Of a stretch of 64,000 nt of DNA, positions 1 through 64,000 are shown in pieces. The position numbers and the translations under genes were made by a program. Within the stretch, counting starts at the first letter, position 1. Every line of letters begins with the position of its first letter. The DNA lies in contig NZ_FRBI01000014.1 of NCBI RefSeq assembly GCF_900142575.1, positions 124,001 to 188,000 on the forward strand. Reading direction: 5' to 3'. The stretch is from Actinacidiphila paucisporea. GTDB taxonomy: Bacteria > Actinomycetota > Actinomycetes > Streptomycetales > Streptomycetaceae. The notes beneath the pieces are model-generated. The model ran no database searches and was not told where the DNA came from. It saw only the letters and a program-made list of their open reading frames with translations.

Positions 1-316
1 GGGTGATCTCGCCGAGCAGCACCCGCAGGGCCCGCAACGTCCCCGCCGGATCGCGGACCGCGGTCATCCTGGCCGCCCGCGGCGGCCCCGCCCCCGCGGC
101 CGCGAGCACCGGCCCCGCCCGACCGGCCGGCCCCGCCGCCCAAGCCGGGCCCACCGTGTCCGCGTCCGCCCCCGGCGGCTGCTGACCGGCGGCCAGCAGC
201 CGCTCCACCGCCTCGACCAGCTCGCCGGCCTGCCAGGCCTCCGCGATGACGTCCTCGGGCTGCGGCGCCCCGCGCATCACCCTTTCCGCCTCCGCCACCA
301 ACCGTGCCGCGTCCAT
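1..316 (-). CDS. Hypothetical protein, C-terminus cut by window edge
   Basis: The frame opens with ATG at 316 and stays open to the window edge (about 105 codons seen). The N-terminus (MDAARLVAEAERV) is a helical stretch followed by a conserved-looking EAWQAGELVEAVERLL segment, then an Ala/Gly/Pro-rich linker. The N-terminus resembles small streptomycete proteins of the DUF6099 type, but that is recollection, not a search. No catalytic motif is visible. It is separated by about 200 bp from the mazG-like gene, so it is probably a separate unit. Confidence 0.5.
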   Translation of the reverse strand, partial: MDAARLVAEAERVMRGAPQPEDVIAEAWQAGELVEAVERLLAAGQQPPGADADTVGPAWAAGPAGRAGPVLAAAGAGPPRAARMTAVRDPAGTLRALRVLLGEIT

Positions 317-523
317 CAGCGCACCCCCTCGACACCGGTGGTGGCGACCCCTTCGCCACCTGCCGACATCACTCAGCGTGACACAGTCGCGGTACCGCGA
401 AAGGGTTGATCACGACATCTGTGGATAACCTCGCACCCGCGGACAAACACCCCTGAAACCGCACCCAAATCCCGTGCCGCACCCCTGCACCGGACCCCGT
501 GCCGCCTCCCCCGCACCGGATCC

Positions 524-880
524 TCACCCGGCCGGGGGATCCCCCGGCCGGCCGGGCCGCGGGAAGCGCTCCTCGTTCCTGTCGATCTTGGCCGCGAGCG
601 CGGCCAGCACGTCGATCTCCAGCGCCGCGCAGAACTGCAGTAGATACGCCAGCACGTCCGCGACCTCGTCGCGCACCCGGTGGGCGGACCCGGGGTCCGC
701 CATCACCGCCGACGACTGCCCGGGCGTCAGCCACTGGAAGATCTCGAGCAACTCGGACGCCTCGACGCTCAGCGCGGCGGCCAGATTCTTCGGGGTGTGG
801 AAGGGCTCCCAGTCACGGGCGGCGGCGAATTCGACCAGGCGGCGCTGCAGGGCCGCCAGGTCCGTTGGTTGTCCGGTCAC
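524..880 (-). CDS. MazG-like nucleotide pyrophosphohydrolase
   Basis: This 118-residue all-alpha NTP pyrophosphohydrolase belongs to the MazG/RS21-C6 group, whose members hydrolyse non-canonical or excess (d)NTPs to NMP and pyrophosphate. The metal-binding pattern is visible as EASELLEIFQW in the middle and DEVADVLAYLLQF about 25 residues later, giving the usual ExxE...ExxD arrangement. The length fits the short single-domain class. The GTG start at 880 overlaps the TGA of the upstream ATPase gene (GTGA), so the two are probably translationally coupled. The last codons lie inside a perfect GC-rich dyad that may serve as the operon terminator. Confidence 0.85.
   Translation of the reverse strand: MTGQPTDLAALQRRLVEFAAARDWEPFHTPKNLAAALSVEASELLEIFQWLTPGQSSAVMADPGSAHRVRDEVADVLAYLLQFCAALEIDVLAALAAKIDRNEERFPRPGRPGDPPAG
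528..551. terminator. Perfect 24-bp palindrome at the end of the mazG-like gene
   Basis: The sequence reads identically on both strands and can form a 10-bp GC stem closed by a GATC loop. It begins at the end of the mazG-like frame and has no U-tract. Streptomycete terminators often lack one, so a termination role is plausible but inferred. Confidence 0.45.
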
Positions 881-2325
881 CCGGACTGGTCTACCGCATC
901 GCCGCACCCTTCCTCCTCCCGGCCCACGCCGCCCGAGTCACCTCCCCCGCCGGCACCCGCGCCCGTACCGCCCGCCGCACCCACGCCCGTACCGCCCGCC
1001 GCACCCACGCCCGTACCGCCGATCGGGTGACCGCCCATCAGGTCACCGCCGCGCCCGCCGCGCCGCCCGGCCCCCCGGTCGCCGCCCCCGTCACCGCCGC
1101 GGTCCGCCTCCCCCGTCTCCTGCGCCGGCACCCGCCGGCCCTCGCCGAGCCGGGCGACCGTCACACCGCCCAGGCCCTCCGCGCAGGCGGGGTCCTGCAC
1201 CGTGCCGAGCAGCCGGATGTGGCCGCGGGCGGCGGCCATCCCGGCGAGCCGCAGCAGTTCGCGCACCTGCCGGCGGTCCAGGCCCAGATCGAGCCCGTCG
1301 CCCAGGACGGTGAGCACCTGGCCGGCCGGCAGCAGCTCCGTACTGGTGTCGACGTCCAGCACGCCGGGGCCGGTGAGCAGCACCAACGCCAAAGCCAGGA
1401 AGCGCAGTTCGCCATCGCCGAGCCGGTCGACCGGCACCACGCCCAGCGGACCGCGGTCCACCGCGGCGATCACGGCCTCCAGCGGCGCACGGCCGCCGCC
1501 CGGCGAGGGAAGCACCGCGGGCAGCACGGTCAGGCCCTCGACCGGTGGACTGCACACCGCCCGCACGGCGTTGACCAGTGCCGCGTGCCGCGTGCCGCAC
1601 TCGCCCTCCGTCCTGGCCAGAACGGCGGACAGGTTGTCGCAGGCGGCGCGCAGCCGCCCGTCGCCCTGCGGCACGGGGGCGCGCATCAGTTCGGGCCGCG
1701 GTGCCACCGGGAAGACCCCGCGCAGCGCCACCACCAGCTGCTCGGCGGCCGCGAGCACCAGCCGCTGCCCGTCGGTGCGTCCGGAGACCCGCAGCGGCAG
1801 CAGGGCGCTGGCCAGGACGTTGTCCGGCAGCGGTGCACGGGTGACGGAGACCTCGCCGGCCGTGTGCCAGGCCGCCTGCACGGTGCGGCGGGCCGGATCG
1901 CGCAGCGCGGTGGTCAGCAGTGTCTCGCCGGCGCCGGTCAGCCGCTCGCCGACGATCCGAAGCGTCGGCTCCGCCTGCACCGCGACGTCCAGCCGCACCG
2001 GGCCGACGGGTCCTGTCACCGTGCAGCCGATGCGGAAGCCGCGCCGCCCCTGCGCGTCCGGCTGGGCGCCCTGCGGCACGCAGGCCGCGGCGCCGCCGTG
2101 CACCACCGACCCGAAGACCTCGGCGAGTTCGGCGCCGCAGGCCAGCCGGCCGAGTGCGGCCAGCCCTTCGAGCACGCTGGACTTGCCGGTGCCGCTGCCC
2201 CCCGTGAGCAGGGTGAGCGGGCCGAGCGCGAAGGTCGCCCCGCGGTGTGACTTGAAAGCGGACAGCCGCAGTTCGGTGACGACGGGGCGGTCGTGACCGG
2301 CGTCCTTGGGCGCACTGGTGCTCAT
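877..2325 (-). CDS. AAA/ABC-type ATP-binding protein with Gly-rich tail
   Basis: This 482-residue ATPase is related to the SMC/RecF-like AAA family. A Walker A motif, GGSGTGKS, lies at residues 42-49 after a start resembling LRLSAFKSHRGATF, the usual opening of these proteins. A later LGDGELRFLALALVLL stretch resembles the signature region before a degenerate Walker B. The last 80 residues are Gly/Ala-rich with repeated GGTGVGAA units. ATG at 2325 was chosen because the family-like sequence begins just after it. No nuclease or other effector domain is visible. The only partner is the coupled mazG-like gene, so a role in nucleotide or DNA surveillance is only a guess. Confidence 0.75.
   Translation of the reverse strand: MSTSAPKDAGHDRPVVTELRLSAFKSHRGATFALGPLTLLTGGSGTGKSSVLEGLAALGRLACGAELAEVFGSVVHGGAAACVPQGAQPDAQGRRGFRIGCTVTGPVGPVRLDVAVQAEPTLRIVGERLTGAGETLLTTALRDPARRTVQAAWHTAGEVSVTRAPLPDNVLASALLPLRVSGRTDGQRLVLAAAEQLVVALRGVFPVAPRPELMRAPVPQGDGRLRAACDNLSAVLARTEGECGTRHAALVNAVRAVCSPPVEGLTVLPAVLPSPGGGRAPLEAVIAAVDRGPLGVVPVDRLGDGELRFLALALVLLTGPGVLDVDTSTELLPAGQVLTVLGDGLDLGLDRRQVRELLRLAGMAAARGHIRLLGTVQDPACAEGLGGVTVARLGEGRRVPAQETGEADRGGDGGGDRGAGRRGGRGGDLMGGHPIGGTGVGAAGGTGVGAAGGTGAGAGGGGDSGGVGREEEGCGDAVDQSG
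961..1020. repeat. 24-bp in-frame tandem repeat (2.5 copies)
   Basis: Copies at 961-984 and 985-1008, plus a half copy to 1020, encode GGTGVGAA units in the disordered tail of the ATPase. The unit is a multiple of three, so copy number can vary without breaking the frame. Confidence 0.8.
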
Positions 2326-2536
2326 GGCCGCGAAGGTAGCCACGATGTGGTCTGCCGAACCGTTCCAGCGTCCAGGTGGTACCCGAACGAGCGACATCGT
2401 GCATGATTCGCGGAAATCCGGAAATTACATATCCCGCCGCGCAACGCGGGGAGTACGGGCGTGCCGTCGCGTCCGGTTCGCCGTCCGCGCCCGTCGCTCC
2501 CTGCCCCTGTCGGTGCCGCCGGTTACGGTGTCAGGT

Positions 2537-3088
2537 GTGACCACGACCAGCACCGGATACGTCGCGCTGCTGCGCGGGATCAACGTCGGGGGCAGGGCCA
2601 GGGTCCCGATGCAGACCCTGCGCGAGCTGCTGGCCGCGATCGGCGGCACCGGGATCCGTACGCACCTGCAGAGCGGCAATGCCGTCTTCACCCACGAGGA
2701 CACCGATCCGCAGGCGCTGGCCGCCGCGCTGCAACAGGCGCTCGCGGACGAGTTGGGCCTGACCATCACCTGCATGGTCCGCACCGCCGAGGACCTGCGG
2801 CGGGTCGTGGCGGCCAACCCGTTCGACATGACCGGGGTCGACGGCTCCCGCTTCCTGGTGGTCTTCCTCGCCGGTCCCGTCCCGCTCGACCGGCTCGCCG
2901 CGATCGACCGGGAGGCGTACGCGCCGGACGAAATCCGGCCGGGTGAGCGGGAGATCTACGCGTACTTCCCCGACTCCATCCGCGACTCCAAGCTGGCGGC
3001 ACGGCTCACCGACCGCGGCCTCGGCATGCCGGCCACCAACCGCAACTGGAACACGGTGACCAAACTGGCCGAGATAGCGGGTAGTTGA
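2537..3088 (+). CDS. DUF1697 family protein
   Basis: This 183-residue protein is a full-length member of the DUF1697 family. Its hallmark opening, YVALLRGINVGG, is followed by LQSGNAVF, and the end (TNRNWNTVTKL) is the conserved C-terminal signature. The biochemical function of the family is unknown. I chose the GTG at 2537 because the family always starts a few residues before YVALLRGINVGG and the upstream part of the open frame is unlike protein. It stands alone, divergent from the ATPase operon and convergent with the esterase gene. Confidence 0.88.
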   Translation: MTTTSTGYVALLRGINVGGRARVPMQTLRELLAAIGGTGIRTHLQSGNAVFTHEDTDPQALAAALQQALADELGLTITCMVRTAEDLRRVVAANPFDMTGVDGSRFLVVFLAGPVPLDRLAAIDREAYAPDEIRPGEREIYAYFPDSIRDSKLAARLTDRGLGMPATNRNWNTVTKLAEIAGS

Positions 3089-3164
3089 CGGCCCGTCCAC
3101 CGGGAGTCCGGCCGGGGACCGATGCGGCGCGATCACCGCACGGCCGCACCGGCCGGCGCCGGCA

Positions 3165-4544
3165 CTACACGACGAGCAGCACGTCCCGGCACGAATACCG
3201 GCGAGCCGTCGAGTAGACCTCCAGGGTCCACCGCCCCGGTTCGGCGCGCAGTTCGGCGCGGAAGTCCCCACCGCCGCAATGGCGCATCGCCTCGTCCACC
3301 ACGGGCGTGCCGTCCTCGCCGAGGCGGCGGACCCTCAGCCGCAGCGCGGCGTCGGCGTTCGTCGCCCACACCTCGAAGGGTTCGCCGGCCCGGGCGAAGT
3401 CGGGGAATTCGCACCCGACCGGCTCCCCGACGCTCAGCACCCCGGCCGGTTCGAGGCCGTCGCAGACGCGCCTCAACTGCTTGAGGGCGTGGTCGGAGTT
3501 GACGAGGTCCGCGTGCCTGCTGTCGAGCCAGACGGTCCGGCCGGTGTCGGGCCACTCGGGCGGGGTCTGGGCGATGTGCGCCACCGTGCCGTCGCCGAAG
3601 AGCGGCAGGACGCGGTCCTCCGGGTCGCCGGAGTCCGCGAAGTCCTGGTGGAAGACCGGCCGCCCGCCCGCGGCGAAGGAGAGCGCCTGGTCCGTCCGGT
3701 GCTTGTCGCCCCCGAGGGCGATCAGCGTGCGGCGCCGCCGGCTGTGGAGGGCATCGCTCTCCGCGACGGCGTCCTGCACCTCCCGGAAGAAGGCGAAGGA
3801 GTCGTCGACCGTACGGGTGTCCACCCCCTCGACCGACCGGCCCCGCAGAGGGGACCTGCCCTGCTGCCGGTCGACCACCACCCGGTAGGTGGGCAGGAGC
3901 TGGCCGACCGAGGGGAAGGTCGAGCACACCTCGCGTATCCCTTCGCGGAAGGGGCTCGGCACCCACTCCACCTGGCCGGTCAGGAAGCGCAGCGCCTTGA
4001 CGCTGCCCGAGAAGGGTGTACCCAGCGTGGCGACCGACCTGGTCTGCTCCCACCCTCCGAGGACCTCGGTGTAGTAGCGGACGACCAGGCCGCCCATGGA
4101 GCGGCACAGGAAGACCACCTTGGCCTCGCCCGCGCGCGGGAAGAGCTGCCGGTCGGCCGTCTCCCGCCACCGGGTCAACCGCTCCTCGACGAAGACCGCA
4201 AGTTTCCTGGCCGAGTTGCGGTTGCTCAGGCGCCAGTCGTAGCGGAATTCCGCGAATCTCTCCGGCTCGATCCCGAGCAGCCCGCGGAGGTCCGGGGACC
4301 GCGTGGTGGAGACGAGCCCGGGCAGGATCCGGGCCCCGTGAACGGTACGGCCCAGCTCCAGGGCGTGCGGCGGCTCCGGGTCATCGTCGCCGATGCCCCT
4401 GGGCAGTTCGAGCGCCTCCCGGGTCCTCCCGGGCCGGAGCAGCCCGCCCATCGCCTCCGGCGTCAGGTCCCACAGGTCGGCACCGCCCCGGGTCAGGGCC
4501 GTGCCCATGATGCCCGGAACGAGCACCACCAGGTCGTGCTTCAC
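3165..4544 (-). CDS. LCAT-like alpha/beta-hydrolase (esterase/acyltransferase)
   Basis: The 459-residue protein matches the lecithin:cholesterol acyltransferase-like branch of the alpha/beta hydrolases. The N-terminus reads LVVLVPGIMGT, the usual oxyanion-side strand and loop. The nucleophile elbow is CRSMGG instead of the more common GHSMGG, with Ser kept. An Asp in LFGDGTV and a His in SRHADLVNSDHAL are good candidates for the rest of the triad. No signal peptide is present, so it is probably cytoplasmic. A beta-rich C-terminal region follows from about residue 360. GTG at 4544 has a good upstream AGGAGG. The substrate cannot be told from the sequence. Confidence 0.75.
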   Translation of the reverse strand: MKHDLVVLVPGIMGTALTRGGADLWDLTPEAMGGLLRPGRTREALELPRGIGDDDPEPPHALELGRTVHGARILPGLVSTTRSPDLRGLLGIEPERFAEFRYDWRLSNRNSARKLAVFVEERLTRWRETADRQLFPRAGEAKVVFLCRSMGGLVVRYYTEVLGGWEQTRSVATLGTPFSGSVKALRFLTGQVEWVPSPFREGIREVCSTFPSVGQLLPTYRVVVDRQQGRSPLRGRSVEGVDTRTVDDSFAFFREVQDAVAESDALHSRRRRTLIALGGDKHRTDQALSFAAGGRPVFHQDFADSGDPEDRVLPLFGDGTVAHIAQTPPEWPDTGRTVWLDSRHADLVNSDHALKQLRRVCDGLEPAGVLSVGEPVGCEFPDFARAGEPFEVWATNADAALRLRVRRLGEDGTPVVDEAMRHCGGGDFRAELRAEPGRWTLEVYSTARRYSCRDVLLVV

Positions 4545-4620
4545 CGAACGCTCCTCCTGTCCCGTCGGGCGTGTCCCGCCACGCCGCGCCGACCCGGTGG
4601 AGGCGCGGCCCGGCGGGGCG

Positions 4621-5058
4621 TCAGAAGATGTTCCGCTCGCGGTGCTGGCGGCGCAGTTCGAGGAACCGCGCGCGCACCTGGTCGGCCGGCATGCCGCCGT
4701 CGGCCTGGATCCGCAGGTCGGCCAGCGCGTCGCGGGACTCCATGAAGCCGCGCCACTTCTGCTGGGGCTTGAGCCAGGTGTCCACCGCGGTCATCACCGC
4801 GACGACCAGTGCCAGGGCTGGTACCCAGGTGACCAGCCAGCTTCCGTGGCCTTCGCCCAGGTTCCGGTCGGCGGCCACGACGGCGCTGGCGACGATGAGG
4901 AGGATCCGGCCGAGGTAGTAGGTGACGCCGTAGTTGAAGGTGGCGGTACGCCACCGGCGCATCTCCCGGTCCATCTCCTTGACGAGCGGCTCCGGCAGCT
5001 GCCCTGCCGCTGCCCGCCGCTCGCCCTCGGCCGTGTTCGCCACGACATCCTCGGCCAT
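4621..5058 (-). CDS. Small membrane protein, DUF4231/SLATT-like
   Basis: The protein has 145 residues with two hydrophobic segments at about 44-64 and 75-95, flanked by charged amphipathic helices. The sequence after the second segment (TWLKPQQKWRGFMESRDALADLR) is typical of DUF4231/SLATT-type proteins. SLATT proteins have been linked to nucleotide-signalling conflict systems, but no sensor or effector partner lies next to this copy. GGAGG lies just upstream of the ATG. Family assignment is by eye. Confidence 0.6.
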   Translation of the reverse strand: MAEDVVANTAEGERRAAAGQLPEPLVKEMDREMRRWRTATFNYGVTYYLGRILLIVASAVVAADRNLGEGHGSWLVTWVPALALVVAVMTAVDTWLKPQQKWRGFMESRDALADLRIQADGGMPADQVRARFLELRRQHRERNIF

Positions 5059-5161
5059 GCTTCCCCCTCCGAACGGCCCACCGGCGCGCGGGCATCCGCA
5101 TTCTCACCGATGGTGATTCTCACGGCTGCGGCGGCCGGGCGCACGGCTGTCCGGCCCGCTG

Positions 5162-5782
5162 CTACTCGAAGCGCGCCACGTCGCCGGCCCCGCGGCGGAG
5201 GATCTCGGTCCCACCGCCGGAGAAGTCGACGACCGTGGTGGGCTCGGTGCCGCAGTCGCCGGAGTCGACCACCAGGTCCACGACGTGGTCGAGACGTTCC
5301 TTGATCTCCCAGCCCTGTGTCATCGGCTCGGCCTCGTCGGGGAGCAGCAGGGTGCTGGAGACCAGCGGCTCGCCGAGCTCGGCGAGCAGCGCCTGCACCA
5401 CGACGTGCTCGGGGATGCGCACGCCCACGGTCTTCTTCTTGGGGTGCAGCAGCTGGCGCGGCACTTCCTTCGTCGCCGGCAGGATGAACGTGTAGCTGCC
5501 CGGCGTCGCCGCCTTGACGGCCCGGAACACGTCGTTGTCGATCTGCACGAACTGCCCCAGCTGCGCGAAGTTCTGGCAGACCAGGGTGAAGTGGTGCCGG
5601 TCGTCGAGGTGACGGATCGACCGGATGCGGTCGATGCCGTCGCGGTTGCCCATCCGGCAGCCGAGGGCGTAGCAGGAGTCCGTCGGGTACGCGGCGAGCG
5701 CACCGGAGCGGATACCGTCCGCCACCGCGCTGATCACGCGTGGCTGGGGATTCTCGGGATGTACGTCGAAGTATCGGGCCAT
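5162..5782 (-). CDS. YciO/Sua5-like L-threonylcarbamoyladenylate synthase family protein
   Basis: This 206-residue YrdC-fold protein is closest in appearance to the YciO branch. The nucleotide-pocket signature AAYPTDSCYALGC and the following GIDRIRSIRHLDDRHHF are clear, as is PGSYTFILPATKEVP. Family members use threonine, bicarbonate and ATP to make threonylcarbamoyl-AMP for tRNA t6A. YciO proteins are weaker enzymes with an uncertain role, and a streptomycete normally has another Sua5/TsaC, so this is likely a paralog. It is divergent from the cholesterol oxidase gene with about 40 bp between them. Confidence 0.82.
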   Translation of the reverse strand: MARYFDVHPENPQPRVISAVADGIRSGALAAYPTDSCYALGCRMGNRDGIDRIRSIRHLDDRHHFTLVCQNFAQLGQFVQIDNDVFRAVKAATPGSYTFILPATKEVPRQLLHPKKKTVGVRIPEHVVVQALLAELGEPLVSSTLLLPDEAEPMTQGWEIKERLDHVVDLVVDSGDCGTEPTTVVDFSGGGTEILRRGAGDVARFE

Positions 5783-5821
5783 CAGGCAAGCTTAGGGGCG
5801 ACACGGAGGAGGGCGACGGAA

Positions 5822-7654
5822 GTGGCTGACGACCTTTCGGACCAGGCCGGCGGGCTGTCGCGGCGCAGGCTGCTCGCCTCGTCGGCCGCGGCGGGCGGCG
5901 CGGTCTGGCTGCTGCGCGGCCTGGTGCGGCCGGGCAGCGCCTACGCGGCCTCGGGACCGCCGCCCGGTTTCCCGGCCGGGCTCGACGTCTACCAGCGCGT
6001 CTACGAGAACTGGGCCGGCGAGATCCGCACCGACCAGCTGTGGACCTGCGCGCCGCGCAGCCCCCAGGAGGTGCTGGACGTCGTCAACTGGGCCTACGGT
6101 GCCGGGTGGACGGCACGCGCGCAGGGCCATCGGCACGGGTGGGCACCGCTCACGGTGGCCGACGGCACGCCCGCCGCGGCCCAGGTCGTCCTGCTGGACA
6201 CCACCGCCCGCCTCACCGCGATGTCACTGGAGCAGCAGGCCGCCGACGGGTCGGCCGCGGTGCGGGTCCAGGCCGGCGCCTCGCTGGAGGCAGTGCTCGC
6301 CTTCGCCGGCGCCGGCGGCTACGGGGTCATCGCCGCGCCGGCGCCCGGCGACCTCTCGGTCGGCGGCGCGCTCGCCATCGGCGCGCACGGCACGGCCGCC
6401 CCCGCCGTCGGCGAGAGCCCGGCCCCCGGGCAGGGCTTCGGCTCGCTGAGCAACCTGGTCACCGAGCTGACCGCGGTCGTCTGGGACGGCGGCGCCGGCC
6501 GCTACGTCCTGCGGACCGTCGGCCGAGCCGAGCCCGACTGCGCGGCGCTGCTCACCCACCTCGGCCGCGCCCTCGTCATCGAGGCGGTCCTGCGCGTGGG
6601 CACCGACGTCAACCTGCGCTGCCGGTCCTATCTGGACATCCCCGCCACCGAGCTGTTCGCTGCCCCCGGTGCCCCGGCCGGTACGCGGACCCTGGCCGGC
6701 TTCGTGGACAGCACCGGCCGGGTGGAGGCGATCTGGTTCGCCTTCACCGACAGCCCCTGGCTGAAGACCTGGAGCGTCACCCCGGCCAGGCCGCTCGCCG
6801 CCCGCGCGGTCACCGGGCCGTACAACTACCCCTTCTCGGACTCCATCCCGGAGCCGGTGGCCCGGCTGGCCGGGAGCCTGGTCTCCGGGGCCTGGGCGAG
6901 CGCGCCGCTCTTCGGGCAGGTGCAGTACCTGCTGGCCAAGGTCGCGCTGACCGGCGACATCACCGACGTCCTGCTGTCGGGCTCCGCCGTGCGGGATGTG
7001 CTGACCGGTGACGTGCTCACCCACCTGCTCGCGGACGGGCTGCGCTCGGACCTGTGGGGGGCGTCCCGCAACCTGCTGGAGTACGTGCGGCCCACCACCC
7101 TGCGCGAGACCGCCAACGGGTACGCGGTCATCACCCGCCGCGCCGATGTGCAGTGGGTGGTCAGCCGGTTCGCCGACTTCTACCGCACGCTGCTCGCGCA
7201 GTACGCGGCCCGCGGCGAGTACCCGGTCAACGGTCAGGTGGAGATCCGGGTGACCGGCCTGGAGGACCCGTCCGTGTGCGCGGTCCCCGGCGCCCGGCCC
7301 CCGCAGCTGTCCGCCCTGCGGCCGCGCCCCGACCGGCCGGACGTCGACACCGCCGTGTGGATCGACATCCTCTCGCTGCCCACCACCCCCGCCCTGCACC
7401 GCTTCTACCGCGACATCGAGCAGTTCCTGCTGACCCTGGACGGGGACCGGGCGACGGTCCGCGTGGAGTGGTCCAAGGGCTGGGCCTACACCGACACCGC
7501 CGCCTGGGCCGACCCGGACGTCCTCGGCGGCGCCATCCCCGACAGCCAGCGCGCGGGGGGCGGCCCCGGCTGGGACGAGGCGGTCGCGATCCTCGACCGG
7601 CTCGACCCCCACCGGGTGCTGTCCAGCCCCTTCCTGGACGCGCTCCTGCGCTGA
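5822..7654 (+). CDS. Tat-exported cholesterol oxidase-like flavoprotein (type II)
   Basis: This 610-residue flavoprotein belongs to the vanillyl-alcohol-oxidase fold. The N-terminus has a twin-arginine signal (LSRRRLLASSAAAGG), followed by a short linker ending near AYAAS. An FAD-binding PCMH domain follows, including GALAIGAHGTAAP, where type II cholesterol oxidases attach FAD to His. The rest matches the cholesterol-oxidase substrate-binding domain. Known enzymes oxidise cholesterol to cholestenone with release of hydrogen peroxide. The GTG at 5822 was chosen because the signal peptide starts there. It stands alone, so sterol use or membrane perturbation are both possible roles. The exact sterol substrate is inferred. 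Confidence 0.82.
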   Translation: MADDLSDQAGGLSRRRLLASSAAAGGAVWLLRGLVRPGSAYAASGPPPGFPAGLDVYQRVYENWAGEIRTDQLWTCAPRSPQEVLDVVNWAYGAGWTARAQGHRHGWAPLTVADGTPAAAQVVLLDTTARLTAMSLEQQAADGSAAVRVQAGASLEAVLAFAGAGGYGVIAAPAPGDLSVGGALAIGAHGTAAPAVGESPAPGQGFGSLSNLVTELTAVVWDGGAGRYVLRTVGRAEPDCAALLTHLGRALVIEAVLRVGTDVNLRCRSYLDIPATELFAAPGAPAGTRTLAGFVDSTGRVEAIWFAFTDSPWLKTWSVTPARPLAARAVTGPYNYPFSDSIPEPVARLAGSLVSGAWASAPLFGQVQYLLAKVALTGDITDVLLSGSAVRDVLTGDVLTHLLADGLRSDLWGASRNLLEYVRPTTLRETANGYAVITRRADVQWVVSRFADFYRTLLAQYAARGEYPVNGQVEIRVTGLEDPSVCAVPGARPPQLSALRPRPDRPDVDTAVWIDILSLPTTPALHRFYRDIEQFLLTLDGDRATVRVEWSKGWAYTDTAAWADPDVLGGAIPDSQRAGGGPGWDEAVAILDRLDPHRVLSSPFLDALLR

Positions 7655-7706
7655 GGGGGGCAGGCAGCTTCCCGCGGTACGGGGCCGCTGCGCGGGCGCG
7701 CCGGCG

Positions 7707-8432
7707 TCAGGTGCGGGGCGGCAGGTCGGGGGGATCGGACGGCTCTCCGAAGCGGCTGATGAGTTCGGCGCACAGGTCGCGGATCTTGATGTTGCGGTGC
7801 TGCGAGGCGGAGCGGAGGATGTCGAACGCCTCCTGGTGCGTGCATCGCTGCTGCGCCATGATCACGCCCATCGCCTGGTCGATGACCGCCCGCGACCGCA
7901 GCGCGTCCTGCAGCTCCCCGTTGAAGCCCTCGATGTCCGCGACGCGCTGCGCGAGGGCGATCGCCCCGGTCGCCTGGGAGGCGACCGAGCGCAGGGCGGG
8001 CAGGTCGGCGTCGGCGAAGCCGCGCACCCTGTCGGCGTAGAGATTCAGCGCGCCCGCGGTGTGGGTGCGCGGTGCGATCGGGAAGGACATCGAGGAGTGG
8101 GTGCCCATGGCCACCGCGTACGCGGGATAGCTTCCCCAGCGCCCCTCGTCGAGCATGTCGGGTACGGAGACCTCGTGGCCGGTCCGCAGGGCCTCCAGGC
8201 AGGGGCCGTCGTCCTGGCCGTACTGCCTCTCGTCCAGCTCCAGTGCTCTGGCTCCGACACTGGCCACCGTCAGCGGGCGGCCCCGCCGCTCCAGCGTGAT
8301 GGCGCACCCCGCGCTGTGGGGCGCGAGAGCCATCGCGGCCTCCGCCAGCGCGGTGAGGAATCCTTCGAGGCTCTTCGTCGTCAGCAGGAGCGCGGTCAGA
8401 TCCGGGGTCCCCCGACCCGGTGCGTCGCCCAT
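7707..8432 (-). CDS. GAF and ANTAR domain regulator
   Basis: The 241-residue protein has an N-terminal GAF sensor domain (about 10-150, with QYGQDDGPCLEALRTG) and a C-terminal ANTAR RNA-binding domain (about 165-225, with RAVIDQAMGVIMAQQRCT and FDILRSASQHRNIKIRDLCAELI). ANTAR proteins bind paired stem-loops in nascent RNA and act as antiterminators. The start at 8432 follows a GAGGGGAGC ribosome site. It is a clear paralog of the gene at 27787-28515. No target stem-loops were identified nearby. Confidence 0.88.
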   Translation of the reverse strand: MGDAPGRGTPDLTALLLTTKSLEGFLTALAEAAMALAPHSAGCAITLERRGRPLTVASVGARALELDERQYGQDDGPCLEALRTGHEVSVPDMLDEGRWGSYPAYAVAMGTHSSMSFPIAPRTHTAGALNLYADRVRGFADADLPALRSVASQATGAIALAQRVADIEGFNGELQDALRSRAVIDQAMGVIMAQQRCTHQEAFDILRSASQHRNIKIRDLCAELISRFGEPSDPPDLPPRT

Positions 8433-8741
8433 GGTGCTCCCCTCGGTAAGCCGGTCCACCCGCTCTTCGGCGTCGCGATCGACATCGCACTGGGGACCAC
8501 AGGCTCCAGATCCGGGGGACCAACTCCAGCGCCGCCGACCACTCGGCCGCAGCGCGAGAAGAGAAGCGGTAGGCGTCACTTCCACTGTTGCATGCCGGGC
8601 AGCGCGCAACAACAGCGGTCAGCGGAGATATCCCCCACGGCACCGGCCCGTGCCCGCCGGCTCACGGCGCGCGGCGCGCGGCCGGGGGCATGATGCAGCC
8701 TCCTGGCGGCCGCCGCCGAGGCGGACCCCCGCCGCTGACGA
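8433..8741. other. 309-bp gap without a recognisable gene
   Basis: No family-like protein is visible on either strand. An inverted repeat pairs CTGTTG (8585-8590) with CAACAG (8610-8615). It lies upstream of the GAF/ANTAR gene and may be regulatory. Confidence 0.4.
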
Positions 8742-9494
8742 TCAGGTGGCGGGGCCGCGCAGCTGCCGGGCGGCTGCGAGGACCGATTCGGGGGTGACCG
8801 TGCCGTCCAGCAGCCACCGGGCGACCGCGGCGGCGCGGAAACCCTCGTGCCGGCAGTAGCGCTCCAGCTCCCGGGCGGCTTCGCCGACGGTCGTACGGCC
8901 GGTGGCCGCCAGCATGCCCACGGCCGTCTCCACCGCCGCCTTGGCGGAGATCACCGACTGCACGCGGGTGAGGATGTCGGAGGGGCGGGCCGGCTCAGCT
9001 CGCCAGCGCATCATCGAGCCCAGGGCCACCGCCGCGAGCGCCGAGATCAATTCCATCTCGTCGGCGCTCGGCGCGTCCGGCCCCGCCCCGAGCAGGCTCA
9101 GGACGCCGACGGGGTGGCCGCCCACCCTCACGGGCGCCGCGTACACGGCGCGGAAGCCCCTGTCCGCAGCCGCGGCGGTGAACCGCGGCCACCTCTCGGC
9201 GAACCCGTCGAGCGGCGCGGCCACCACCGGCGTACCGGAGTGCCGGCAGTCCAGGTCCGGGGCCGCCTCCGCGTCCAGTTCGAGGGCCAGCAGCGCTTCC
9301 GTGGGCCGGTCGGAGGCGACCAGCGGCCGCAGCCGGTCGCGTGCGTCGACGAGCATCAGCCCCGCCGCGCTCGCGGACGTCAGCCGGACGCAGTGGTCGA
9401 CCAGCCGGCCGGCCAGCGTCAGCGGGTCGGTGTCCGTCCCGAAGGTGTCGGTGACGTCCACGAAGGCGTCCGCGACCTACCGCATCCGGTTCAC
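8742..9494 (-). pseudogene. GAF/ANTAR-like gene with early amber codon
   Basis: The frame encodes a GAF domain (DHCVRLTSASAAGLMLVDARDRLRPLVAS onward) followed by an ANTAR-like three-helix end (AAVETAVGMLAATGRTTVGEAARELERY). The natural start is the GTG at 9494, with GAGGAGG seven bases upstream. That frame runs GTG AAC CGG ATG CGG and then hits TAG at 9477-9479. The sequence straight after (VADAFVDVTDTF) is still the conserved N-terminal helix of the family. The next start, GTG at 9461, has no ribosome site. The gene is therefore probably inactive or expressed weakly by reinitiation. Confidence 0.6.
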
Positions 9495-9583
9495 GCCGCA
9501 CCCTCCTCAGTCTCACGGCCCCGACGTCGAGCGCCAGTCATCGAAACTCAGCCTCCGGGACACGACGTCACGTGCGGTCTCCG

Positions 9584-9697
9584 TCACGGTGCGGCCTTCG
9601 GTGAAATCAGCGAGACGGACGCGCCGGTGATGTCCAGGAGGTTCACGCACGCCTGGCACAGCCGCGCGGGCACCGAGCCCGCGTCCGGCGAGTTCAT
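9584..9697 (-). pseudogene. GAF-domain N-terminal fragment
   Basis: A 37-codon frame starting with ATG at 9697 reads MNSPDAGSVPARLCQACVNL and continues LLDITGASVSLIS, then stops. This is the typical first helix and strand of streptomycete GAF/ANTAR regulators (ARLCRACVELL...GASVSLM), cut off where the rest of the GAF domain should follow. A 24-codon frame (GTG at 9587) overlaps its stop and is not recognisable. It is probably a decay product next to the damaged GAF gene. Confidence 0.5.
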
Positions 9698-9931
9698 CGC
9701 GTCGGTGTGACCTGGACCAACAGCCGCTGGTCAGCGGCTCCGGGCGAGCCGCTGCCCGGCTCGTCCCGGCCATCGGGACGACCGCGTTTCACCCGCTCAC
9801 CTCCGGCCACGACGACCAACCCCATCAGCGCCACCGGGTGGCGCAAGGGCGGCGCGGCCACGCCACCGCGGCGCCCCCTGTCCGGTCCGGCCGGCGGGCC
9901 GTACGTCCCGCGTCGGCCGCCGGCAGGTCCG

Positions 9932-10828
9932 CTATCCCACGTATCTGCGGGCCGACGACGTACGCCGGGCCCTTTCCAGTGCGGCCAGTTGGGCCTCCAC
10001 CTCGGCCGAGACCGGGCGCCGCTGCTTCAGGACCCAGGGCAGGCCGGCTGCCGCCTGGCCGAGGGCGCGTGCCGAGGGCAGGTCGCGCGGAACCGTCCGC
10101 ATCAGCTCCGCGGTGCGGCGGGCGGCGGGGATCAGGGGGCGGCGCAGCCAGGTGAACCACAGCGTGTTGCGCAGTCCGGTGACCCGCCGGCCGGTGCTGT
10201 CGCGGACCGTCGAGGCGGCGTGGTGGATGGTCAGGTCGGGTACGTAGCTCAGCCACCACCCGTCGCTGAGCAGGTCGGTGGCCAGGAGTTCCTCCTCGCC
10301 GCCGAGCCACAGCCCGGGATGGAATCCGCCCACGGAGCGGAAGGCGTCGGTGCGCATGACGGTCGCCGCCGCGAGGAAGGAGCCGATGGCCGGTCCTGGC
10401 AGCCAGGACGGGCCGGTCAGCGGCGACTCCCGCAGTTCGGCGACGACGGGGTCCTCCTCGCCGGAGGGCTCGACGACGATCCGCGCGTTGACCGCGGCCA
10501 GTCCCGGCCGCTCGTCGAGCAGGTCCGCGGCGTGCCGCAGCGACCCCGGCTCCCACCAGGTGTCGTCGTCGCAGAAGGCCACGTAGGGCGTGGTGACATG
10601 GCGTACGGCCAGGTTGCGCCCGAGAGCCCCGAGGTTGCGGCCGGGACGCAGCAGCAGGACGTCAGGGAAGCGCGCGCTGACGGCCGCGGCGGTGTCGTCC
10701 GTGGACGCGTTGTCCGTGACGACGGTCCGCGGACTCTCCGGCAGGTCGGTGATCCGGCCGAGGGTGTGCAGGAGTTCGGCGTACCTGTTGTGGGTGATGA
10801 CGACCACCGTGACACGTTTCTCGCTCAT
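9932..10828 (-). CDS. Family 2 glycosyltransferase
   Basis: The 298-residue GT-A fold enzyme opens VTVVVITHNRYAELLHTL, has a nucleotide-binding FCDDDTWW (DxD) motif, and GGEEELLATDLL as the acceptor-side acidic motif. No membrane segment is present. It is the last gene of the heptose/glycan operon, and its ATG overlaps the stop of the upstream GT2 gene (ATGA). It shares the GRNLGALGRNLAVRH segment almost exactly with that upstream gene, so the two are tandem duplicates. The donor sugar cannot be told. Confidence 0.85.
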   Translation of the reverse strand: MSEKRVTVVVITHNRYAELLHTLGRITDLPESPRTVVTDNASTDDTAAAVSARFPDVLLLRPGRNLGALGRNLAVRHVTTPYVAFCDDDTWWEPGSLRHAADLLDERPGLAAVNARIVVEPSGEEDPVVAELRESPLTGPSWLPGPAIGSFLAAATVMRTDAFRSVGGFHPGLWLGGEEELLATDLLSDGWWLSYVPDLTIHHAASTVRDSTGRRVTGLRNTLWFTWLRRPLIPAARRTAELMRTVPRDLPSARALGQAAAGLPWVLKQRRPVSAEVEAQLAALERARRTSSARRYVG

Positions 10829-11745
10829 ACGCCTTCCTCGGTCGCGGGGGTCAGGTGACCGGCCGGTCGGTCCAGCAGGCGGGCGCACGCCTCGACCCGG
10901 TCGGGCAGGACGCGGCGCTGCCGCACGGCCGCCGGCAGGCGCACGAGCGCGGCGCGCAGCGCGGCCGCGGCCCCGGGTTCCCCGCGGACCGCGTCGGCCG
11001 CCAGCCGGGAGGTGTGCCGCGCGGCCACTGTCAGCGGGCGCCGGAGCCACGTCGTGAGCAGCGCGTTGCGCCGCACCAGCGGTGAGCGCCCGGCCCGCCC
11101 GCCGGTGGCCGGGTGGTGGTGGGCGACGACCTCGGGTGCGTAGCAGGCGTCCCAGCCGCGGGCCGCCAGGTCGTAGGCGAGGAGCGTCTCCTCGGCGCCG
11201 AAGAAGAGCAGTGGGTGGTAGCCGCCCGCGTCGAGGAACGCGCTGCGGCGCACCACGCAGGCGCAGCCGAGGAAGCCGAGCACCCGGCGGCCGGGACAGC
11301 CGGGCGCGGGCGGCAGCGGCGACGCGGCGAGCTGCCCGTTGAGCGGGTCCTCGCGCTGCTCGGGGCCGACCAGGGTGCGGGCGGCCAGCAGGCCGAGCCC
11401 GCGGTGGCGGTCGAGCAGCGCCGCCGCCGTGGCCAGTGCGCCGGGGGCCCACCACGAGTCGTCGTCGCTGAAGGCGACGTAGGGGGTGGCCGCGTGGCGC
11501 ACGGCGAGGTTGCGGCCGAGCGCGCCGAGGTTGCGGCCCGGGCTGAGCAGGGTCGCGCCCACCGGGTGCGCCCGCACCATGGATTCCGTACCGTCCCGCG
11601 ACCCGTTGTCGACCACGAGGACGGGCGGGCGCTCGGGCAGCGTGGCCAACCGGTCGAGGGTCCTGGCCAGGCTGTCCCGGCGGTCGCGGGTGATCACGGC
11701 GACGGAGACCCGACCGGGGGTGGGCGGCGCCGGTTCATCCCGCAC
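10825..11745 (-). CDS. Family 2 glycosyltransferase, tandem paralog
   Basis: The 306-residue GT-A enzyme is a paralog of its downstream neighbour. It shares VSVAVITRDRRDSLARTL at the start, FSDDDSWW as the DxD motif, and GAEETLLAYDLAARGW. The GTG at 11745 is chosen because it lies just before the fold starts, overlapping the end of the upstream GT9 gene by 11 bp. The two paralogs may add successive sugars of the same glycan. Confidence 0.84.
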   Translation of the reverse strand: MRDEPAPPTPGRVSVAVITRDRRDSLARTLDRLATLPERPPVLVVDNGSRDGTESMVRAHPVGATLLSPGRNLGALGRNLAVRHAATPYVAFSDDDSWWAPGALATAAALLDRHRGLGLLAARTLVGPEQREDPLNGQLAASPLPPAPGCPGRRVLGFLGCACVVRRSAFLDAGGYHPLLFFGAEETLLAYDLAARGWDACYAPEVVAHHHPATGGRAGRSPLVRRNALLTTWLRRPLTVAARHTSRLAADAVRGEPGAAAALRAALVRLPAAVRQRRVLPDRVEACARLLDRPAGHLTPATEEGV

Positions 11746-12964
11746 GGCACGCCTCGCTCGTGACGGGTGCGCTCCCGGCGAGCGCCAGGACGGCCCGGGC
11801 GACCTCGTCGGGCCGGATCGCCAGCAGGCACGGGTCGACGCTCCCGCCGTTGGGTTCACCCGGTGGTCCCGCTTCCCACAGGACGGTGTGCCGCGGGTCC
11901 GGCGGCGGTCCCCACAGGCTCGGCGCCACGGGTCCGAAGAGGGTCACCGAGGGGGTGCCGTGGGCGACGGCGAGGTGGGCGGGGCCCGTGTCGGCGCTGA
12001 GGAAGACCACCGCGTGTGCGACCAGCGCGGAGAAGTCCGCGAAGGGCAGTCCGTACACGACCTCCCGGGCGCCGAGGCCGGCCAGCCGCACGACTTCGCC
12101 GACCTGCTCGCCGTCGCCGGGTCCGCCGCTGACCACCACGCGGTGGCCCTCGGCGAGGAGGGTCCTGATCACCTCGGCGTAGCGCCTCGCGGGCCACCGG
12201 CGGGCCGGGGCGTTCGCCCCGGGGTGGACGACGACGGCTCCCGGCCGGGGTGAGCGCACCTGCGGGGGCCCGAGGCGCAGGTCCCCGGGGTCGGCGGCGA
12301 TGCCGTAGGCCGCCAGGAAGCGGCACCAGCGCAGCCGCTCGTGCTCGTCGGCGCGCCACACCGGTCCCGGCCCGGCGGACGCCGCGGCGCCGGCGAACGA
12401 CAGCAGCCGCTCCGGCTGGAGCTCGGCGAGTGCCCGGTGGCTCTCCGGGCCGTTGCCGTGCAGGTCCACCGCCACCTCGGGCGGCCGGCCGGTCCAGTGC
12501 GCGAGCGACGGTACGGCCCGGCCGGGCGCGGTCGTCGGCAGCAGGTCCGTCACGGTCTCCGTCGCCGCGACGGCCGCCCGCAGCCCTTCCGGCGCGGCGA
12601 GGACGATGTCGTGGCCGGTGAAGTGCCGGCGCAGGGCGCGCAGGGCCGGGACTCCGGCGAGCAGGTCGCCGAGGCCGAGCGCGCGCAGGACGAGCACGCG
12701 GGGCCGCCCGGCGACGGTTTCCTCCCCGGCCGGCGACCGCCACCGGGCCGCACCACCGCCCGCGTCCCGCAGCGCTCCGCGCCCGTACGCACCCGCCTCG
12801 CTCCCCGCCGGGCCCGACGCGGAGGCCCCGCGCCGACGCTGGGCGCCGCCGCCCGCGTCCCGCAGCGCCCCGCGCCCGCGCGCACCCGACTCGCCCCCCG
12901 CCGGGCCCGACGCGGAGGACCCGGGCCGGCGCTGGGCGCCGCCGCGCTCCTGGCGCCCCGTCAC
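11735..12964 (-). CDS. GT9 (ADP-heptose) glycosyltransferase with repetitive N-terminal extension
   Basis: The protein has 409 residues. From about residue 85 it is a GT9 heptosyltransferase-like GT-B enzyme. It has VLVLRALGLGDLLAGVPALR at the start, VVVHPGANAPARRWP in the donor site and FLSADTGPAHLAVAHGTP, the GT9 hallmark. Ahead of this lies a disordered Arg/Gly/Ser-rich extension built from a 31-residue repeat. The GTG at 12964 overlaps the hldE stop (GTGA). With hldE, gmhA and gmhB in the operon, ADP-D-glycero-D-manno-heptose is the likely donor. The extension is unusual for GT9 and a start just before VLVLRALG cannot be excluded. Confidence 0.83.
   Translation of the reverse strand: MTGRQERGGAQRRPGSSASGPAGGESGARGRGALRDAGGGAQRRRGASASGPAGSEAGAYGRGALRDAGGGAARWRSPAGEETVAGRPRVLVLRALGLGDLLAGVPALRALRRHFTGHDIVLAAPEGLRAAVAATETVTDLLPTTAPGRAVPSLAHWTGRPPEVAVDLHGNGPESHRALAELQPERLLSFAGAAASAGPGPVWRADEHERLRWCRFLAAYGIAADPGDLRLGPPQVRSPRPGAVVVHPGANAPARRWPARRYAEVIRTLLAEGHRVVVSGGPGDGEQVGEVVRLAGLGAREVVYGLPFADFSALVAHAVVFLSADTGPAHLAVAHGTPSVTLFGPVAPSLWGPPPDPRHTVLWEAGPPGEPNGGSVDPCLLAIRPDEVARAVLALAGSAPVTSEACRAG
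12758..12943. repeat. 93-bp in-frame direct repeat, two imperfect copies
   Basis: Copies start at 12758 and 12851, a period of exactly 93 bp or 31 codons. Both begin GCCCGCGTCCCGCAGCGC on the plus strand. They encode the Gly/Arg-rich N-terminal extension of the GT9 enzyme (ALRDAGGGAQRRRG). Confidence 0.8.
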
Positions 12965-14388
12965 CTCGCGGGCTCCGTCCTGGCCGGGGGCCGCTCGGCG
13001 CCGGATGCTCGTGCCGCCAGGGCGGTCGTGGAACGTCCGTCGAGGTAGGGCAGCAGCAGCACTTGGCCGCCCCATGTCTCCAGCAGGGCGCTCTCCGGCA
13101 GGTCCGAGCGGGCGTAGTCGGCGCCCTTGGCCCAGATGTGGGGCCGCAGGGCCGCCAGTAGCCGTTCGGGGGTGTCCTCCTCGAACACCGCGACGGCGTC
13201 GACGCACTCCAGGGCCTGGAGGACCCTGACCCGGTCGGCGGCCGGGACGAGAGGCCGGGTGTCGCCCTTGCGGCGCCGCACGGACGCGTCGGAGTTGACG
13301 CACACGATCAGGCAGTCGCCGGCGCTGCGGGCCGCCTGCAGCAGGGCGACGTGCCCGGCGTGCAGCAGGTCGAAGCAGCCGCCCGCGGCCACCACCGTGC
13401 CGCCGGCTGCGCGGACGTCCGCCGCCAGGGCGGCCGCGGCCTGCGGGGCGGACCCACCGTCTCGGCCCGCCGTCTCGCGGCCGCCCTCGGCCGTACCGGC
13501 GAAGGTCAGGGCGCCCGCACCGCCCGCGGCCACGTATTCCGTCGCCGCGCGGACGGCGCCCTGGACGGCGGACTCCGCCAGCTCGCCGTCGGCGAGCAGC
13601 CCGGCGGCCGCGGCGGCGAACCGGTCCCCGGCGCCGCAGGGGTCGCCGGCGGCGCGGGTCGGGGCCGGGACGAGCATGGCCTCAGCGCCGTGCGACAGGA
13701 GCGCGCCCCGCTCGCCGAGCGTGACCGCCACGGATCTGGCGTCCCAGTGCCGTACGAGTGCCCGTGCGTCCCGCGCGGCGGTACGCAGGGTGTGGTGGTC
13801 CCCTTGCCGGGGCGGCGGGGCGGGGGCCAGGGCGCGGGCCTCGGACGCCGACGGGGTGACCAGCCGGACGCTGGGCACCGGGGCGCCGCCCCGGGGGTGC
13901 GGGTCCCACACCATCGGGCGGGCGAGGGCGGCCTCGGCCAGGGCTTCGCGGAGCGTGTCCGGGGTGCCGCGCCCGTAGTCGGAGACGAGGAGGGCGGGGG
14001 CGGCGGCGACGGCCCGCAGGGCCTCCGGCGTGCTGCCCGCGGCCCGTCCGTCGCCCTCGTCCAGGCGGAGCAGGGGGTGGCCGCCGGCCAGGACGCGGGT
14101 CTTGCGGGACAGCCAGCCGTCCAGGGGGAGCTCGATCAGCCGCATCCGCGGGGCCAGCAGGTCGCGCAGCGACCGGGAGGCCGGATCGTCGCCGAGCGCC
14201 GTCACGAGTGTCACCTCGCGGCCGTCGGCCGCGGCGAACCACGCCGCGAGCGCGGCTCCCCCCGGGCGGGTGCCGCGGTGCAGGCCGCTGACCACCGGTA
14301 CCGGGGCGTCGGGGGCGAGCCGCTCGGCCCGGCCGGTGAGGTCGTGGTCGAGCAGGGCGTCCCCGACGACCACCACGGGGGTGCTCAC
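12961..14388 (-). CDS. hldE: Bifunctional heptose-7-phosphate kinase / heptose-1-phosphate adenylyltransferase
   Basis: The 475-residue protein joins two enzymes of ADP-heptose synthesis. Residues 1 to about 310 are a PfkB-type kinase (VVVVGDALLDHDLTG at the start, catalytic DPCGAGDRF near 270). Residues from about 335 are a cytidylyltransferase-fold domain (AAGGCFDLLHAGHVALLQAA with the HxGH motif, then VNSDASVRRRKG). Known HldE phosphorylates heptose-7-phosphate and later adenylates heptose-1-phosphate. A Gly/Arg linker separates the domains. The GTG at 14388 overlaps the gmhA stop. Confidence 0.92.
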   Translation of the reverse strand: MSTPVVVVGDALLDHDLTGRAERLAPDAPVPVVSGLHRGTRPGGAALAAWFAAADGREVTLVTALGDDPASRSLRDLLAPRMRLIELPLDGWLSRKTRVLAGGHPLLRLDEGDGRAAGSTPEALRAVAAAPALLVSDYGRGTPDTLREALAEAALARPMVWDPHPRGGAPVPSVRLVTPSASEARALAPAPPPRQGDHHTLRTAARDARALVRHWDARSVAVTLGERGALLSHGAEAMLVPAPTRAAGDPCGAGDRFAAAAAGLLADGELAESAVQGAVRAATEYVAAGGAGALTFAGTAEGGRETAGRDGGSAPQAAAALAADVRAAGGTVVAAGGCFDLLHAGHVALLQAARSAGDCLIVCVNSDASVRRRKGDTRPLVPAADRVRVLQALECVDAVAVFEEDTPERLLAALRPHIWAKGADYARSDLPESALLETWGGQVLLLPYLDGRSTTALAARASGAERPPARTEPAR

Positions 14389-15011
14389 CTGCCGCCCCCT
14401 TCCGCCGCCGAGGGCTGTGCCTTCCCGTCGGCGCGGCTGTACCGCTCCTGGATCGCCCGGTCGAACGCCTCGCAGATCATGTGCACGGCGACCAGGTGGA
14501 GTTCCTGCACGGTCGCGGTGGACCGCGCGGCGACGCACAGCGTCTCGTCGGCCGCCGCGGCGAGCGGGTTGGGCGCCCCGCCGGTGAGCGCCCAGACGCG
14601 CATGCCGATGCTCCGCGCCGCGTCGGCCGCCTCCAGCAGGTTGGCACTGGCGCCGCTGGTCGACAGCAGCATGAGGATGTCGCCGTGCCGCCCGTGCGCC
14701 CGGGTCTGCCGTGCGAAGACCTCGGAGACGCCGTAGTCGTTGGCGATGGCCGTGGTCGACGAGGTGTCGGCGTGCAGGGCGATGGCGGAGAACGGCGGCC
14801 GGTCGTCGCGGTAGCGGCCGACGAGTTCGGCGGTCAGGTGCTGGGCCTGGGCGGCGCTCCCGCCGTTGCCGGCCACCAGCAGCCGGGCGCCGTCGCCGAG
14901 CCGGTGCGCCAGCGCCTTGCCCCACCGCTCGACCGCCTCGCAGGAGGAGCGGAATTCGGCGAGGGCCGTCATCAGGTCGTCGCAGTGCCGCAGGTCGGTC
15001 GCAGTGGTCAT
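14385..15011 (-). CDS. gmhA: Sedoheptulose-7-phosphate isomerase
   Basis: This 208-residue SIS-domain enzyme converts sedoheptulose-7-phosphate into D-glycero-D-manno-heptose-7-phosphate, the first heptose step. LLVAGNGGSAAQAQHLTAEL is the substrate loop of GmhA, and ILMLLSTSGASANLLEAADAA is the second SIS phosphate loop. A conserved Glu and His occur in VQELHLVAVHMICE. The ATG at 15011 overlaps the stop of the GT4 gene by four bases. The hldE and gmhB partners are in the same operon. Confidence 0.92.
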   Translation of the reverse strand: MTTATDLRHCDDLMTALAEFRSSCEAVERWGKALAHRLGDGARLLVAGNGGSAAQAQHLTAELVGRYRDDRPPFSAIALHADTSSTTAIANDYGVSEVFARQTRAHGRHGDILMLLSTSGASANLLEAADAARSIGMRVWALTGGAPNPLAAAADETLCVAARSTATVQELHLVAVHMICEAFDRAIQERYSRADGKAQPSAAEGGGR

Positions 15012-16264
15012 CGGTCTGCTCCTGACGCTCGGGAAATCCGGTCGGACGCGGGGGCGACCTCCTGGTAGACCCGGGCGACCTCCTCCGTCACCCGCGTCCA
15101 GGTGTAGCGGGCGAGGACCCGCTCACGGCCGGCCGCGCCCCAGCCGCGCAGCCGCTCGGGGTCGTCCAGCAGTTCGCCGACCACCTTGGCCAGCGTGACC
15201 TCGTCGTCGCCGTCCGGCACGGGCGGGATCAGCACACCGGTGCGGCCGTCCGCCACGGTGTCGAGCTGGCCGCCCACGGCGGTGGCCACCACGGGCGTGC
15301 CGCAGGCCATCGCCTCGATCGGGACGATGCCGAAGGGCTCGTAGGCCGGGGTGGACAGCACCAGGTCGGCTTCCGACATCAGGGCGGGCATGTCGTGGTG
15401 CGGCACGCCGCCGAGGAGCCGTACCCGGTCGGCGACGCCCCGGTCGGCCGCCAGCTTGCGCAGCCGCTCCGCCTCCGGTTCGGCGTGCAGCAGGTCGGCC
15501 GGGGGGCCGCCGGCGATCCGCAGTTCCGTGTCGGGGAGGCCGGCCAGGGCGCGGATCGCCCGGTCGAAGCCCTTGCGGGGGACCAGCCGGCCGACCGCCA
15601 GGAGTTGGCGCGGGCGCCGTTCGCCGCGCGGTCCGCCGTTCGGGGCGAACTCGTCGGTGTCGACGCCGCAGGGCACCACCCGGATGCTCTCCCGCGGCAC
15701 CCCCATGGCGACCAGTTCCGCGACCTCGTCGGCGCAGGTGGCCAGCACGCGGCGGCACTCCCGGCCGATCGCCGTCTCGATGTCGACGCGGCCGGCGGGG
15801 CTGGTGTCGGCGGCGCCCTGATGGCGCCGCTTCACGCTGCCCAGCGCGTGGTACGTCTGCACGACGGGGATGCCGTGGCGGCGGGCTCCGGCGAGGGCCG
15901 CCACTCCGGACATCCAGAAGTGGGCGTGCGCGGCGTCCGGTGGCCGCCGCTCCCACTCCCGGTCCAGGAACTCGCCGAACTCCGCCATGAACGGCAGGAG
16001 TTCGTCCTTGGGCACGGGTTCCGGCGGCCCGGCGGGCACGTGGACGACGGTGAACCCCTCGGCTGTGCCGACCCGTTCGGGGAGTTCCGGATCGTCGCGC
16101 CGGGTGTAGACGGTCACGGTGTGCCCGGATCTGACGAGCCCGGCGGCCAACTGGGCGACGTAGACGTTCTGGCCGCCGGCGTCGGTGCTGCCGAGCGCGG
16201 CCAGCGGGCTGGCGTGCTCGGAGATCATCGCCACGTGCCGGCGTGCGGAGGGGTAGCCGTTCAT
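15008..16264 (-). CDS. GT-B (family 4-type) glycosyltransferase
   Basis: This is a 418-residue two-domain retaining glycosyltransferase. The N-terminal domain has GSTDAGGQNVYVAQLAAGL, a glycine-rich acceptor loop as in MshA/sucrose-synthase-like enzymes, and AHFWMSG. The C-terminal domain has LLAVGRLVPRKGFDRAIRAL and YEPFGIVPIEAMACGTPVVA, the donor-site E-x7-E. Start and stop both overlap neighbours by four bases. It could transfer a hexose or heptose to a lipid or glycan. Donor unknown. Confidence 0.87.
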   Translation of the reverse strand: MNGYPSARRHVAMISEHASPLAALGSTDAGGQNVYVAQLAAGLVRSGHTVTVYTRRDDPELPERVGTAEGFTVVHVPAGPPEPVPKDELLPFMAEFGEFLDREWERRPPDAAHAHFWMSGVAALAGARRHGIPVVQTYHALGSVKRRHQGAADTSPAGRVDIETAIGRECRRVLATCADEVAELVAMGVPRESIRVVPCGVDTDEFAPNGGPRGERRPRQLLAVGRLVPRKGFDRAIRALAGLPDTELRIAGGPPADLLHAEPEAERLRKLAADRGVADRVRLLGGVPHHDMPALMSEADLVLSTPAYEPFGIVPIEAMACGTPVVATAVGGQLDTVADGRTGVLIPPVPDGDDEVTLAKVVGELLDDPERLRGWGAAGRERVLARYTWTRVTEEVARVYQEVAPASDRISRASGADR

Positions 16265-17226
16265 CGCTTGACCTCTTTCATCAGCAGTTCCCAGTCGTCC
16301 AGGAAGCGCCGCAGCCCGTACCGGGAGAGCGCGGCGGCCCTGGCCCCCTCACCCGTCCGCCGTGCGTGCCCGGGGTCGGACAGCAGGTCGCGTACCGCCT
16401 TGTGCAGCACGTCCGGCCGGTTGGAGACCACTCCCGCGCCGTCGGGGACGGCCTCGCGCGCTTCCGTGGTGTCCAGCGCCACCACCGGCATCCCGAGCAG
16501 CATCGCCTCCAGCAGCGACAGGCCCAGCGACGTCCAGCGCACGGGGTGCAGGTAGAGGCGGCAGCGGGCCATCTCGCGGTGCAGCCTGTCCTGCGGGAGG
16601 TCCTGGGTACGGCACCGGTCCGCGGGGAGGCCGAGGTGGTCGGCGAGGCCTTCGGTCCGCATCCCGAACACGCTGAGCGGCGCGACGGCCGCGAAGCCGG
16701 GCAGCAGGTCGGTGCCGGTGGTCCTGCCCCGGCGCACCGGGTCGTTGACGACGACCGCGGCGCGCGGCTCCTCGCCGGTCCACAGCCGCCCCGGGTCGGG
16801 CAGCCCGTGCTCGATGACGGTGGTGGGCGCCCGGCCGCTGTCCCACACCAGGCGGTTGAAGTGGGTGACGTGGACCACCGGGATGTCGTCCCGGTCGGCC
16901 AGCGGGTGCCGGGTGCCGACGGCGGTGCCGTCGGGGCAGTTGTGCTCGACGTAGACGGCCGGCACGTCGGCGCCGGGCCGTCGGCCGGTCCACTGCCGGG
17001 CCAGTTCCAGCTCGTGGGGGCGCTGGAGGACCATCAGATCGATGTCCGCGGTACGCAGCTCCTGCGGCGGGACCTCGCGTACGGAGGCGGGCCAGTCCCA
17101 GGTCCGGGCCCGCCCGAGCCCGTCGGGACCGCGGTCGGGGGTGACCGGGACCAGGTAGCTGTGCGGGCGGCCCTGGACGAACGACGTGAGCCAGGAGCCG
17201 TGCACGTGCCAGACAAGGATGTTCAC
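16261..17226 (-). CDS. Glycosyltransferase, GT4-like, short
   Basis: The 321-residue GT-B-like protein starts VNILVWHVHGSWLTSF. It has HVTHFNRLVWDSG and TTVIEHGLPDPG in the middle and LHPVRWTSLGLSLLEAMLLG with an acidic donor-site pattern near residue 260. The N-terminal domain is shorter than in its upstream-coded neighbour. The GTG at 17226 overlaps the GT9 stop, and its own stop overlaps the GT4 start. It fits glycosyltransferase family 1 by eye. Confidence 0.8.
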   Translation of the reverse strand: MNILVWHVHGSWLTSFVQGRPHSYLVPVTPDRGPDGLGRARTWDWPASVREVPPQELRTADIDLMVLQRPHELELARQWTGRRPGADVPAVYVEHNCPDGTAVGTRHPLADRDDIPVVHVTHFNRLVWDSGRAPTTVIEHGLPDPGRLWTGEEPRAAVVVNDPVRRGRTTGTDLLPGFAAVAPLSVFGMRTEGLADHLGLPADRCRTQDLPQDRLHREMARCRLYLHPVRWTSLGLSLLEAMLLGMPVVALDTTEAREAVPDGAGVVSNRPDVLHKAVRDLLSDPGHARRTGEGARAAALSRYGLRRFLDDWELLMKEVKR

Positions 17227-18230
17227 GCGGCCTCCTCGATGAGTTTGCGGACGGCTCGCAGGACGTCGTCCGGGGTGACCTGCGAGAGGCAGGGGTGGCC
17301 GGGTACCGGGCAGTGCCTCGCCCGGGTGTCGGCGCACGGCGCCTGCTGGTCGCCGAGGAGGACCGTCGGCACGCCGTAGGGGCGCCACCGCTCGGCCGGT
17401 ACGACGGGGGCGAAGAGCGACACGACGGGGGTGCCGACGGCGGCCGCGAGATGGGCGGGGCCGGTGTTGCCGCACACCGCGGCGTCGGCGAAGCGCAGCA
17501 CCCCGGCCAGCGTCCGGGCGTCGGTGCGCCCGCCGAGGTCCAGCGCGACGGAGCCGCTCACCTGGCGGGTGAGCGACCTCTCCCCCGCGCTGCCGGTGAC
17601 CACGACGCGGTACCCCTCGTCGGCCAGCCGCTGGACGGTTTCGGCGCAGAGGGCGGGGTCCCAGGCCCGGGCGGGCGCGCTGGCACCGGGGTGGACGACG
17701 ACGTAGGGGCCGTTGCCCGTCAGCGGCGCGGTGTCGGGTACGGGCACCACGCGCAGCCGCCCGTCGTCCCACTGGTTGGGGGTGAACCCCATGGCGGCGG
17801 CCGTGTCGAGCGCCGCCTCGCACTCGTGGCGCCCCTCCCTGCGCTGGTGCCGCACGTCCAGCAGCCGTCCCGGGTGGTCGACGCTCTCGGCGCCGATCCG
17901 GTCGACCCCCGCCATACGCAGCATCAGGGCGGCGGGCAGCGGGCTCTGGTGGAAGGAGGTGAGGATGAGCGCCGCGCCGTAGCAACCGGCGCGCAGCCGC
18001 CCGACCATCGCGTCCACGCTCGCCTCCTCCACGCTCGGCGGGCTGACGCCCTCCCAGGGCGCGGCCCACACCAGGACGTCGTCGACGTCCGGCAGCAGCC
18101 GGGCGGCGGGCTCTCCCTGGGTACCGCACAGCAGCGTGACGTGGTCGGCGTGCTCGGCCACCGCGCGGACGGCGGGGCCGGCCAGCAGGACGTCGCCGAA
18201 GCTGTCCAGCCGTACGACCAGCGCTCTCAT
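17223..18230 (-). CDS. GT9 (ADP-heptose) glycosyltransferase
   Basis: The 335-residue GT-B enzyme is of the heptosyltransferase family. The start MRALVVRLDSFGDVLLAGPA carries the usual G-D-V loop. VVVHPGASAPARAWDPALCA and CGNTGPAHLAAAVGTPVVSL form the ADP-heptose donor site. A Cys-rich segment, QAPCADTRARHCPVPGHPCL, lies near the end, as in WaaF-like proteins. It is the second GT9 enzyme in the operon, which suggests at least two heptose linkages. ATG at 18230 overlaps the gmhB stop. Confidence 0.88.
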   Translation of the reverse strand: MRALVVRLDSFGDVLLAGPAVRAVAEHADHVTLLCGTQGEPAARLLPDVDDVLVWAAPWEGVSPPSVEEASVDAMVGRLRAGCYGAALILTSFHQSPLPAALMLRMAGVDRIGAESVDHPGRLLDVRHQRREGRHECEAALDTAAAMGFTPNQWDDGRLRVVPVPDTAPLTGNGPYVVVHPGASAPARAWDPALCAETVQRLADEGYRVVVTGSAGERSLTRQVSGSVALDLGGRTDARTLAGVLRFADAAVCGNTGPAHLAAAVGTPVVSLFAPVVPAERWRPYGVPTVLLGDQQAPCADTRARHCPVPGHPCLSQVTPDDVLRAVRKLIEEAA

Positions 18231-18799
18231 CGGAACCGCCTCCCGGGCTCGGGGACGGGTGCGGCCAGCAGCCGGCGGACCGCGGTGACCAGGTCGGGGG
18301 CGGCGTCGGGCTCGTCCGCGTACTCCTCGGGGCGGGTGACCGGGGTCGGGACGATCACGCCGTGGGCGCCGGCCGCGCGGGCCGCGCCGAGGTCGGCGCC
18401 GATGTCGCCGATCAGCACGCACCCGGCGGGCCGCGCCCCGAGCGCCCGCGCCGCCTGCCGGACCAGGCCGGGGCGGGGTTTGCGGCAGGGGCAGCCGTCC
18501 TGCGGTGCGTGCGGGCAGACGGCCCAGGTGCCGAAGGGCCCGAGCAGCGCGTCGACGCGCTCGTTGACCCGGTGGACCTGGTCGGCGGTGAGCAGCCCGC
18601 GGCCTATGCCGGACTGGTTGCTGACCACCCCGGTCGCGATGCCCGCCGCCCGCACCAGTGCGACCGCCTCCGCGGCCCCGGGCATGGGCCGCACCCGGTC
18701 GGGGTCGCCGTTGTACGGAACGTCCTCGACGAGGGTGCCGTCGCGGTCGAACAGCACGGCCTCCCACGGACCGCCCTGCGCGGTCGAGGGGGCGGTCAC
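18227..18799 (-). CDS. gmhB: Heptose 1,7-bisphosphate phosphatase (HAD-IIIA)
   Basis: This 190-residue HAD phosphatase removes the 7-phosphate of heptose-1,7-bisphosphate. Motif I is VLFDRDGTLVED, VVSNQSGIGRG is the second motif, and the GmhB zinc loop is complete (CPHAPQDGCPC). GDIGADLGAARAAG forms motif IV. The length fits single-domain GmhB. Start and stop are both in four-base overlaps. A histidinol-phosphatase role is less likely given gmhA and hldE in the same operon. Confidence 0.9.
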   Translation of the reverse strand: MTAPSTAQGGPWEAVLFDRDGTLVEDVPYNGDPDRVRPMPGAAEAVALVRAAGIATGVVSNQSGIGRGLLTADQVHRVNERVDALLGPFGTWAVCPHAPQDGCPCRKPRPGLVRQAARALGARPAGCVLIGDIGADLGAARAAGAHGVIVPTPVTRPEEYADEPDAAPDLVTAVRRLLAAPVPEPGRRFR

Positions 18800-19788
18800 G
18801 TGGCGCCCGTCCACGCGGTGGCCCTGCGGTGGCGCACGGTGCCGGCGAGCCAGTGGCGTACCGCCAGCGGCGGGATCAGCATGCTGGTCGACACCATGGC
18901 CGTCACCTCCTGCCGGGTGCGCGGTCCCGGGGCGATCCTGGCCCACGCGAACTCCGCCGTCCCCGCGGCCCACAGGGCCGCCGCGGTCACGGCGGCGCCG
19001 CGCCGGCCGGCGGCCGCCAGGACGGGCACGGCCAGTGCGGCCGCCGTGACGGCCAGGTGCCGGGGCAGCCTGCCGCGGGGGGCGTGGGCCCGGGACCACC
19101 AGCCGGGGCCGTGCACGCGGCTCATCAGCGCGTCGTCCGCGTTGCCGCGCTGGACGCGTACGGAGACCCACCGGTCGGTGGGGCGCACCGGGTGCACGGT
19201 GACGCGTTCACCGCGTTCGAGCGCCCAGCCGGCGTCCAGCACCCGCAGGGCCAGGTCCGCGTCCTCCCGGAAGGCGCGCGGGAAGCGCTCGTCGAATCCG
19301 CCCACCTTGCGCAGCGCCTCGGTGCGGTAGGCCATGTCGGCGGTGGCCCACGCGGCCTGCTCCAGGCCCGCGGTGCCGCGTTCCCAGTCGGTGGCGGGCC
19401 GGTCGCCGGGCAGCGGCACCCGCAGCCGTCCCTGGACACCGCCGGTCGTCGGGGCGGCGGCGGCCAGGTCCTCGGCCAGCCGCTCGGCCCAGTCGGGCTC
19501 GACCCGGACGTCGTCGTCCAGGAACACCACCCAGGGGGTTTCCGCCGTGCGGGCGCCCGCGTTGCGGGCGGCGGCGGGGCCGCGGCCGCCGGTGCTGACC
19601 AGGACGAGGCGGTCCAGCAGCCGCCCCGCGCCGTCGAGCGGCAGCCCCTCGGCCTCCGGCAGGTCGGCGACGACCACCACCTGGGCGGGACGGGGCCCGC
19701 GGGTCGCGTCCAGCGCCCGCAGGCAGTCGGCCAGGCACGGGCGGCCGAGGGTGGGGATCACCACGGTGTATTCCTCGGGCGCCGTCAT
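18796..19788 (-). CDS. Membrane-associated family 2 glycosyltransferase
   Basis: The 330-residue GT2 protein starts YTVVIPTLGRPCLADCL. Its DxD motif is VVFLDDDVRVEPDW, and the acceptor-side acidic motif is FREDADLALRVLDAG. Two hydrophobic segments at about 240-290 suggest it sits on the inner face of the membrane, unlike the two GT2 enzymes at the operon end. It could start a lipid-linked intermediate. The ATG overlaps the carbamoyltransferase stop. Confidence 0.84.
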   Translation of the reverse strand: MTAPEEYTVVIPTLGRPCLADCLRALDATRGPRPAQVVVVADLPEAEGLPLDGAGRLLDRLVLVSTGGRGPAAARNAGARTAETPWVVFLDDDVRVEPDWAERLAEDLAAAAPTTGGVQGRLRVPLPGDRPATDWERGTAGLEQAAWATADMAYRTEALRKVGGFDERFPRAFREDADLALRVLDAGWALERGERVTVHPVRPTDRWVSVRVQRGNADDALMSRVHGPGWWSRAHAPRGRLPRHLAVTAAALAVPVLAAAGRRGAAVTAAALWAAGTAEFAWARIAPGPRTRQEVTAMVSTSMLIPPLAVRHWLAGTVRHRRATAWTGAT

Positions 19789-21419
19789 GAGAACGCCTTC
19801 GAACGGCGGACCGCGAAGGGTCCGAGGGCCAGCAGGTCGACGGGCGCGGAGCCGAAGCACTCAAGCGCGTCCCTGGGGTCGTCGACCATCGGCCGTCCCG
19901 CGGTGTTGAGGCTGGTGTTGACGACCACCGGCAGGCCTGTGTGCCGTTCGAAGGCGGTGAGCATCCGGGCGACCAGCGGCTCCTCGCCGGGCTCCACGGT
20001 CTGCACCCGGGCGGTGCCGTCCACGTGGACGACGGCGGGTATGCGGTCGCGCCAGCCGTCCCGCACCCCGTGGACGAAGAGCATGTACGGGCTCGGCAGC
20101 GGGCCGTCGAAGATCTCGGCCGCCCGCTCGCCGAGGACCATCGGGGCGACGGGCCGGAATTCCTCCCGGCCCTTGACGGCGTTGAGGCGCTCCAGGTTCT
20201 CCGCCCGCCCGGGGTGGGCCAGCAGCGACCGGTGCCCGAGCGCCCGGGGGCCGTACTCGCTCCGCCCCTGGAACCAGGCCACGATGCCGTCGCCGGCCAG
20301 TTCCTGCGCGACCGTCTCCGCGATGTCGGCGGGCTCCTCGTACGGCAGCTGCGCCTCCTCCAGCCGGCGGCGGAGCTCCTCGTCGCTCCAGCCCCTGCCC
20401 AGCGCGGCGGTGGGCATGGGCTTCACGGGGCCCCGCGTGCGGGCGACGTGCAGGGCGGCGCCCAGCGCCGTTCCGGCGTCCCCGGCGGCGGGCTGCACCC
20501 AGATGTGCTCGAAGGGCGTCTCCCGGTGGAGCCTGGTGTTGGCCACGCAGTTCAGCGCGACACCGCCGGCCATGGTCAGGGCCGGCTGCCCGGTCTGCTC
20601 GTGCAGCCACCGGGCGAGGTCGACGACGACCTCCTCCAGGCACGCCTGGGCGCTCGCGGCGAGGTCGGCGTGCACCGGCTCCCACTGCGCGCCGGGGGAC
20701 CGGGGAGGCGCGAGTTCGGCCCACGGGACCGGCCGGGCCCGGAAGCCGCCGGCGCCGTCCGCGGCGACGTACGGGCGCAGGCGGTCGACGAAGCGCGGCG
20801 TGCCGTACGAGGCCAGTGCCATCACCTTGAACTCGTCGCTGCTGCGCAGGAAGCCGAGGTGCTGCGTGAGGTCCTCGTAGAACAGGCCGAGCGAGTCGGG
20901 TAGCTGCTGGCTGTGCAGCACCTCCAGTTCGCGATCGGTGTAGCGGCCGGCCAGGTGCGAGGCGCACTCGCCGCGCCCGTCGAGCACAAGGACCGCGCAG
21001 TCGGGGTACGGGGAGGCGGGTCCCGCGGAGGCGGCGTGGGCCACGTGGTGCGGGACGAAGCAGACCTTGCCGGGGTCCAGGCCGGGCAGGGCCTCGGCGA
21101 GGAAGCCCGCGGCTTGCCTGGCGTAGTCCTGCCGCATCGGGTCGAACGGGTCGTGCAGGCCCATGTCGGCGGCCGGCCGGGCGAGGCGGTGGTCGTAGGA
21201 GTAGGCGACGGCGTCGAGGTCGGCGGCGCGCAGTCCGGCGTGCTCCAGGCACCAGCGGGCCGACAGTTCCGGCAGCTCCCACGCGGAGAAGGGCAGCGGC
21301 CGCTTGCCGTGCTTGCGACGGCTGAACCGTTCCTCCTCCGCCGCGGCGACGACCCGCCCGTCGATGACCAGGGCCGCGGCCGGGTCGTGGAAGAGGGCGT
21401 TGATTCCCAGGACTCGCAT
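19785..21419 (-). CDS. NodU/CmcH-type carbamoyltransferase
   Basis: The 544-residue protein has the two-domain layout of sugar O-carbamoyltransferases. The N-terminal Kae1-like domain opens MRVLGINALFHDPAAALV with AAAEEERFSRRKHGKRP. The C-terminal YrdC-like domain carries QGRSEYGPRALGHRSLLAHP and VVNTSLNTAGRPMVDDPRDA. Known enzymes move a carbamoyl group from carbamoyl phosphate, through carbamoyl-AMP, to a hydroxyl. In this operon the acceptor is probably a sugar of the glycan. The start follows a GGGGGAGC site. Ten bases separate it from the epimerase gene. Confidence 0.9.
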   Translation of the reverse strand: MRVLGINALFHDPAAALVIDGRVVAAAEEERFSRRKHGKRPLPFSAWELPELSARWCLEHAGLRAADLDAVAYSYDHRLARPAADMGLHDPFDPMRQDYARQAAGFLAEALPGLDPGKVCFVPHHVAHAASAGPASPYPDCAVLVLDGRGECASHLAGRYTDRELEVLHSQQLPDSLGLFYEDLTQHLGFLRSSDEFKVMALASYGTPRFVDRLRPYVAADGAGGFRARPVPWAELAPPRSPGAQWEPVHADLAASAQACLEEVVVDLARWLHEQTGQPALTMAGGVALNCVANTRLHRETPFEHIWVQPAAGDAGTALGAALHVARTRGPVKPMPTAALGRGWSDEELRRRLEEAQLPYEEPADIAETVAQELAGDGIVAWFQGRSEYGPRALGHRSLLAHPGRAENLERLNAVKGREEFRPVAPMVLGERAAEIFDGPLPSPYMLFVHGVRDGWRDRIPAVVHVDGTARVQTVEPGEEPLVARMLTAFERHTGLPVVVNTSLNTAGRPMVDDPRDALECFGSAPVDLLALGPFAVRRSKAFS

Positions 21420-21429
21420 GGTGCTCCCC

Positions 21430-22428
21430 CTATACGCGTACGGCCGGCTCGGCCTCACGCTGGTCGTCACGGGCGGCGAAGTAGGCGATCGTGCGCTTGA
21501 TGCCCTCCGCCCACGGCACGTGCGGCTGCCACCCGAGGAGTTCGCGTGCCAGCGTGGTGTCGGGCCGTCGCCGCTCCGGGTCGTCGACCGGGCGCTCGAC
21601 GAACGTCAGCTCCGAGTGCGAGCCGGTCAGCTCGACGATCTGCCGGGCGATGTCCGCGACGGTGACCTCGTCGGTGCCGCCGATGTTGACCGGGCGCAGC
21701 GAGCGGGTCGCGGCCACGGTCAGGACGCCGTCCACGGTGTCGTCCACGTAGCACAGGGAGCGGGTCTGGCTGCCGTCGCCGGCGACCGTGAGCGGCTCGC
21801 CGGCCAGGGCCTGGCAGATGAAGGTGGGGACCGCCCGGCCGTCGTGCGCCCGCATGCGCGGCCCGTAGCTGTTGAACAGCCGGACGATGCCCGCGTTGGT
21901 GCCCAGGGTGCCCGCGTGCGCCGTCACCAGCGCCTCGGCGAACCGCTTGGACTCGTCGTAGACGCTCCGCGGGCCCACCGGGTTGACGTTCCCCCAGTAG
22001 TCCTCCCGCTGCGGATGCACCAGGGGGTCGCCGTACACCTCGGAGGTGGAGGCCAGCAGGAAGCGCGCGCCGTCCCGGCCGGCGACCTCCAGCGCGTGCC
22101 TGGTGCCGGCGCTCCCCACGTCCAGGGTCTCCAGCGGGTGGCTCAGGTAGTCGACCGGCGAGGCGGGACAGGCGAAGTGCAGGACCAGGTCGTACGGCCC
22201 GTCCAGCACCTGCGTGCTGCGCGGGTCGGACAGGTCGCACTCCAGGAAGCGGAAACCGGGCCGGGCTTCGAGGTGGGCGACGTTTCCCCGGGAGCCGGAC
22301 AGCAGGTTGTCGGCGCAGTCGACTCCGACTCCGGAATCCAGCAGGCGCTCGCACAGGTGCGAGCCGAGGAAGCCGGCTCCGCCGGTCACCGCGGCGCGAC
22401 GCCACGGCAAGGAGGTGTCATTGGTCAT
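21430..22428 (-). CDS. NAD-dependent UDP-sugar epimerase/decarboxylase (UXS-like)
   Basis: The 332-residue short-chain enzyme has the NAD loop AAVTGGAGFLGSHLCERL, the Ser in LLASTSEVYGDP, and the catalytic YDESKRFAE (Y-x3-K). HFACPASPVDYLSHPLETL and RLFNSYGPRMR are typical of UDP-glucuronate decarboxylases, which make UDP-xylose. No arginine-rich HldD signature is seen, so it does not obviously convert the heptose. It is the first gene of the operon. ATG at 22428 has GGAGG nine bases upstream. Confidence 0.85.
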   Translation of the reverse strand: MTNDTSLPWRRAAVTGGAGFLGSHLCERLLDSGVGVDCADNLLSGSRGNVAHLEARPGFRFLECDLSDPRSTQVLDGPYDLVLHFACPASPVDYLSHPLETLDVGSAGTRHALEVAGRDGARFLLASTSEVYGDPLVHPQREDYWGNVNPVGPRSVYDESKRFAEALVTAHAGTLGTNAGIVRLFNSYGPRMRAHDGRAVPTFICQALAGEPLTVAGDGSQTRSLCYVDDTVDGVLTVAATRSLRPVNIGGTDEVTVADIARQIVELTGSHSELTFVERPVDDPERRRPDTTLARELLGWQPHVPWAEGIKRTIAYFAARDDQREAEPAVRV

Positions 22429-22588
22429 CGAAGAGCCTCCACCTGGGGAGAAGTGTCCAAGACCCTGGTCGGGCACGGCGGCTCGGTCACGCGGATTCTT
22501 CTACCAGGGCGAGCGTCGCCGTGTTCCCGACGACTCGTGGTGCGGGTCCCCGGAACAGTTGGCTTTACACCTTGGGTTTTGCTCACCA

Positions 22589-22618
22589 CCCGAGCGCCGC
22601 CTCCGGGTGGCGCTCGGG
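22589..22618. promoter_or_regulatory. 10-bp GC hairpin between divergent genes
   Basis: CCCGAGCGCC (22589-22598) pairs perfectly with GGCGCTCGGG (22609-22618) across a 10-base loop. It lies upstream of both divergent genes, so it is more likely an operator or leader structure than a terminator. Confidence 0.5.
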
Positions 22619-22737
22619 GGGTATACCTGCCTCACCGGCTGCGGGGCGGCGCCACGGCCGCCGGGGGCGGGCGGCGAGGGCGCGAGAAGTCCGTGAGACG
22701 GTCGGGGGACGCCGTCGCGCGCCGGGAACGGCGCTGC

Positions 22738-22765
22738 TAGCGTGAGAAGCGGTCAGGAAGCGGCC
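22738..22765 (+). promoter_or_regulatory. TAGCGT -10 with GGTCAGGAAGCGGCC element
   Basis: A TAGCGT hexamer at 22738-22743 is followed 13 bases from its first base by the 15-mer at 22751-22765. The same 15-mer at the same spacing from a TA-rich hexamer recurs at 33323 (+) and 28821 (-), each before a STAS gene. If the hexamer is the -10, the 15-mer begins near +1. Confidence 0.6.
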
Positions 22766-22801
22766 GATTCCCCCTGTGAACGTGCAGAACGGACCGCCGC
22801 C

Positions 22802-23128
22802 ATGCCCTTGCCGGACGTACTGGCCTACCGGGAGGACGCGCGCGTCACCGTAGAGGTCGGCGGCATCGTCGACCTGATGGACTGCGACGCGGTCTCCCGG
22901 ACCCTGCTCACGCACGTGGAGATGTGCGACGTGCCCGAGATCGTGGTGCGGCTGCACGACCCGATCGTCACCACGGCGGCGCTGCGCGCCGTGACCGCCG
23001 CCTACGCGGCCGCGCGCGGCCGCGGTGTCGCCCTGTCGGTCGTCGTCCCGCCGGTGGCGGTGCGGATCTTCGAAGCGGCCGGTCTGGATCACCTGCTCGG
23101 TCCCGACGCTTACAACAGCGGCGGGTGA
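22802..23128 (+). CDS. STAS-domain anti-sigma factor antagonist-like protein
   Basis: The 108-residue protein consists of one STAS domain. Alternating strands and helices are seen, with PEIVVRLHDPIVTTAALRAV in the loop where SpoIIAA-type proteins carry the phosphorylated Ser (DSSG). Here the loop is PIVTTAAL, with Thr but no DSSG. The end, RIFEAAGLDHLLG, is the typical STAS C-terminal helix. It is related to the protein at 33380. It probably takes part in partner switching with anti-sigma kinases such as that at 27317, possibly without classical Ser phosphorylation. Confidence 0.75.
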   Translation: MPLPDVLAYREDARVTVEVGGIVDLMDCDAVSRTLLTHVEMCDVPEIVVRLHDPIVTTAALRAVTAAYAAARGRGVALSVVVPPVAVRIFEAAGLDHLLGPDAYNSGG

Positions 23129-23175
23129 GGGGCACCCGGTAACAGGTCCCTGACACCGCGCGGAAGGAACCGGCC

Positions 23176-23512
23176 ATGCGGCTGAGTTCCAGCGACCCCA
23201 CACGGCCCGGGCTGACCCGCCGCCGTCACGGCAAGGGCTTCCGCTGTCTGGACACGGCGGGCCACCCCCGGCGGTCGGCCCGCCACCCGCCGCCGGGGGG
23301 TCGGCCGCGCCGTCCGCGAGGTGGCGCACTACCTCGGCAACACCCCGGCGGTCTGCCGGGCCTCCTACGTCAACCCCAGGGTCGTGGAGCTGTTCGAGCA
23401 GGGTGTCACCGTCAGCGCCTCGCTGGACGCCCTCGGCGAGGACGCCGGCTTCGGGGAGCCCGCGACCCAGGGGGCGGTCGAGGAGGCAGTGCTCCGCATG
23501 CTGACCGCCTGA
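23176..23512 (+). pseudogene. DNA topoisomerase IB remnant with large internal deletion
   Basis: The first 30 codons (MRLSSSDPTRPGLTRRRHGK, then GFRCLDTAG) match the start of bacterial topoisomerase IB. A different frame, open from about 23300, gives VGRAVREVAHYLGNTPAVCR and then ASYVNPRVVELFEQGVTV, the extreme C-terminus of the same family, including the conserved Tyr of RASY. Roughly 250 residues that should lie between are missing, and the two pieces are out of frame. The catalytic core is gone, so the gene is dead. Confidence 0.75.
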
Positions 23513-23533
23513 CCCGGTGCGGATGTACGGCAT

Positions 23534-23560
23534 CGCCGCCGGCTTTCTCAGCCGGCGGCG
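23534..23560. terminator. Bidirectional hairpin terminator
   Basis: CGCCGCCGGCT (23534-23544) pairs with AGCCGGCGGCG (23550-23560) across a TTCTC loop. It lies between the topoisomerase remnant and the convergent sigma gene and overlaps the sigma stop codon. Confidence 0.7.
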
Positions 23561-24366
23561 TGTTCCTCCAGGGCCACCGCCCGCAGCTGCGCGCAGACGT
23601 TGTTGAGCAGGCGCGACACGTGCATCTGGGAGATCCCGAGGACCGCGGCGATCTCGGCCTGCTTCATGTCGTTGAAGAACCGCAGGAACAGGATGGTCCG
23701 CTCCCGCAGCGGGAGGGCGCGCAGGGTCGGCTTGACCGCCTCCCGGTCCACCACGCGGTCGAAGGCGGGGTCCAGCACGCCTATCCGGTGGCCGAGGAAG
23801 GCGTCCGCGCTGTCGGCCTCCAGCGCCGCGTCGAGCGAGAGCGCCGCGTAGCTGTCCAGTGCGGCGAGACCGGCCCTCACCTCGTCCACGGACAGCCCGG
23901 TGCGCGCGACCACGTCGGCGACCGACGGCCTGGACGCGGCATGGCCGCCGTCCAGTTCCTGGCACGCGGTGCGGACCCGGTTGCGCAGTTCCTGCACGCT
24001 GCGCGGCACGTGCACGCTCCACAGGTGGTCGCGGAAGTGCCGCTTGATCTCCCCGTCGATGGTGGGGACCGCGTACGAGGCGAAAGCGTGCCCGCGCGTG
24101 GGGTCGAACCGGTCGACAGCTTTGATCAGGCCCACCGCGGCGACCTGCTGGAGGTCCTCCAGCGTCTCCCCGCGGCTGCGGTAGCGCCCGGCGAGCCGCC
24201 TGGCCATCGGCATCCACACGATGATCAGGCGCTCCCTGCAGGCGTCCCGCTCGCTCTTGCGCCGGGCCGCCAGCATCCGCTGGAAGAGCTCGTCGGACTC
24301 GGCCGGCACGTCATGCTGCCGCTCCCCCGGTCGCACCGGGACCTGGCGTCCTTCGTCGTCGCGCAT
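23548..24366 (-). CDS. SigB/SigF-type RNA polymerase sigma factor
   Basis: The 272-residue group 3 sigma factor belongs to the stress/sporulation SigB-SigF-SigG set. Region 2 includes RYRSRGETLEDLQQVAAVGL and KAVDRFDPTRGHAFASYAVP. Region 3 carries HVPRSVQELRNRVR, and region 4 ends AEIAAVLGISQMHVSRLLNN. In streptomycetes such factors are held by RsbW-like kinases, and candidates for that network are in this window. ATG at 24366 is preferred, although a TTG further upstream is open. A GTGCTTCGGAC-N3-AGGCAC element lies 102-121 bases upstream. Confidence 0.9.
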   Translation of the reverse strand: MRDDEGRQVPVRPGERQHDVPAESDELFQRMLAARRKSERDACRERLIIVWMPMARRLAGRYRSRGETLEDLQQVAAVGLIKAVDRFDPTRGHAFASYAVPTIDGEIKRHFRDHLWSVHVPRSVQELRNRVRTACQELDGGHAASRPSVADVVARTGLSVDEVRAGLAALDSYAALSLDAALEADSADAFLGHRIGVLDPAFDRVVDREAVKPTLRALPLRERTILFLRFFNDMKQAEIAAVLGISQMHVSRLLNNVCAQLRAVALEEHAAG

Positions 24367-24467
24367 GAGGGCTCTTTCACGTGCGGGCTCGTGCAGCGCA
24401 GCGGCCCGGACGCCGGCGGCCGGGGCGGACCGCGGGGAACGGGGCGAGCCGTTCCACGCTGCGGTGC

Positions 24468-24487
24468 GTGCCTCCGGTCCGAAGCAC
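24468..24487 (-). promoter_or_regulatory. GTGCTTCGGAC-N3-AGGCAC element, copy 1
   Basis: On the minus strand the 20 bases read GTGCTTCGGACCGGAGGCAC, a near-palindrome with GTGC and GCAC ends. Copies with the same fixed 17 bases occur before the ssgA-like gene and the second sigma gene. This one precedes the sigma gene ending at 23548. Confidence 0.6.
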
Positions 24488-24655
24488 GCATCACATTTGT
24501 CCGGAATGCCCTCCCGCAAACCCAGCTCGCGGGCCCTTTCACGCGGTCGGCGCAGCGACTCGCCACGGGTGGCGGCGGCCGGCGCGCAGGCGTGGCGGCG
24601 GTGTGCGACGACGAGCCGGCCTGCGGTCGTCCCCGCAGTCCCGCCCGCAGTCGGT

Positions 24656-25207
24656 TCAGCCCTCGGCCTGCTGCTGGGTGAGGCTCCAGGCGTACTGCAG
24701 CCAGTCGGCGACCGTCACCGCGCTCAGGGCGGCCGCCACCAGCCGGGTGGCACGGGGAGCGGCGACGTATCCGCAGAAGAGGGCGCCGCCCACCCAGGCC
24801 GACATGCAGAACGGGCAGGCCAGCAGCTCGCCCGTGGCCAATCGCAGCCCGTGCCCGCGCGGCTCGTCCATCACCTCGCTCGCGCTGGTGGCTTCCTTGC
24901 GCCGGGTGAAGGGCGCCCGCACGAAGCTGGTGATCTTGTCCTTGGTCAGCAGGCGCGCGCCCTTGTGTGTCGCCGTCGCGAGAAGCAGCAGGTCCCCCGG
25001 CGGGAGGGCGGACGGCAGGCGCCGTCCGGAAGCGCGTGCCAGCACGGCGAATCCGCCGACGCCCGCGGCATAGACCGCGGCGAGCGTGGCGTAGCCGCCC
25101 AGCGGCAGGCCCTGACCAGGGGCGTAGCCCGCTGTCGGGCCGGTCGCCGCGGCGTCGGACGGGGCGGCGCCGGTGCCGGACTCCGGCCGGTTGTCGTCGG
25201 GCGCCAT
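24656..25207 (-). CDS. DUF1360 membrane protein
   Basis: The 183-residue protein matches DUF1360. It has DLLLLATATHKGARLLTKDK followed by ITSFVRAPFT, then GHGLRLATGELLACPFCMSAWVGG with the conserved C-x2-C, and a final hydrophobic segment. Two or three membrane segments are likely. The family occurs in Bacillus spore coats and widely in actinobacteria, with unknown biochemical function. It lies just downstream of a CBS-domain gene with a 35-bp gap, so they may be co-transcribed. Confidence 0.82.
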   Translation of the reverse strand: MAPDDNRPESGTGAAPSDAAATGPTAGYAPGQGLPLGGYATLAAVYAAGVGGFAVLARASGRRLPSALPPGDLLLLATATHKGARLLTKDKITSFVRAPFTRRKEATSASEVMDEPRGHGLRLATGELLACPFCMSAWVGGALFCGYVAAPRATRLVAAALSAVTVADWLQYAWSLTQQQAEG

Positions 25208-25242
25208 CGTCGCACCCTCCCTTCCTCGATGCCGGTTGGCCG

Positions 25243-25659
25243 TCAGTCGGTGGACAGCGCCTGGAGGAGGTCGCCCACCGGAGGGTCGGGCAGTGCGCGG
25301 GCGACGTCGGCTTGGGCGACCATGCCGACCAGGTCGTGGCCGTCGATGACGGGGAAGCGGCGCACCTTGTGCGCGGTCGTCGTGCGCAGGATCTCCTGCG
25401 CGTCGTCGTCGGCGCCGATGGTGACGGCCTCGCCCTGGGCGAGGTCTCCCGCCTTGGTGGTGGCGGGGTCCTTGCCCGCTCCGAGGACCTCGGTGACGAT
25501 GTCGCGGTCGGTGAGCATGCCGTTGAGCTTGTTGTCGGTGCCGCAGATGGGCAGCACTCCGACCTCGAACCGGGTCATCTTCTTCGCCGCAGTCAGGGTG
25601 TCTTCCTCCGCGCCGACGCATTCGGTGCCGGCGCTCATGATCTCTCGTGCGGTCGTCAT
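25243..25659 (-). CDS. Tandem CBS-domain protein
   Basis: The 138-residue protein is two CBS motifs in a row (residues about 5-65 and 70-135), forming one Bateman module that normally binds adenine nucleotides. It opens MTTAREIMSAGTECVGAEED, and each half has the TDRD or QAD turn after the beta strand (GMLTDRDIVTEV, GMVAQADVARAL). No other domain is attached. Related stand-alone CBS proteins are common in stress-regulated streptomycete clusters. It is divergent from the hemerythrin gene. Confidence 0.88.
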   Translation of the reverse strand: MTTAREIMSAGTECVGAEEDTLTAAKKMTRFEVGVLPICGTDNKLNGMLTDRDIVTEVLGAGKDPATTKAGDLAQGEAVTIGADDDAQEILRTTTAHKVRRFPVIDGHDLVGMVAQADVARALPDPPVGDLLQALSTD

Positions 25660-25959
25660 CGCGATGTGCCCTTCCGGTTCGCGTACGGTTCACCGCCCCG
25701 GGCCGTGGCGAGCGTGCAGGCGGCGCGCTCGTTTCGGGGCATGCTCTGCGGGTGCCACGCCCGGGCGGTCGGAAACACCCGCCCGCCCGGACGGCCGAGG
25801 ATTTCGGCCGCATGGGCCTGCTCGGACGGTCTGCTGCCGCCAAGGGCGTTTGTCCGGGCACGCAGGGGTACCCGGGTCGGCGAGAAGTGCGCGTCGGTAC
25901 CGCCGTATGGATGACGCGGGGCCGGTGCGCGGATCGCACCGAACCGAGGAGCCTGTCTG
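25660..25959. other. 300-bp divergent spacer
   Basis: No gene is recognisable. The spacer holds the SigB-type promoter at 25848-25871 reading toward the hemerythrin gene. Confidence 0.5.
25848..25871 (+). promoter_or_regulatory. SigB-type promoter GTTT-N14-GGGTAC
   Basis: GTTT (25848-25851), a 14-base spacer and GGGTAC (25866-25871) fit the published Streptomyces SigB consensus GNNT-N14-16-GGGTAC/T exactly. The hemerythrin ATG is 89 bases downstream of the -10. Confidence 0.7.
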
Positions 25960-26532
25960 ATGGGAACGGCCCAGGACGAACGCATGGCCGCGGCACAGCT
26001 GCCGCAAGGGGACATCGTGGCGCTGCTGCTCGAACAGCACGCCCGGATCAGGGACTTGTTCACGCAGGTCAAGAACAGCCAGGGCGAGGCGCGGCAGCAG
26101 GCGTTCGACGGTCTGCGCGCGCTGCTGGCCGTCCACGAGGCCGCCGAGGAGCTGGTGGTCCGCCCGGTGGCGAAGAAGACCGCGGGGGAAGGGGAGGCCG
26201 AGGCCCGCAACCACGAGGAGGCCGAAGCCACCAAGGTGCTCAAGCAGTTGGAGGGCATGGACCTGTCCAGCCCGGATTTCGAGCGCCTCATCGCCGAGTT
26301 CGAGCAGGCCGTCAGCGACCACGCGGACCACGAGGAGGCCGAGGAATTCCCGGCGCTGGTCGCCCAGTGCAGCCAGGAGCAGCGCCGCACGATGGGCGAG
26401 CGCCTGTCGAAGGTCGAACACCTCGCCCCGACCCATCCGCACCCCACCGCCGCGGGCAAGCCGGCAGCGCTCGCCCTGACCGGGCCGTTCGCCGCGATGA
26501 TGGACAAGGCGCGCGACGCCATGCGCTCCTGA
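25960..26532 (+). CDS. Hemerythrin HHE-domain protein
   Basis: The 190-residue four-helix protein has DIVALLLEQHARIRDLF, VHEAAEELVVRPV, ARNHEEAEATKVL and VSDHADHEEAEEFPAL. These supply the His/Glu set that binds a di-iron centre in HHE hemerythrins. Roles of the family include oxygen, nitric oxide or iron handling. The C-terminal tail is Ala/Pro-rich. ATG at 25960 follows GAGGAG. The upstream SigB-type promoter suggests stress control. Confidence 0.85.
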   Translation: MGTAQDERMAAAQLPQGDIVALLLEQHARIRDLFTQVKNSQGEARQQAFDGLRALLAVHEAAEELVVRPVAKKTAGEGEAEARNHEEAEATKVLKQLEGMDLSSPDFERLIAEFEQAVSDHADHEEAEEFPALVAQCSQEQRRTMGERLSKVEHLAPTHPHPTAAGKPAALALTGPFAAMMDKARDAMRS

Positions 26533-26584
26533 CCGCCGCCGGTGACGCCTGCGCGGACGGCTGCCCGGCAGGCGAGCCCGGACA

Positions 26585-26618
26585 CGGCGGGGCCGCCGCG
26601 CGTGCGGCGGCCCCGCCG
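26585..26618. terminator. 15-bp perfect GC hairpin
   Basis: Fifteen bases at 26585-26599 pair perfectly with 26604-26618 around a GCGT loop, 52 bases after the hemerythrin stop. There is no T-tract. It is a strong intrinsic terminator candidate. Confidence 0.75.
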
Positions 26619-26750
26619 GCCTGCCCGCCACCCCGGGACGTCCGCCCCACGGCCGAGCGGATGGGGCACCCGGGCTGATCGCTTTCGCACCCGTAGCGCC
26701 GGAAAGGCGCACCATGCCGGTGAACGACCCATACGACCAGGAGTACGGCG

Positions 26751-27242
26751 ATGACCGGGCTCGGGGACCAGAAGGCGTACGTCACCAACGCGGTCAAGCA
26801 CTTCAAGTTCGCTCCTGCCGAGCGCGGCAAGCGGCGCATCCACAAGCCGCCGAGCCTGCGCGAGACCGCGGCGTGCCGCCCCTGGCTCGCGGCCGAACTG
26901 CGGCTCGTCCGACCCGAGTTGGTGGTGGCACTGGGCGCCACCGCCGGCCGCGCGCTGCTGGGCCCGTCCTTCCGGGTGACCAGGGACCGGGGCACCGTAC
27001 TGCCGCCGCCCGCCGCGGAAGGCGGCGCGGGACCGGCGCCGGGCGGCATCGTGGCCACCGTCCACCCGTCCGCGGTCCTGCGGGCCACCGATCGCGAGGC
27101 GGCGTACGCCGGCCTGGTCGCGGATCTGAGGGTGGCCGCGGCCGCGCTCGAGGTCCAGGGCATGTGCAGCGGACCTTGCCGGGCCGGTCAGGGGACCCCG
27201 TACGCGGCGGCAGCCCTTGTTGCGCTCACGGACTGCCGGTAA
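26751..27242 (+). pseudogene. udgX: N-terminally truncated UdgX-type uracil-DNA glycosylase
   Basis: From codon 2 the frame matches the middle and end of family 4 UDG/UdgX: LGDQKAYVTNAVKHFKF, then GKRRIHKPPSLRETAACRPW and finally ATVHPSAVLR. The KRRIH loop is specific to UdgX, whose His forms a covalent bond to the abasic site. The first about 85 residues are missing, including the GEQPG catalytic motif and two of the cluster cysteines. The upstream 200 bp has no trace of them. The C-terminus runs about 25 residues past the usual end. The gene is probably inactive. Confidence 0.72.
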
Positions 27243-27245
27243 TCT
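27217..27245 (+). promoter_or_regulatory. Housekeeping-type promoter candidate for the anti-sigma gene
   Basis: TTGTTG (27217-27222), a 17-base spacer and TAATCT (27240-27245) lie 72 bases before the start at 27317. Confidence 0.4.
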
Positions 27246-27316
27246 GCCGTGAAAATGGCAGGTGAACGCGTGGAGCAGGAACCGCGCCCTGTCGTACTGG
27301 CTGAGATTGGCGCCAC

Positions 27317-27769
27317 GTGACCGAACGTCCTTTCCTCCACGCGCCGACTCCCGCCGGGCCGACCGTGCTGCTCCACTCGCGGGCCGCGTACGACCATCCG
27401 ACCGACAGCATCGCCGTCGCCCGCGGGCAGGCCCGCGACTTCCTGCGCGCGCTCGCGGGCACCGCCGTCATCCTCTCCGAGCAGGCGAAGGACGACGTGC
27501 TGCTCGTGGTCAGCGAGCTGGTCACCAACGCCGGACGCCACGCCGACGGCCCCGTCCTGCTCGACCTCGCCTGGACGGGCAGCGCGCTCGACGTGGCCGT
27601 CTGGGACACCGGCACGGCGATTCCCGTACGGATGCCTCGCGACCCGTCGCGCATCGGCGGCCACGGGCTGGAGATCGTCGCGGGCATCTGCTCCCGGCTG
27701 CACGCCGAACAGGTCGTCGGCGGTAAACGCGTCGTGGCCCGTATCGAACTCGCCTCCCGCCTGCGGTAG
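27317..27769 (+). CDS. RsbW-like anti-sigma / GHKL ATP-binding regulator
   Basis: The 150-residue protein is one HATPase_c domain of the streptomycete RsbW/SpoIIAB-like type. VVSELVTNAGRHADGPVLL is the N-box, VAVWDTGTAIPVRM the G1-like box and IGGHGLEIVAGIC the G2-like box. Such proteins bind a sigma factor or phosphorylate STAS antagonists. SigB-type sigma factors lie 3 kb upstream and 7 kb downstream, with STAS genes on either side. The GTG at 27317 is directly before the first conserved strand. Confidence 0.82.
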   Translation: MTERPFLHAPTPAGPTVLLHSRAAYDHPTDSIAVARGQARDFLRALAGTAVILSEQAKDDVLLVVSELVTNAGRHADGPVLLDLAWTGSALDVAVWDTGTAIPVRMPRDPSRIGGHGLEIVAGICSRLHAEQVVGGKRVVARIELASRLR

Positions 27770-27786
27770 TCAGCCACTCGGGTGGG

Positions 27787-28515
27787 TCAGGGTCGGGGGT
27801 GGAGTGGGGTGGCGGCGGGGGGTTGGCCGGTGGTGGTGGTGATGAGTTCGGCGCAGAGGTCGCGGAGTTTGGTGTTTCGGTGTTGTGAGGCGCTGCGGAG
27901 GATGGTGAAGGCGTGGTCGGGGGTGCAGCGTTGTTGGCCCATGATGATGCCGATGGCTTGGTCGATGGTGGTGCGTGATTGGAGTGCGGTGTGGAGGTCG
28001 TCGGTGAATTGGCGGGCGTCCGAGAGGCGTTGGGCCAGGGCGATGGCGCCGGTGGCTTGGGCTGCCAGTAGGTGGAGTGGTTGGTGGTCGGTGGTGTCGA
28101 AGGCGTGGGGGTGGGGGGCGTAGAGGTTGAGGGCGCCGGCGGTGTGGGTGTGGGGGGCGATGGGGAGGGAGAGTGAGGAGCGGGCGCCGTGGGTGGCGGC
28201 GTAGGCGGGGTAGGTGCCCCAGCGTTTTTCGTTGAGTGTGTCGGGGACGCTGATGGTGGTGCCGGTGCGCATGGCTTGGAGGCAGGGTCCGTCGTCCTGG
28301 CCGTATTGGGCTTCGTCGAGTTCGGTGGCAGTGGGTCCGGCGCTGGAGACGGTGACGGGGCGGCCTTGTCGTTCCAGGGTCACCCCGCATCCGGTGGCGT
28401 TCGGTGCCAGGTCCAGGGCGTGGTGGGCCAGGGCGCCCAGGAAGGCGTCCAGGGTGTCGGTATCCAGCAGTAGCGCGGTCACGTCCACCGCGGGCACAAA
28501 CGGCGTCTCTGTCAT
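27787..28515 (-). CDS. GAF and ANTAR domain regulator with atypical base composition
   Basis: The 242-residue protein is a close paralog of the regulator at 7707-8432. The GAF segment reads AQYGQDDGPCLQAMRTG and the ANTAR segment reads TIDQAIGIIMGQQRCT, then FTILRSASQHRNTKLRDLCAELI. The coding strand is very C+A rich and poor in G and T (codons such as ACA, CAA, CGA and runs of CAC/ACC), unlike every neighbour. This suggests separate ancestry or an unusual strand bias. ATG at 28515 is used. No strong ribosome site is seen. Confidence 0.86.
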   Translation of the reverse strand: MTETPFVPAVDVTALLLDTDTLDAFLGALAHHALDLAPNATGCGVTLERQGRPVTVSSAGPTATELDEAQYGQDDGPCLQAMRTGTTISVPDTLNEKRWGTYPAYAATHGARSSLSLPIAPHTHTAGALNLYAPHPHAFDTTDHQPLHLLAAQATGAIALAQRLSDARQFTDDLHTALQSRTTIDQAIGIIMGQQRCTPDHAFTILRSASQHRNTKLRDLCAELITTTTGQPPAATPLHPRP

Positions 28516-28602
28516 CGTCAACTCGTTCTGCACTAGGCACAAAGCCGGGCGGACGGAACCACAGACGGACGGCCGGAACCGGGCCGCCGTGGACCGCGCG
28601 GG

Positions 28603-28764
28603 TCACTGTCGGGAGAGGGCCTGAGCAGGCCGGGGACGGAAGGCCGGCGGCACGCAGGCACGGGCGCCGGGCGGCTGCACCTTCGACACCGTGTCCGGCG
28701 GCGGGACCGGGGGTTCGGTCAGCTCCGTGACCGGACAGGCGCCACCTGAGGTGCGCCGACTCAC
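28603..28764 (-). pseudogene. STAS-gene remnant keeping its full upstream leader
   Basis: A 53-codon frame from GTG at 28764 reads VSRRTSGGACPVTELTEPPV, then drifts into a Pro/Arg-rich tail. It aligns with the start of the intact STAS protein at 33380 (VSHSGSADACLVMELTEAVD). The 82 bases upstream also align without gaps with those before 33380, including the GGTCAGGAAGCGGCC element at exactly 57 bases. The STAS fold itself is absent, so this is a truncated duplicate, or a small ORF reusing the same control region. Confidence 0.55.
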
Positions 28765-28806
28765 AAACACCACGAAAACCCCACAGAAGATACGAAGAAT
28801 CCTGGG

Positions 28807-28834
28807 GGCCGCTTCCTGACCTCGCACACGATTA
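28807..28834 (-). promoter_or_regulatory. GGTCAGGAAGCGGCC element with TAATCG hexamer, copy 2
   Basis: The 15-mer occupies 28821-28807 on the minus strand. A TAATCG hexamer starts 13 bases before it, the same spacing as in the other two copies. It lies 57 bases before the GTG of the STAS remnant. Confidence 0.6.
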
Positions 28835-29003
28835 TGCCCTGTGCGCAGCGCCCGCGGGCATCGGGCAGGGGCCGGGAGCGAAGCGGTTTCGGCCGCCCCG
28901 ATCCGGTCAGACGACAGGACTACGACCTGACGAGACGAGCGACAAGCGGCGCGTCCGCGCCTGCCGAGCACGCAAGGACGCGTCAGAGGGAAGACGAGGA
29001 AAG

Positions 29004-29180
29004 ATGACCGAGAAGGGCCGAACGGCGGACTCTGCGGCAAAGCGACCTGCGGACCGCGCCCAGCGGACAGCTCACCGGCACACCGGCGAACCACGCGTGA
29101 GCCTGCCGGCGCGCGCCACGGGCGACGGCTGGCGCTACCCCGAAGGGGACGACTCCGCGATCGTCCGCGGTGAGGACTGA
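29004..29180 (+). CDS. Small hydrophilic protein, 58 residues
   Basis: ATG at 29004 is preceded by an excellent GAGGAAAG site. The 58-residue product is charged and rich in Arg, Ala, Asp and Thr (MTEKGRTADSAAKRPADRAQ at the start, WRYPEGDDSAIVRGED at the end), with no membrane segment or Cys pair. I do not recognise a family. The strong ribosome site and the 18-bp hairpin after the stop support a real gene. It is divergent from the STAS remnant. Confidence 0.5.
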   Translation: MTEKGRTADSAAKRPADRAQRTAHRHTGEPRVSLPARATGDGWRYPEGDDSAIVRGED

Positions 29181-29217
29181 CGTCCCACTCCGGCCCGAAC
29201 CGTCGTGCGTAAAGGAG

Positions 29218-29270
29218 CGGGCGCCGCGGAGCAGGTGACCGCCGCGTGCGGCCCTGCTCCGCGGCGCCCG
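29218..29270. terminator. 18-bp perfect hairpin, bidirectional
   Basis: Eighteen bases at 29218-29235 pair perfectly with 29253-29270 across a 17-base loop. It sits between the small gene ending at 29180 and the convergent dehydrogenase ending at 29289. Confidence 0.8.
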
Positions 29271-29288
29271 TTCCCGTACGCGGGGAGG

Positions 29289-30584
29289 TCAGCCCGTGGA
29301 CCGGGATCCGCCGGCGGTGGTGGCCGCGCCCGAGCCGGCGTGTTCGCCGGAGCCCGGCGGCATGCCGCCCTCGCCACCGAATTCCAGTGCCACCTTGGCC
29401 CATCCCGACTCGCGGCGGTCGAAGGAGGCGTACGCCTCGATCGCGTCGACGGGGTCGGGCCAGCGCGTCACCAGCGGCGTGGGGTCCAGCGCGCCGGTGG
29501 CGACGAGGGAGACCAGGTGCGGCAGGTAGGCGCGGTGGTTGCAGTTCCCGGTCTTCAGGGTGAGGTTCTTCATGAAGGCCTGACCGAAGGGGTAGGTCTC
29601 GACCTGCGGCGGATAGACGCCGACGGTGCCGATCGTGCCGGCTTTCGCCACCGCCTGGACGGCCCAGCGGGCCGCCTGCGACGGAGCATTCCCGGGCACC
29701 CAGGTGTCGCCGCGGGGCCGGCTCTCCGGGGCTGCCTGCCGGCTCTCGCGCCGGTCCTGGCCGGCGCGCTCGTCGGCCTGTTCCGCCGCGGGTCCGTGCG
29801 CGGGGCGCTGCGCGTCCACGCCGACCGCGTCGATCACCCGGTCGACGCCGCTACCGCCGGTGAGGTCCCTGATGGCCACCACCGGGTCCTCGGCGTTGAA
29901 GTCGACGACCTCCGCGTGCTGCCGGGCCGCCAGCTCCAGCCGGTCCTGCAGGCCGTCGACCAGGATGATCCGGGTCGCGCCCTGCAGGCGGGCGCACGCG
30001 ACGGCCGCCTGTCCGACCGGGCCCCCGCCGAAGATCGCGACGCTGTCGCCGGTGCCGACCTCCGCGAGCTTCGCCCCGAACCACGCGGTGGGATAGATGT
30101 CCGACAGGAGCACCGCCTGCGCGTCGTCCACCGAGTCCGGCAGCGGGACGAGCCCGACGTGCGCGTAGGGGACCCGGGCGTACTCCGCCTGGAGACCGTC
30201 CAGGCCGCCCGCCGCCTCGGGGCCGCCGAAGAAGACGGTCCCGGCCTGCGGGCCGCCGGGATTGGCCCGGTCGCACTGCGCGAAATACCCGGCGCGGCAG
30301 TACGAGCAACTGCCGCAGCCCACGGTGGAGGGCACCACCACGCGGTCGCCGGGCCGGAAGTTCCGCACGCCCGAGCCGACCTCCTCGACCACGCCCACGG
30401 CCTCGTGCCCGAGGATCCTCCCGGCAGCCATCCCCGGCATGGTGCCGCGGACGAAGTGCAGGTCCGTGCCGCAGATCGCGGAGGTGGTGATCCGTACGAT
30501 CGCGTCGGTGGCCTCCTGGACCTTCGGCTCCGGCACGTCGTCGAGGCGGATGTCCCCGATCCCATGCCACACAACAGCCTTCAC
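29289..30584 (-). CDS. Zinc-dependent alcohol dehydrogenase (MDR family)
   Basis: The 431-residue medium-chain dehydrogenase/reductase has the catalytic zinc Cys in AICGTDLHF, GHEAVGVVEEVG, and a four-Cys structural zinc lobe, CGSCSYCRAGYFAQC. The cofactor loop is VAIFGGGPVGQAAVACA. An Arg/Glu/Pro-rich insert at about residues 255-300, common to the formaldehyde-dehydrogenase-like subgroup, makes it longer than standard ADHs. GTG at 30584 is preferred because GAGGGAG is properly spaced before it. A second related enzyme is encoded at 44014-45204. Substrate unknown. Confidence 0.85.
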   Translation of the reverse strand: MKAVVWHGIGDIRLDDVPEPKVQEATDAIVRITTSAICGTDLHFVRGTMPGMAAGRILGHEAVGVVEEVGSGVRNFRPGDRVVVPSTVGCGSCSYCRAGYFAQCDRANPGGPQAGTVFFGGPEAAGGLDGLQAEYARVPYAHVGLVPLPDSVDDAQAVLLSDIYPTAWFGAKLAEVGTGDSVAIFGGGPVGQAAVACARLQGATRIILVDGLQDRLELAARQHAEVVDFNAEDPVVAIRDLTGGSGVDRVIDAVGVDAQRPAHGPAAEQADERAGQDRRESRQAAPESRPRGDTWVPGNAPSQAARWAVQAVAKAGTIGTVGVYPPQVETYPFGQAFMKNLTLKTGNCNHRAYLPHLVSLVATGALDPTPLVTRWPDPVDAIEAYASFDRRESGWAKVALEFGGEGGMPPGSGEHAGSGAATTAGGSRSTG

Positions 30585-30694
30585 GATGATCACTCCCTCG
30601 GTGCCGCGTGGGTGGCGCGGGCGCACCACCGCCCTGCGGGTTTCCATCCGGGCGGCCGCTAAACGGCGGCAGGCCCACGGGGTCCGGCAGGGAG

Positions 30695-30750
30695 CCGGGG
30701 TCCGGGGTCCGGGGTCCGGGGTCCGGGGTCCGGGGTCCGGGGTCCGGGGT
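30695..30750. repeat. 7-bp tandem repeat, eight perfect copies
   Basis: CCGGGGT is repeated eight times without error (56 bp) in the gap between the isochorismatase-like gene and the dehydrogenase start, followed by CCGACAG. Being perfect, it is probably prone to slippage and variable between strains. Confidence 0.95.
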
Positions 30751-30777
30751 CCGACAGGGAGTTTGCGCCGCCACCCC

Positions 30778-31356
30778 TCAGAAAGCGAGGTCGGCGGCCT
30801 TTTCGAGTCGCGCCCCCATGTTCTCCCGCATCATCCGCAGCGCCGCGTCCGCGAGGTCGGCGTGCAGGTGGGCCACCGCGTCCCGGACCACGGTGACGTC
30901 GATGTGCCGGATGTGCGCGTCGAGCGCCGAGTAGAGGATGCACTGCTCGGTGGCCTGCCCGCACAGGGCGATGTGCCCGATCCCGAGCTGCCGCAGCAGA
31001 TACTCCAGCGGGGTCTCGTAGAAGATCGAATGGCGGGCCTTGACGACGAAGAGGGAGTCGTCGTCCGGTGCGACCGGCTCGACGAGATCGGCGTGCGGGC
31101 CCTTGAGCACGGTGTCGAGCAGCTCGTCGTGGTGGGAGCGCCAGCGCCCGAAGTTGTCGTTGACGTAGATCACCTCGACGCCGCCCTCGCGCGCGGCGTC
31201 GATGGCGGTCCGCACCGCCGGCAGGACCTCGCGTACGGACGGGACGAGCAGGTCCGCGTCGGGATGCTGGTAATCGTTGAGCATGTCCACGACGATCAGG
31301 GCCCCGGGGGGCCGCTCGCCCGCGTCGCCACTGCCCGGCATGTCCTCAGAAACCAT
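30778..31356 (-). CDS. Isochorismatase-like cysteine hydrolase
   Basis: The 192-residue protein has the family Asp in ALIVVDMLNDYQ, the Lys in FVVKARHSIFYETPLEYLL, and the nucleophile in CGQATEQCILYSALDA. These form the Asp-Lys-Cys triad of amidases such as nicotinamidase and isochorismatase-like hydrolases. ATG at 31356 follows GAGGAG. The frame is continuous upstream into the VOC remnant with no stop between, so a longer read-through product is possible. Substrate unknown. Confidence 0.85.
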   Translation of the reverse strand: MVSEDMPGSGDAGERPPGALIVVDMLNDYQHPDADLLVPSVREVLPAVRTAIDAAREGGVEVIYVNDNFGRWRSHHDELLDTVLKGPHADLVEPVAPDDDSLFVVKARHSIFYETPLEYLLRQLGIGHIALCGQATEQCILYSALDAHIRHIDVTVVRDAVAHLHADLADAALRMMRENMGARLEKAADLAF

Positions 31357-31690
31357 CGGGCACTCCTCGCTCGTCCCCTGCGGCTGCCCACCGGTCTCGA
31401 TCAGGCAGAACTCGTTGCCCTCCGGATCGGCGAGAACGGCGGTCAGGCAGCCCTGGTCGTCGAAGGGCCCGCCAGACGGCGGGCACCGAGCCCCAGCATG
31501 CGGCCGAGCTCGTCCTCCAGCGCGCTCACGCGCAGATCCAGGTGCATGCGGTTCTTGCCCTCCTTGCGCTCGGGCACCTTCTGCAGCAGCAGCTCCGGCT
31601 GCGCCCCCGCGGGGTGGCCCAGCGTGACATACGGCGGATCGCGCCGCACGACGGCGTAACCGATCGCCCGGAACGGTTCCTCCCTCGCGG
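31357..31690 (-). pseudogene. VOC/glyoxalase-family remnant, frameshifted
   Basis: One frame (about 31690-31445) reads YAVVRRDPPYVTLGHPAGAQ and then KNRMHLDLRVSALEDELGRM, typical of actinobacterial VOC proteins. It ends LAGPSTTRAA and stops. Shifting one base at the GGCGGGCCC run restores GPFDDQGCLTAVLADPEGNE and FCLIETG, the normal C-terminus. The first half of the gene is missing. The restored frame runs straight into the isochorismatase start. Confidence 0.65.
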
Positions 31691-31756
31691 GCCGCCTGGG
31701 CGCCCGGCCGCGCTCCCCCAGGTGTCGGGCGCCCCCGCACGGGGAACGGCGAGGCG

Positions 31757-32899
31757 GTGGAACCGATCGTGCACGCGCTGTCCATCACCGGCTCGATGGC
31801 CTGGGAGATCACCTGGGCCCTCATCCTCGGTTTCGTCCTGTCCGCCGTCGTCCAGGCCGTGGTCCGCCGGTCCACGGTCGTACGCCTGCTGGGTGACGAC
31901 CGGCCGCGTACGCTGGCGACCGCCTCGGCGCTCGGGGTCGCGTCCTCGTCGTGCTCCTACGCCGCTGTGGCACTGGCCCGCTCGCTGTTCCGCAAGGGGG
32001 CGGACTTCACCGCGGCGATGGCCTTCGAGATCGCCTCGACCAACCTGGTGGTCGAGCTGGGCGTGATCCTGGCGCTGCTGATGGGGTGGCAGTTCACGGC
32101 CGCGGAGTTCGTGGGCGGGCCGGTCATGATCGTGCTGCTCGCGGTGCTCTTCCGCCTGCTCCTGCGGGACACGCTGCTGCGCGAGGCCAGGGAGCAGGCC
32201 GGCCGGGGCCTGTCCGGGTCCATGGAGGGCCACGCGGCGATGGACATGTCCGTAGCCGGGAGCGGCTCCTTCGTGCGGCGGCTCGCCTCCGGCGAGGGAT
32301 TCACCGCGGTCGCCGCGGTCTTCGTCATGGAGTGGGCGGCGATCCTCCGCGACCTCGTCATCGGGCTGCTCATCGCCGGCGCCATCGCCGCATGGGTCCC
32401 CGACTCCTTCTGGCGGCACTTCTTCTTCGCGGGCCATCCGTTCGCCTCGAAGGTGTGGGGCCCGCTGGTCGGGCCGCTGGTGGCGATGCTGTCCTTCGTG
32501 TGCTCGATCGGGAACGTGCCGTTGGCGGTCGTCCTGTGGAAGGGCGGCATCAGCTTCGGCGGAGTCATCGCCTTCCTCTTCGCCGACCTGCTGATCCTGC
32601 CCATCCTGAACATCTACCGGAAGTATTACGGCGTTCGGATGACGCTCTTCCTGCTCGGTACCTTCTACGCGGCCATGGTCGTCGCCGGATACGTCGTCGA
32701 GTCGCTCTTCGGCGGCCTCGGCCTGATCCCCGACCAGGCCGACGCCGAGATCCCCACGCAGGGGGTGACGTGGGATTACACCACCTGGCTCAACATCGCC
32801 TTCCTCCTGCTGGCCGCGGCCCTCCTGGCGCGCTTCCTGCGCACCGGCGGGGCCGGCATGCTCCGCGCGATGGGCGGCGCACCGGACGGCGCGGCCTAG
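31757..32899 (+). CDS. Permease of the COG0701/ArsP-like family
   Basis: The 380-residue integral membrane protein has about eight to ten hydrophobic segments in two halves. The pseudo-repeated motifs of the family are clear: LGVASSSCSYAAVALARSLF in the first half and FVCSIGNVPLAVVLWKGG in the second, each with a Cys in a membrane loop. STNLVVELGVIL lies between. Relatives export trivalent organoarsenicals or have unknown cargo. A hydrophilic loop lies at about 130-165. No ars genes are adjacent, so arsenic is not assured. Confidence 0.8.
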   Translation: MEPIVHALSITGSMAWEITWALILGFVLSAVVQAVVRRSTVVRLLGDDRPRTLATASALGVASSSCSYAAVALARSLFRKGADFTAAMAFEIASTNLVVELGVILALLMGWQFTAAEFVGGPVMIVLLAVLFRLLLRDTLLREAREQAGRGLSGSMEGHAAMDMSVAGSGSFVRRLASGEGFTAVAAVFVMEWAAILRDLVIGLLIAGAIAAWVPDSFWRHFFFAGHPFASKVWGPLVGPLVAMLSFVCSIGNVPLAVVLWKGGISFGGVIAFLFADLLILPILNIYRKYYGVRMTLFLLGTFYAAMVVAGYVVESLFGGLGLIPDQADAEIPTQGVTWDYTTWLNIAFLLLAAALLARFLRTGGAGMLRAMGGAPDGAA

Positions 32900-33240
32900 A
32901 GCGGGCCCGCGAAGCGGCCGACGAGGTCCGCGCAGACGTCGTGGAGGCTTGGTCCTCCGCGCGCGGCCCTCCGACCGGCGAAGGCCCCTCCCGGCTCATC
33001 CGGCGCGCTGCCGGGGGTGACCGCGGCCGGGGACGAGACCAGGGGCAGGTCGTCCGCGGGAAACCTGCCGGCCTCGGTGGCCAGGAGCGTGAGCACGCCG
33101 ACCGGCGCCCGCCCCGCGGTCACGGGAAGGAAGGCGTAGGCGCCCCGGACGCCCAGGCCGGTGGCGAGCGCGGCGAAGTGCGGCCACCGGTCGGCGTGCG
33201 GAACCCACGGGCAGGCCGGGTCCCGCCACGTGCGCCGAGA
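32896..33240 (-). pseudogene. GAF/ANTAR regulator remnant with internal deletion
   Basis: The frame contains WPHFAALATGLGVRGAYAFL and PVTAGRAPVGVLTLLATEAG, the second half of a GAF domain. The ANTAR helices are missing. The final SLHDVCADLVGRFAGPL matches the last residues of the intact GAF/ANTAR regulators (RDLCAELISRFGEP). So the ends of the C-terminal part were kept while the middle was deleted. No start with a ribosome site is seen. Confidence 0.55.
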
Positions 33241-33309
33241 CCGTGCAAGTGCCCCTCCGCGCCGCGGGTCGTCACCGTCCCGCGCCCCGCCCGCACCGCG
33301 CACGGGGCA

Positions 33310-33337
33310 TACTGATGTTCGAGGTCAGGAAGCGGCC
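33310..33337 (+). promoter_or_regulatory. GGTCAGGAAGCGGCC element with TACTGA hexamer, copy 3
   Basis: TACTGA starts at 33310 and the 15-mer occupies 33323-33337, the same spacing as the copies at 22751 and 28821. The STAS GTG at 33380 is 57 bases from the 15-mer start. Confidence 0.6.
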
Positions 33338-33379
33338 CGCTGGGCCGATCCTGTCTTTGGTGGTGTTTACGTGTCGTTT

Positions 33380-33811
33380 GTGAGTCATTCCGGCAGTGCT
33401 GACGCCTGTCTGGTCATGGAATTGACCGAAGCCGTCGATCCCGAGACCGAAGACCGCGTCGAACGCGACCTGGTCCGGCGGCTGCGCGCCCGCGACGTGG
33501 AAGTCGTGGTCATCGACGTCCGTACGCCCCTGGTGACCACCACCGCGCTCCACCTGCTGATGCGCCTGAGGGAAAGCGCGCTCGCGCAGGGCGCCGCGCT
33601 CTGCGTCGTGGCGCGCCATCCGCTGGCGCGGCGCGTCTTCCGGGCCGCCGGTCTGAGCCGGGCGCTGCGGGTCAGCGCGACGATGGGCGGCACGCAGGCC
33701 GTGGCCCGTGGCTGTCCGCGACCGGACGATCGACCGGACGCTTCCCGCGGTGCCGCACGGCGGGCGCGAACGCGACCGTCCCGCCACCCCGGCCGGCACA
33801 GCCCCCGCTGA
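33380..33811 (+). CDS. STAS-domain protein with basic C-terminal tail
   Basis: The protein has about 143 residues. Residues 1-105 are a STAS domain: LVMELTEAVDPETEDRVERD, VEVVVIDVRTPLVTTTALHL, and RRVFRAAGLSRALRVSA. The loop that carries DSSG in phosphorylated antagonists is TPLVTTTAL. The last 35 residues are Arg/Pro-rich. GTG at 33380 is favoured because the remnant at 28764 aligns there; GTG 33371 and ATG 33417 are alternatives. It is related to the STAS protein at 22802. Confidence 0.72.
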   Translation: MSHSGSADACLVMELTEAVDPETEDRVERDLVRRLRARDVEVVVIDVRTPLVTTTALHLLMRLRESALAQGAALCVVARHPLARRVFRAAGLSRALRVSATMGGTQAVARGCPRPDDRPDASRGAARRARTRPSRHPGRHSPR

Positions 33812-33884
33812 CCGTCGCCCGGCCCTGACCCACCCGACCCGTGTGTTTCCCGCTCTCATATCGGGGCAGGCACGCGGCAGTTTG

Positions 33885-33904
33885 GTGCTTCGGACGGCAG
33901 GCAC
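33885..33904 (+). promoter_or_regulatory. GTGCTTCGGAC-N3-AGGCAC element, copy 2
   Basis: The 20 bases read GTGCTTCGGACGGCAGGCAC. The following 13 bases extend into a small GGCACC...GGTGCC hairpin (33900-33917). It lies 84 bases upstream of the ssgA-like start. Confidence 0.6.
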
Positions 33905-33968
33905 CCCCTCCGGTGCCGTGCGCTGAACCACTGGCGCTGCACCCCGACACAGACGAGGCGGTACGGCA

Positions 33969-34391
33969 GTGCCCATCGACAACCGTCCGGTGCGAACAGC
34001 CACCACCGGTTACCTGATGCTGTCCGAGGAGCACCTCGTGCCGGTGGCCGCCGAGCTGGTTTACCGGCCCCGGGACCCGCTGGCGGTGAGCATGGTGCTG
34101 TGCGGGCCCGACGGCGTCGAGGCCGCCTGGACCTTCGCCTGGCAGATCCTGGCCCAGGGCCTGGTCGCCCCGGCCGGCGAAGGAGACCTCAGAGTCCGGC
34201 CGGTCCCGGCGCGGGGAACCACGCCGGCCGTGGAGCTGCGCATGACGTCGTCGTTCACCGCGCGGGTGCTCCTGCCCGCCAGGGAGATCGGCTACTTCGT
34301 CGGCAAGATCCGCGGCAGGGCCCACGTCGACGCCTCGCACATCCGGCGATCACTCGACGCGGAGCTGTCGGCCATCAGGGAGGCCATCTGA
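33969..34391 (+). CDS. SsgA-like sporulation/cell-division regulator (SALP)
   Basis: The 140-residue single-domain protein belongs to the actinomycete-specific SsgA-like family, which directs septum placement and peptidoglycan remodelling in sporulating species. Hallmarks are DPLAVSMVLCGPDGVEAAWTF, then ILAQGLVAP, then VLLPAREIGYFVGKI. The family length matches. It is strong taxonomic evidence for a streptomycete. It shares a 20-bp upstream element with the two sigma genes. Confidence 0.9.
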   Translation: MPIDNRPVRTATTGYLMLSEEHLVPVAAELVYRPRDPLAVSMVLCGPDGVEAAWTFAWQILAQGLVAPAGEGDLRVRPVPARGTTPAVELRMTSSFTARVLLPAREIGYFVGKIRGRAHVDASHIRRSLDAELSAIREAI

Positions 34392-34721
34392 ACCGGCGGC
34401 TCCGGCCGGGCCCGCGGGCCGGGCCGGGACGGCTGACGTTTGCCGGGGGCCGGGCCGGAAAGGCGAATGGTGTGCTTCGGACCAGAGGCACTCCCGCGGT
34501 AGCCCGGCGCAGGCATGCGCGAGCGCCGTACGGCACCGGCAGGTAGAGAGCCGGTGCCTGACGGCACAGGGTGGCTATGAAGCGGATCCCCGGCAGTCTC
34601 CGTGCGAGCGGCGTCGACCGCCCGGATCGGCGGTTCGCGGGGGAGCACGGGCGCCTCTGGTCCGTCCTCTCCTGCCGGGCCGCGCCCGGGCGGCGACGCG
34701 GCGGCCGCAGAGAGGAACCAC
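34392..34721. other. 330-bp leader region of the sigma gene
   Basis: No gene is recognisable. It contains the GTGCTTCGGAC-N3-AGGCAC copy at 34472-34491 and a 9-bp hairpin, GGCACCGGC (34532-34540) with GCCGGTGCC (34550-34558), which would lie in a long 5' leader. Confidence 0.5.
34472..34491 (+). promoter_or_regulatory. GTGCTTCGGAC-N3-AGGCAC element, copy 3
   Basis: The 20 bases read GTGCTTCGGACCAGAGGCAC. The sigma start is 250 bases from its first base, further than in the other copies. Confidence 0.6.
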
Positions 34722-35636
34722 ATGACTCAGTACGCCTGGTCCCACAAGGCCGCGTCCGAGCCGGCAGCGCCGGCCGACGTGTCACCGCCCGGCATTGGAG
34801 CACACCGGTCGCACGCTCTGGGGCTGCCCCTGATAACCGACGCGGGAAGGGTGGCGGCCAAGGACGCGAGGGAGCTGTCGTATGCCTTCTTCCACCGGCT
34901 GCGGACGCTGGAGGAGGGCACCGCCGCGTACCAGTACGTGCGCAACACGCTCATCGAGATGAACCTGTCGCTGGTGCGGTTCGCCGTGCGCCGCTTCCGC
35001 CACCGCGGTGCGGAGGAGGCCGACGACATCTTCCAGAGCGGTGTGGTCGGTCTGATCAAGTCCATCGACCGCTTCGACCTGTCACGGGAGGTGGAGTTCC
35101 CCACCTTCGCACTGCCGACCATCCGCGGCGAGATCATGCGGCACCTGCGCGACACCACGTGGGCGGTGCATGTGCCGCGCCGCCTCCAGGAGCAGCGGCT
35201 GGAGCTGGCGAAGGCCAAGGAGCAACTGGAGGCGCGGTTGGCGCGCAGGCCCACGCTGGCTGAGCTGGCAGAGGAGATGGGCCTCGAAGAAGCCGAGGTC
35301 GCCGACACCATGGCTGCCGCGAACGGCTACACCGCCGCGTCCCTGGACGCGCCCGCCGAGGAGCCGGGCACCGACGACGGGGGCGGGGCCGAACTCTTCA
35401 GCCGGGTGACCGGCGCGGAGGACCCCGCGCTGGAACTGTTCGAGAACTGCCACTCCCTGGCACCGCTGCTGGCCCGCCTCGACGAGCGGGAGCAGCGGGT
35501 GCTGAGGATGCGTTTCGGCGAGGAGTGCACGCAGCGGGAGATCGGCGACGCACTCGGCTACTCCCAGATGCACATCTCCCGCCTGCTGACCGGGATCTAC
35601 ACGAAACTGCGCGCCGGACTGCTCGTCGAGGCGTGA
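34722..35636 (+). CDS. SigB/SigF-type RNA polymerase sigma factor
   Basis: The 304-residue group 3 sigma factor has region 2 in RRFRHRGAEEADDIFQSGVV, KSIDRFDLSREVEFPTFALP and TWAVHVPRRLQEQ. Region 4 ends REIGDALGYSQMHISRLLTG. It is a paralog of the factor at 23548-24366 but has a longer N-terminus of about 60 residues and an acidic spacer (EEPGTDDGGG) between regions 3 and 4. ATG at 34722 follows AGAGGAACC. It precedes a gene with a SigB-type promoter, which it might recognise. Confidence 0.9.
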   Translation: MTQYAWSHKAASEPAAPADVSPPGIGAHRSHALGLPLITDAGRVAAKDARELSYAFFHRLRTLEEGTAAYQYVRNTLIEMNLSLVRFAVRRFRHRGAEEADDIFQSGVVGLIKSIDRFDLSREVEFPTFALPTIRGEIMRHLRDTTWAVHVPRRLQEQRLELAKAKEQLEARLARRPTLAELAEEMGLEEAEVADTMAAANGYTAASLDAPAEEPGTDDGGGAELFSRVTGAEDPALELFENCHSLAPLLARLDEREQRVLRMRFGEECTQREIGDALGYSQMHISRLLTGIYTKLRAGLLVEA

Positions 35637-35651
35637 GGGCTCCCGGCCGCG

Positions 35652-35676
35652 GTGTGGCCCGGGGGAACCCGGGTAT
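35652..35676 (+). promoter_or_regulatory. SigB-type promoter GTGT-N15-GGGTAT
   Basis: GTGT at 35652-35655 and GGGTAT at 35671-35676 are separated by 15 bases, within the SigB consensus. The start of the GAF/ANTAR gene is 46 bases after the -10. Confidence 0.6.
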
Positions 35677-35721
35677 CCGGTGACAGGCGCGTCAGGCAGT
35701 GGCCGAGGAGGGGTGGACCCG

Positions 35722-36417
35722 ATGCACGACCGACTGCACCTCGCACGGGTGATCCGCCGGGCCACGGCGGACTGCCCGCCCGTGGAGGTGCCCCGGCGGC
35801 TGTGCGAGGCGCTGTCCCGCGGGCTGCCGGTGGACGCCGTGACGATGTCCCTGCTCACCGACACCCCGTCACGCCAGTTGCTGTGTGCGTCGAACGAGAT
35901 GGCCAGGGTGCTCGAAGAGGTGCAGTTCACCGTGATGGAGGGGCCGTGCATCGAGGCCGCCTCGACGGGAGAGCCCGTCCACGCGACCGATCTGCCGGCG
36001 GCGGCCGGACGCTGGCCGCTGTTCGTGGCCGCCCTGCACGAGCGGTGTCCGGACGTCGCGGCCGTCCACGCCTTCCCGCTGTGGTTCGGCGACTACGTCC
36101 TCGGCTCGGTGGATTTCGCCTGCCGCGCCCCGGGAGGCATGCCGGCGGACGCCGTCGAGCAGGCCGCCGAGGCCGCGGAAGCCGCGGCGCTGGCGCTGCT
36201 TCCCACGCAGCGGATGCTGCTGGAGGACGACGACTACCCCAGCTGGGAGCCGTCGGACGTCGTCCGCGCCCACTGGTCGGACACGCACCAGGCCGTCAGC
36301 GTCGTGGCCGCCAGGAAGCGGACCAGCGTGGCCACGGCGTTGGCCCTGATGCGTGCCCGCGCCTTCGCGACCGGCCGGACGCTGGCCGAGGTCACCGCGG
36401 ACATCCTCGGCTCCTGA
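35722..36417 (+). CDS. GAF and ANTAR-like regulator
   Basis: The 231-residue protein has a GAF domain (about 10-160, with EVQFTVMEGPCIEAASTGEP and AVHAFPLWFGDYVLGSVDF) and a C-terminal ANTAR-like helix set (TSVATALALMRARAFATGRT, LAEVTADILG). It belongs to a different GAF/ANTAR subgroup from the 7707 and 27787 paralogs. ATG at 35722 has GAGGAGG upstream. Position right behind a sigma gene with its own SigB-type promoter suggests stress control. Confidence 0.82.
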   Translation: MHDRLHLARVIRRATADCPPVEVPRRLCEALSRGLPVDAVTMSLLTDTPSRQLLCASNEMARVLEEVQFTVMEGPCIEAASTGEPVHATDLPAAAGRWPLFVAALHERCPDVAAVHAFPLWFGDYVLGSVDFACRAPGGMPADAVEQAAEAAEAAALALLPTQRMLLEDDDYPSWEPSDVVRAHWSDTHQAVSVVAARKRTSVATALALMRARAFATGRTLAEVTADILGS

Positions 36418-36495
36418 GCGCCGGTCGGCGCACGGCGGCACGTCGTCGCCCACCGGACGGCGCCCGGGGGCTTCGCGGCCGCCGGACCGCTTCTC

Positions 36496-37575
36496 TCAGG
36501 CGTCGCCGGCGGCCTGCTTCCGCAGCCGTTCCCGCTGCGGCACCACCGTGTACTTGGGGTCCTCGGCGGAGGCCACCCCGGCCTGGAAGACGCCGAAGCG
36601 GGTGCAGGCCGACGCGGCGAGCAGCGCGGCTCCGCTCAGCGCGGCCGCGATCCGGTTGCGGCGCCCCCACAGCAGGGCGCCGGCGGTGCCCGCGGCCGAC
36701 AGCCCCTGCGCGGCGCGCTTCAGGCGGCCGCTCTTCCCCTGCTGGTAGGGCTCCCCCACGAACCCGAGGCGGCGCTCCATGATCCGGGACGCGGCCGACT
36801 CCAGCGCCGTCCCGAAGACCGCCGCGCCGACCGCGGGGCCGTTCTCGGCGACGGGTGAGGCGATCAGTGCCATACCGGCTGCCGCGACGGCCGCGGACCC
36901 GGTGAAGACGAACGGCAGCTCCCGGTGGCCGTCGTGCCACGCCGGTACCGCGGTGTCGCCGATCAGCACCGCGGTGTACGCGGCGACGGCGGGGCCGAGC
37001 AGGGCGGCGCCGCCCGTGGCGGCACGGCCGATCCGGGGCAGCCGGCCGGCCGCTTCGAGGACGGCCGCCGCACCGGCCGTGGGGGCGTACGCCGTCAGCA
37101 GCCACGAACCCATGTTCATCGGCGAGGTGGGGCGGAAGACGCGCAGCATGTTGGCGAAGCGCGCGGGCCGCCCGAGGTCGTGGACGAGCAGGGCGCCGGA
37201 GCCGCTGATCGCGGCCAGCGAGGAGACCTTCAGGGCGCGGGCCATCGCCTTACGCCCGGTCAGCTCGGCGCCGGCGGCCAGCACGGAGCCGGCGCCCGCG
37301 AGGCCGCCGAGGAAGAAGTAGCCGGCGATGTCACGGGCCGACCAGGTGGGCGCGTTGATGACCGGTCGGCCGTAGTAGGAGGTGAACTCGGCCTCCGGCA
37401 CCATGAGCCGCTCGCCCCTGCGGCCCCGCCGCCCGCGCCGCCGGCCGGGCCCGCGTTCCGACGGCGTCCCGGACGGCGGCCGGTCGCTCACGCTCTGCTC
37501 GCCTCCCACCACGGCCTCGCGGCCGGGCCGTTCGCCGTACACGCCGTCCCTGTCGACACCGGAACCACTCATCAT
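36496..37575 (-). CDS. NrfD/PsrC-family membrane subunit of formate dehydrogenase-like complex
   Basis: The 359-residue protein has a charged N-terminus of about 55 residues, then about eight membrane segments. The family start SARDIAGYFFLGGLAGAGSV and VHDLGRPARFANMLRVFRPT and SPMNMGSWLLTAYAP are typical of NrfD-type quinone-interacting subunits. It is probably the membrane anchor that passes electrons to menaquinone. The first ATG overlaps the stop of the iron-sulphur subunit gene. It is the last gene of the three-gene operon. Confidence 0.85.
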   Translation of the reverse strand: MMSGSGVDRDGVYGERPGREAVVGGEQSVSDRPPSGTPSERGPGRRRGRRGRRGERLMVPEAEFTSYYGRPVINAPTWSARDIAGYFFLGGLAGAGSVLAAGAELTGRKAMARALKVSSLAAISGSGALLVHDLGRPARFANMLRVFRPTSPMNMGSWLLTAYAPTAGAAAVLEAAGRLPRIGRAATGGAALLGPAVAAYTAVLIGDTAVPAWHDGHRELPFVFTGSAAVAAAGMALIASPVAENGPAVGAAVFGTALESAASRIMERRLGFVGEPYQQGKSGRLKRAAQGLSAAGTAGALLWGRRNRIAAALSGAALLAASACTRFGVFQAGVASAEDPKYTVVPQRERLRKQAAGDA

Positions 37576-38561
37576 CGGGCCTTCCGGTAGTCGCGGTGCA
37601 GGGCGAAGACGGCGGCCAGGCCGCCGAGCAGGGTCGCCGCGGCGGCGCCGGCGTGCCGCCACATGGAGGGCAGGTCGCGGGTGGTGACGACCGGGTCGGG
37701 CGGCAGGCCGTAGACCTCGGGCCGGTCCAGCAGCAGGAAGAAGGCGCCGTCGCCGCCGACTCCGTCCTGCGGGCTCTCGCCGTACAGCTGGGCGTCCGCG
37801 ACGCCGGCGTCGTGCAGTTGCCCGAGCCGGGCCGCCGCGCGCTCGCGCAGCTCGTCGAGCGGGCCGAACTGGATGGAGTCGGTGGGGCAGGCCTTCGCAC
37901 AGGCGGGCTCCATGCCCTCGCCGAGCCGGTCGTAGCACAGGGTGCACTTGAAGACCCGCCCGTCCTCCTTGCGCTGGTCGATGACACCGTAAGGGCAGGC
38001 CGGGACGCAGTAGCCGCAGCCGTTGCAGATGTCCTCCTGGACCACGACGGTGCCGAACTCGGTGCGGAAGAGCGCCCCTGTGGGACAGACGTCGAGGCAG
38101 GCGGCGTGGGTGCAGTGCTTGCACACGTCGGATGCCATCAGCCAGCGCAGTTCCGTACGCCCGTCCGGCGTGGGCACCTCGGCCTGCTCCCGCGGCGGGG
38201 CGGGCGCGGTCGTCCCGGCGGCGAGTGCGAAGACGTCGACTCCGCTGTGGTCGACGCCGCCGGGGTCGACGCCGGTCACGGCGTGGCCGAGCGGCTTGTC
38301 CTGTTCGATGAAGGCCACGTGCCGCCAGGTGTCGGCGCCGAGCCCCTGGGTGTTGTCGTAGGACATCCCGGTCAGTTCCAGGCCGTCCTCGGGGACGGCG
38401 TTCCACTCCTTGCAGGCGACCTCGCAGGCCTTGCAGCCGATGCACACGGACGTGTCGGTGAAGAACCCGACGCGTTCGGGATGGTCGGCGCCGTGGCCGG
38501 CGTCGCCCGCCGGGTCGGCTTCCGCGCCGGCGAGCAGGTTGCGGCCGATGATCGAGCTCAT
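37572..38561 (-). CDS. 4Fe-4S electron-transfer subunit of formate dehydrogenase-like complex
   Basis: The 329-residue protein carries several 4Fe-4S motifs: CIGCKACEVACKEWN near the start, CKHCTHAACLDVCPTGAL, CNGCGYCVPACPYGV and FKCTLCYDR...CAKACPTDSI. A single C-terminal hydrophobic segment (about 300-320) anchors it. This is the FdnH/HybA-type beta subunit that moves electrons from the catalytic subunit to the membrane subunit. Its ATG overlaps the catalytic subunit stop (ATGA) and its stop overlaps the NrfD start. Confidence 0.9.
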   Translation of the reverse strand: MSSIIGRNLLAGAEADPAGDAGHGADHPERVGFFTDTSVCIGCKACEVACKEWNAVPEDGLELTGMSYDNTQGLGADTWRHVAFIEQDKPLGHAVTGVDPGGVDHSGVDVFALAAGTTAPAPPREQAEVPTPDGRTELRWLMASDVCKHCTHAACLDVCPTGALFRTEFGTVVVQEDICNGCGYCVPACPYGVIDQRKEDGRVFKCTLCYDRLGEGMEPACAKACPTDSIQFGPLDELRERAAARLGQLHDAGVADAQLYGESPQDGVGGDGAFFLLLDRPEVYGLPPDPVVTTRDLPSMWRHAGAAAATLLGGLAAVFALHRDYRKAR

Positions 38562-41500
38562 CCCCTGACCTCCGTCCCGGTGTTCTCGTCGATGCCGGCC
38601 CGCTGCCGGTAGCTCTCGACCAGGTCGAGCAGTTCCGGTCCGCGCGGGCGCCGGCCGGGGCGGATGTCCGCGCTCAGCGCCTTCACCTCCTGGATGTGCA
38701 CGTTGGGGTCCAGCGCGATGGCGGACAGCTCGTTGGCCGCGTCGCCCGTGGTGTATCCGTTGGGGCCCCAGTGGTAGGGCAGGCCGATCTGGTGGACGGT
38801 GCGCCCGCCCGCGGTGAGGGGCGCCATCCGCCGGGTGACGAGCACGCGGGCCTCGATGGCGCCGCGGGCGGTGATCACGGTGGCCCACCCCGCGTGCTCC
38901 AGGCCGCGTTGCACGGCCAGTTCCGGCGAGACCTCGCAGAACATCTCCGGCTGCAGCTCGGCCAGGTACGGCGACCAGCGGGTCATCCCGCCGGCGGTGA
39001 AGTGCTCGGTCAGCCGGTAGGTCGTGACCACGTACGGGTAGACGTCGGAACCGGGCTCGTCGCCGCTGGGGTGGAACCTGTTGTGCTCGCGGGAGAAGGC
39101 CTGCCGGACGGGGCTGCGCTGCTGGTCCGCGTGCAGCGGGTTGCGCACCGGCGAGTCCTGCGGCTCGTAGTGGGTGGGCAGCGGGCCGTCCACCAGGCCG
39201 GCGGGTGCGAAGAGCCAGCCCTTGCCGTCGGCCTGCATGATGAACGGGTCGACGCCGCTGAGCGCGTCAGGGCCGGTGGCGTCCTCGGGCGGTTCGTAGG
39301 TGGGCGGCCGGTCGGGAACGAAGTCGGGGACGTCGTGCCCGGTCCACTTCCCGGCTTCCTCGTCCCACCACACGTAGGCCTTGCGCTCGCTCCACGGGGT
39401 GCCGTCGGGGGCCGCGGAGGCGCGGTTGTAGAGGATGCGCCGGTTGGCGGGCCACGCCCAGGCCCATTCGGCGGCCACCCAGTCCTGCTCGGTGTGCGGT
39501 TTGCGGCGGGCGGCCTGGTTGACGCCGTCCGCGTAGACCCCGCAGTAGATCCAGCAGCCGCAGCTGGTCGAGCCGTCGTCCCGCAGTTCGGTGTAGGCGC
39601 TCAGCGGCTCACCGCCCGGGCCGTACCCGTTGATCTCGGCGAGGACCGCCTCGGCGTCGGGTTCCGCGGTCGGCCCGTGGACCGGGTAGTCCCAGGCGAG
39701 GTCCTGCACGGGCCGGTCGACGGGGTCGGTGGAGGCGGCGAGCCGCTCCTTGATACGGCGGCCGAGGTGGTACATGAACCACAGGTCGCTGCGGGCGTCG
39801 CCCGCGGGTTCGACGGCGGTGTGGTGCCACTGGATCCAGCGGTTGGTGTTGGTGAAGGACCCGGACTTCTCGGTGTGGGCGGCGGCGGGGAAGAAGAACA
39901 CCTCGGTGGCGATGTCCTCGGTCCGCCGCTCGCCGGTCTCGATCTCCGGGCCGTCCTTCCACCAGGTCGCGGACTCGATGAGGGAGAAGTCGCGCACCAC
40001 CAGCCACTCCAGCTCCGCCATGCCGAGCCGCTGCATCCTGGCGTTGGCCGAGCCGACCGCGGGGTTCTCCCCCATCAGGAAGTAGCCCTTGCAGGTCCCG
40101 TCGAGCTGCGCCAGGACCGTCTCGTACGTCGAGTGCGAACCGGTCAGCCGCGGCAGGTGGTCGAAGCAGAAGTCGTTGGCGGCGGTGGCGGCGTCACCGT
40201 AGTACGCCTTCATCAGGCTCACCATGTAGGCGCGCATGTTGCCCCAGAAGCCCTTGTCGGTCTTCGAGGCCTCGATGAAGGAGTCGAGGTCCTCGTGCCG
40301 GTGCGCGTGCGGCATGGGCAGGTAGCCGGGCAGCAGGTTGAAGAGGGTGGGGATGTCGCTGGAGCCCTGGATGGAGGCGTGGCCGCGCAGCGCCTGGATG
40401 CCGCCACCCGGGCGGCCGATGTTGCCGAGCAGCAGCTGCAGGATGCAGGCCGCGCGGATGTACTGCGAGCCGACCGTGTGCTGGGTCCAGCCCACCGCGT
40501 AGACGAACTCCGACGTGCGGTCGGGTCCCGAGTTGTCCACCAGGGCGCGGCAGACCTTCTCGAAGGTCTCGGGAGGGATGCCGCACACCTCGTGCACCAT
40601 CTCCGGGGTGTAGCGGGCGTAGTGGCGTTTGAGGATCTGGTAGACGCAGCGGGGGTCGCGCAGGGTCGGATCGCGGTGCGGTTGCCCGGAGACGGCGGCG
40701 CCGCCGGAGCCGTGCGACTCGGACTGCCCCGAGGTGGACACCGAGTGGCCGGAGTGGGTGCGCTCGTCGTAGAGCTTGTCGGACTCGCCGGACGGGGCCT
40801 GCACCTGCGTCCCCTCGTACTGCCAGCTGGTCACGTCGTAGTGGCCGGTCTCCTCGTGGAGGCCGGAGAAGACGCCGTCCAGGTCCTCGGTGTCGCGGAA
40901 GTCCTCGCCGACGATCATCGCCGCGTTGGTGTACTCCAGGACGTACGGGCGGAAGTCGGCCTCGTTCTCCAGGACGTGGTGGATGATGCCGCCGAGGAAG
41001 GCGATGTCGCTGCCCGCCCGGATCGGCACGTGGAGGTCCGCGAGCGCGCTGGTGCGGGTGAACCGCGGGTCGACGTGGATGACCGTGGCGCCCCGGGCCT
41101 TGGCCTCCATCACCCACTGGAAGCCGACCGGGTGGGCCTCGGCGAAGTTCGAGCCCTCGATGACGATGCAGTCCGCGTTCTGCAGGTCCTGCAGGAAGGT
41201 GGTGGCGCCGCCGCGTCCGAAGGACGTCCCGAGGCCGGCGACGGTCGAGCTGTGGCAGACGCGTGCCTGGTTCTCCACCTGGACGACGCCGAGACCGGTG
41301 AAGAGCTTCTTGATCAGGTAGTTCTCCTCGTTGTCCAGGGTGGCGCCGCCGAGGCTGGCGAGCCCCAGCGTGCGGTTGACCCGGACGCCGTCCTGCTCTG
41401 CCTGCCACGTCTCGCGGCGGGTCCTGATCACCCGGTCGGCGACCATGTCCATGGCCGTCTCCAGGTCCAGCGGCTCCCAGTCCGTGCCGTGCGGGCGGCG

Positions 41501-41821
41501 GTAGAGCACCTGGTGGCGGCGGGCGCTGCCGGTGGTGAGCTGCAGGGTCGCCGAGCCTTTGGGGCACAGGCGGCCGCGGCTGACGGGCGAGTCGGGGTCG
41601 CCCTCGATCTGCACGACCTTCTCGTCCTTGACGTAGACGTTCTGCGCGCACCCCACCGCGCAGTACGGGCACACCGATTTCACCACCCGGTCCGCGGTCC
41701 CGGTGCGCGGCCGCAGTGCCCGGGTCCGCGCCGACATGGCGGCCGCGCCCCTACCCAGCGGATCGTCCCCCGTCAGCTGCCGGTAGACGGGCCAGTCCTG
41801 AATCCAGGTCCGCACACCCAT
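38558..41821 (-). CDS. Molybdopterin formate dehydrogenase catalytic subunit, Cys variant
   Basis: The 1087-residue oxidoreductase starts MGVRTWIQDWPVYRQLTGDD. The N-terminal 4Fe-4S cluster ligands are Cys51, Cys54, Cys58 (VCPYCAVGC) and Cys86 (RGRLCPKG). The active-site residue, Sec in many FDHs, is Cys189 in NQARVCHSSTVAGLGTSFGR, followed by the conserved His190. The C-terminal molydopterin-binding domain is intact. No Tat signal is present, so the active site probably faces the cytoplasm. In the family it couples formate oxidation to the quinone pool. Formate as substrate is inferred. Confidence 0.9.
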   Translation of the reverse strand: MGVRTWIQDWPVYRQLTGDDPLGRGAAAMSARTRALRPRTGTADRVVKSVCPYCAVGCAQNVYVKDEKVVQIEGDPDSPVSRGRLCPKGSATLQLTTGSARRHQVLYRRPHGTDWEPLDLETAMDMVADRVIRTRRETWQAEQDGVRVNRTLGLASLGGATLDNEENYLIKKLFTGLGVVQVENQARVCHSSTVAGLGTSFGRGGATTFLQDLQNADCIVIEGSNFAEAHPVGFQWVMEAKARGATVIHVDPRFTRTSALADLHVPIRAGSDIAFLGGIIHHVLENEADFRPYVLEYTNAAMIVGEDFRDTEDLDGVFSGLHEETGHYDVTSWQYEGTQVQAPSGESDKLYDERTHSGHSVSTSGQSESHGSGGAAVSGQPHRDPTLRDPRCVYQILKRHYARYTPEMVHEVCGIPPETFEKVCRALVDNSGPDRTSEFVYAVGWTQHTVGSQYIRAACILQLLLGNIGRPGGGIQALRGHASIQGSSDIPTLFNLLPGYLPMPHAHRHEDLDSFIEASKTDKGFWGNMRAYMVSLMKAYYGDAATAANDFCFDHLPRLTGSHSTYETVLAQLDGTCKGYFLMGENPAVGSANARMQRLGMAELEWLVVRDFSLIESATWWKDGPEIETGERRTEDIATEVFFFPAAAHTEKSGSFTNTNRWIQWHHTAVEPAGDARSDLWFMYHLGRRIKERLAASTDPVDRPVQDLAWDYPVHGPTAEPDAEAVLAEINGYGPGGEPLSAYTELRDDGSTSCGCWIYCGVYADGVNQAARRKPHTEQDWVAAEWAWAWPANRRILYNRASAAPDGTPWSERKAYVWWDEEAGKWTGHDVPDFVPDRPPTYEPPEDATGPDALSGVDPFIMQADGKGWLFAPAGLVDGPLPTHYEPQDSPVRNPLHADQQRSPVRQAFSREHNRFHPSGDEPGSDVYPYVVTTYRLTEHFTAGGMTRWSPYLAELQPEMFCEVSPELAVQRGLEHAGWATVITARGAIEARVLVTRRMAPLTAGGRTVHQIGLPYHWGPNGYTTGDAANELSAIALDPNVHIQEVKALSADIRPGRRPRGPELLDLVESYRQRAGIDENTGTEVRG

Positions 41822-41992
41822 GGTCCCGCCTTTCACGCCTCGGCCGGCTGCGGCGACAGCCGTCGGCTTCCAGGGTTCCCCGGAAGTCCTCGTGCACACC
41901 GCGGGACGGCGCATGCGGGTGAAACCGACGGCCGGGTCGGAATGCCGGGCCCGGCCCGGCCGCACCAACCGGCCGAGTGCCGACCAAAAGGG

Positions 41993-41998
41993 TAGATT
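41993..41998 (+). promoter_or_regulatory. TAGATT -10, probable leaderless promoter
   Basis: TAGATT ends seven bases before the A of the yihY ATG (42006), and no ribosome site lies between. This places +1 at or next to the start codon. No clear -35 is seen. Confidence 0.45.
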
Positions 41999-42005
41999 CT
42001 GCGGG

Positions 42006-42977
42006 ATGGAGGACGACCCGGGGCGCGACGACGCCGCCAGCGAAGGCGCGCAGCGTGCGGAAGCGCCCGCGAAACCGTCGGATCTGCCGAAGGGCGCGTC
42101 GCGGAATGTCCTCAGGCGCACCCTCAAGCAGTACAAGGCCGACAATCTCCCCGACATGGCCGCCGCGCTCACCTATTACGGCGTGCTGGCGATCTTTCCC
42201 GCGATGCTGGCCCTGGTGTCGATCGTGGGCCTGCTGGGCCCCTCGGCGGTGAAGTCGCTGACCGACAACATCGCCACCCTCGCGCCCGGAACGGTGCGGA
42301 CCGTCCTGAACAGCATCGTGCGGCAGGTGCAGGGCAACCAGGGCAGCGCCGTGGTCGCCCTGATCGTCGGCGTGGCCGTCGCCCTGTGGTCCGCGTCCGG
42401 CTACGTGGCGGCCTTCATGCGGGCCGGCAACACCGTCTACCGCGTCGGGGAAGGCCGCCCGGTGTGGAAGGCCCTCCCCACCCGCCTCGCCATCACGGTC
42501 TTCACCGTCGTCATGCTGGCCGCCATCTCGGTGGGCATCGTCTTCACCGGGAGGCTGGCCCGCAGGACCGGGTCCGTCCTGGGCCTGGGCGACACGGCGG
42601 TCACCGTGTGGAAGTTCGCCAAGTGGCCGGTGCTCGTCGTCCTCTTCGCCCTCGTGGTCGCGGTCCTGCACTGGGCGGCGCCGAATGTCCGGCACGGCTT
42701 CAGATGGGTGACCCGGGGCAGCCTGCTGAGCGTCGGCCTCTGGCTCGTCGCCTCCGCCGCCTTCGCGGTCTACGTGGCCAACTTCAGCAGCTACAACAAG
42801 ACCTACGGGAGCTTCGCCGCCGTCATCATCTTTCTCGTATGGCTCTGGATCTCCAACATCGCGCTCCTGCTGGGCCTGGAGTTCAATGCGGAGACCGAGC
42901 GCGCACGGGCCGTCGAAGGCGGTCATCCCGCCGAGGAGGAGCCGTACGTCGAACCCCGCGACCGCCGCGAACTCTGA
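42006..42977 (+). CDS. YihY/BrkB-family membrane protein
   Basis: The 323-residue protein has six membrane segments and the family hallmarks DNLPDMAAALTYYGVLAIFP, ALWSASGYVAAFMRAGNTVY and NKTYGSFAAVIIFLVWLWIS. The N- and C-termini are charged and cytoplasmic. The family was once called ribonuclease BN by mistake; its actual function is unknown, and it is not an RNase. It is divergent from the formate dehydrogenase operon. Confidence 0.9.
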   Translation: MEDDPGRDDAASEGAQRAEAPAKPSDLPKGASRNVLRRTLKQYKADNLPDMAAALTYYGVLAIFPAMLALVSIVGLLGPSAVKSLTDNIATLAPGTVRTVLNSIVRQVQGNQGSAVVALIVGVAVALWSASGYVAAFMRAGNTVYRVGEGRPVWKALPTRLAITVFTVVMLAAISVGIVFTGRLARRTGSVLGLGDTAVTVWKFAKWPVLVVLFALVVAVLHWAAPNVRHGFRWVTRGSLLSVGLWLVASAAFAVYVANFSSYNKTYGSFAAVIIFLVWLWISNIALLLGLEFNAETERARAVEGGHPAEEEPYVEPRDRREL

Positions 42978-43001
42978 TTCGGCGGCGGTCCGGCGGCGGC
43001 C

Positions 43002-43988
43002 TTACTGGTTGAAGCGGGCCGACGCCCGGTCGTTCAGCGCGCTCCCCCACTTGCGCAGGCGCCCGGCCAGACCGGCCTCCGACGTCCTGACCGCGCTTCC
43101 CTCCTTCAGTTCGCCCCGGGCCCCCGACGCGTCGGGCTGGACCCGTGCGGCCAGGCCCGACAGCCGGGTGACCGTGCCCGGCGCGATCCCGTGAAGCACG
43201 TCGGCCGCCTTCGCCGCCGGGGTGAGCACGATACGGGCCCGCCGGCGCTGGACCGCCCCGACGATGCGGGCGGCGGCCCTCTCCGCGTCCATCGACACCA
43301 GCGGGGTGCCGGCCAGCGCCGAGAACCAGGCGAATTCCCGGCCGCTGTCCCCGCCGAACTCGGCGTGGAGGTGCGAGCCGGTACGCATCAGGCCGGGATG
43401 CACGGCCGTGACCGTCACCCCGTTGGCCGCCTCCTCCGCGTGCAGTCCCTCGGCGAGCGCGGCCACCGCGGATTTCGCGCACGAGTACGGCAGCAGGTGA
43501 GGCACCCCCAGCAGGCCGCCGACCGACCCGATCAGGGCGAGCCGGCCGCCCGCCGCACTGCGCCGCAGGTGCGGCAGCGCGCTCAGGGCGGTGTGCACGG
43601 CGCCGCCGAAGATCGTGCCCATGGCGTCGTCGAACTCCTCGGCCCCGATCGCCGCGACCGGTGCCACCTGGATGATCCCGGCGTTCGCCACCACGACGTC
43701 CACCGAGCCGCACGCCTCCGCGACCGAGGTGAACAGCGCGTCCACCTGGTCGCGTTCGCGCACGTCGCACACGGCGGTGCGTACCTCTCCCGCACCGGTG
43801 CCGGCAGCGCGCAGTCCGGCCGCGGCCCGGTCGAGTTCGCCCGCGCCGCGGGCCGCGAGCGTGACGGTGCAGCCGCGGGCGGCCAGCTCGCCGGCGATGA
43901 GCAGGCCGAGTCCGCGGGAGCCGCCGGTCACCACGGCGGACAGGCCCGCCAGGGATTCCGCGGCGAAGGGTCGTTGCCTGGTCGTCAT
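43002..43988 (-). CDS. Short-chain dehydrogenase/reductase
   Basis: The 328-residue SDR has the cofactor loop AVVTGGSRGLGLLIAGELAA, NAGIIQVAP, the Ser in LALIGSVGGLLG and the catalytic YSCAKSAVAALAEGL. The C-terminal 70 residues past the fold are basic and unusual for classical SDRs. It lies 25 bp behind the zinc dehydrogenase gene, so the two are probably co-transcribed. Substrate unknown. Confidence 0.86.
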   Translation of the reverse strand: MTTRQRPFAAESLAGLSAVVTGGSRGLGLLIAGELAARGCTVTLAARGAGELDRAAAGLRAAGTGAGEVRTAVCDVRERDQVDALFTSVAEACGSVDVVVANAGIIQVAPVAAIGAEEFDDAMGTIFGGAVHTALSALPHLRRSAAGGRLALIGSVGGLLGVPHLLPYSCAKSAVAALAEGLHAEEAANGVTVTAVHPGLMRTGSHLHAEFGGDSGREFAWFSALAGTPLVSMDAERAAARIVGAVQRRRARIVLTPAAKAADVLHGIAPGTVTRLSGLAARVQPDASGARGELKEGSAVRTSEAGLAGRLRKWGSALNDRASARFNQ

Positions 43989-44013
43989 GCGGGCTTCCTC
44001 TCAGGACGGTCCG

Positions 44014-45204
44014 TCAGGGGCGGAACAGCACCTTGATGGCGCCGTCCTCCTTCTTCTGGAACATCGCGTACGCGTCCGGGGCGCTGTCGAGCGGCATGTG
44101 GTGGGTGGCGAAGGTGTCCACCCCGAGCGGGTCGTCGTCGGTGAGCAGCGGGAGGATCTCGTCGCTCCAGCGCCGGACGTTCGCCTGGCCCATCCGCAGG
44201 GTCAGCTGCTTGTCGAACATCGTCATCATCGGCAGCGGGTCCGCGGCTCCCCCGTAGACCCCGCTGATCGAGACCGTGCCGCCCCTGCGGGCCAGGGTGA
44301 TCGCCGTCTCGAGCGCGCTGAGCCGGTCGACGCCCGCGGTCTCCATGAGCTTCTGGCCCCAGTTCGCGGGCAGCAGGCCGGTGGCGGCCTGGGCGAGCTT
44401 GGCGACCGGGCTGCCGTGGGCCTCCGTGCCGACGGCGTCGATGACGCTGTCCGCGCCGCGGCCGCCGGTCAGCTCCTTGACCGCGTCGGTGAGGGCGTCC
44501 GGGGAGTCGAAGGCCGCCAGGTCGAGGGTGACCGTGCCGTCGAGCTTGGCCCGCTCCAGGCGCTCGGGCACCAGGTCGACGCCGATCACCAGCTCGGCGC
44601 CCAGGTGGCGGGCGACCCGGCAGGCCATCGCGCCGATGGGTCCCAGGCCCAGCACCACCAGCGTGCCGCCCTCCGGCACGTCGGCGTACCGCACCGCCTG
44701 CCAGGCCGTCGGCAGCACGTCGGACAGGAACACGAAGCGGTCGTCGGCCGGCCCGTCGGGCACCTTGATCGGCCCGTAGTGCGCCTGCGGGACCCGCAGG
44801 TACTCGGCCTGCGCGCCCGGCACCGCCCCGTAGAGCTTGGTGTAGCCGAACAGCCGGGCGCCCATGCCCTGCTCGGTGACCTGCGTGGTCTCGCACTGGG
44901 TCGGCAGGCCCTTGGCGCACATCCAGCAGGAGCCGCAGGCGATCTGGAAGGGCACCACCACCCGGTCACCGGGCTTGAGGTTTTTCACCGCGGGACCGGT
45001 CTCCTCCACGATCCCCATCGGCTCGTGCCCGAGGATGTCACCCGGGGTCATGAACGGCGCGAGGACCTCGTAAAGGTGCAGGTCGGAGCCGCAGAGGCCG
45101 GACGAGGTGACGCGGATGACAGCGTCGGTGTCCTCCTGGATGGTGGGGTCGGGGACGTTCTCGACCCGGACGTCCCGCTTGCCGTGCCAGACGGTCGCAC
45201 GCAT
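44014..45204 (-). CDS. Zinc-dependent alcohol dehydrogenase (MDR family)
   Basis: The 396-residue dehydrogenase has the catalytic Cys in GLCGSDLHLYEV, GHEPMGIVEETG, the structural zinc lobe CGSCWMCAKGLPTQC, and the cofactor loop LVVLGLGPIGAMACRVARHL. It lacks the Arg/Glu insert of the paralog at 29289. Relatives act on formaldehyde conjugates or polyols. It is the first gene of a two-gene operon with an SDR, divergent from catalase. ATG at 45204 is preceded by GAGGAGAGC. Confidence 0.87.
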   Translation of the reverse strand: MRATVWHGKRDVRVENVPDPTIQEDTDAVIRVTSSGLCGSDLHLYEVLAPFMTPGDILGHEPMGIVEETGPAVKNLKPGDRVVVPFQIACGSCWMCAKGLPTQCETTQVTEQGMGARLFGYTKLYGAVPGAQAEYLRVPQAHYGPIKVPDGPADDRFVFLSDVLPTAWQAVRYADVPEGGTLVVLGLGPIGAMACRVARHLGAELVIGVDLVPERLERAKLDGTVTLDLAAFDSPDALTDAVKELTGGRGADSVIDAVGTEAHGSPVAKLAQAATGLLPANWGQKLMETAGVDRLSALETAITLARRGGTVSISGVYGGAADPLPMMTMFDKQLTLRMGQANVRRWSDEILPLLTDDDPLGVDTFATHHMPLDSAPDAYAMFQKKEDGAIKVLFRP

Positions 45205-45542
45205 GCAGCTCTCCTCGCTCGTCCGCGGACGACGCGGCAGCCGAGCGGTCCAGGCCCAGGCGGCTCGCGTCCCTCCGGCCTCGGGTGCCCCAGGCGGATG
45301 CGGGCAAACGGCACCGGAGGGGCCGCCCGCGCACCCCGCTGCCTCCCTGGTCAGCCTGCCCTCGCCGGGCAGCCGGGGGCTCGGGCGCCGTCCGGAACGG
45401 CCCGACCGCCGGATGGAGCAGTCCATGCGTATCGAAGGTGGCCGCCCGGGTACCCGGCAGGGACAGCCTGCCCGCGACGCCCGCGGCAGAGCCGTGCCGC
45501 CGCACGCGGCGGCGCCCTCCCCAGACGGATCGGAAGCACAAG
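45205..45542. other. 338-bp divergent spacer
   Basis: No gene is seen. It contains the SigB-type promoter before catalase at 45429-45453. Confidence 0.5.
45429..45453 (+). promoter_or_regulatory. SigB-type promoter GTAT-N15-GGGTAC
   Basis: GTAT (45429-45432), 15 bases and GGGTAC (45448-45453) fit GNNT-N14-16-GGGTAC. The catalase GTG is 90 bases after the -10. Confidence 0.55.
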
Positions 45543-47825
45543 GTGACTGCGAAGAAGAAGAACCCCGTGGCGGCGACCGCCGACAAGGTGGCGGAGACCG
45601 TGCGCAACGCGATGGGAACGGGCAACGAGATCCCCGGCTCCCCCGGACCGCAAGCGCCCTCGGTGGAGGAGCCGACCGAGCCGCGCGGCCCGCTGCCGCC
45701 CAAGCCGGACCAGCGCGGTCCTGACACGTACAGCCCCACCGGCCAGAAGACCGGCGCCCCGCAGGACAAGGTCGCCCAGGCCGGCGAATACCTGACGACC
45801 GCCCAGGGGGCGCGGCTGTACGACACGGACCACTCGCTGAAGGCGGGCCCGCGCGGGCCGGTCCTGCTGCAGGACCACCACCTGCGGGAGAAGATCACCC
45901 ATTTCGACCACGAGCGGATTCCGGAGCGGGTGGTGCACGCGCGGGGGGCCGCCGCGCACGGCGTCTTCCAGGGCTACGGCACCGCCGAGGGGATCAGCAA
46001 GGCGGCCTTCCTCGGCAAGGACGTCGAGACGCCGGTCTTCGTCCGCTTCTCCACCGTGCTCGGCTCGCGCGGCTCGGCGGACACCGTCCGCGACACCCGC
46101 GGCTTCGCGACCAAGTTCTACACCTCGGAAGGTGTCTTCGACCTCGTCGGCAACAACATCCCGGTGTTCTTCATCCAGGACGCGATCAAGTTCCCCGACG
46201 TCATCCACGCCGGCAAGCCGCACCCGGACCGGGAGATTCCGCAGGCGCAGAGCGCGCACGACACCTTCTGGGACTTCGTCACCCTGCACACCGAGGCCAC
46301 CCACCACACGATGTGGAACATGTCCGACCGCGGCATCCCGCGCTCCTACCGGATGATGGAGGGCTTCGGCGTCCACACCTTCCGGCTGGTCAACGCGGAA
46401 GGCGCCACCACGCTGGTGAAATTCCACTGGAAGCCGAAGCTCGGCGTGCACTCCCTGGTGTGGGAGGAGGCCCAGATCACCGCCGGCATGGACCCCGACT
46501 TCCACCGCCGCGACCTCGCGGACGCCATCGAGGCCGGCGCGTACCCGCAGTGGGAGCTGGGCGTGCAGACCTTCCCCGACACCGACGACCAGATGTTCCA
46601 GGGCATCGACCTCCTCGACCCGACGAAGATCGTCCCCGAGGAGCTGGCCCCGGTCCAGCCGGTCGGCCTGCTCACCCTCAACGCCAACCCGTCGAACTTC
46701 TTCGCCGAGACCGAGCAGGTCGCCTTCCACGTCGGCCACCTCGTGCCCGGCATCGACGTCACCAACGACCCGCTGCTGCAGGGCCGCCTCTTCTCCTACC
46801 TCGACACCCAGATCACCCGGCTGGGCGGCCCCAACTTCGGTCAGCTGCCGATCAACCGCACCCACGCGCCGGTCAACGACATGCTGCGCGACGGCATGCA
46901 CCAGACCGCGGTCCACCGCGGGGTGGCGCCCTACCGGCCCAACTCCCTCGACGGCGGCTGCCCGTTCCTGGCCGGGGCCGACACCGGCGCCTACATCGAG
47001 GTCCCCGCCGACGTGCCGGCCGGCCGCAAGGTACGCGACGCGGCGGCCTCCTTCGACGACCACTTCACCCAGCCCCGGCTGTTCTGGCTGAGCATGACGC
47101 CCACCGAGCGCGAGCACATCGTCTCCGCCTACACCTTCGAGCTGAACAAGTGCTACGAGCAGGCGATCAAGGAGCGGGCGCTGCTCGTCCTGGCCAACAT
47201 CGACGCCGACCTGTGCGCCCAGGTCGCCGCCGGCCTCGGACTGCCCGCCCCCGAGCCCACCGCGGCCCTGACCGACCCGCAGCCCAGTCCCGCGCTGTCG
47301 CAGCTGGGTGACAGCTGGCCGCTGGACGGCCGGATCATCGGCATCGTCACGGCGCCCGACCAGGGCCTGGACGGCGTCCGCGAGGTCCGCCAGGCCGTCC
47401 TGGACGCCGGGATGGTCCCGCTGGTGATCGCCCCGACCGGCGGGGAGGTCGGCACCGGCGACGAGACCGTGACCGCGCAGCGCACCTTCGCGACCGCCCG
47501 GTCCACCGAATTCGACGCCATCCTCGTCGCCGGCGCGCCCGCTCCTGGCGCCGACGCCTACGGCGCCCGGGACGCCAAGGTGGACGACGCGGTGGCGGGC
47601 GCGGCGGGCATCGACCCGCGGGTACTGCTGATGCTCACCGAGGCCTACCGCCACGGCAAGGCGCTGGGCGCCTGGGCCGGCGGGGCGGCGGCCCTGGAAG
47701 CGGCCGGCATCGCCGGCGGCGCCCCCGGCGTGGTGACGGCCGACAGCGCCGGCACCGTCCTGGAGCAGGTCCGGGAGCTGCTGGCCCGGCACCGCGCCTG
47801 GAACCGCTTCATCCCCGCCGTCTGA
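45543..47825 (+). CDS. katE: Large-subunit monofunctional catalase (clade 2, HPII-like)
   Basis: The 760-residue haem catalase splits hydrogen peroxide. The distal His is in ERVVHARGAAAHGVF, the Asn in FDLVGNNIPVFFIQD, and the proximal haem Tyr in RLFSYLDTQITRLG. From about residue 600 a flavodoxin/DJ-1-like domain (RIIGIVTAPDQGLDGVREVR) is added, diagnostic of large-subunit HPII-type enzymes. An N-terminal extension of about 60 residues is low-complexity. GTG at 45543 begins the protein-like part. A SigB-type promoter lies upstream. Confidence 0.93.
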   Translation: MTAKKKNPVAATADKVAETVRNAMGTGNEIPGSPGPQAPSVEEPTEPRGPLPPKPDQRGPDTYSPTGQKTGAPQDKVAQAGEYLTTAQGARLYDTDHSLKAGPRGPVLLQDHHLREKITHFDHERIPERVVHARGAAAHGVFQGYGTAEGISKAAFLGKDVETPVFVRFSTVLGSRGSADTVRDTRGFATKFYTSEGVFDLVGNNIPVFFIQDAIKFPDVIHAGKPHPDREIPQAQSAHDTFWDFVTLHTEATHHTMWNMSDRGIPRSYRMMEGFGVHTFRLVNAEGATTLVKFHWKPKLGVHSLVWEEAQITAGMDPDFHRRDLADAIEAGAYPQWELGVQTFPDTDDQMFQGIDLLDPTKIVPEELAPVQPVGLLTLNANPSNFFAETEQVAFHVGHLVPGIDVTNDPLLQGRLFSYLDTQITRLGGPNFGQLPINRTHAPVNDMLRDGMHQTAVHRGVAPYRPNSLDGGCPFLAGADTGAYIEVPADVPAGRKVRDAAASFDDHFTQPRLFWLSMTPTEREHIVSAYTFELNKCYEQAIKERALLVLANIDADLCAQVAAGLGLPAPEPTAALTDPQPSPALSQLGDSWPLDGRIIGIVTAPDQGLDGVREVRQAVLDAGMVPLVIAPTGGEVGTGDETVTAQRTFATARSTEFDAILVAGAPAPGADAYGARDAKVDDAVAGAAGIDPRVLLMLTEAYRHGKALGAWAGGAAALEAAGIAGGAPGVVTADSAGTVLEQVRELLARHRAWNRFIPAV

Positions 47826-47832
47826 CCGGCCG

Positions 47833-47870
47833 CCGGTGTGCCTCCCCTTCGCCAGCGCGGGGCACACCGG
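47833..47870. terminator. Catalase terminator hairpin
   Basis: CCGGTGTGCC (47833-47842) pairs with GGCACACCGG (47861-47870) eight bases after the catalase stop. The 18-base loop has internal pairing potential. Confidence 0.65.
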
Positions 47871-47986
47871 CCGCCGAGCCGGGCGGAGCCGGTGTGCCAG
47901 TGCCGCCCGTTCACCAAGGCGGGCAAGCGGCGCCGCCCAGCCGTCAAGCCCGCACAAGCCCGTGCAAGCCGTGAAGGAAGGGACCG

Positions 47987-48064
47987 GTGTCCACCATGTC
48001 CGCAGGCTCAACCCCCCGGCCGGACGGCAGCCGGACGCCGGCCGTACAAGGCCTGCTGCCGTGA
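47987..48064 (+). CDS. 25-codon ORF coupled to the ATP-grasp gene
   Basis: The GTG at 47987 has a strong AAGGAAGGG site. The peptide starts VSTMSAGSTPRPDGSRTPAV and ends QGLLP. Its TGA overlaps the GTG start of the ATP-grasp gene (GTGA). It may simply lend its ribosomes to the next gene, which lacks its own site. Because ATP-grasp peptide ligases modify short peptides, a substrate role is a bolder alternative. No known precursor motif is seen. Confidence 0.45.
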   Translation: MSTMSAGSTPRPDGSRTPAVQGLLP

Positions 48065-49338
48065 CCGCCGAGCCGGAGCCGCCCGGTCCGCGCGTCATCC
48101 TCGCCAACTTCGTCTCGCCGCTCGCGGTCGACCTGAGCGAGGCGTCCGCCCTGCGCACGTGGTCGGAACAGGCACCACGCAAGATCTGGCTCGCCCGTCC
48201 GGGTGATGTGCTGGTGGTGCCGGCCCCGCTCAGCGACGCCTTCTGCCGCTACGCCCTCGACCGGCTGGGGATGCCGGACGGTTCCGTGACCGTCCTGACC
48301 GTGCCGGACGCCCCGGGCGTGCCGATGGCCGAGGCCCTCGCCGTACACGGGCTGCTGGAGACGCTGCGCACCCTGGTCCGCGAGCGCCCCGGAGCGCGGC
48401 TTCTTCCCACGGCGCTGGACGAGGCATCCGCCGCCCTGGCCGCCGATCTCGGGATCGCCATCGACCTCTACGCGGCGGACGCGCCGCTGCCGCACATCCT
48501 GCGCAGGGTGGCGGAGCTGAACACCAAGTCCGGCTTCCGGGAGGTCGCGGCCCGGCTCGGCATGCGGCTGCCCGCCGGGACTGCCTGCTCGGGCGCCGAA
48601 CTGCCGGGGCGGATCGGCAGGCTGCTGGAAACGTACGAGAAGGTGGTCGTCAAACCCGACCGGTCGGCGGGCGGCCACGGCCTGCACTTCGTGGCGCGCG
48701 GGGAACCGCCGGCGCAGCCGCCGCCGCCCGCGGACAGCCGCTGGGTGGTCGAGAGATACGTCGACCACACGCGGGCTGTCAGCGCCCAGGGGCATGCCAC
48801 CGCGACACAGGTCGACGTGGTCTTCGACGGCGAGATGCGCATGAGCGGCGGCTCCTTCGCGGGGTACGTCTCACCCCTGGCCGGACTGCCGGCGCCCGCG
48901 CGGGAGGAACTGGCCCGGTGGGCGGGCGATCTGGGGCGCGAGCTGGCAGCCGACGGCTACCGCGGCCCCTACAGCCTGGACGCCGTCTGCGCCGCCGACG
49001 GCACGCTGTACGCCCTCGAATGCAACGTGCGGCGCACGGCGACCACCACGGCGCACGCCATGGTGACCCGGCTCGCAGGTGGGGGGCGGGCGGCGCCGAC
49101 GTGGTCCATCGGAAAGATCCGCGCCGCCGCGGGGCTCTCCTTCGACGCGACGGCCCGCCACCTCGCCGCGGCGGGACTGGACTTCCGGGCCGGCGACAGC
49201 GAGGGCGTGATCCTCTACGCGGACGCGCCGCCCGACGGTGTCTCCTGGCGTTACGCGGCCCTGGCCGCGGACCGCGCCCGGCTCACCGAGGTGGAGGTCC
49301 GGTTGGCCGCGGCCCTCGGCCACAACGAGAGCATCTGA
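48061..49338 (+). CDS. ATP-grasp protein, PGM1-like peptide ligase family
   Basis: The 425-residue protein has an N-terminal pre-ATP-grasp Rossmann-like domain (ARPGDVLVVPAPLSDAF) and an ATP-grasp fold. The latter shows YEKVVVKPDRSAGGHGLHFV (the ATP-binding Lys and Gly loop), WVVERYVDH, and LYALECNVRRTATTTAHAMV, where Glu and Asn bind metal. The family resembles the pheganomycin ligase PGM1 and relatives of unknown function common in Streptomyces. GTG at 48061 overlaps the small upstream ORF. It converges on the iron-enzyme operon. Confidence 0.78.
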   Translation: MTAEPEPPGPRVILANFVSPLAVDLSEASALRTWSEQAPRKIWLARPGDVLVVPAPLSDAFCRYALDRLGMPDGSVTVLTVPDAPGVPMAEALAVHGLLETLRTLVRERPGARLLPTALDEASAALAADLGIAIDLYAADAPLPHILRRVAELNTKSGFREVAARLGMRLPAGTACSGAELPGRIGRLLETYEKVVVKPDRSAGGHGLHFVARGEPPAQPPPPADSRWVVERYVDHTRAVSAQGHATATQVDVVFDGEMRMSGGSFAGYVSPLAGLPAPAREELARWAGDLGRELAADGYRGPYSLDAVCAADGTLYALECNVRRTATTTAHAMVTRLAGGGRAAPTWSIGKIRAAAGLSFDATARHLAAAGLDFRAGDSEGVILYADAPPDGVSWRYAALAADRARLTEVEVRLAAALGHNESI

Positions 49339-49347
49339 GCGCCCGAC

Positions 49348-49371
49348 GCGGCCGCGGGTGCCCGCGGCCGC
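49348..49371. terminator. Bidirectional hairpin terminator
   Basis: GCGGCCGCGG (49348-49357) pairs with CCGCGGCCGC (49362-49371) around GTGC. It lies in the 41-bp gap between convergent genes. Confidence 0.75.
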
Positions 49372-49379
49372 ATCAGGCG

Positions 49380-50387
49380 TCAGCCGGTCCGCAGAGCGGA
49401 CCGGCCCGCCCGCCAGGCGCCCAGGAGGTGGGCGGCCAGCCGGTCCTCCAGGAAGACGGTGGCGTCCGCGCCGAAGGCCACATCGGCCTCCAGGTGCGGT
49501 TCGTCGGCGAGCAGCCCGCCGATCACCTCGCGGCGGACGACCTGCTCGTGCACGGCGTCGGCCTCCACGTGCTCGGCGTAGAACCGCTCGGCGGCAGGGC
49601 CCGCCCCGGTGCGGCGCATGGCCGCGGCAAGGCGGCGCGAACCGGGCGACGAGGTCACCTCGACGCAGGCGAAGTGCCCGACCAGCGCCCCGCGAAGCGA
49701 CCGGTGCAGCCCGAACAGCGTCATCATGTTGACCGTGGCGAGCGCGACCGCCGGCGCCGACTCGAGGTAATGGCCGTACGCGGTGTCCAGGCCCAGGTCC
49801 GTCATCAGGTCGGCGAAGAGCTGCGCGTGGATGTTCTCCGCCCGTCCCGCGCCGAACTCGTCGTATTCGATGGCGACCATGCCGGCCTTGGCCCGGCCGC
49901 GCAGGCGCGGGATGACCCAGGCGTGCGGGTCGGCCTCCTTGAGGTGGTACAGCGACCGCAGGGCCGCGTATTCGCGCAGCTGCCACAGCTCGCCGTGGTG
50001 CTCCAGGTGGTAGGCGGGACTGCCGTGGTGGTCGGTGGACTCCACCAGCAGCTCGCCGAAGGCCTCGTCCGTGCCGCGGCCCGCCGGGACGTCGGCGCGC
50101 AGGGCGCCGAGGAAGCGGCTCTCCATCTCCCGGCGCAGCGGCATCAGCGCCGGGTCCCACTCGCGGTCCTCGGCCACGGCGGCGAAGCCGCGGTAGTGCA
50201 GCTCGTAGCAGAGGTAGAGAGCCAGTTGCAGATCCTCGCCGTAGGGGTCGGCCGCGCTCGCCACGTCCACGCCGGGGGCGGGCAGCCCCGGCGTGGTGAG
50301 CGCGGCAGTGAGGCCGGCCGACAGCGGCCCGCGGGGGTCGGGCAGGGCCGGTTCTGAACGGGGGCGGTCGGTGGCGATCGTGGTCAT
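49380..50387 (-). CDS. Heme-oxygenase-like iron-containing redox enzyme
   Basis: The 335-residue helical protein belongs to the heme-oxygenase-like di-iron oxidase/oxygenase superfamily. Candidate ligands include CYELHYRGF, STDHHGSPAYHLE, and HVEADAVHEQVV. VAIEYDEFGAGRAENIHAQL is a conserved family stretch. Known members desaturate, cleave or N-oxidise amino acids and fatty acids with oxygen. ATG at 50387 overlaps the stop of the CDGSH gene. Its neighbours are a methyltransferase and a CDGSH protein that could supply electrons. Confidence 0.8.
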   Translation of the reverse strand: MTTIATDRPRSEPALPDPRGPLSAGLTAALTTPGLPAPGVDVASAADPYGEDLQLALYLCYELHYRGFAAVAEDREWDPALMPLRREMESRFLGALRADVPAGRGTDEAFGELLVESTDHHGSPAYHLEHHGELWQLREYAALRSLYHLKEADPHAWVIPRLRGRAKAGMVAIEYDEFGAGRAENIHAQLFADLMTDLGLDTAYGHYLESAPAVALATVNMMTLFGLHRSLRGALVGHFACVEVTSSPGSRRLAAAMRRTGAGPAAERFYAEHVEADAVHEQVVRREVIGGLLADEPHLEADVAFGADATVFLEDRLAAHLLGAWRAGRSALRTG

Positions 50388-50692
50388 GGCTTTCCCTCGG
50401 GCCGCTGGTCGGACGCCTGCCCGTCACGGCCGTGGTCGTCGTGGTCGTGGGCGGGGTCGTCGTCGCGGGGGTGGTCGCGGCGCGTGGCGGCCGGGGGCCT
50501 GGTGCGGGCGCGGTGGCTGGTGTCGCACCAGGGGAAGGCGCGGCTGCGGCGGCAGGTGCACAGGGCGACCACGAAGCGGTCGGAGGTGGCGACCGTGCCG
50601 TCCTCGGCGACGACCTCCACCGGTCCCTCCACCAGCACGGGCCCGTCCCGGTCGACGGTGACGCGCCGGGCGCGGTCAGCTTCGTTCGGCAC
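50384..50692 (-). CDS. CDGSH-type iron-sulphur protein
   Basis: The 102-residue protein has one CDGSH iron-sulphur motif, CTCRRSRAFPWCDTSH, which gives the three Cys and one His of a 2Fe-2S cluster. The usual Gly is replaced by Thr. The upstream strand (DRDGPVLVEGPVEVVAEDG) is typical of the family. The C-terminus is a His/Asp/Arg-rich tail that could bind metal. GTG at 50692 lies inside the end of the methyltransferase gene (17-bp overlap). Confidence 0.85.
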   Translation of the reverse strand: MPNEADRARRVTVDRDGPVLVEGPVEVVAEDGTVATSDRFVVALCTCRRSRAFPWCDTSHRARTRPPAATRRDHPRDDDPAHDHDDHGRDGQASDQRPEGKP

Positions 50693-51359
50693 GGATGACC
50701 ACCAGTTCTTCCTTGTCCTCGTGGGGGCCGATCAGCCCTTGGGCGCGAAGCCACGGCAGCCGTTGCGTGAGCACCCGGCCGAAGGGCACGTACGCCCGGT
50801 CGGTGACCGAGCAGGTCAGTCCCGCCGCGGTGAGCTGCCGGAGCGTCGTGTCGGTCCCGCACAGGCCGGAGTGCACCATCAGCAGGACGCCGTGCGGCCG
50901 CAGGAGACGCGGGGCGTGCGCGCAGATCCGGTCCACCACGTGCCGGCCGTCCCGGCCGGCGTCCCACGCCCGCGCACGGCCCCACAAGGGGGGCCTTCTG
51001 CCCCGGGCGGGGACGTACGGGGGGTTGCTCACCACCACGTCGAAGGTCCGGCCGCCCCACGGGGCCGAGAGGTCGCCGCGGCGCACCTGCACCCGCTGCC
51101 GCGCGCGGGCCGCGTTGAGCTGGGCGGTCAGGACCGCGCGCCGGGAGATGTCGGTGGCCGAGACCCGGGCGCCCATGCGGGCCGCCAGCACGGCCAGCGC
51201 GCCGCTGCCCGTGCAGACGTCCAGGACGTCCATGCCCGCCGTCACTCCCTCGGCGAGCAGTGCCCGGGCGAGCAGGCGGGTGTCCTCCTGGGGGGCGTAC
51301 ACCCCGGGCAGCGTCCACAGGAAGCCGAGGTCGGCGGGCCTCACGGCAGCAGTCGTCAT
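50676..51359 (-). CDS. HemK/PrmC-like methyltransferase
   Basis: The 227-residue SAM-dependent methyltransferase has the SAM loop VLDVCTGSGALAVLAARMGA, the acidic second motif ATDISRRAV, and the NPPY catalytic motif in FDVVVSNPPYVPARG. NPPY enzymes methylate Gln, Asn or Ade side nitrogens. It lacks the N-terminal helical domain of PrmC and looks more like the HemK2 (MTQ2) type. It heads the three-gene operon. The target may not be a release factor here. Confidence 0.85.
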   Translation of the reverse strand: MTTAAVRPADLGFLWTLPGVYAPQEDTRLLARALLAEGVTAGMDVLDVCTGSGALAVLAARMGARVSATDISRRAVLTAQLNAARARQRVQVRRGDLSAPWGGRTFDVVVSNPPYVPARGRRPPLWGRARAWDAGRDGRHVVDRICAHAPRLLRPHGVLLMVHSGLCGTDTTLRQLTAAGLTCSVTDRAYVPFGRVLTQRLPWLRAQGLIGPHEDKEELVVIRAERS

Positions 51360-51832
51360 GGGGTACCTCCGGCGGGGAGCGGGGTTCGGCTACTCAGGTC
51401 TCCGCCGGGCGCCGAACCGGCATTCCTCCAGACTCGGCGCACCTGCGGCCCGCCGCCACTGGGGCGGCGATCACCAGGGCGCGTGCCCCCGGCCTGCACT
51501 TCCATGCGTCCGCCAACCACCCGCCGGCGGCCCCGGCCCGCACCCGCCGCAGCGGCGGGATCGGCGGACAAGCGGGACATTGCACTGACAACCGCGAAGC
51601 CCGGCCTTGGGGGCGGGCCCGAGGAGGTGGCGGAGAGGTGGTCCGGGATCGCGGACCACGACGCCGTCACGCACTGGGTCGGCGAAGCGATGAAAGGCAC
51701 CGACTACCAGGGCATTCGCCCTTACAGTGGTCGGGCGCCCGGCCCATGCGTCGCTGCTTTTTGGGTAACCGAAGAGGTGAAGGCACCCAAGCGGCGCCCG
51801 TAAACCGCTGTTCCTGAAGGAAGGTGCACACA
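51360..51832. other. 473-bp intergenic region with weak coding signal
   Basis: The stretch 51590-51803 on the plus strand is open and has the high third-position GC of real genes (EVAERWSGIADHDAVTHWVG, then EAMKGTDYQGIR), but the part after 51730 looks random. It could be a decayed gene. No ribosome site or family match supports a feature. Confidence 0.3.
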
Positions 51833-51961
51833 GTGCTGAAGGCCATCGCAGATGTTCTGAGCACCATCGGCAGTGCTGTCGCCACGGTCGTGACCCTCCC
51901 CTTCCGCGCCGTCGCCCGCCTCTTCGGCGGGGCGTCGGACACCGCTCACGGCCACCACTGA
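51833..51961 (+). CDS. LPFR-motif small protein
   Basis: The 42-residue protein reads VLKAIADVLSTIGSAVATVV, then TLPFRAVARLFGGASD and a His-rich end. The TLPFR motif after a hydrophobic helix defines a small streptomycete protein family of unknown function, probably membrane-associated. GTG at 51833 follows GAAGGAAGG. It stands alone between the methyltransferase operon and the carboxylate-amine ligase. Confidence 0.75.
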   Translation: MLKAIADVLSTIGSAVATVVTLPFRAVARLFGGASDTAHGHH

Positions 51962-52057
51962 GATACGGCCGCTGCGGGACGTCCGCTCCGGACCCCACGC
52001 GGTGGTGGATGCCGTCCCTGGGACGGTGACGAGGCTGATCGGGGGTAATCGGCGCCT

Positions 52058-53161
52058 ATGACGACAGGCGTGACCCTCGGGGTAGAAGAAGAATACTTGC
52101 TGCTCGACCGGCGGACCGGGCTCCCGGCACCGCGGGTCGGCGAACTGCAGAAGGCAGCGGAGCGCGAGCCCGGGCTGGAGCGCGACGAGATCGACACCGA
52201 GCTGCTCCAGGCCATGGTCGAGGTGGCTACACCGGTGTGCTCCGGTCTCGACGAGGTCGCCGCGCATCTGGCAAGGTTCCGGCAGACGGTGGGCGCCGCT
52301 GCACGCCGGGTGGACTGCCGGCTGGCTGCCACCGGTGGGGCGCCCCTCATGGCCGAGGCGGCGGTGCCGGTGACCGGGACGCAGCGGTACCGGGAGATGC
52401 GCGCGACCGCCGCGCAACTGGTCGACGAGCAGCTGATCTGCGGGATGCACGTCCATGTGGCCGTGCCCGACCGCGACGCCGGCGCCGCCGCGCTCGGCCG
52501 GCTGCGCCCGTGGCTGCAGGTGCTGGTGGCCCTGGGCGCCAACTCCCCCTTCTGGGACGGCGGCGACACCGGCTTCGCCAGCTGGCGGACGGTGGTCTTC
52601 GGCCGCTGGCCCGTCAGCGGACCTCCGCCGTTCTTCTCCGGCGCCGCCCACTACGAGGAGCGGGTCGGCGCCCTGCTGGGCACCGGCGTGATCGCCGACC
52701 GGCACCAGCTCTATTGGCACGCCCGGCTCTCCGACGAGTACCCGACCTTGGAAGTCCGGGCCCCCGACGTGCAGCTGGACGTCGAGAGCGCGGTCACCAT
52801 AGCCGGGCTCACCCGCGCGCTGGTGGTGACCGCCCTGCGTGAGGGCCGCCGGGGCTCCCGCCCCCTGGACCCGCCGGCAAGCCTCCTCCAGGCAGCCGGC
52901 TGGCACGCCGCCCGCCACGGCCTGAACGCCGACCTGGTCGACCCCCGCACCCGCACGCCCGCCCCCGCCGCCGACGTGGTCGGCACCCTGCTGGACCGCA
53001 CCACCCCGGCGCTGAAGGAACTCGGCGACCTCGACCGGGTGGCAGCCGGCGTGCAGCGGCTGCTCGAAGGGGGCACAGGCGCGGTGAGGCAGCGGGCCGC
53101 ACTCGCCCGGGGCGGCACGGAGGAACTGCTCAATCTCATAGCGCCCGAGCCCGCCGCGTAG
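52058..53161 (+). CDS. YbdK/EgtA-like carboxylate-amine ligase
   Basis: The 367-residue protein is of the GCS2 family, which joins a carboxylate (usually glutamate) and an amine using ATP. The start TLGVEEEYLLLDRRTG holds the ATP-site Glu cluster, and ICGMHVHVAVPDRDAG and RAPDVQLDVESAVTI follow. The C-terminus ends within a 20-bp tandem duplication that supplies the stop codon, so its original tail was probably different. The product may be gamma-glutamyl compounds. The true substrate is unknown. Confidence 0.87.
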   Translation: MTTGVTLGVEEEYLLLDRRTGLPAPRVGELQKAAEREPGLERDEIDTELLQAMVEVATPVCSGLDEVAAHLARFRQTVGAAARRVDCRLAATGGAPLMAEAAVPVTGTQRYREMRATAAQLVDEQLICGMHVHVAVPDRDAGAAALGRLRPWLQVLVALGANSPFWDGGDTGFASWRTVVFGRWPVSGPPPFFSGAAHYEERVGALLGTGVIADRHQLYWHARLSDEYPTLEVRAPDVQLDVESAVTIAGLTRALVVTALREGRRGSRPLDPPASLLQAAGWHAARHGLNADLVDPRTRTPAPAADVVGTLLDRTTPALKELGDLDRVAAGVQRLLEGGTGAVRQRAALARGGTEELLNLIAPEPAA

Positions 53162-53178
53162 CGCCCGAGCCCGCCGCG
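53139..53178. repeat. Perfect 20-bp tandem duplication across the stop codon
   Basis: TAGCGCCCGAGCCCGCCGCG occurs at 53139-53158 and again at 53159-53178. The second copy begins with the in-frame TAG that ends the upstream gene. Confidence 0.95.
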
Positions 53179-53464
53179 CCGGACGAGGCGGCGCCGGCCG
53201 GGAGGCAGGACGTCCCGCACCGATCGTTCCCGGGTCGGCCGGCAGGGATGGTCTCCTGGTCGGCACCGGCGGGATCGTTCCCGGTCGGCCGGAAAGGATC
53301 GAGTCGCGGTCGGTGGAATCCTCCCGGCCCCGCTGGGCAGCAGCGTTCACAAGGATCGCCGGCCTGTTCCGGCCGGCGAGACACCAGCGGACGGGAAGGG
53401 CCCGCGTACGTGTCGACGCCGATACCCGGGGTACCGGCATCGAAGACCGGAGGAGGGACAGACC
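53162..53464. other. 303-bp repeat-rich spacer
   Basis: No gene is recognisable. GATCGTTCCCGG...TCGGCCGG occurs twice, at 53222-53249 and 53273-53299 (one base shorter). A SigB-type promoter lies at 53410-53434. Confidence 0.6.
53410..53434 (+). promoter_or_regulatory. SigB-type promoter GTGT-N15-GGGTAC
   Basis: GTGT (53410-53413), 15 bases and GGGTAC (53429-53434) match the SigB consensus. The SDR start is 31 bases after the -10. Confidence 0.7.
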
Positions 53465-54304
53465 ATGACGCAACCCCCGCAGGAGCAGAAGCCGCCGGGC
53501 ACCGAGTCGCAGATGCAGCCGCGACCCGACCACGGGGAGCACAGCTACCAGGGCTCCGGCCGGCTGGCCGGGAAAGCGGCGGTCGTCACCGGGGGCGACA
53601 GCGGTATCGGCAAGGCCGTGGCCATCGCCTTCGCCCGCGAGGGCGCGGACGTGGTCATCTCCTACCTCGACGAGCACGAGGACGCCCGCGACACCGCCCG
53701 CTGGGTGGAGGACGCGGGGCGCAAGGCGGTGCTGATACCGGGCGACCTCTCCGAGCCCGCCCACTGCCTGGCGGTGGTGGCGCAGGCCGTGGAGGCCTTC
53801 GGCCGGGTCGACGTGCTGGTGAGCAATGCCGCGTACCAGATGACCAGGACCTCCCTGGAGGAGATCCCGGACGAGGAGTGGGACCACACGCTGGCGCTGA
53901 ACCTCAGCGCGCTCTTCCACCTCGCCAAGGCGGCGGTCCCGCACATGGGGCCCGGCTCGTCGATCATCGGCTCGTCCTCGGTCAACAGCGACCAGCCGTC
54001 ACCGACCCTGCTGCCCTACGCCGCCACCAAGGCCGCCATCGCCAACATGATCGCCAGCCTGGCCCAGCTGCTGGCCGACCGCGGCATCCGCGCGAACAGC
54101 GTGGCCCCCGGGCCGATCTGGACCCCGCTCATCCCGGCCACCATGCCGCCCGAGCACGTCGAGAAGTTCGGCTCCAACGTCCCGCTGGGACGCCCGGGCC
54201 AACCCGCCGAGGTCGCCCCCGTCTACGTGATGCTGGCCTCCGACGAAGCCTCCTACGTCTCCGGCGCACGCGTCGCCGTCACCGGCGGCAAGCCGATCCT
54301 CTGA
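53465..54304 (+). CDS. Stress-type short-chain dehydrogenase (YhdG/YghA-like)
   Basis: The 279-residue SDR has a 40-residue Gln/Pro-rich N-terminus (PPQEQKPPGTESQMQP), then AVVTGGDSGIGKAVAIAFAR, where Asp replaces the usual Ser or Ala in the TGGxxGIG loop as in stress-induced YghA/YhdG proteins. The catalytic Ser is in SIIGSSSVNS and the Tyr/Lys in LPYAATKAAIAN. The SigB-type promoter supports a stress role. ATG at 53465 follows GGAGGGACAGACC. Confidence 0.88.
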   Translation: MTQPPQEQKPPGTESQMQPRPDHGEHSYQGSGRLAGKAAVVTGGDSGIGKAVAIAFAREGADVVISYLDEHEDARDTARWVEDAGRKAVLIPGDLSEPAHCLAVVAQAVEAFGRVDVLVSNAAYQMTRTSLEEIPDEEWDHTLALNLSALFHLAKAAVPHMGPGSSIIGSSSVNSDQPSPTLLPYAATKAAIANMIASLAQLLADRGIRANSVAPGPIWTPLIPATMPPEHVEKFGSNVPLGRPGQPAEVAPVYVMLASDEASYVSGARVAVTGGKPIL

Positions 54305-54446
54305 CGGCCCGCGGCGTCCGCGCGGCCGACGCCCGACGCCACGCCGTCACCGGTAGCCGTGGCAGGGACGTGTCGCCGGCACGCACCCGCCCGGCGGTTC
54401 CCCTGTCGCCCCGCTGATCCCGTTTCGACCTCACCGAAGGTGGACC

Positions 54447-54692
54447 ATGTACGCAGCAACCACGCAGCCCCTCTATCTGGCGGGTGCCACCGGCGCAGGC
54501 TGGGCGACGGCCATCGGCGTCTGCCTGGTGGCCCTCATCATCTCCGCCTTCTGGTTCGGGGCCCGCCGCACCCGGCGCAGGCCCATGCCACCGCAGGAGC
54601 CGCAGCCGCGCGCCGGCTCGTGGCACGAGCCGTCCGCGAGCGAGACCCACCACTCCGCCGGCTCTTCCGACGACCGACACCAGCAGAAGTGA
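54447..54692 (+). CDS. Small membrane protein, DUF6479-like
   Basis: The 81-residue protein has a single membrane segment (about 15-38, WATAIGVCLVALIISAFWFG), followed by ARRTRRRPMPPQEPQPR and a hydrophilic His/Ser-rich tail. This layout resembles streptomycete DUF6479 proteins. It is followed 20 bp later by the PfpI-like gene and may be co-transcribed with it and the SDR. Confidence 0.6.
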   Translation: MYAATTQPLYLAGATGAGWATAIGVCLVALIISAFWFGARRTRRRPMPPQEPQPRAGSWHEPSASETHHSAGSSDDRHQQK

Positions 54693-54712
54693 GATCAGGA
54701 AAGGAGCAGCTC

Positions 54713-55279
54713 ATGGCCAAGGACGATCTCCGCGGGCGCAGGATACTCACGGTGGTGACCAACTACGGGGTGGAGCAGGACGAACTGCTCGTACCCGTCG
54801 AGCACTTGCGGGAGAACGGGGCCGAGGTCGATGTGGCCGCGGTCTCCGGCGAGCCGGTGCAGACCCTGGTCGGCGACAAGGACCCGGGCAAGAAGGTCAA
54901 CCCGACGCTCACCCTGGAGGACGCCGACCCCGCGGGCTACGACCTGCTGCTGATACCGGGCGGCACCCTGAACGCCGACAACCTGCGGATGAAGGACAAG
55001 GCCGTCGAGACGGTCCGCGCCTTCACCTCCTCGGGGCGCCCGGTGGCGGCGATCTGCCACGGCCCGTGGACGCTGGTCGAGGCGGAGGTGGTGCGCGGCA
55101 AGACCCTGACGTCCTATCCGTCACTGCACACCGACATCAGCAACGCCGGCGGCAGTTGGGTCGACCGCTCCGTGGTCAGCGACGACACCGGTGGCTGGAC
55201 GCTGGTCACCTCCCGTACGCCGAAGGACCTGGACGACTTCCTCCGCGAAGTCGAGAAGGCGCTCGTCACCTCGCCCTGA
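54713..55279 (+). CDS. DJ-1/PfpI-family protein
   Basis: The 188-residue protein has the DJ-1/PfpI fold. ILTVVTNYGVEQDELLVPVE is the first strand and conserved acidic residue, YDLLLIPGGTLNADNLR is the second, and Cys115 in VAAICHGPW is the nucleophile of stress-linked YhbO/PfpI proteins. Members act as chaperones, deglycases or proteases, a debated point. ATG at 54713 follows GGAAAGGAGC. Its position after the SDR suggests a stress operon. Confidence 0.87.
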   Translation: MAKDDLRGRRILTVVTNYGVEQDELLVPVEHLRENGAEVDVAAVSGEPVQTLVGDKDPGKKVNPTLTLEDADPAGYDLLLIPGGTLNADNLRMKDKAVETVRAFTSSGRPVAAICHGPWTLVEAEVVRGKTLTSYPSLHTDISNAGGSWVDRSVVSDDTGGWTLVTSRTPKDLDDFLREVEKALVTSP

Positions 55280-55334
55280 CCCCGGTGTGGGAGTCGTACG
55301 TCCCCGCACGCGGGGACGGCCTCCGACCTCGACC

Positions 55335-55357
55335 GCGCGCCGCCGGTGGCGGCGCGC
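55335..55357. terminator. Hairpin terminator after the PfpI-like gene
   Basis: GCGCGCCGCC (55335-55344) pairs with GGCGGCGCGC (55348-55357) around GGT. A smaller GTCCCCGC/GCGGGGAC dyad precedes it at 55300-55317. Confidence 0.65.
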
Positions 55358-55418
55358 GGCCTGGCGCCGGAGCGCGCGCGGCCTGAACGACCAGCCCTCC
55401 GAAACGGACCTGCGTGAC

Positions 55419-55443
55419 GATTGACGGTGAAAGGCCCGGGTAG
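55419..55443 (+). promoter_or_regulatory. Weak SigB-like promoter GATT-N15-GGGTAG
   Basis: GATT (55419-55422), 15 bases and GGGTAG (55438-55443). The last base differs from the GGGTAC/T consensus. The start of the glycosylase-like gene is 37 bases away. Confidence 0.3.
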
Positions 55444-55479
55444 CAGCCCGTCGTACGCACTCTCAGGAGGTGGGATCCG

Positions 55480-56139
55480 ATGGCCACCACCACCCGGCGG
55501 GACGTCGTGCACGCGCTGCTGGACCGCTACGGCCGTACGTACGCGGAGGAGGCGGGCATCCGCCTCAAGGACACCCCGCAGCCCCTCTACCGCCTGCTCG
55601 TCCTGGCGTCCCTGCTCAGCGCGCGCATCCGAGCGGACATCGCCGTCGCGACGGCCAGGGAGCTGGCCGAGGCCGGGATGCGGGACCCGCGCCGGATGGC
55701 GGAGGCCACCTGGCAGCAGCGGGTCGACGCCCTCGGCCGCGGCGGCTACCGGCGCTACGACGAGCGCACCGCCACCCAGCTCGGCGACGGCGCGGAGCTG
55801 GTCCTCGACCGCTACGGCGGCGACCTGCGGAAGCTGCGCGACCAGGCCGGCGGCGACGTCGAGGGGATACGGCGCTCCCTTCAGGACTTCCCCGGTGTCG
55901 GGCCCGCCGGCGCCGACATCTTCCTGCGCGAGGCCCAGGCGGTCTGGCCGCAGGTGGCCCCCTTCTTCGACGACAAGGCCCTCCAAGGCGCCCGCGCCCT
56001 GGACCTGCCGACCACTCCTGCGGGCCTGCTGCGCGCTGCGGACGGTGCACAGCCGGCGGTCCTGGCCGCCGCGCTGGTCCGCGCGGCGCTGGACAAGAAG
56101 GCCCCCGAGGCCGTCCGCGAAGCAGCTCGCGCCGCCTGA
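55480..56139 (+). CDS. HhH-GPD (endonuclease III-like) protein without iron-sulphur cluster
   Basis: The 219-residue protein has the helix-hairpin-helix of the endonuclease III superfamily in LQDFPGVGPAGADIFLREAQ. The catalytic Lys of endonuclease III (GVGRKTA) is absent, replaced by GVGPAGA, and there are no C-terminal cysteines for a 4Fe-4S cluster. It could be a monofunctional glycosylase, or non-catalytic. AGGAGG precedes the ATG. Confidence 0.72.
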   Translation: MATTTRRDVVHALLDRYGRTYAEEAGIRLKDTPQPLYRLLVLASLLSARIRADIAVATARELAEAGMRDPRRMAEATWQQRVDALGRGGYRRYDERTATQLGDGAELVLDRYGGDLRKLRDQAGGDVEGIRRSLQDFPGVGPAGADIFLREAQAVWPQVAPFFDDKALQGARALDLPTTPAGLLRAADGAQPAVLAAALVRAALDKKAPEAVREAARAA

Positions 56140-56256
56140 GGAGAACCGCCGGCCCTCGCCCGCATGCGGCGGCCGAGGGCCGGCCGGGCGTCCCCGGCGC
56201 GGACCGGTAACGGCAGACGGGCCCTCCATGGCCCGGCGGGACGGGGCGGCAGGGGC

Positions 56257-57081
56257 TCAGGCGGGCCTCTCGCCGGGCTGCTGCGCGGACGCGGCGGGCC
56301 GGTGCACGTCGAGGGAACGGGCGAGGCGGCGGCCGGTGGCGGTGTACCACTGCCAGGCCAGGACCGCGGCGAGGGCGATCTCGATCACGTCGCCGCCGTA
56401 GTACATCACTTCCGCACCACGGGCCACGTCATGAGCGGTCAGGCCGGTGCCGGGCGGGGGGACCGCGTAGAGGGACTTGGCAAGCACCGCGTGCGCGGCC
56501 CCGGCGGCGGCGCGCAGCGGCATGCCGCGGCGGTGGCGCGCGGGGTCCAGCCCGCAGACGGCGAAGCTGAAGAGGAGCCCCGCGGCCAGGACGTGGACGT
56601 GGACGGCGGCGGACAGCCAGGGGCTGTCGTGGGTGTCGGCGAACAGCCGGGTACGGTACAGCAGCCACAGCCCGCCGGCGTCGATGACCGCGGCCGTCGG
56701 CGGGAAGAGCAGCCACCCCGCCGGGCGGGAGCGTGCCGCGGCCGGCAGACCGCGCCGGACGCGGCCGGCGGGAAGGGCGCGCAGGGCCAGGGTGACCGGC
56801 CGCCCCAGCACCATCAGCAGCGGGGCGGCCATGCCGATGACCAGGTGCTGGACCATGTGCCCGGTGAAGCCCCCGCCCGGCGGCGGGGTCATCGCCACCG
56901 CGGCCAGCCCCACCCCGCCGGCCGCGAAGGAGCCGTCCCGGACCGGCGGCCAGACGTCACCCCGGCGGCGCAGGCGCCGCGCCGCCAGCAGATAGCCGGC
57001 GACAACGGCCAAGGCGAGAAGTGCGGCAAGGACGTGCGGGAAACCGGGGAACCGGCCCGCGGGCATGGGCATCGGCGCCAT
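56257..57081 (-). CDS. CtaG-like cytochrome c oxidase assembly membrane protein
   Basis: The 274-residue protein has about seven membrane segments. The motif GHMVQHLVIGMAAPLLMVLG and the later HDVARGAEVMYYGGDVIEIA are typical of caa3-type oxidase assembly factors. His residues in HMVQH and VHVHV may bind copper. It overlaps the DUF2243 gene by one base (TGATG). The pairing with DUF2243 is common in actinobacteria. Confidence 0.8.
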   Translation of the reverse strand: MAPMPMPAGRFPGFPHVLAALLALAVVAGYLLAARRLRRRGDVWPPVRDGSFAAGGVGLAAVAMTPPPGGGFTGHMVQHLVIGMAAPLLMVLGRPVTLALRALPAGRVRRGLPAAARSRPAGWLLFPPTAAVIDAGGLWLLYRTRLFADTHDSPWLSAAVHVHVLAAGLLFSFAVCGLDPARHRRGMPLRAAAGAAHAVLAKSLYAVPPPGTGLTAHDVARGAEVMYYGGDVIEIALAAVLAWQWYTATGRRLARSLDVHRPAASAQQPGERPA

Positions 57082-57614
57082 CAGCCGGGCCCCTGCTGCG
57101 GGGCCGGGTCGGCCCCGGCGCCGTCCGCGCGCAGCCGGCGGGCCGCGGAGCGCAGCAGCAGCGCCCCGACGGCGATGAGCACCACCGCCAGCACATTCCA
57201 CGTCCAGTCGTAGGGAGCCACATCGACGTGGTAGCGGATCTGGTGGAGCCTGAGCAGCTTGTGCTGGACCGTGCCGTCGTAGAGCTGGAAGAAGCCGGCG
57301 CCCAGCAGGATCCCACCGGCGAGCCCCCGGCCGGTCAGCGCGGCCCGGCGACGCAGGTCGGCCACCAGCACCAGGCCGATGACCACCGCGAACCAGCCGA
57401 AGGCGTGGAAGAGGCCGTCCGAGACCAGACCCGCGTCCGGGGTGGACCTGTCGTAGAAGTGGTGCCAGTGCAGGAGCTGGTGGAAGACCGTCTCGTCCAC
57501 GAAAGCGGCGATCCCGATCCCGATCAGCGCGCCCGACCACGCCGAGCGCCGGAAGCGCACGGTGCCGTAGTCCAGGGGCGGCCGGCCGGGCCGATACGTC
57601 GCAGAGGTCGGCAC
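57081..57614 (-). CDS. DUF2243 membrane protein
   Basis: The 177-residue protein has four membrane segments and the DUF2243 hallmarks: AFVDETVFHQLLHWHHFYD, LFHAFGWFAVV and DGTVQHKLLRLHQIRYH. The many His residues suggest metal or haem contact. GTG at 57614 is chosen because AAGGAGAG lies just upstream. It is coupled to the CtaG-like gene. A SigB-type promoter lies 46 bases upstream. Confidence 0.85.
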   Translation of the reverse strand: MPTSATYRPGRPPLDYGTVRFRRSAWSGALIGIGIAAFVDETVFHQLLHWHHFYDRSTPDAGLVSDGLFHAFGWFAVVIGLVLVADLRRRAALTGRGLAGGILLGAGFFQLYDGTVQHKLLRLHQIRYHVDVAPYDWTWNVLAVVLIAVGALLLRSAARRLRADGAGADPAPQQGPG

Positions 57615-57659
57615 AGGCTCTCTCCTTCGCAGTATGCGGACGCGCACCTGCCGGTGCGG

Positions 57660-57683
57660 ATACCCGCCCGGGCCCCGCCAACC
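57660..57683 (-). promoter_or_regulatory. SigB-type promoter GGTT-N14-GGGTAT
   Basis: On the minus strand GGTT (57683-57680), 14 bases and GGGTAT (57665-57660) fit the SigB consensus. The start at 57614 is 46 bases after the -10. Confidence 0.55.
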
Positions 57684-57717
57684 GTCTCGCGCCGCCGTCG
57701 GCGCGCATCACAGGCTC

Positions 57718-57754
57718 GCCCGCCAGGCCACCGTCCGCCCATGGCCTGGCGGGC
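57718..57754. terminator. 13-bp hairpin terminator
   Basis: GCCCGCCAGGCCA (57718-57730) pairs with TGGCCTGGCGGGC (57742-57754) around an 11-base loop, shortly after the phosphatase stop. Confidence 0.7.
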
Positions 57755-57799
57755 GGCCCTCCCCCCTCGGGTGCCGGCCGAAGCACCGTCCGCCGTCCG

Positions 57800-59011
57800 T
57801 CAGGCGGGGCCGTTCCACTGGCAGAACAGGACGGTGGCGTCGTCCTCCAGCCGGCCCTCGTGGTAGTCGAGGAGCGCGTGGATGAGGCGGCGCAGCATCT
57901 CGGAGACGGGCAGGCCGCCGGCGTGGTGGCGGACGACGTAGTCCGTGAAGCGCTCCAGGCCGAATTCCGTCCCGTCGTGGCCGCGGGCCTCGGTGATGCC
58001 GTCGGTGTGCAGAAGGAGCCGGTCGCCGGGTTCCAGCTGGTCGTGGCAGACCGTGACCGGCAGGCCCAGTGCCGCGCCCATCGGTCCCGCGGGCGGGCAG
58101 TGGGTGCTGGTCGCCCAGCGCCCGCCGCGGATGATGACCGGCAGGTGATGGCCGCGGTTCACCCACGTCAGGAGGCCGGTGTTCAGATCGAGGTCGGCCA
58201 GGATGCCGGTGGCGTAGCGGGTGTGCCCGAACTGGCCGACGAGCATCTGCTCGATCGCCTGGCTGGCCTCGGCGATGCCCGCGCCCTGCCGGCGCTGGTT
58301 GCGGCTGGTGGCCATGGCGAGGCTCGCGGTCAGCCCGGCGGCGGTGTCGTGGCCCATGGCGTCGAAGATCGCCAGGTGCGCGGTGTCGCCGGCAACCGCG
58401 TAGTCGAAGCCGTCGCCCGCGACCTGGTAGGCGGGCTCCATGGCGGCGCTGATGGTGACCCGGTCGTTGGCGAAGGCCATCGGCGGCATCAGCGTCCACT
58501 GCATCTCCGCCGACACGCGCATCTCCCGGGTGCGGGCCAGCCGGGCGTAGGAGTCGCTGTTGCTCCGTTTGGAGACGAGCAGCAGCCCGACCATCGATGC
58601 CAGCGCCTCGCCGGCCGCCACGCGGTCCTGTGCCCCTCGGTCCGTTTCTCCACAGCCGCCGCTGTCCCGGTGCAGGCCCAGCACGCCGAGGCGCTCGGTG
58701 CCGTCCAAGACCGGTGCCCACAGGTCCTGCCCGTCGCCACTGGCCAGGGTCTGCGTGCTCTGGTAGGACCGACCGGCCAGCGTGGTGTCGATTCGCAGCT
58801 CCTGGCCGCCCTCACCGGCGTTCAGGCCGCGCCCGGTGACCTCGCGCAGCACATCCTGCTGGAGATCCACCACGAACAGCCGCGCGCCGGAGAACCCCGA
58901 CCGCGCCGCCGTGTCCTCCATCATGCCGGGCAACTGCTCGAACGTCGCCCGGTGGCTGACCCGGAGGAGGTCCGCCAGCACTCCTTCCAGGCCGTGGTGC
59001 GCGGAAGTCAT
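57800..59011 (-). CDS. GAF and PP2C (SpoIIE-like) phosphatase
   Basis: The 403-residue protein has an N-terminal GAF domain (about 15-170, VVDLQQDVLREVTGRG) and a PP2C-type serine phosphatase domain (about 190-400). Metal-binding Asp residues are in VAGDGFDYAVAG, AIFDAMGHDTAAGL and RLLLHTDGITEARG. Such RsbU/SpoIIE-like enzymes remove phosphate from STAS antagonists and so free a sigma factor. STAS and RsbW-like genes are in this window. ATG at 59011 is used. Confidence 0.9.
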   Translation of the reverse strand: MTSAHHGLEGVLADLLRVSHRATFEQLPGMMEDTAARSGFSGARLFVVDLQQDVLREVTGRGLNAGEGGQELRIDTTLAGRSYQSTQTLASGDGQDLWAPVLDGTERLGVLGLHRDSGGCGETDRGAQDRVAAGEALASMVGLLLVSKRSNSDSYARLARTREMRVSAEMQWTLMPPMAFANDRVTISAAMEPAYQVAGDGFDYAVAGDTAHLAIFDAMGHDTAAGLTASLAMATSRNQRRQGAGIAEASQAIEQMLVGQFGHTRYATGILADLDLNTGLLTWVNRGHHLPVIIRGGRWATSTHCPPAGPMGAALGLPVTVCHDQLEPGDRLLLHTDGITEARGHDGTEFGLERFTDYVVRHHAGGLPVSEMLRRLIHALLDYHEGRLEDDATVLFCQWNGPA

Positions 59012-59335
59012 GACACCTCCGCCTCCTCCCTGCGTCCGTGCCCGCGGAGCGGTCCGCGGGTCGTCGGCGAAGCCCTGGACGTCCGGGGTGCGCCGCGCGG
59101 CACGCCCCGTCCCGAACCGGGACGACGAGGCGCTGACCGCTGCTTCCCACCTCTTCTACCCCGTCTCACCGGAGTAGGGCCTGTCGATCGAGACGAGGGG
59201 CGGTCGACGTCACGTCGGCCGCCCCCTCCCCTTCCCGGTCCCCACCCCGCCGTGAGCCGTTGGTACGGGGGCCTGCTCAGGAACGACACCCCCTGAGACG
59301 CTCCCCTCCCCAGCTCCCCCGGCAGCGTCAGGCAC
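59012..59335. other. 324-bp intergenic region
   Basis: No gene is seen. GGGGCGG (59197-59203) can pair with CCGCCCC (59219-59225) after the membrane protein gene on the minus strand. Confidence 0.4.
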
Positions 59336-60634
59336 TCAGAAGTGGTGGCTCCGGAGGTCGCCCAGGAGGACGTCGAGTTGCTTCTCCTGTTCGGCGGCGG
59401 GGGCCGGTTTGATGTTGCCGTGGTCGATGGCGTAGGCCTCGAGGACCGCGTCCATCTGGTTGTCGAGCAGGGTCCAGGTGGTGTTGTTCACCGCCTGCAG
59501 GGAGGTGGTGTCGGCGTCCCAGTCGTCGCGCATCGTCTGCACGGTGGCGTGGGAGGCCGCGGCCGTCCCGGCGCGGTCCTGGGTGATCGCCTTCTGGGCG
59601 AGGCTCTCGTACTTCGCGACCGCGGCGGCGGTCTGCGGGGCGGTCAGTGCCGCCTTCTTGCAGGCCGGCAACGTCTCGCTCTGGCCGGTCGGGTCGCAGG
59701 TGACGTGCGGCTGGTTGTGGGCCCAGATCATCAGCGCGACGGTGGCGGCGGCGATCGCGCCGAAGGCGCCCAGCGCGATGCGCTCCTTGCGCGCGTTGGT
59801 GGTGACGGACGGCTGGTGGGTGATCTCGTGGGTTTCTGCGACATCGCTGCGGCTGATCGACAGGTAGATGACCGTCGCCAGGATGGCGCTGAGGAAGATC
59901 AGGCTGGTGGCGAAGGTGCCCAGGCCCAACCCGACGGGCTCGCCGGGGCTGGTCGCGGTCTTCGGCGAGGCGAGCCAGTCACCGATGTTGGCGCCGAGCG
60001 GGCGGGTGAGGATGTAGGCCAGCCAGAACGCGAGGACCGGGTTGGCGCCGAACCTCCACAGCGCGGTGATCGACGCGATGAGGCCCAGGGGCAGCAGCAC
60101 CGACTGCGCGGGCGTCCAGCTGGTCAGCTCCAGCGTCCAGTCCCCGGTGGCGGTGCCCAGCGCGAACGTCACCAGGACGGTCAGCCAGTAGAACGCCTCA
60201 CGCGGGAAGGTCGTGATGCTGTGGATCGACAGGGTCCGCTCGCGCAGCCACCAGACACCGAAGACGACGGCCAGCAGGACCGAGAACACCGTCGAGCTCA
60301 GCCACAGCGGGACGTGGAGCTGATCGGTGAGCATGTCGGTGTACAGGGTGCCTGCGACACTGACTACGACCACTGTGAGCCAGTAGGGGAACGGGCTGTA
60401 GCGCCTGGTGCGGAACTGCCAGGTCAGCACGACCACGAATACCGCGGTGAACAGCAGCATCGTGTTGGTCAGACCGAAGCCCAGGGTGGTGTTGATGTAG
60501 TCGGCGAAACTCTCGCCGACGGTCGTGCAGAGGATCTTGATGATCCAGAACCAGACCGTGACCTCGGGCACCTTGTTCAGCAGGCGGCTTCCCGTAGCGC
60601 CCCGCTCGGTCACGGTAGTCGTGGGAGTTGTCAT
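59336..60634 (-). CDS. Membrane protein of the COG4705/DUF347 type
   Basis: The 432-residue protein has about eight membrane segments and the repeated core KVPEVTVWFWIIKILCTTVG followed by ESFADYINTTLGFG, typical of COG4705 membrane proteins linked with metal or stress regulation. The last 160 residues form an extracytoplasmic region with two Cys. The ATG at 60634 has no ribosome site. A TAGTCT hexamer ends six bases before it, so the mRNA is probably leaderless. A 26-bp dyad overlaps the promoter. Confidence 0.78.
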   Translation of the reverse strand: MTTPTTTVTERGATGSRLLNKVPEVTVWFWIIKILCTTVGESFADYINTTLGFGLTNTMLLFTAVFVVVLTWQFRTRRYSPFPYWLTVVVVSVAGTLYTDMLTDQLHVPLWLSSTVFSVLLAVVFGVWWLRERTLSIHSITTFPREAFYWLTVLVTFALGTATGDWTLELTSWTPAQSVLLPLGLIASITALWRFGANPVLAFWLAYILTRPLGANIGDWLASPKTATSPGEPVGLGLGTFATSLIFLSAILATVIYLSISRSDVAETHEITHQPSVTTNARKERIALGAFGAIAAATVALMIWAHNQPHVTCDPTGQSETLPACKKAALTAPQTAAAVAKYESLAQKAITQDRAGTAAASHATVQTMRDDWDADTTSLQAVNNTTWTLLDNQMDAVLEAYAIDHGNIKPAPAAEQEKQLDVLLGDLRSHHF

Positions 60635-60644
60635 GCCGCGAGAC

Positions 60645-60670
60645 TAGCGTCTACAGCGCTGTAGTCGCTA
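60645..60670. promoter_or_regulatory. 26-bp operator-like dyad, CTACAGCGCTGTAG core
   Basis: The dyad has a perfect 14-bp core (60651-60664) and outer arms TAGCG/CGCTA with one mismatch. It covers the expected -35 to -10 interval of the minus-strand promoter and shares TAGTCT with it. TACA...TGTA spacing is reminiscent of CopY/BlaI-type operators, which is only a suggestion. Confidence 0.65.
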
Positions 60671-60775
60671 ACGTCGCAGGGAGATTGACCACCGCGTGCA
60701 CCCGCGTGGGCCACTTGCCGGTGACCCAGCACTTTGGTGCACAGCAGAACGTCGCCGAGCGCGGAACCACCGGGC

Positions 60776-60805
60776 TTGTTAGGTAAGGCTTCGCTCAATT
60801 AAGGT
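60776..60805 (+). promoter_or_regulatory. Promoter TTGTTA-N18-TAAGGT with iron-box-like site
   Basis: TTAGGTAAGGCTTCGCTCA (60779-60797) matches the IdeR/DmdR consensus TTAGGTTAGGCTAACCTAA at 14 of 19 positions. It overlaps the -35 TTGTTA (60776-60781) and most of the spacer before TAAGGT (60800-60805). The ZIP gene starts 48 bases after the -10. Confidence 0.55.
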
Positions 60806-60853
60806 CTCATCCACCCTGCCGTCCCCACGCTGCCCTCCGCTCGGAGCACACCC

Positions 60854-61678
60854 ATGTCGTCGTCCCAGATCGCCTTGCTCGGCGCCATCGCCGGCTTCAC
60901 CATCTACCTCGGCCTGCCCATAGGCAGACTCCGCAACCCGGCGCCGCGGCTGAGGGCCGGCCTCAACGCGGTCGCCATCGGCATCCTGGTCTTCCTTGTC
61001 TGGGACGTGCTCAGTGCGGCCTGGGAACCCACCGACGCCGCGCTCAGTGACCACCACTGGGGAACCGCGATCAGCGGCGGCACTGTCCTGGCCGCCGGAC
61101 TGGCGCTCGGCCTTGCCGGACTCGTCTACTGGGACCGCTTCATGGCCCGCCGCAAGCGCCCCGGCCTCTCCGAGGGCCCCGGCGCCGCCGCGGTCAGCGA
61201 GCTGGCCCAGCCGACGCGCTCCAAGGCCGGCAGCCTCGCGCTGATGATCGCCACCGGCATCGGCCTGCACAATTTCGCCGAGGGCCTGGCCATCGGCAAC
61301 TCCGCCGCCACCGGTGAGATCTCGCTGGCCGTGCTGCTGATCATCGGATTCGGCCTGCACAACGCCACCGAAGGCTTCGGCATCGTCGCCCCGCTCGCCG
61401 CCGAAGGCGAACGCCCGTCCTGGCGCACCCTGGCCCTGCTCGGCCTCATCGGCGGCGGCCCCACCTTCGCCGGAACCCTGACCGGCCAGCACCTGGTCAA
61501 CGACACCCTGTCGATCGCCTTCCTGGGACTGGCCGCGGGCTCCATCCTCTACGTCGTCATCGAACTGCTCGCCGTCGCCCGTCGCGCCGCCCTCAAAGAA
61601 CTCACCACCTGGATGATCCTGCTCGGCCTGCTGCTCGGCTTCGCGACCGACGCCGTCGTCACCGCCGCCGGCGTATGA
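60854..61678 (+). CDS. ZIP-family metal transporter
   Basis: The 274-residue protein has eight membrane segments. The metal path is marked by GIGLHNFAEGLAIGNSAATG and FGLHNATEGFGIVAPL, the ZIP hallmark in segments 4 and 5. ZIP proteins import divalent metals such as zinc, iron or manganese. The long cytoplasmic loop between segments 3 and 4 lacks a His tract. The iron-box-like site upstream points toward iron. Start ATG at 60854. Confidence 0.88.
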   Translation: MSSSQIALLGAIAGFTIYLGLPIGRLRNPAPRLRAGLNAVAIGILVFLVWDVLSAAWEPTDAALSDHHWGTAISGGTVLAAGLALGLAGLVYWDRFMARRKRPGLSEGPGAAAVSELAQPTRSKAGSLALMIATGIGLHNFAEGLAIGNSAATGEISLAVLLIIGFGLHNATEGFGIVAPLAAEGERPSWRTLALLGLIGGGPTFAGTLTGQHLVNDTLSIAFLGLAAGSILYVVIELLAVARRAALKELTTWMILLGLLLGFATDAVVTAAGV

Positions 61679-62130
61679 CCTCCACGCCCATGGCATCCGG
61701 CGGAAACCCCTCCTCGGCGGCCCTGCCGGCCGAATGACCCATGCCGCCTGGCCGAGCCGCGCCGCAGCGCACACAGGTGAAGCGCAGGTGTGGATCACCG
61801 GGCCCTCGCCGGCGGCCGGACCATCCGTCCGCGGACATCGGCGACCTCGCCTCGTCGGTGCGCCGACGCGTGCGTGCCCGCCGTGGCCGACTCTTCCGCA
61901 CCGGCCGGCGGGAACCACTCGACGCGCCGTCCACGGCTGCTCAAGGCCCTGGTGGCGAGGCCGCTTCCCCAGATTCTACATCGTGTAGTAGTTTCGAATC
62001 CGTTGTCCCGCCGCAGGACCCAGTGCCCTCGCACGCCGGACCGCAGCTTCCTCGCGCTCCGGGAGCAGGACCTCGCGGACGAGCCAGAAGCGACTCCTTT
62101 CTGCCCTCGCCCGCATGGAGGCCGTCAGCC
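61679..62130. other. 452-bp intergenic region
   Basis: No gene is recognisable. It contains the CTACA-TCG-TGTAG dyad over a possible -10 and the ribosome site GGAGG before 62131. Confidence 0.5.
61976..61994 (+). promoter_or_regulatory. CTACA-N3-TGTAG dyad beside a TAGTTT -10
   Basis: CTACA (61976-61980) and TGTAG (61984-61988) flank three bases. TAGTTT (61989-61994) begins at once after. The half-sites equal those of the dyad at 60651, but spacing is three instead of four. Confidence 0.4.
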
Positions 62131-63462
62131 GTGCCAGTCAACGTCATACCGGCGCCGCCCGGCCCCGCCCGGCCGCGGATCGTGATCATCTCGGCAGGGG
62201 TGGGCGCGGGCCACGACGGTGCCGCCGACCAGCTCGCCGAGCGGCTGCTCGACGACGGTTTCACTGTGGACAGGCACGACTTCCTCGACCTGTTGCCGGG
62301 GCGGTTGGGCGCGGCGCTGGCCGGCACCTACCATCGGCTGCTGGTCCGCGCACCGGGCGGCTACCAGCGCATCTACGCTGCCACCGAGCGCGGTTCGCGA
62401 CCCGGTCCTGCCGTCGCGGCGCTGCTGCGGACGGCCCGCAGGCGGATGCTGCGGGCGATACCGCAGGACACAGCCGCCGTGGTCTCCACATACCCCGCCG
62501 CCAGCCAGGTGCTCGGTGCGCTGCGGCGGCGCGGCGAACTGGCAGTGCCCGCTGTGACATATCTGACCGACTTCTCGGTGCACGCCCTGTGGGTGGCTCC
62601 CGGCGTCGATGTGCACCTGGCAGCGCATCAGGTGCCTGCCCGGCAGGCGGCGGCACTGAACGCCGCCGGGGTCCGGGTGTGCGCCCCGGTGGTGGGCCGC
62701 GGGTTCGGCCCGGCGTCGGCGACGCAACGGCCGGCGGCACGTACGGCTTTCGGCCTGCCCGAGGACGTACCGCTCGCGCTGCTCGTGGCGGGCTCCTGGG
62801 GTGTGGGCGCGGTCGAGCAGGCGGCGGCCGACCTGCGGGACTGCGGAGCAGCCGTGCCGGTCGTGGTGTGCGGGCGCAACGAGCGGTTGGCCGACCGCCT
62901 GCGCGCGCAGGGCTTCGCCCATGTGCACGAGTGGGTGGCCGACATGCCGGGGCTGATGCGCGCCTGCGACGTACTGGTGCAGAACGCGGGCGGTCTGACG
63001 TCGCTCGAGGCCTTCGCCGCCGGGCTTCCCGTGCTCAGTTACCGCTGCATACCCGGCCATGGACAGACCAATGCCGCCGCCCTCGCCGAGGCGGGGCTGG
63101 CGCCCTGGGTGAAGGATCCGGATGCCCTTGCCCCGGCCCTGCGTGACCTGCTGCGCGGCGGTGGTGCGGGCCGTGCGCTCTTCCGTGACGGCGTCTGCGC
63201 CGCGGCGGCGGTCGCCGAGGTCGCCAGGGGCAAAGTCCCCGTGCCGGTACCGGTTGCGCCGACACCCCGAACGCTGCCGCGCCGCAAGTCTCCGGGACGT
63301 CCCCTGCCACGCCCCGCAGCGCTTCGCGGGGTGCGGGCCCTCGCGCTGACCGCCGCGCTGACCGTACTGCTGGGGATCGGAGCCCCGCTGGGCGAGGCGT
63401 ACGGGGACTCCCCCGGCCACTTCGCCTCGCTCGCCCACTTCCTGGACGGAGACCCGCGATGA
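62131..63462 (+). CDS. MGDG-synthase-like / UgtP-like glycolipid glycosyltransferase
   Basis: The 443-residue GT28-type GT-B protein has RIVIISAGVGAGHDGAADQL at the start (MGDG synthase N-domain) and LVQNAGGLTSLEAFAAGLPV in the donor site. Relatives put galactose or glucose on diacylglycerol. A C-terminal hydrophobic segment at about 400-420 suggests membrane attachment. GTG at 62131 follows GGAGG. Its stop overlaps the deacetylase start (ATGA). Confidence 0.82.
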   Translation: MPVNVIPAPPGPARPRIVIISAGVGAGHDGAADQLAERLLDDGFTVDRHDFLDLLPGRLGAALAGTYHRLLVRAPGGYQRIYAATERGSRPGPAVAALLRTARRRMLRAIPQDTAAVVSTYPAASQVLGALRRRGELAVPAVTYLTDFSVHALWVAPGVDVHLAAHQVPARQAAALNAAGVRVCAPVVGRGFGPASATQRPAARTAFGLPEDVPLALLVAGSWGVGAVEQAAADLRDCGAAVPVVVCGRNERLADRLRAQGFAHVHEWVADMPGLMRACDVLVQNAGGLTSLEAFAAGLPVLSYRCIPGHGQTNAAALAEAGLAPWVKDPDALAPALRDLLRGGGAGRALFRDGVCAAAAVAEVARGKVPVPVPVAPTPRTLPRRKSPGRPLPRPAALRGVRALALTAALTVLLGIGAPLGEAYGDSPGHFASLAHFLDGDPR

Positions 63463-64000
63463 CCCTGCGCCCCGTACTGCGCACAGTGCTGCGCGCGTCG
63501 GCCGTGGCACTGCCCGCCGTCGCCGCCGTACAGGCCGGTCCTGTCGTCAGTACCTTCGGTCCGCTGCGCAACCGGCTGATGCCGCGCCTGGCCGGCCGCG
63601 GGCACAGCGGACATGTCGCGCTCACCTTCGACGACGGGCCCGACCACCTCTCGACGCCGCACTTCCTGCGGCTGCTCGACGACCGCGGGCTCCGGGCGAC
63701 GTTCTTCCTGCTCGGCTCGATGGCGGTGCGCTCCCCCGGGCTCGTACGCGAGATGTCGCAGGCAGGGCACGAGATCGCCGTGCACGGCTGGGCCCACCGC
63801 CCGCTGCTGACGCGCGGCCCGAGGTCCACCCATGACGACCTGGCACGCGCACGGGACCTGATCGGCGACCTGACCGGCGTAGCGCCGCAGCTTTTCCGGC
63901 CGCCCTACGGAGTCATGACCGGCGCGACCCATCTGGCGTGCGGGCGGCTCGGCCTCACTCCGGTGCTGTGGACCGCGTGGGGCAGGGACTGGCGGGCGCG
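63459..64000 (+). CDS. Polysaccharide deacetylase (NodB homology), 3' end beyond window
   Basis: About 180 residues are visible. A hydrophobic N-terminus (VLRTVLRASAVALPAVAAVQ) may be a membrane anchor or signal. The NodB domain has HVALTFDDGPDHLSTPHFLR (the metal Asp), HEIAVHGWAHRPLL (the two His) and QLFRPPYGVMTG. NodB enzymes remove N-acetyl groups from glycans such as peptidoglycan or chitin-like chains. Coupled to the glycosyltransferase, so the pair probably modifies a surface polymer or glycolipid. Confidence 0.86.
   Translation, partial: MTLRPVLRTVLRASAVALPAVAAVQAGPVVSTFGPLRNRLMPRLAGRGHSGHVALTFDDGPDHLSTPHFLRLLDDRGLRATFFLLGSMAVRSPGLVREMSQAGHEIAVHGWAHRPLLTRGPRSTHDDLARARDLIGDLTGVAPQLFRPPYGVMTGATHLACGRLGLTPVLWTAWGRDWRA

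Follow-up and report, generated by a model that had tools for sequence, protein, structure and literature searches.

A conserved hairpin behind SigB-type promoters of Streptomycetaceae as the probable start of a structured leader that may control stress sigma factor translation

The SigB-like sigma factors of Streptomyces are numerous and overlap in their promoters, and the way in which each is activated individually is still debatable. In the window analysed here, a 64,000-nucleotide stretch of the Actinacidiphila paucisporea genome, two sigma genes and an SsgA-like gene carry the same 20-base element, GTGCTTCGGAC-N3-AGGCAC, in front of them, which might act as DNA or as RNA. The evidence presented below suggests that the element, termed P1, probably forms the first part of a structured leader, which may control the translation of stress sigma factors. 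If this is true, the conserved leader would be a post-transcriptional gate on a subset of the SigB-like factors and one answer to their separate switching.

The element in the window and in related genomes

Exact matching recovered the three copies where a preliminary description of this DNA had placed them, at 24487-24468 (minus strand), 33885-33904 (plus strand) and 34472-34491 (plus strand). Beyond these, the element is absent from the whole window at up to three mismatches, a threshold at which dinucleotide shuffles gave a mean of 0.37 matches and none of 100 shuffles reached three. In the 8.16-Mb genome the same three copies are the only matches with zero or one mismatch. The 12 further matches with two or three mismatches are background, since a backwards control gave 14 matches against 15 for the element. 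The 17 bases described as fixed are indeed shared by all three window copies, but the C at position 11 varies in other species, so that the wider core is GTGCTTCGGA-N4-AGGCAC.

Copy 1 (GTGCTTCGGACCGGAGGCAC, 24468..24487, minus strand) lies upstream of a sigma gene of the SigB/SigF/SigG family (23548..24366, minus strand, ATG at 24366), which scores 254.8 bits with TIGR02980 (cut-off 234.35) and contains the Pfam sigma70 regions 2, 3 and 4. Copy 2 (GTGCTTCGGACGGCAGGCAC, 33885..33904, plus strand) precedes the SsgA-like gene (33969..34391, plus strand), in which the SsgA domain was found (PF04686, 58.8 bits) and whose top NCBIfam model is SsgD, at 57.9 bits and under the cut-off of 185. Copy 3 (GTGCTTCGGACCAGAGGCAC, 34472..34491, plus strand) is followed by the second SigB/SigF/SigG-family sigma gene (34722..35636, plus strand; TIGR02980 251.0 bits, cut-off 234.35). 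The gene types first assigned thus hold, both sigma genes being above the TIGR02980 cut-off, and the distances of 121, 84 and 250 bases to the start codons fit ATG 24366 (minus strand), GTG 33969 and ATG 34722.

With up to one mismatch allowed, at least 254 of the order's 391 genomes contain the element, and a model search gave at least 250; its computed conservation is that of a family, with convincing copies in two genera. Among the matches listed, the 20-mer alone collected 156 distinct sites, with a SigB-family sigma ORF up to 1.5 kb downstream in 143 and an ssg ORF in one, so the association with sigma and ssg genes extends to related genomes. In this count a site is classed as sigma if its best hit up to 1.5 kb downstream is a sigma ORF, and for this reason window copy 2, with the ssg gene first and a sigma gene beyond, is tallied as sigma. 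Neither random or coding placement nor a loss of conservation before orthologs was seen, yet the element is missing in front of 37 of the 40 sigma and ssg paralogs whose upstream DNA was retrieved. With P1 in just three of these 40 regions (L254, which is the same site as L020, L258 and L263), the idea that it is a core component of every SigB-type gene region was rejected.

None of the 4227 models of Rfam 15 matched at the element, at E values up to 1, in the 10 + 9 loci searched and in window positions 22000-37000. Six weak Rfam matches fall away from it. A description of the element was not noticed in the open literature searched, and an earlier one may exist outside it, where much of the subscription literature on sigma factors of Streptomyces lies; the string GTGCTTCGG and the word Streptomyces do co-occur in open literature. 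The putative leader also points to further target genes.

A SigB-type promoter followed by a hairpin

The upstream placement of the copies was confirmed, and what had been overlooked is a SigB-type promoter before each of them. For copy 1 it lies at 24497..24521 on the minus strand, with a -35 GTTTGC (24521-24516) and a -10 GGACAA (24502-24497), assigned from the sequence, from alignment A1 and from the consensus GTTTAA-N12-14-GGGWAW (PMC8346170). The promoter of copy 2, recognised from the sequence (33845..33869, plus strand), consists of GTTTCC (33845-33850) and GGGCAG (33864-33869), and that of copy 3, from the sequence and alignment A1 (34438..34462, plus strand), of GTTTGC (34438-34443) and GGAAAG (34457-34462). 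The spacer is 13 in all three.

This promoter linkage was computed in the wider sets as well. GTTT...GG occurs within 50 nt upstream in 143 of the 156 sites collected by the 20-mer alone. A second set of 265 sites was collected with a model that itself includes the promoter; leaving out six sites without promoter and gene, 251 of the remaining 259 have a scored -35/-10 pair, with a spacer of 13 or 14 in 243 of the 251. Between the -10 and P1 there are 9-12 nt in 241 of the 251, over a full range of 9 to 17 nt, and 15 nt at window copy 2. In the same way, the SigB-type promoters of S. coelicolor, which has nine SigB homologues, combine a GTTT -35 with a GGGNAN -10 at similar spacing and serve stress and development sigma factors; SCO1541p (ssgB) belongs to the mapped ones (PMC8346170). 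In Table 2 of that paper, 19 of 24 mapped promoters have 8-10 nt between the -10 and the start, provided that each printed sequence ends at the start site. As P1 follows the -10 by 9-12 nt, its first base is predicted to fall at roughly +1 to +6 of the transcript, which would place the transcription start just before P1, and transcription would depend on a SigB-family sigma factor. Compared with the S. coelicolor promoters, P1 is an extra downstream element, here present in a subset of genes only, and the table cannot show it, since the sequences printed after the -10 end near the start site. The promoter also sets these sites apart from other occurrences of the 20 bases: it is missing at all five chance copies in unrelated bacteria, and a phage origin was rejected, since none of the nine viral contigs with an exact match (several of them near-identical) has it.

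P1 folds as GUGCUUC[GGANNN]GAGGCAC. Its computed pairing shows some covariation among 54 distinct sequences, a count from which L389, the six sites lacking promoter and gene and the two sites carrying an inserted base were left out. Paired cells amount to 93.7% against 90.5% in shuffles and 35-63% in slid controls, the covariation score is 0.172 against 0.123, and double-change cells number 12 against 3.6; none of 500 shuffles reached any of these three values. Two pair-counting measures, which are the least inflated by relatedness according to the tool's description, were not above shuffles (268 of 500 for double-change pairs, 338 of 500 for pair types). P1 variants thus tend to keep pairing in three of five measures, and relatedness among leaders can inflate shuffle and permutation tests. 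RNAalifold detected no covariation in alignment A1, whose rows were nearly all chosen as motif matches. Pair 2-19 occurs as UA, UG or CG, and pair 7-14, as CG, GC or UA, is unpaired in 17 of the 54 sequences; L334 and L370 have one-base loop insertions, and the stem sequence is conserved more than a bare hairpin requires. In the window, the predicted hairpin of copy 1 has 7 bp and a hexaloop (-9.8 kcal/mol, z -3.48; pair probabilities 0.99-1.0 within its 131-nt leader) and copy 3 is similar in energy (-9.7 kcal/mol, z -3.35; 0.94-0.98 within a 263-nt leader). Copy 2, with a C-C mismatch at pair 7-14, is the weakest of the three (-5.7 kcal/mol, z -1.25), and its hairpin is absent from the predicted fold of the 97-nt leader, with pair probabilities of 0.0.

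The preliminary description had considered a transcription-factor site more likely. Operators around the start site are typical of repression, and a dimeric factor bound to the near-palindrome just past the -10 could repress or modulate SigB-type transcription; such an operator would fit the very high sequence conservation, the GTGC and GCAC ends and the two pairing measures that do not exceed shuffles. However, its halves differ in a mostly fixed manner (GTGCTT vs GTGCCT), pair 7-14 swaps identity yet stays complementary, wobble-type changes dominate, the middle is one base longer at two sites and the distance to the -10 is variable, all of which makes an operator unlikely. The promoter-proximal position, the wobble and compensatory changes, the swaps at pair 7-14 and the loop insertions fit an RNA leader instead. 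Of the two meanings first offered for the near-palindrome, the structured leader fits and the dimeric operator is disfavoured, and the element is most likely a 5'-terminal RNA hairpin and not a protein-binding DNA site. The OsdR/DevR box, another near-palindrome upstream of Streptomyces stress genes (PMC5069765), was also compared and rejected: the three copies agree with its 16-position consensus AGGGCCGATCGGCCCT at 8-9 positions, and random window stretches average 8.2.

Stem P2 and the Shine-Dalgarno sequence

A long stem, P2, whose 5' arm resembles a Shine-Dalgarno (SD) sequence, comes after P1 in many Streptomyces leaders; 53% of 265 leaders, but only 9% of shuffles, have a best helix with a score of at least 22. 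The computed match of its 3' arm to the SD of its own leader exceeds that in permuted leaders with a z of 6.6 (n 129), 4.4 (n 54) and 2.6 (n 19) as relatives are progressively thinned, a step that controls relatedness only in part, and none of 2000 permutations was as high. For a test stretch adjoining, and overlapping, the 3' arm, z was also 3.9 in the set of 129 and dropped to 0.1 in the set of 19. These values refer to sigma leaders, of which 217 of 243 were assigned a start codon with the help of SD-like motifs; 172 of them have a P2 helix and were thinned to 129.

The stem itself was examined in a subset of 73 leaders (37 distinct) in which P2 was placed by a downstream anchor, not by complementarity. 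There, 276 of 333 cells were paired against a shuffle mean of 272, with 258 of 2000 shuffles as high, and canonical covariation of P2, looked for in this subset, was not found. A MAFFT/RNAalifold consensus of 143 whole leaders contained only the 5-bp P1 core and one stray pair. In 113 leaders the P2 state and the anti-SD state are predicted to lie within a median of 1.1 kcal/mol of each other, though GC-rich RNA may often show such closeness; an exact P1 is retained in 56 of the 113 in the P2 state and in 33 in the anti-SD state. The canonical P2 is missing from the window's own leaders, whose energies do not surpass those of shuffles. In the leader of copy 3, a candidate anti-SD UCCUCUC (34665..34671, plus strand) is complementary, in this single sequence, to the SD region GAGAGGA (34710..34716, plus strand), 5 nt before ATG 34722. 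It is paired in the local minimum free energy fold, yet the energy is not below that of shuffles (z -0.44). A pseudoknot between the loop (GGAC) and a GUCC after P2 is not supported, because leaders with other loops, such as L046 and L325, still carry GUCC downstream.

Two other readings of the leader bear on this pairing. 5'-terminal stem-loops slow mRNA decay in other bacteria, and P1, predicted to begin a few bases from the start site, might merely shield stress mRNAs from decay, the pairing of P2 with the SD being incidental. The strict conservation of the loop GG and of a U-G pair (53 of 54 sequences) would be needless for protection alone, and the 3' arm of P2 is matched to its own SD, so this explanation seems quite improbable. 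The other takes the AGGAGG in the 3' arm of P1 as the SD of a GUG-started peptide within P2, as AGGAGGCACGUCC-GUG in leaders such as L065, which a script picked as a start, would suggest. G14, which makes GGAGG, is present in 88% and T26, which makes GUG, in 71%, and the window's own copies do not keep the arrangement; with this arrangement not conserved, the peptide was rejected as very improbable.

The pairing of P2 with the SD is a likely candidate for a translational switch. The model, proposed with somewhat more confidence than doubt, is that P1 is the 5' RNA hairpin of SigB-type transcripts and, in many Streptomyces leaders, heads a P2/SD leader switch that is read by some factor. SigB-type RNA polymerase would start at the GTTT-N15-GGGNA promoter directly upstream, and the 20-nt P1 would form the 5' end of the transcript, a mark carried by some of the SigB-family sigma genes and by a small number of others (SsgA-like, membrane protein and DUF5133), which would probably form an auto- or cross-regulated stress loop. 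When the 3' arm of P2 pairs with the SD mimic, the real SD would be free and translation on; when it pairs with the real SD, translation would be off. The choice between these states would be shifted by a factor that reads the conserved stem-loop of P1. We infer the direction of the switch, as well as the existence and nature of this trans-acting reader. In E. coli, the rpoS and rpoH mRNAs are translationally controlled, with the SD masked by the leader. They resemble the arrangement proposed here in that pairing within the leader of a sigma factor mRNA can mask the SD, but the present leaders, from an actinobacterial family, involve a mimic of the SD and a conserved hairpin at the 5' end, and homology is not claimed.

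ANTAR-domain proteins as possible readers

ANTAR-target RNAs of actinobacteria are, like P1, leader hexaloop hairpins in regulator mRNAs; they comprise two hexaloop stem-loops separated by a linker of 2-25 nt, with the conserved loop bases A1 and G4, and translation control has been proposed for them (PMC8164766). P1 mostly has a hexaloop, which fits such a target, and ANTAR-domain genes near part of the P1 loci are a further likeness. It could accordingly be argued that P1, with P2, is a non-canonical target of nearby-encoded ANTAR-domain proteins, which would sense a signal and control the fold of the leader. Of 114 named loci, 35 have an ANTAR-type hit nearby: in 18 it is found 1.0-1.2 kb away on the opposite strand, in the other 17 it is on the same strand at a distance of 2.2-2.8 kb. 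The ANTAR domain was above the cut-off in all ten neighbours scanned, which were hand-picked; most of these ten showed no GAF match, and none had one that attained the GAF cut-off. Of 29 sigma loci of the genus, searched for P1 on both strands, one of the three with P1 (L203, L204 and L214) has an ANTAR hit, against none of the 26 without it, in a comparison in which control loci are shorter than named loci and genes next to orthologous loci do not count as independent. Another set, of 85 P1 loci that cover about 1.5 kb behind the site and share five with the named set, had a hit in only eight, three of them upstream. Moreover, the P1 loop is mostly GG(A/C)NNN and not A1..G4, these two bases occurring together in one of 257 loops (L389, a doubtful hit). 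Compared with these target RNAs, no second hexaloop was noticed, and P1 is nearly invariant in sequence and bound to one promoter class. Such ANTAR targeting is considered improbable.

A broader version, rather doubtful as well, would make P1 the RNA address tag of a SigB-family circuit of the Streptomycetaceae, in which a regulator, plausibly of the ANTAR type with a non-canonical loop, sets the switch between SD mimic and anti-SD, and a signal gates stress-sigma translation. If it were true, the regulator would read the tag on the mRNAs of several unrelated genes transcribed from SigB-type promoters. The window itself encodes, directly after the sigma gene of copy 3, a GAF protein (35680..36417, plus strand; GAF_2 36.2 bits) with a weak ANTAR match of 19.3 bits, under the cut-off of 27.3, and this protein is a candidate for the putative RNA-binding partner of the P1 leaders.

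Distribution of the element and its promoter

The element (17 fixed bases with three variable ones among them) has exactly three matches in the window, the three that the preliminary description had reported: copy 1 at 24487-24468 (-), copy 2 at 33885-33904 (+) and copy 3 at 34472-34491 (+), against 0.37 expected at up to three mismatches. They are the sole copies with at most one mismatch in the 8.16-Mb genome. The genes behind them had also been named correctly, namely two sigma genes of the SigB/SigF/SigG family (copies 1 and 3) and one SsgA-domain gene (copy 2). Matches with at most one mismatch occur in eight of 35 genomes of the genus, this one included; the other seven hold eight sites, upstream of sigma genes (seven, one of them, L018, with its sigma reading frame in pieces) or of an ssg gene (one). 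Across the order, 254 of 391 genomes contain such a match, versus 27 of 391 for a control with the element backwards (counted by hand), and a search with a model of promoter and element, built from sequence alone, gives 250 of 391. Both searches reach three of ten genera, the third through a single weak match each: in G059 without the promoter (mismatch search) and in G036 with unrelated ORFs downstream (model search, E 3.7e-4). Convincing copies are therefore confined, in these searches, to two genera of one family. A class-wide model search was positive in 17 of 246 genomes, every one in this same family. Chance copies differ in appearance from those of the family: in five loci of unrelated bacteria both promoter and sigma gene are missing, and nine viral contigs that match exactly, of which several are near-identical, lack the promoter. 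The element is real and conserved in part of one family. No Rfam family matches at the element; inside the sigma gene of copy 1, at 23920-23987 (-), there is a sub-threshold match to ASdes (27.5 bits, gathering threshold 40), which is probably due to chance.

All three copies, and nearly all those elsewhere, are preceded by GTTT-N15-GGGNA, a SigB-type promoter by its sequence, the consensus being GTTTAA-N12-14-GGGWAW in PMC8346170. Among 156 distinct sites collected by the 20-mer alone, with the promoter not used, 143 have a GTTT...GG promoter within 50 nt upstream; a sigma ORF lies within 1.5 kb of 143, an ssg ORF of one and neither of 12. Between the -10 and the element lie 9-12 nt at 241 of 251 sites, and 15 nt at copy 2. 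In the table of mapped promoters in PMC8346170, the -10 and the start site are 8-10 nt apart in 19 of 24, provided that the printed sequences end at the start; by analogy, the element should begin somewhere around +1 to +6 of the transcript.

The element as a predicted hairpin

The predicted fold of the element, termed P1, is GUGCUUC[GGANNN]GAGGCAC, with energies of -9.8 and -9.7 kcal/mol for copies 1 and 3 (z near -3.4 for both). The hairpin of copy 2 is weak, having a C-C mismatch, and P1 is not present in the predicted fold of its 97-nt leader. In 54 distinct sequences gathered with a structure-free model, pairs 1-4 vary mostly by G-U wobbles, pair 2-19 changes doubly from UA to CG in three sequences, and pair 7-14 shows double changes (CG, GC, UA) in nine and is unpaired in 17; two sites carry one extra loop base. 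None of 500 shuffles comes up to the observed paired cells, double-change cells or covariation score, whereas the counts of doubly changed pairs and of pair types are not above those of shuffles. Since the score and the paired percentage can be raised by relatedness alone, this evidence for pairing is good but not final. A rigid operator, that is, a DNA site for a dimeric protein, would leave both the swaps of pair identity and the one-base loop insertion unexplained, and is improbable. The element is instead predicted, with moderate confidence, to be a hairpin at the 5' end of a regulatory leader carried by stress mRNAs from SigB-type promoters, a confidence tempered by the two pairing measures not above shuffles and by the weak control for an ANTAR partner described below.

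A putative translational switch

In many Streptomyces leaders P1 is followed by CCGYGGGAG and later by its complement CUCCCRCGG, whose end lies mostly 50-80 nt past P1; together they would form a second stem, P2. A best helix score of at least 22 is found in 53% of 265 leaders versus 9% of shuffles. When P2 is placed by a downstream anchor, pairing in 37 distinct strand pairs is not above shuffles, and its covariation is thus unproven. The P2 3' arm with its flank is more complementary to its own Shine-Dalgarno (SD) region than to those of other leaders (mean 16.3 versus 14.7), a value reached in 0 of 2000 permutations (n=129). With relatives thinned to 129, 54 and 19, a sliding window at this arm gives z of 6.6, 4.4 and 2.6, and one overlapping it 3.9, 2.0 and 0.1; other positions of the leader stay between -1.7 and 1.7. 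Two exclusive states of the leader have a predicted energy difference with a median of 1.1 kcal/mol (quartiles -2.2 and 4.9; 113 leaders). We read this as a putative translational switch, in which the P2 5' arm would act as an SD mimic, and whose direction and trigger we infer.

The leaders of the window retain promoter and P1, and canonical P2 was not found in them. At copy 3 a 7-nt stretch at 34665-34671 (+) is complementary to the SD (34710-34716 (+)) and paired with it in the local fold, whose energy is no better than that of shuffles. Therefore, the switch model, best supported in Streptomyces, is only plausible for these leaders.

Candidate partner and associated genes

ANTAR proteins bind RNA. 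Of 114 named loci, 35 have an ANTAR-type match in the neighbourhood of the site, and the domain is present in all ten neighbours scanned, drawn from those 35; 85 shorter P1 loci gave eight matches. In a comparison of 29 sigma loci from the genus, an ANTAR-type neighbour accompanies one of the three with P1 and none of the 26 without it. The A1/G4 loop rule of known ANTAR targets, as stated in PMC8164766, is satisfied by one of 257 P1 loops. An ANTAR protein as the partner of P1 remains a lead. Around the two sigma genes, window positions 22742-36417 look, from their gene content, like a stress island, with STAS (the gene at 22742 is STAS-like by eye only, with no match in Pfam), HATPase, CBS, hemerythrin, DUF1360 and an ArsP permease. 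The same stretch encodes a GAF-ANTAR protein (27787-28542) and a GAF protein with a weak ANTAR match (35680-36417).

P1 is absent from 37 of 40 upstream regions examined of SigB-family and SsgA-like paralogs. Elsewhere, P1 and promoter precede a conserved membrane protein at four loci (L340, L341, L363 and L365), orthologous among them and FUSC-like by eye, with no Pfam match for that of L365; L340 and L365 have compensatory P1 stems, GCGC...GCGC. At L317 P1 and promoter are followed by a short remnant resembling sigma region 3 (by eye) and then by a Ppx/GppA ORF (Pfam match), an arrangement that L349 resembles by eye; these are perhaps decayed sigma genes with the leader retained. Small DUF5133 genes follow P1 and promoter at L179 and L384 (Pfam match) and at L383 (by eye), the next gene at L384 encoding a catalase. 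In Streptomyces longwoodensis (L079:6752-6793), P1 is duplicated in tandem, with one change in the second copy.
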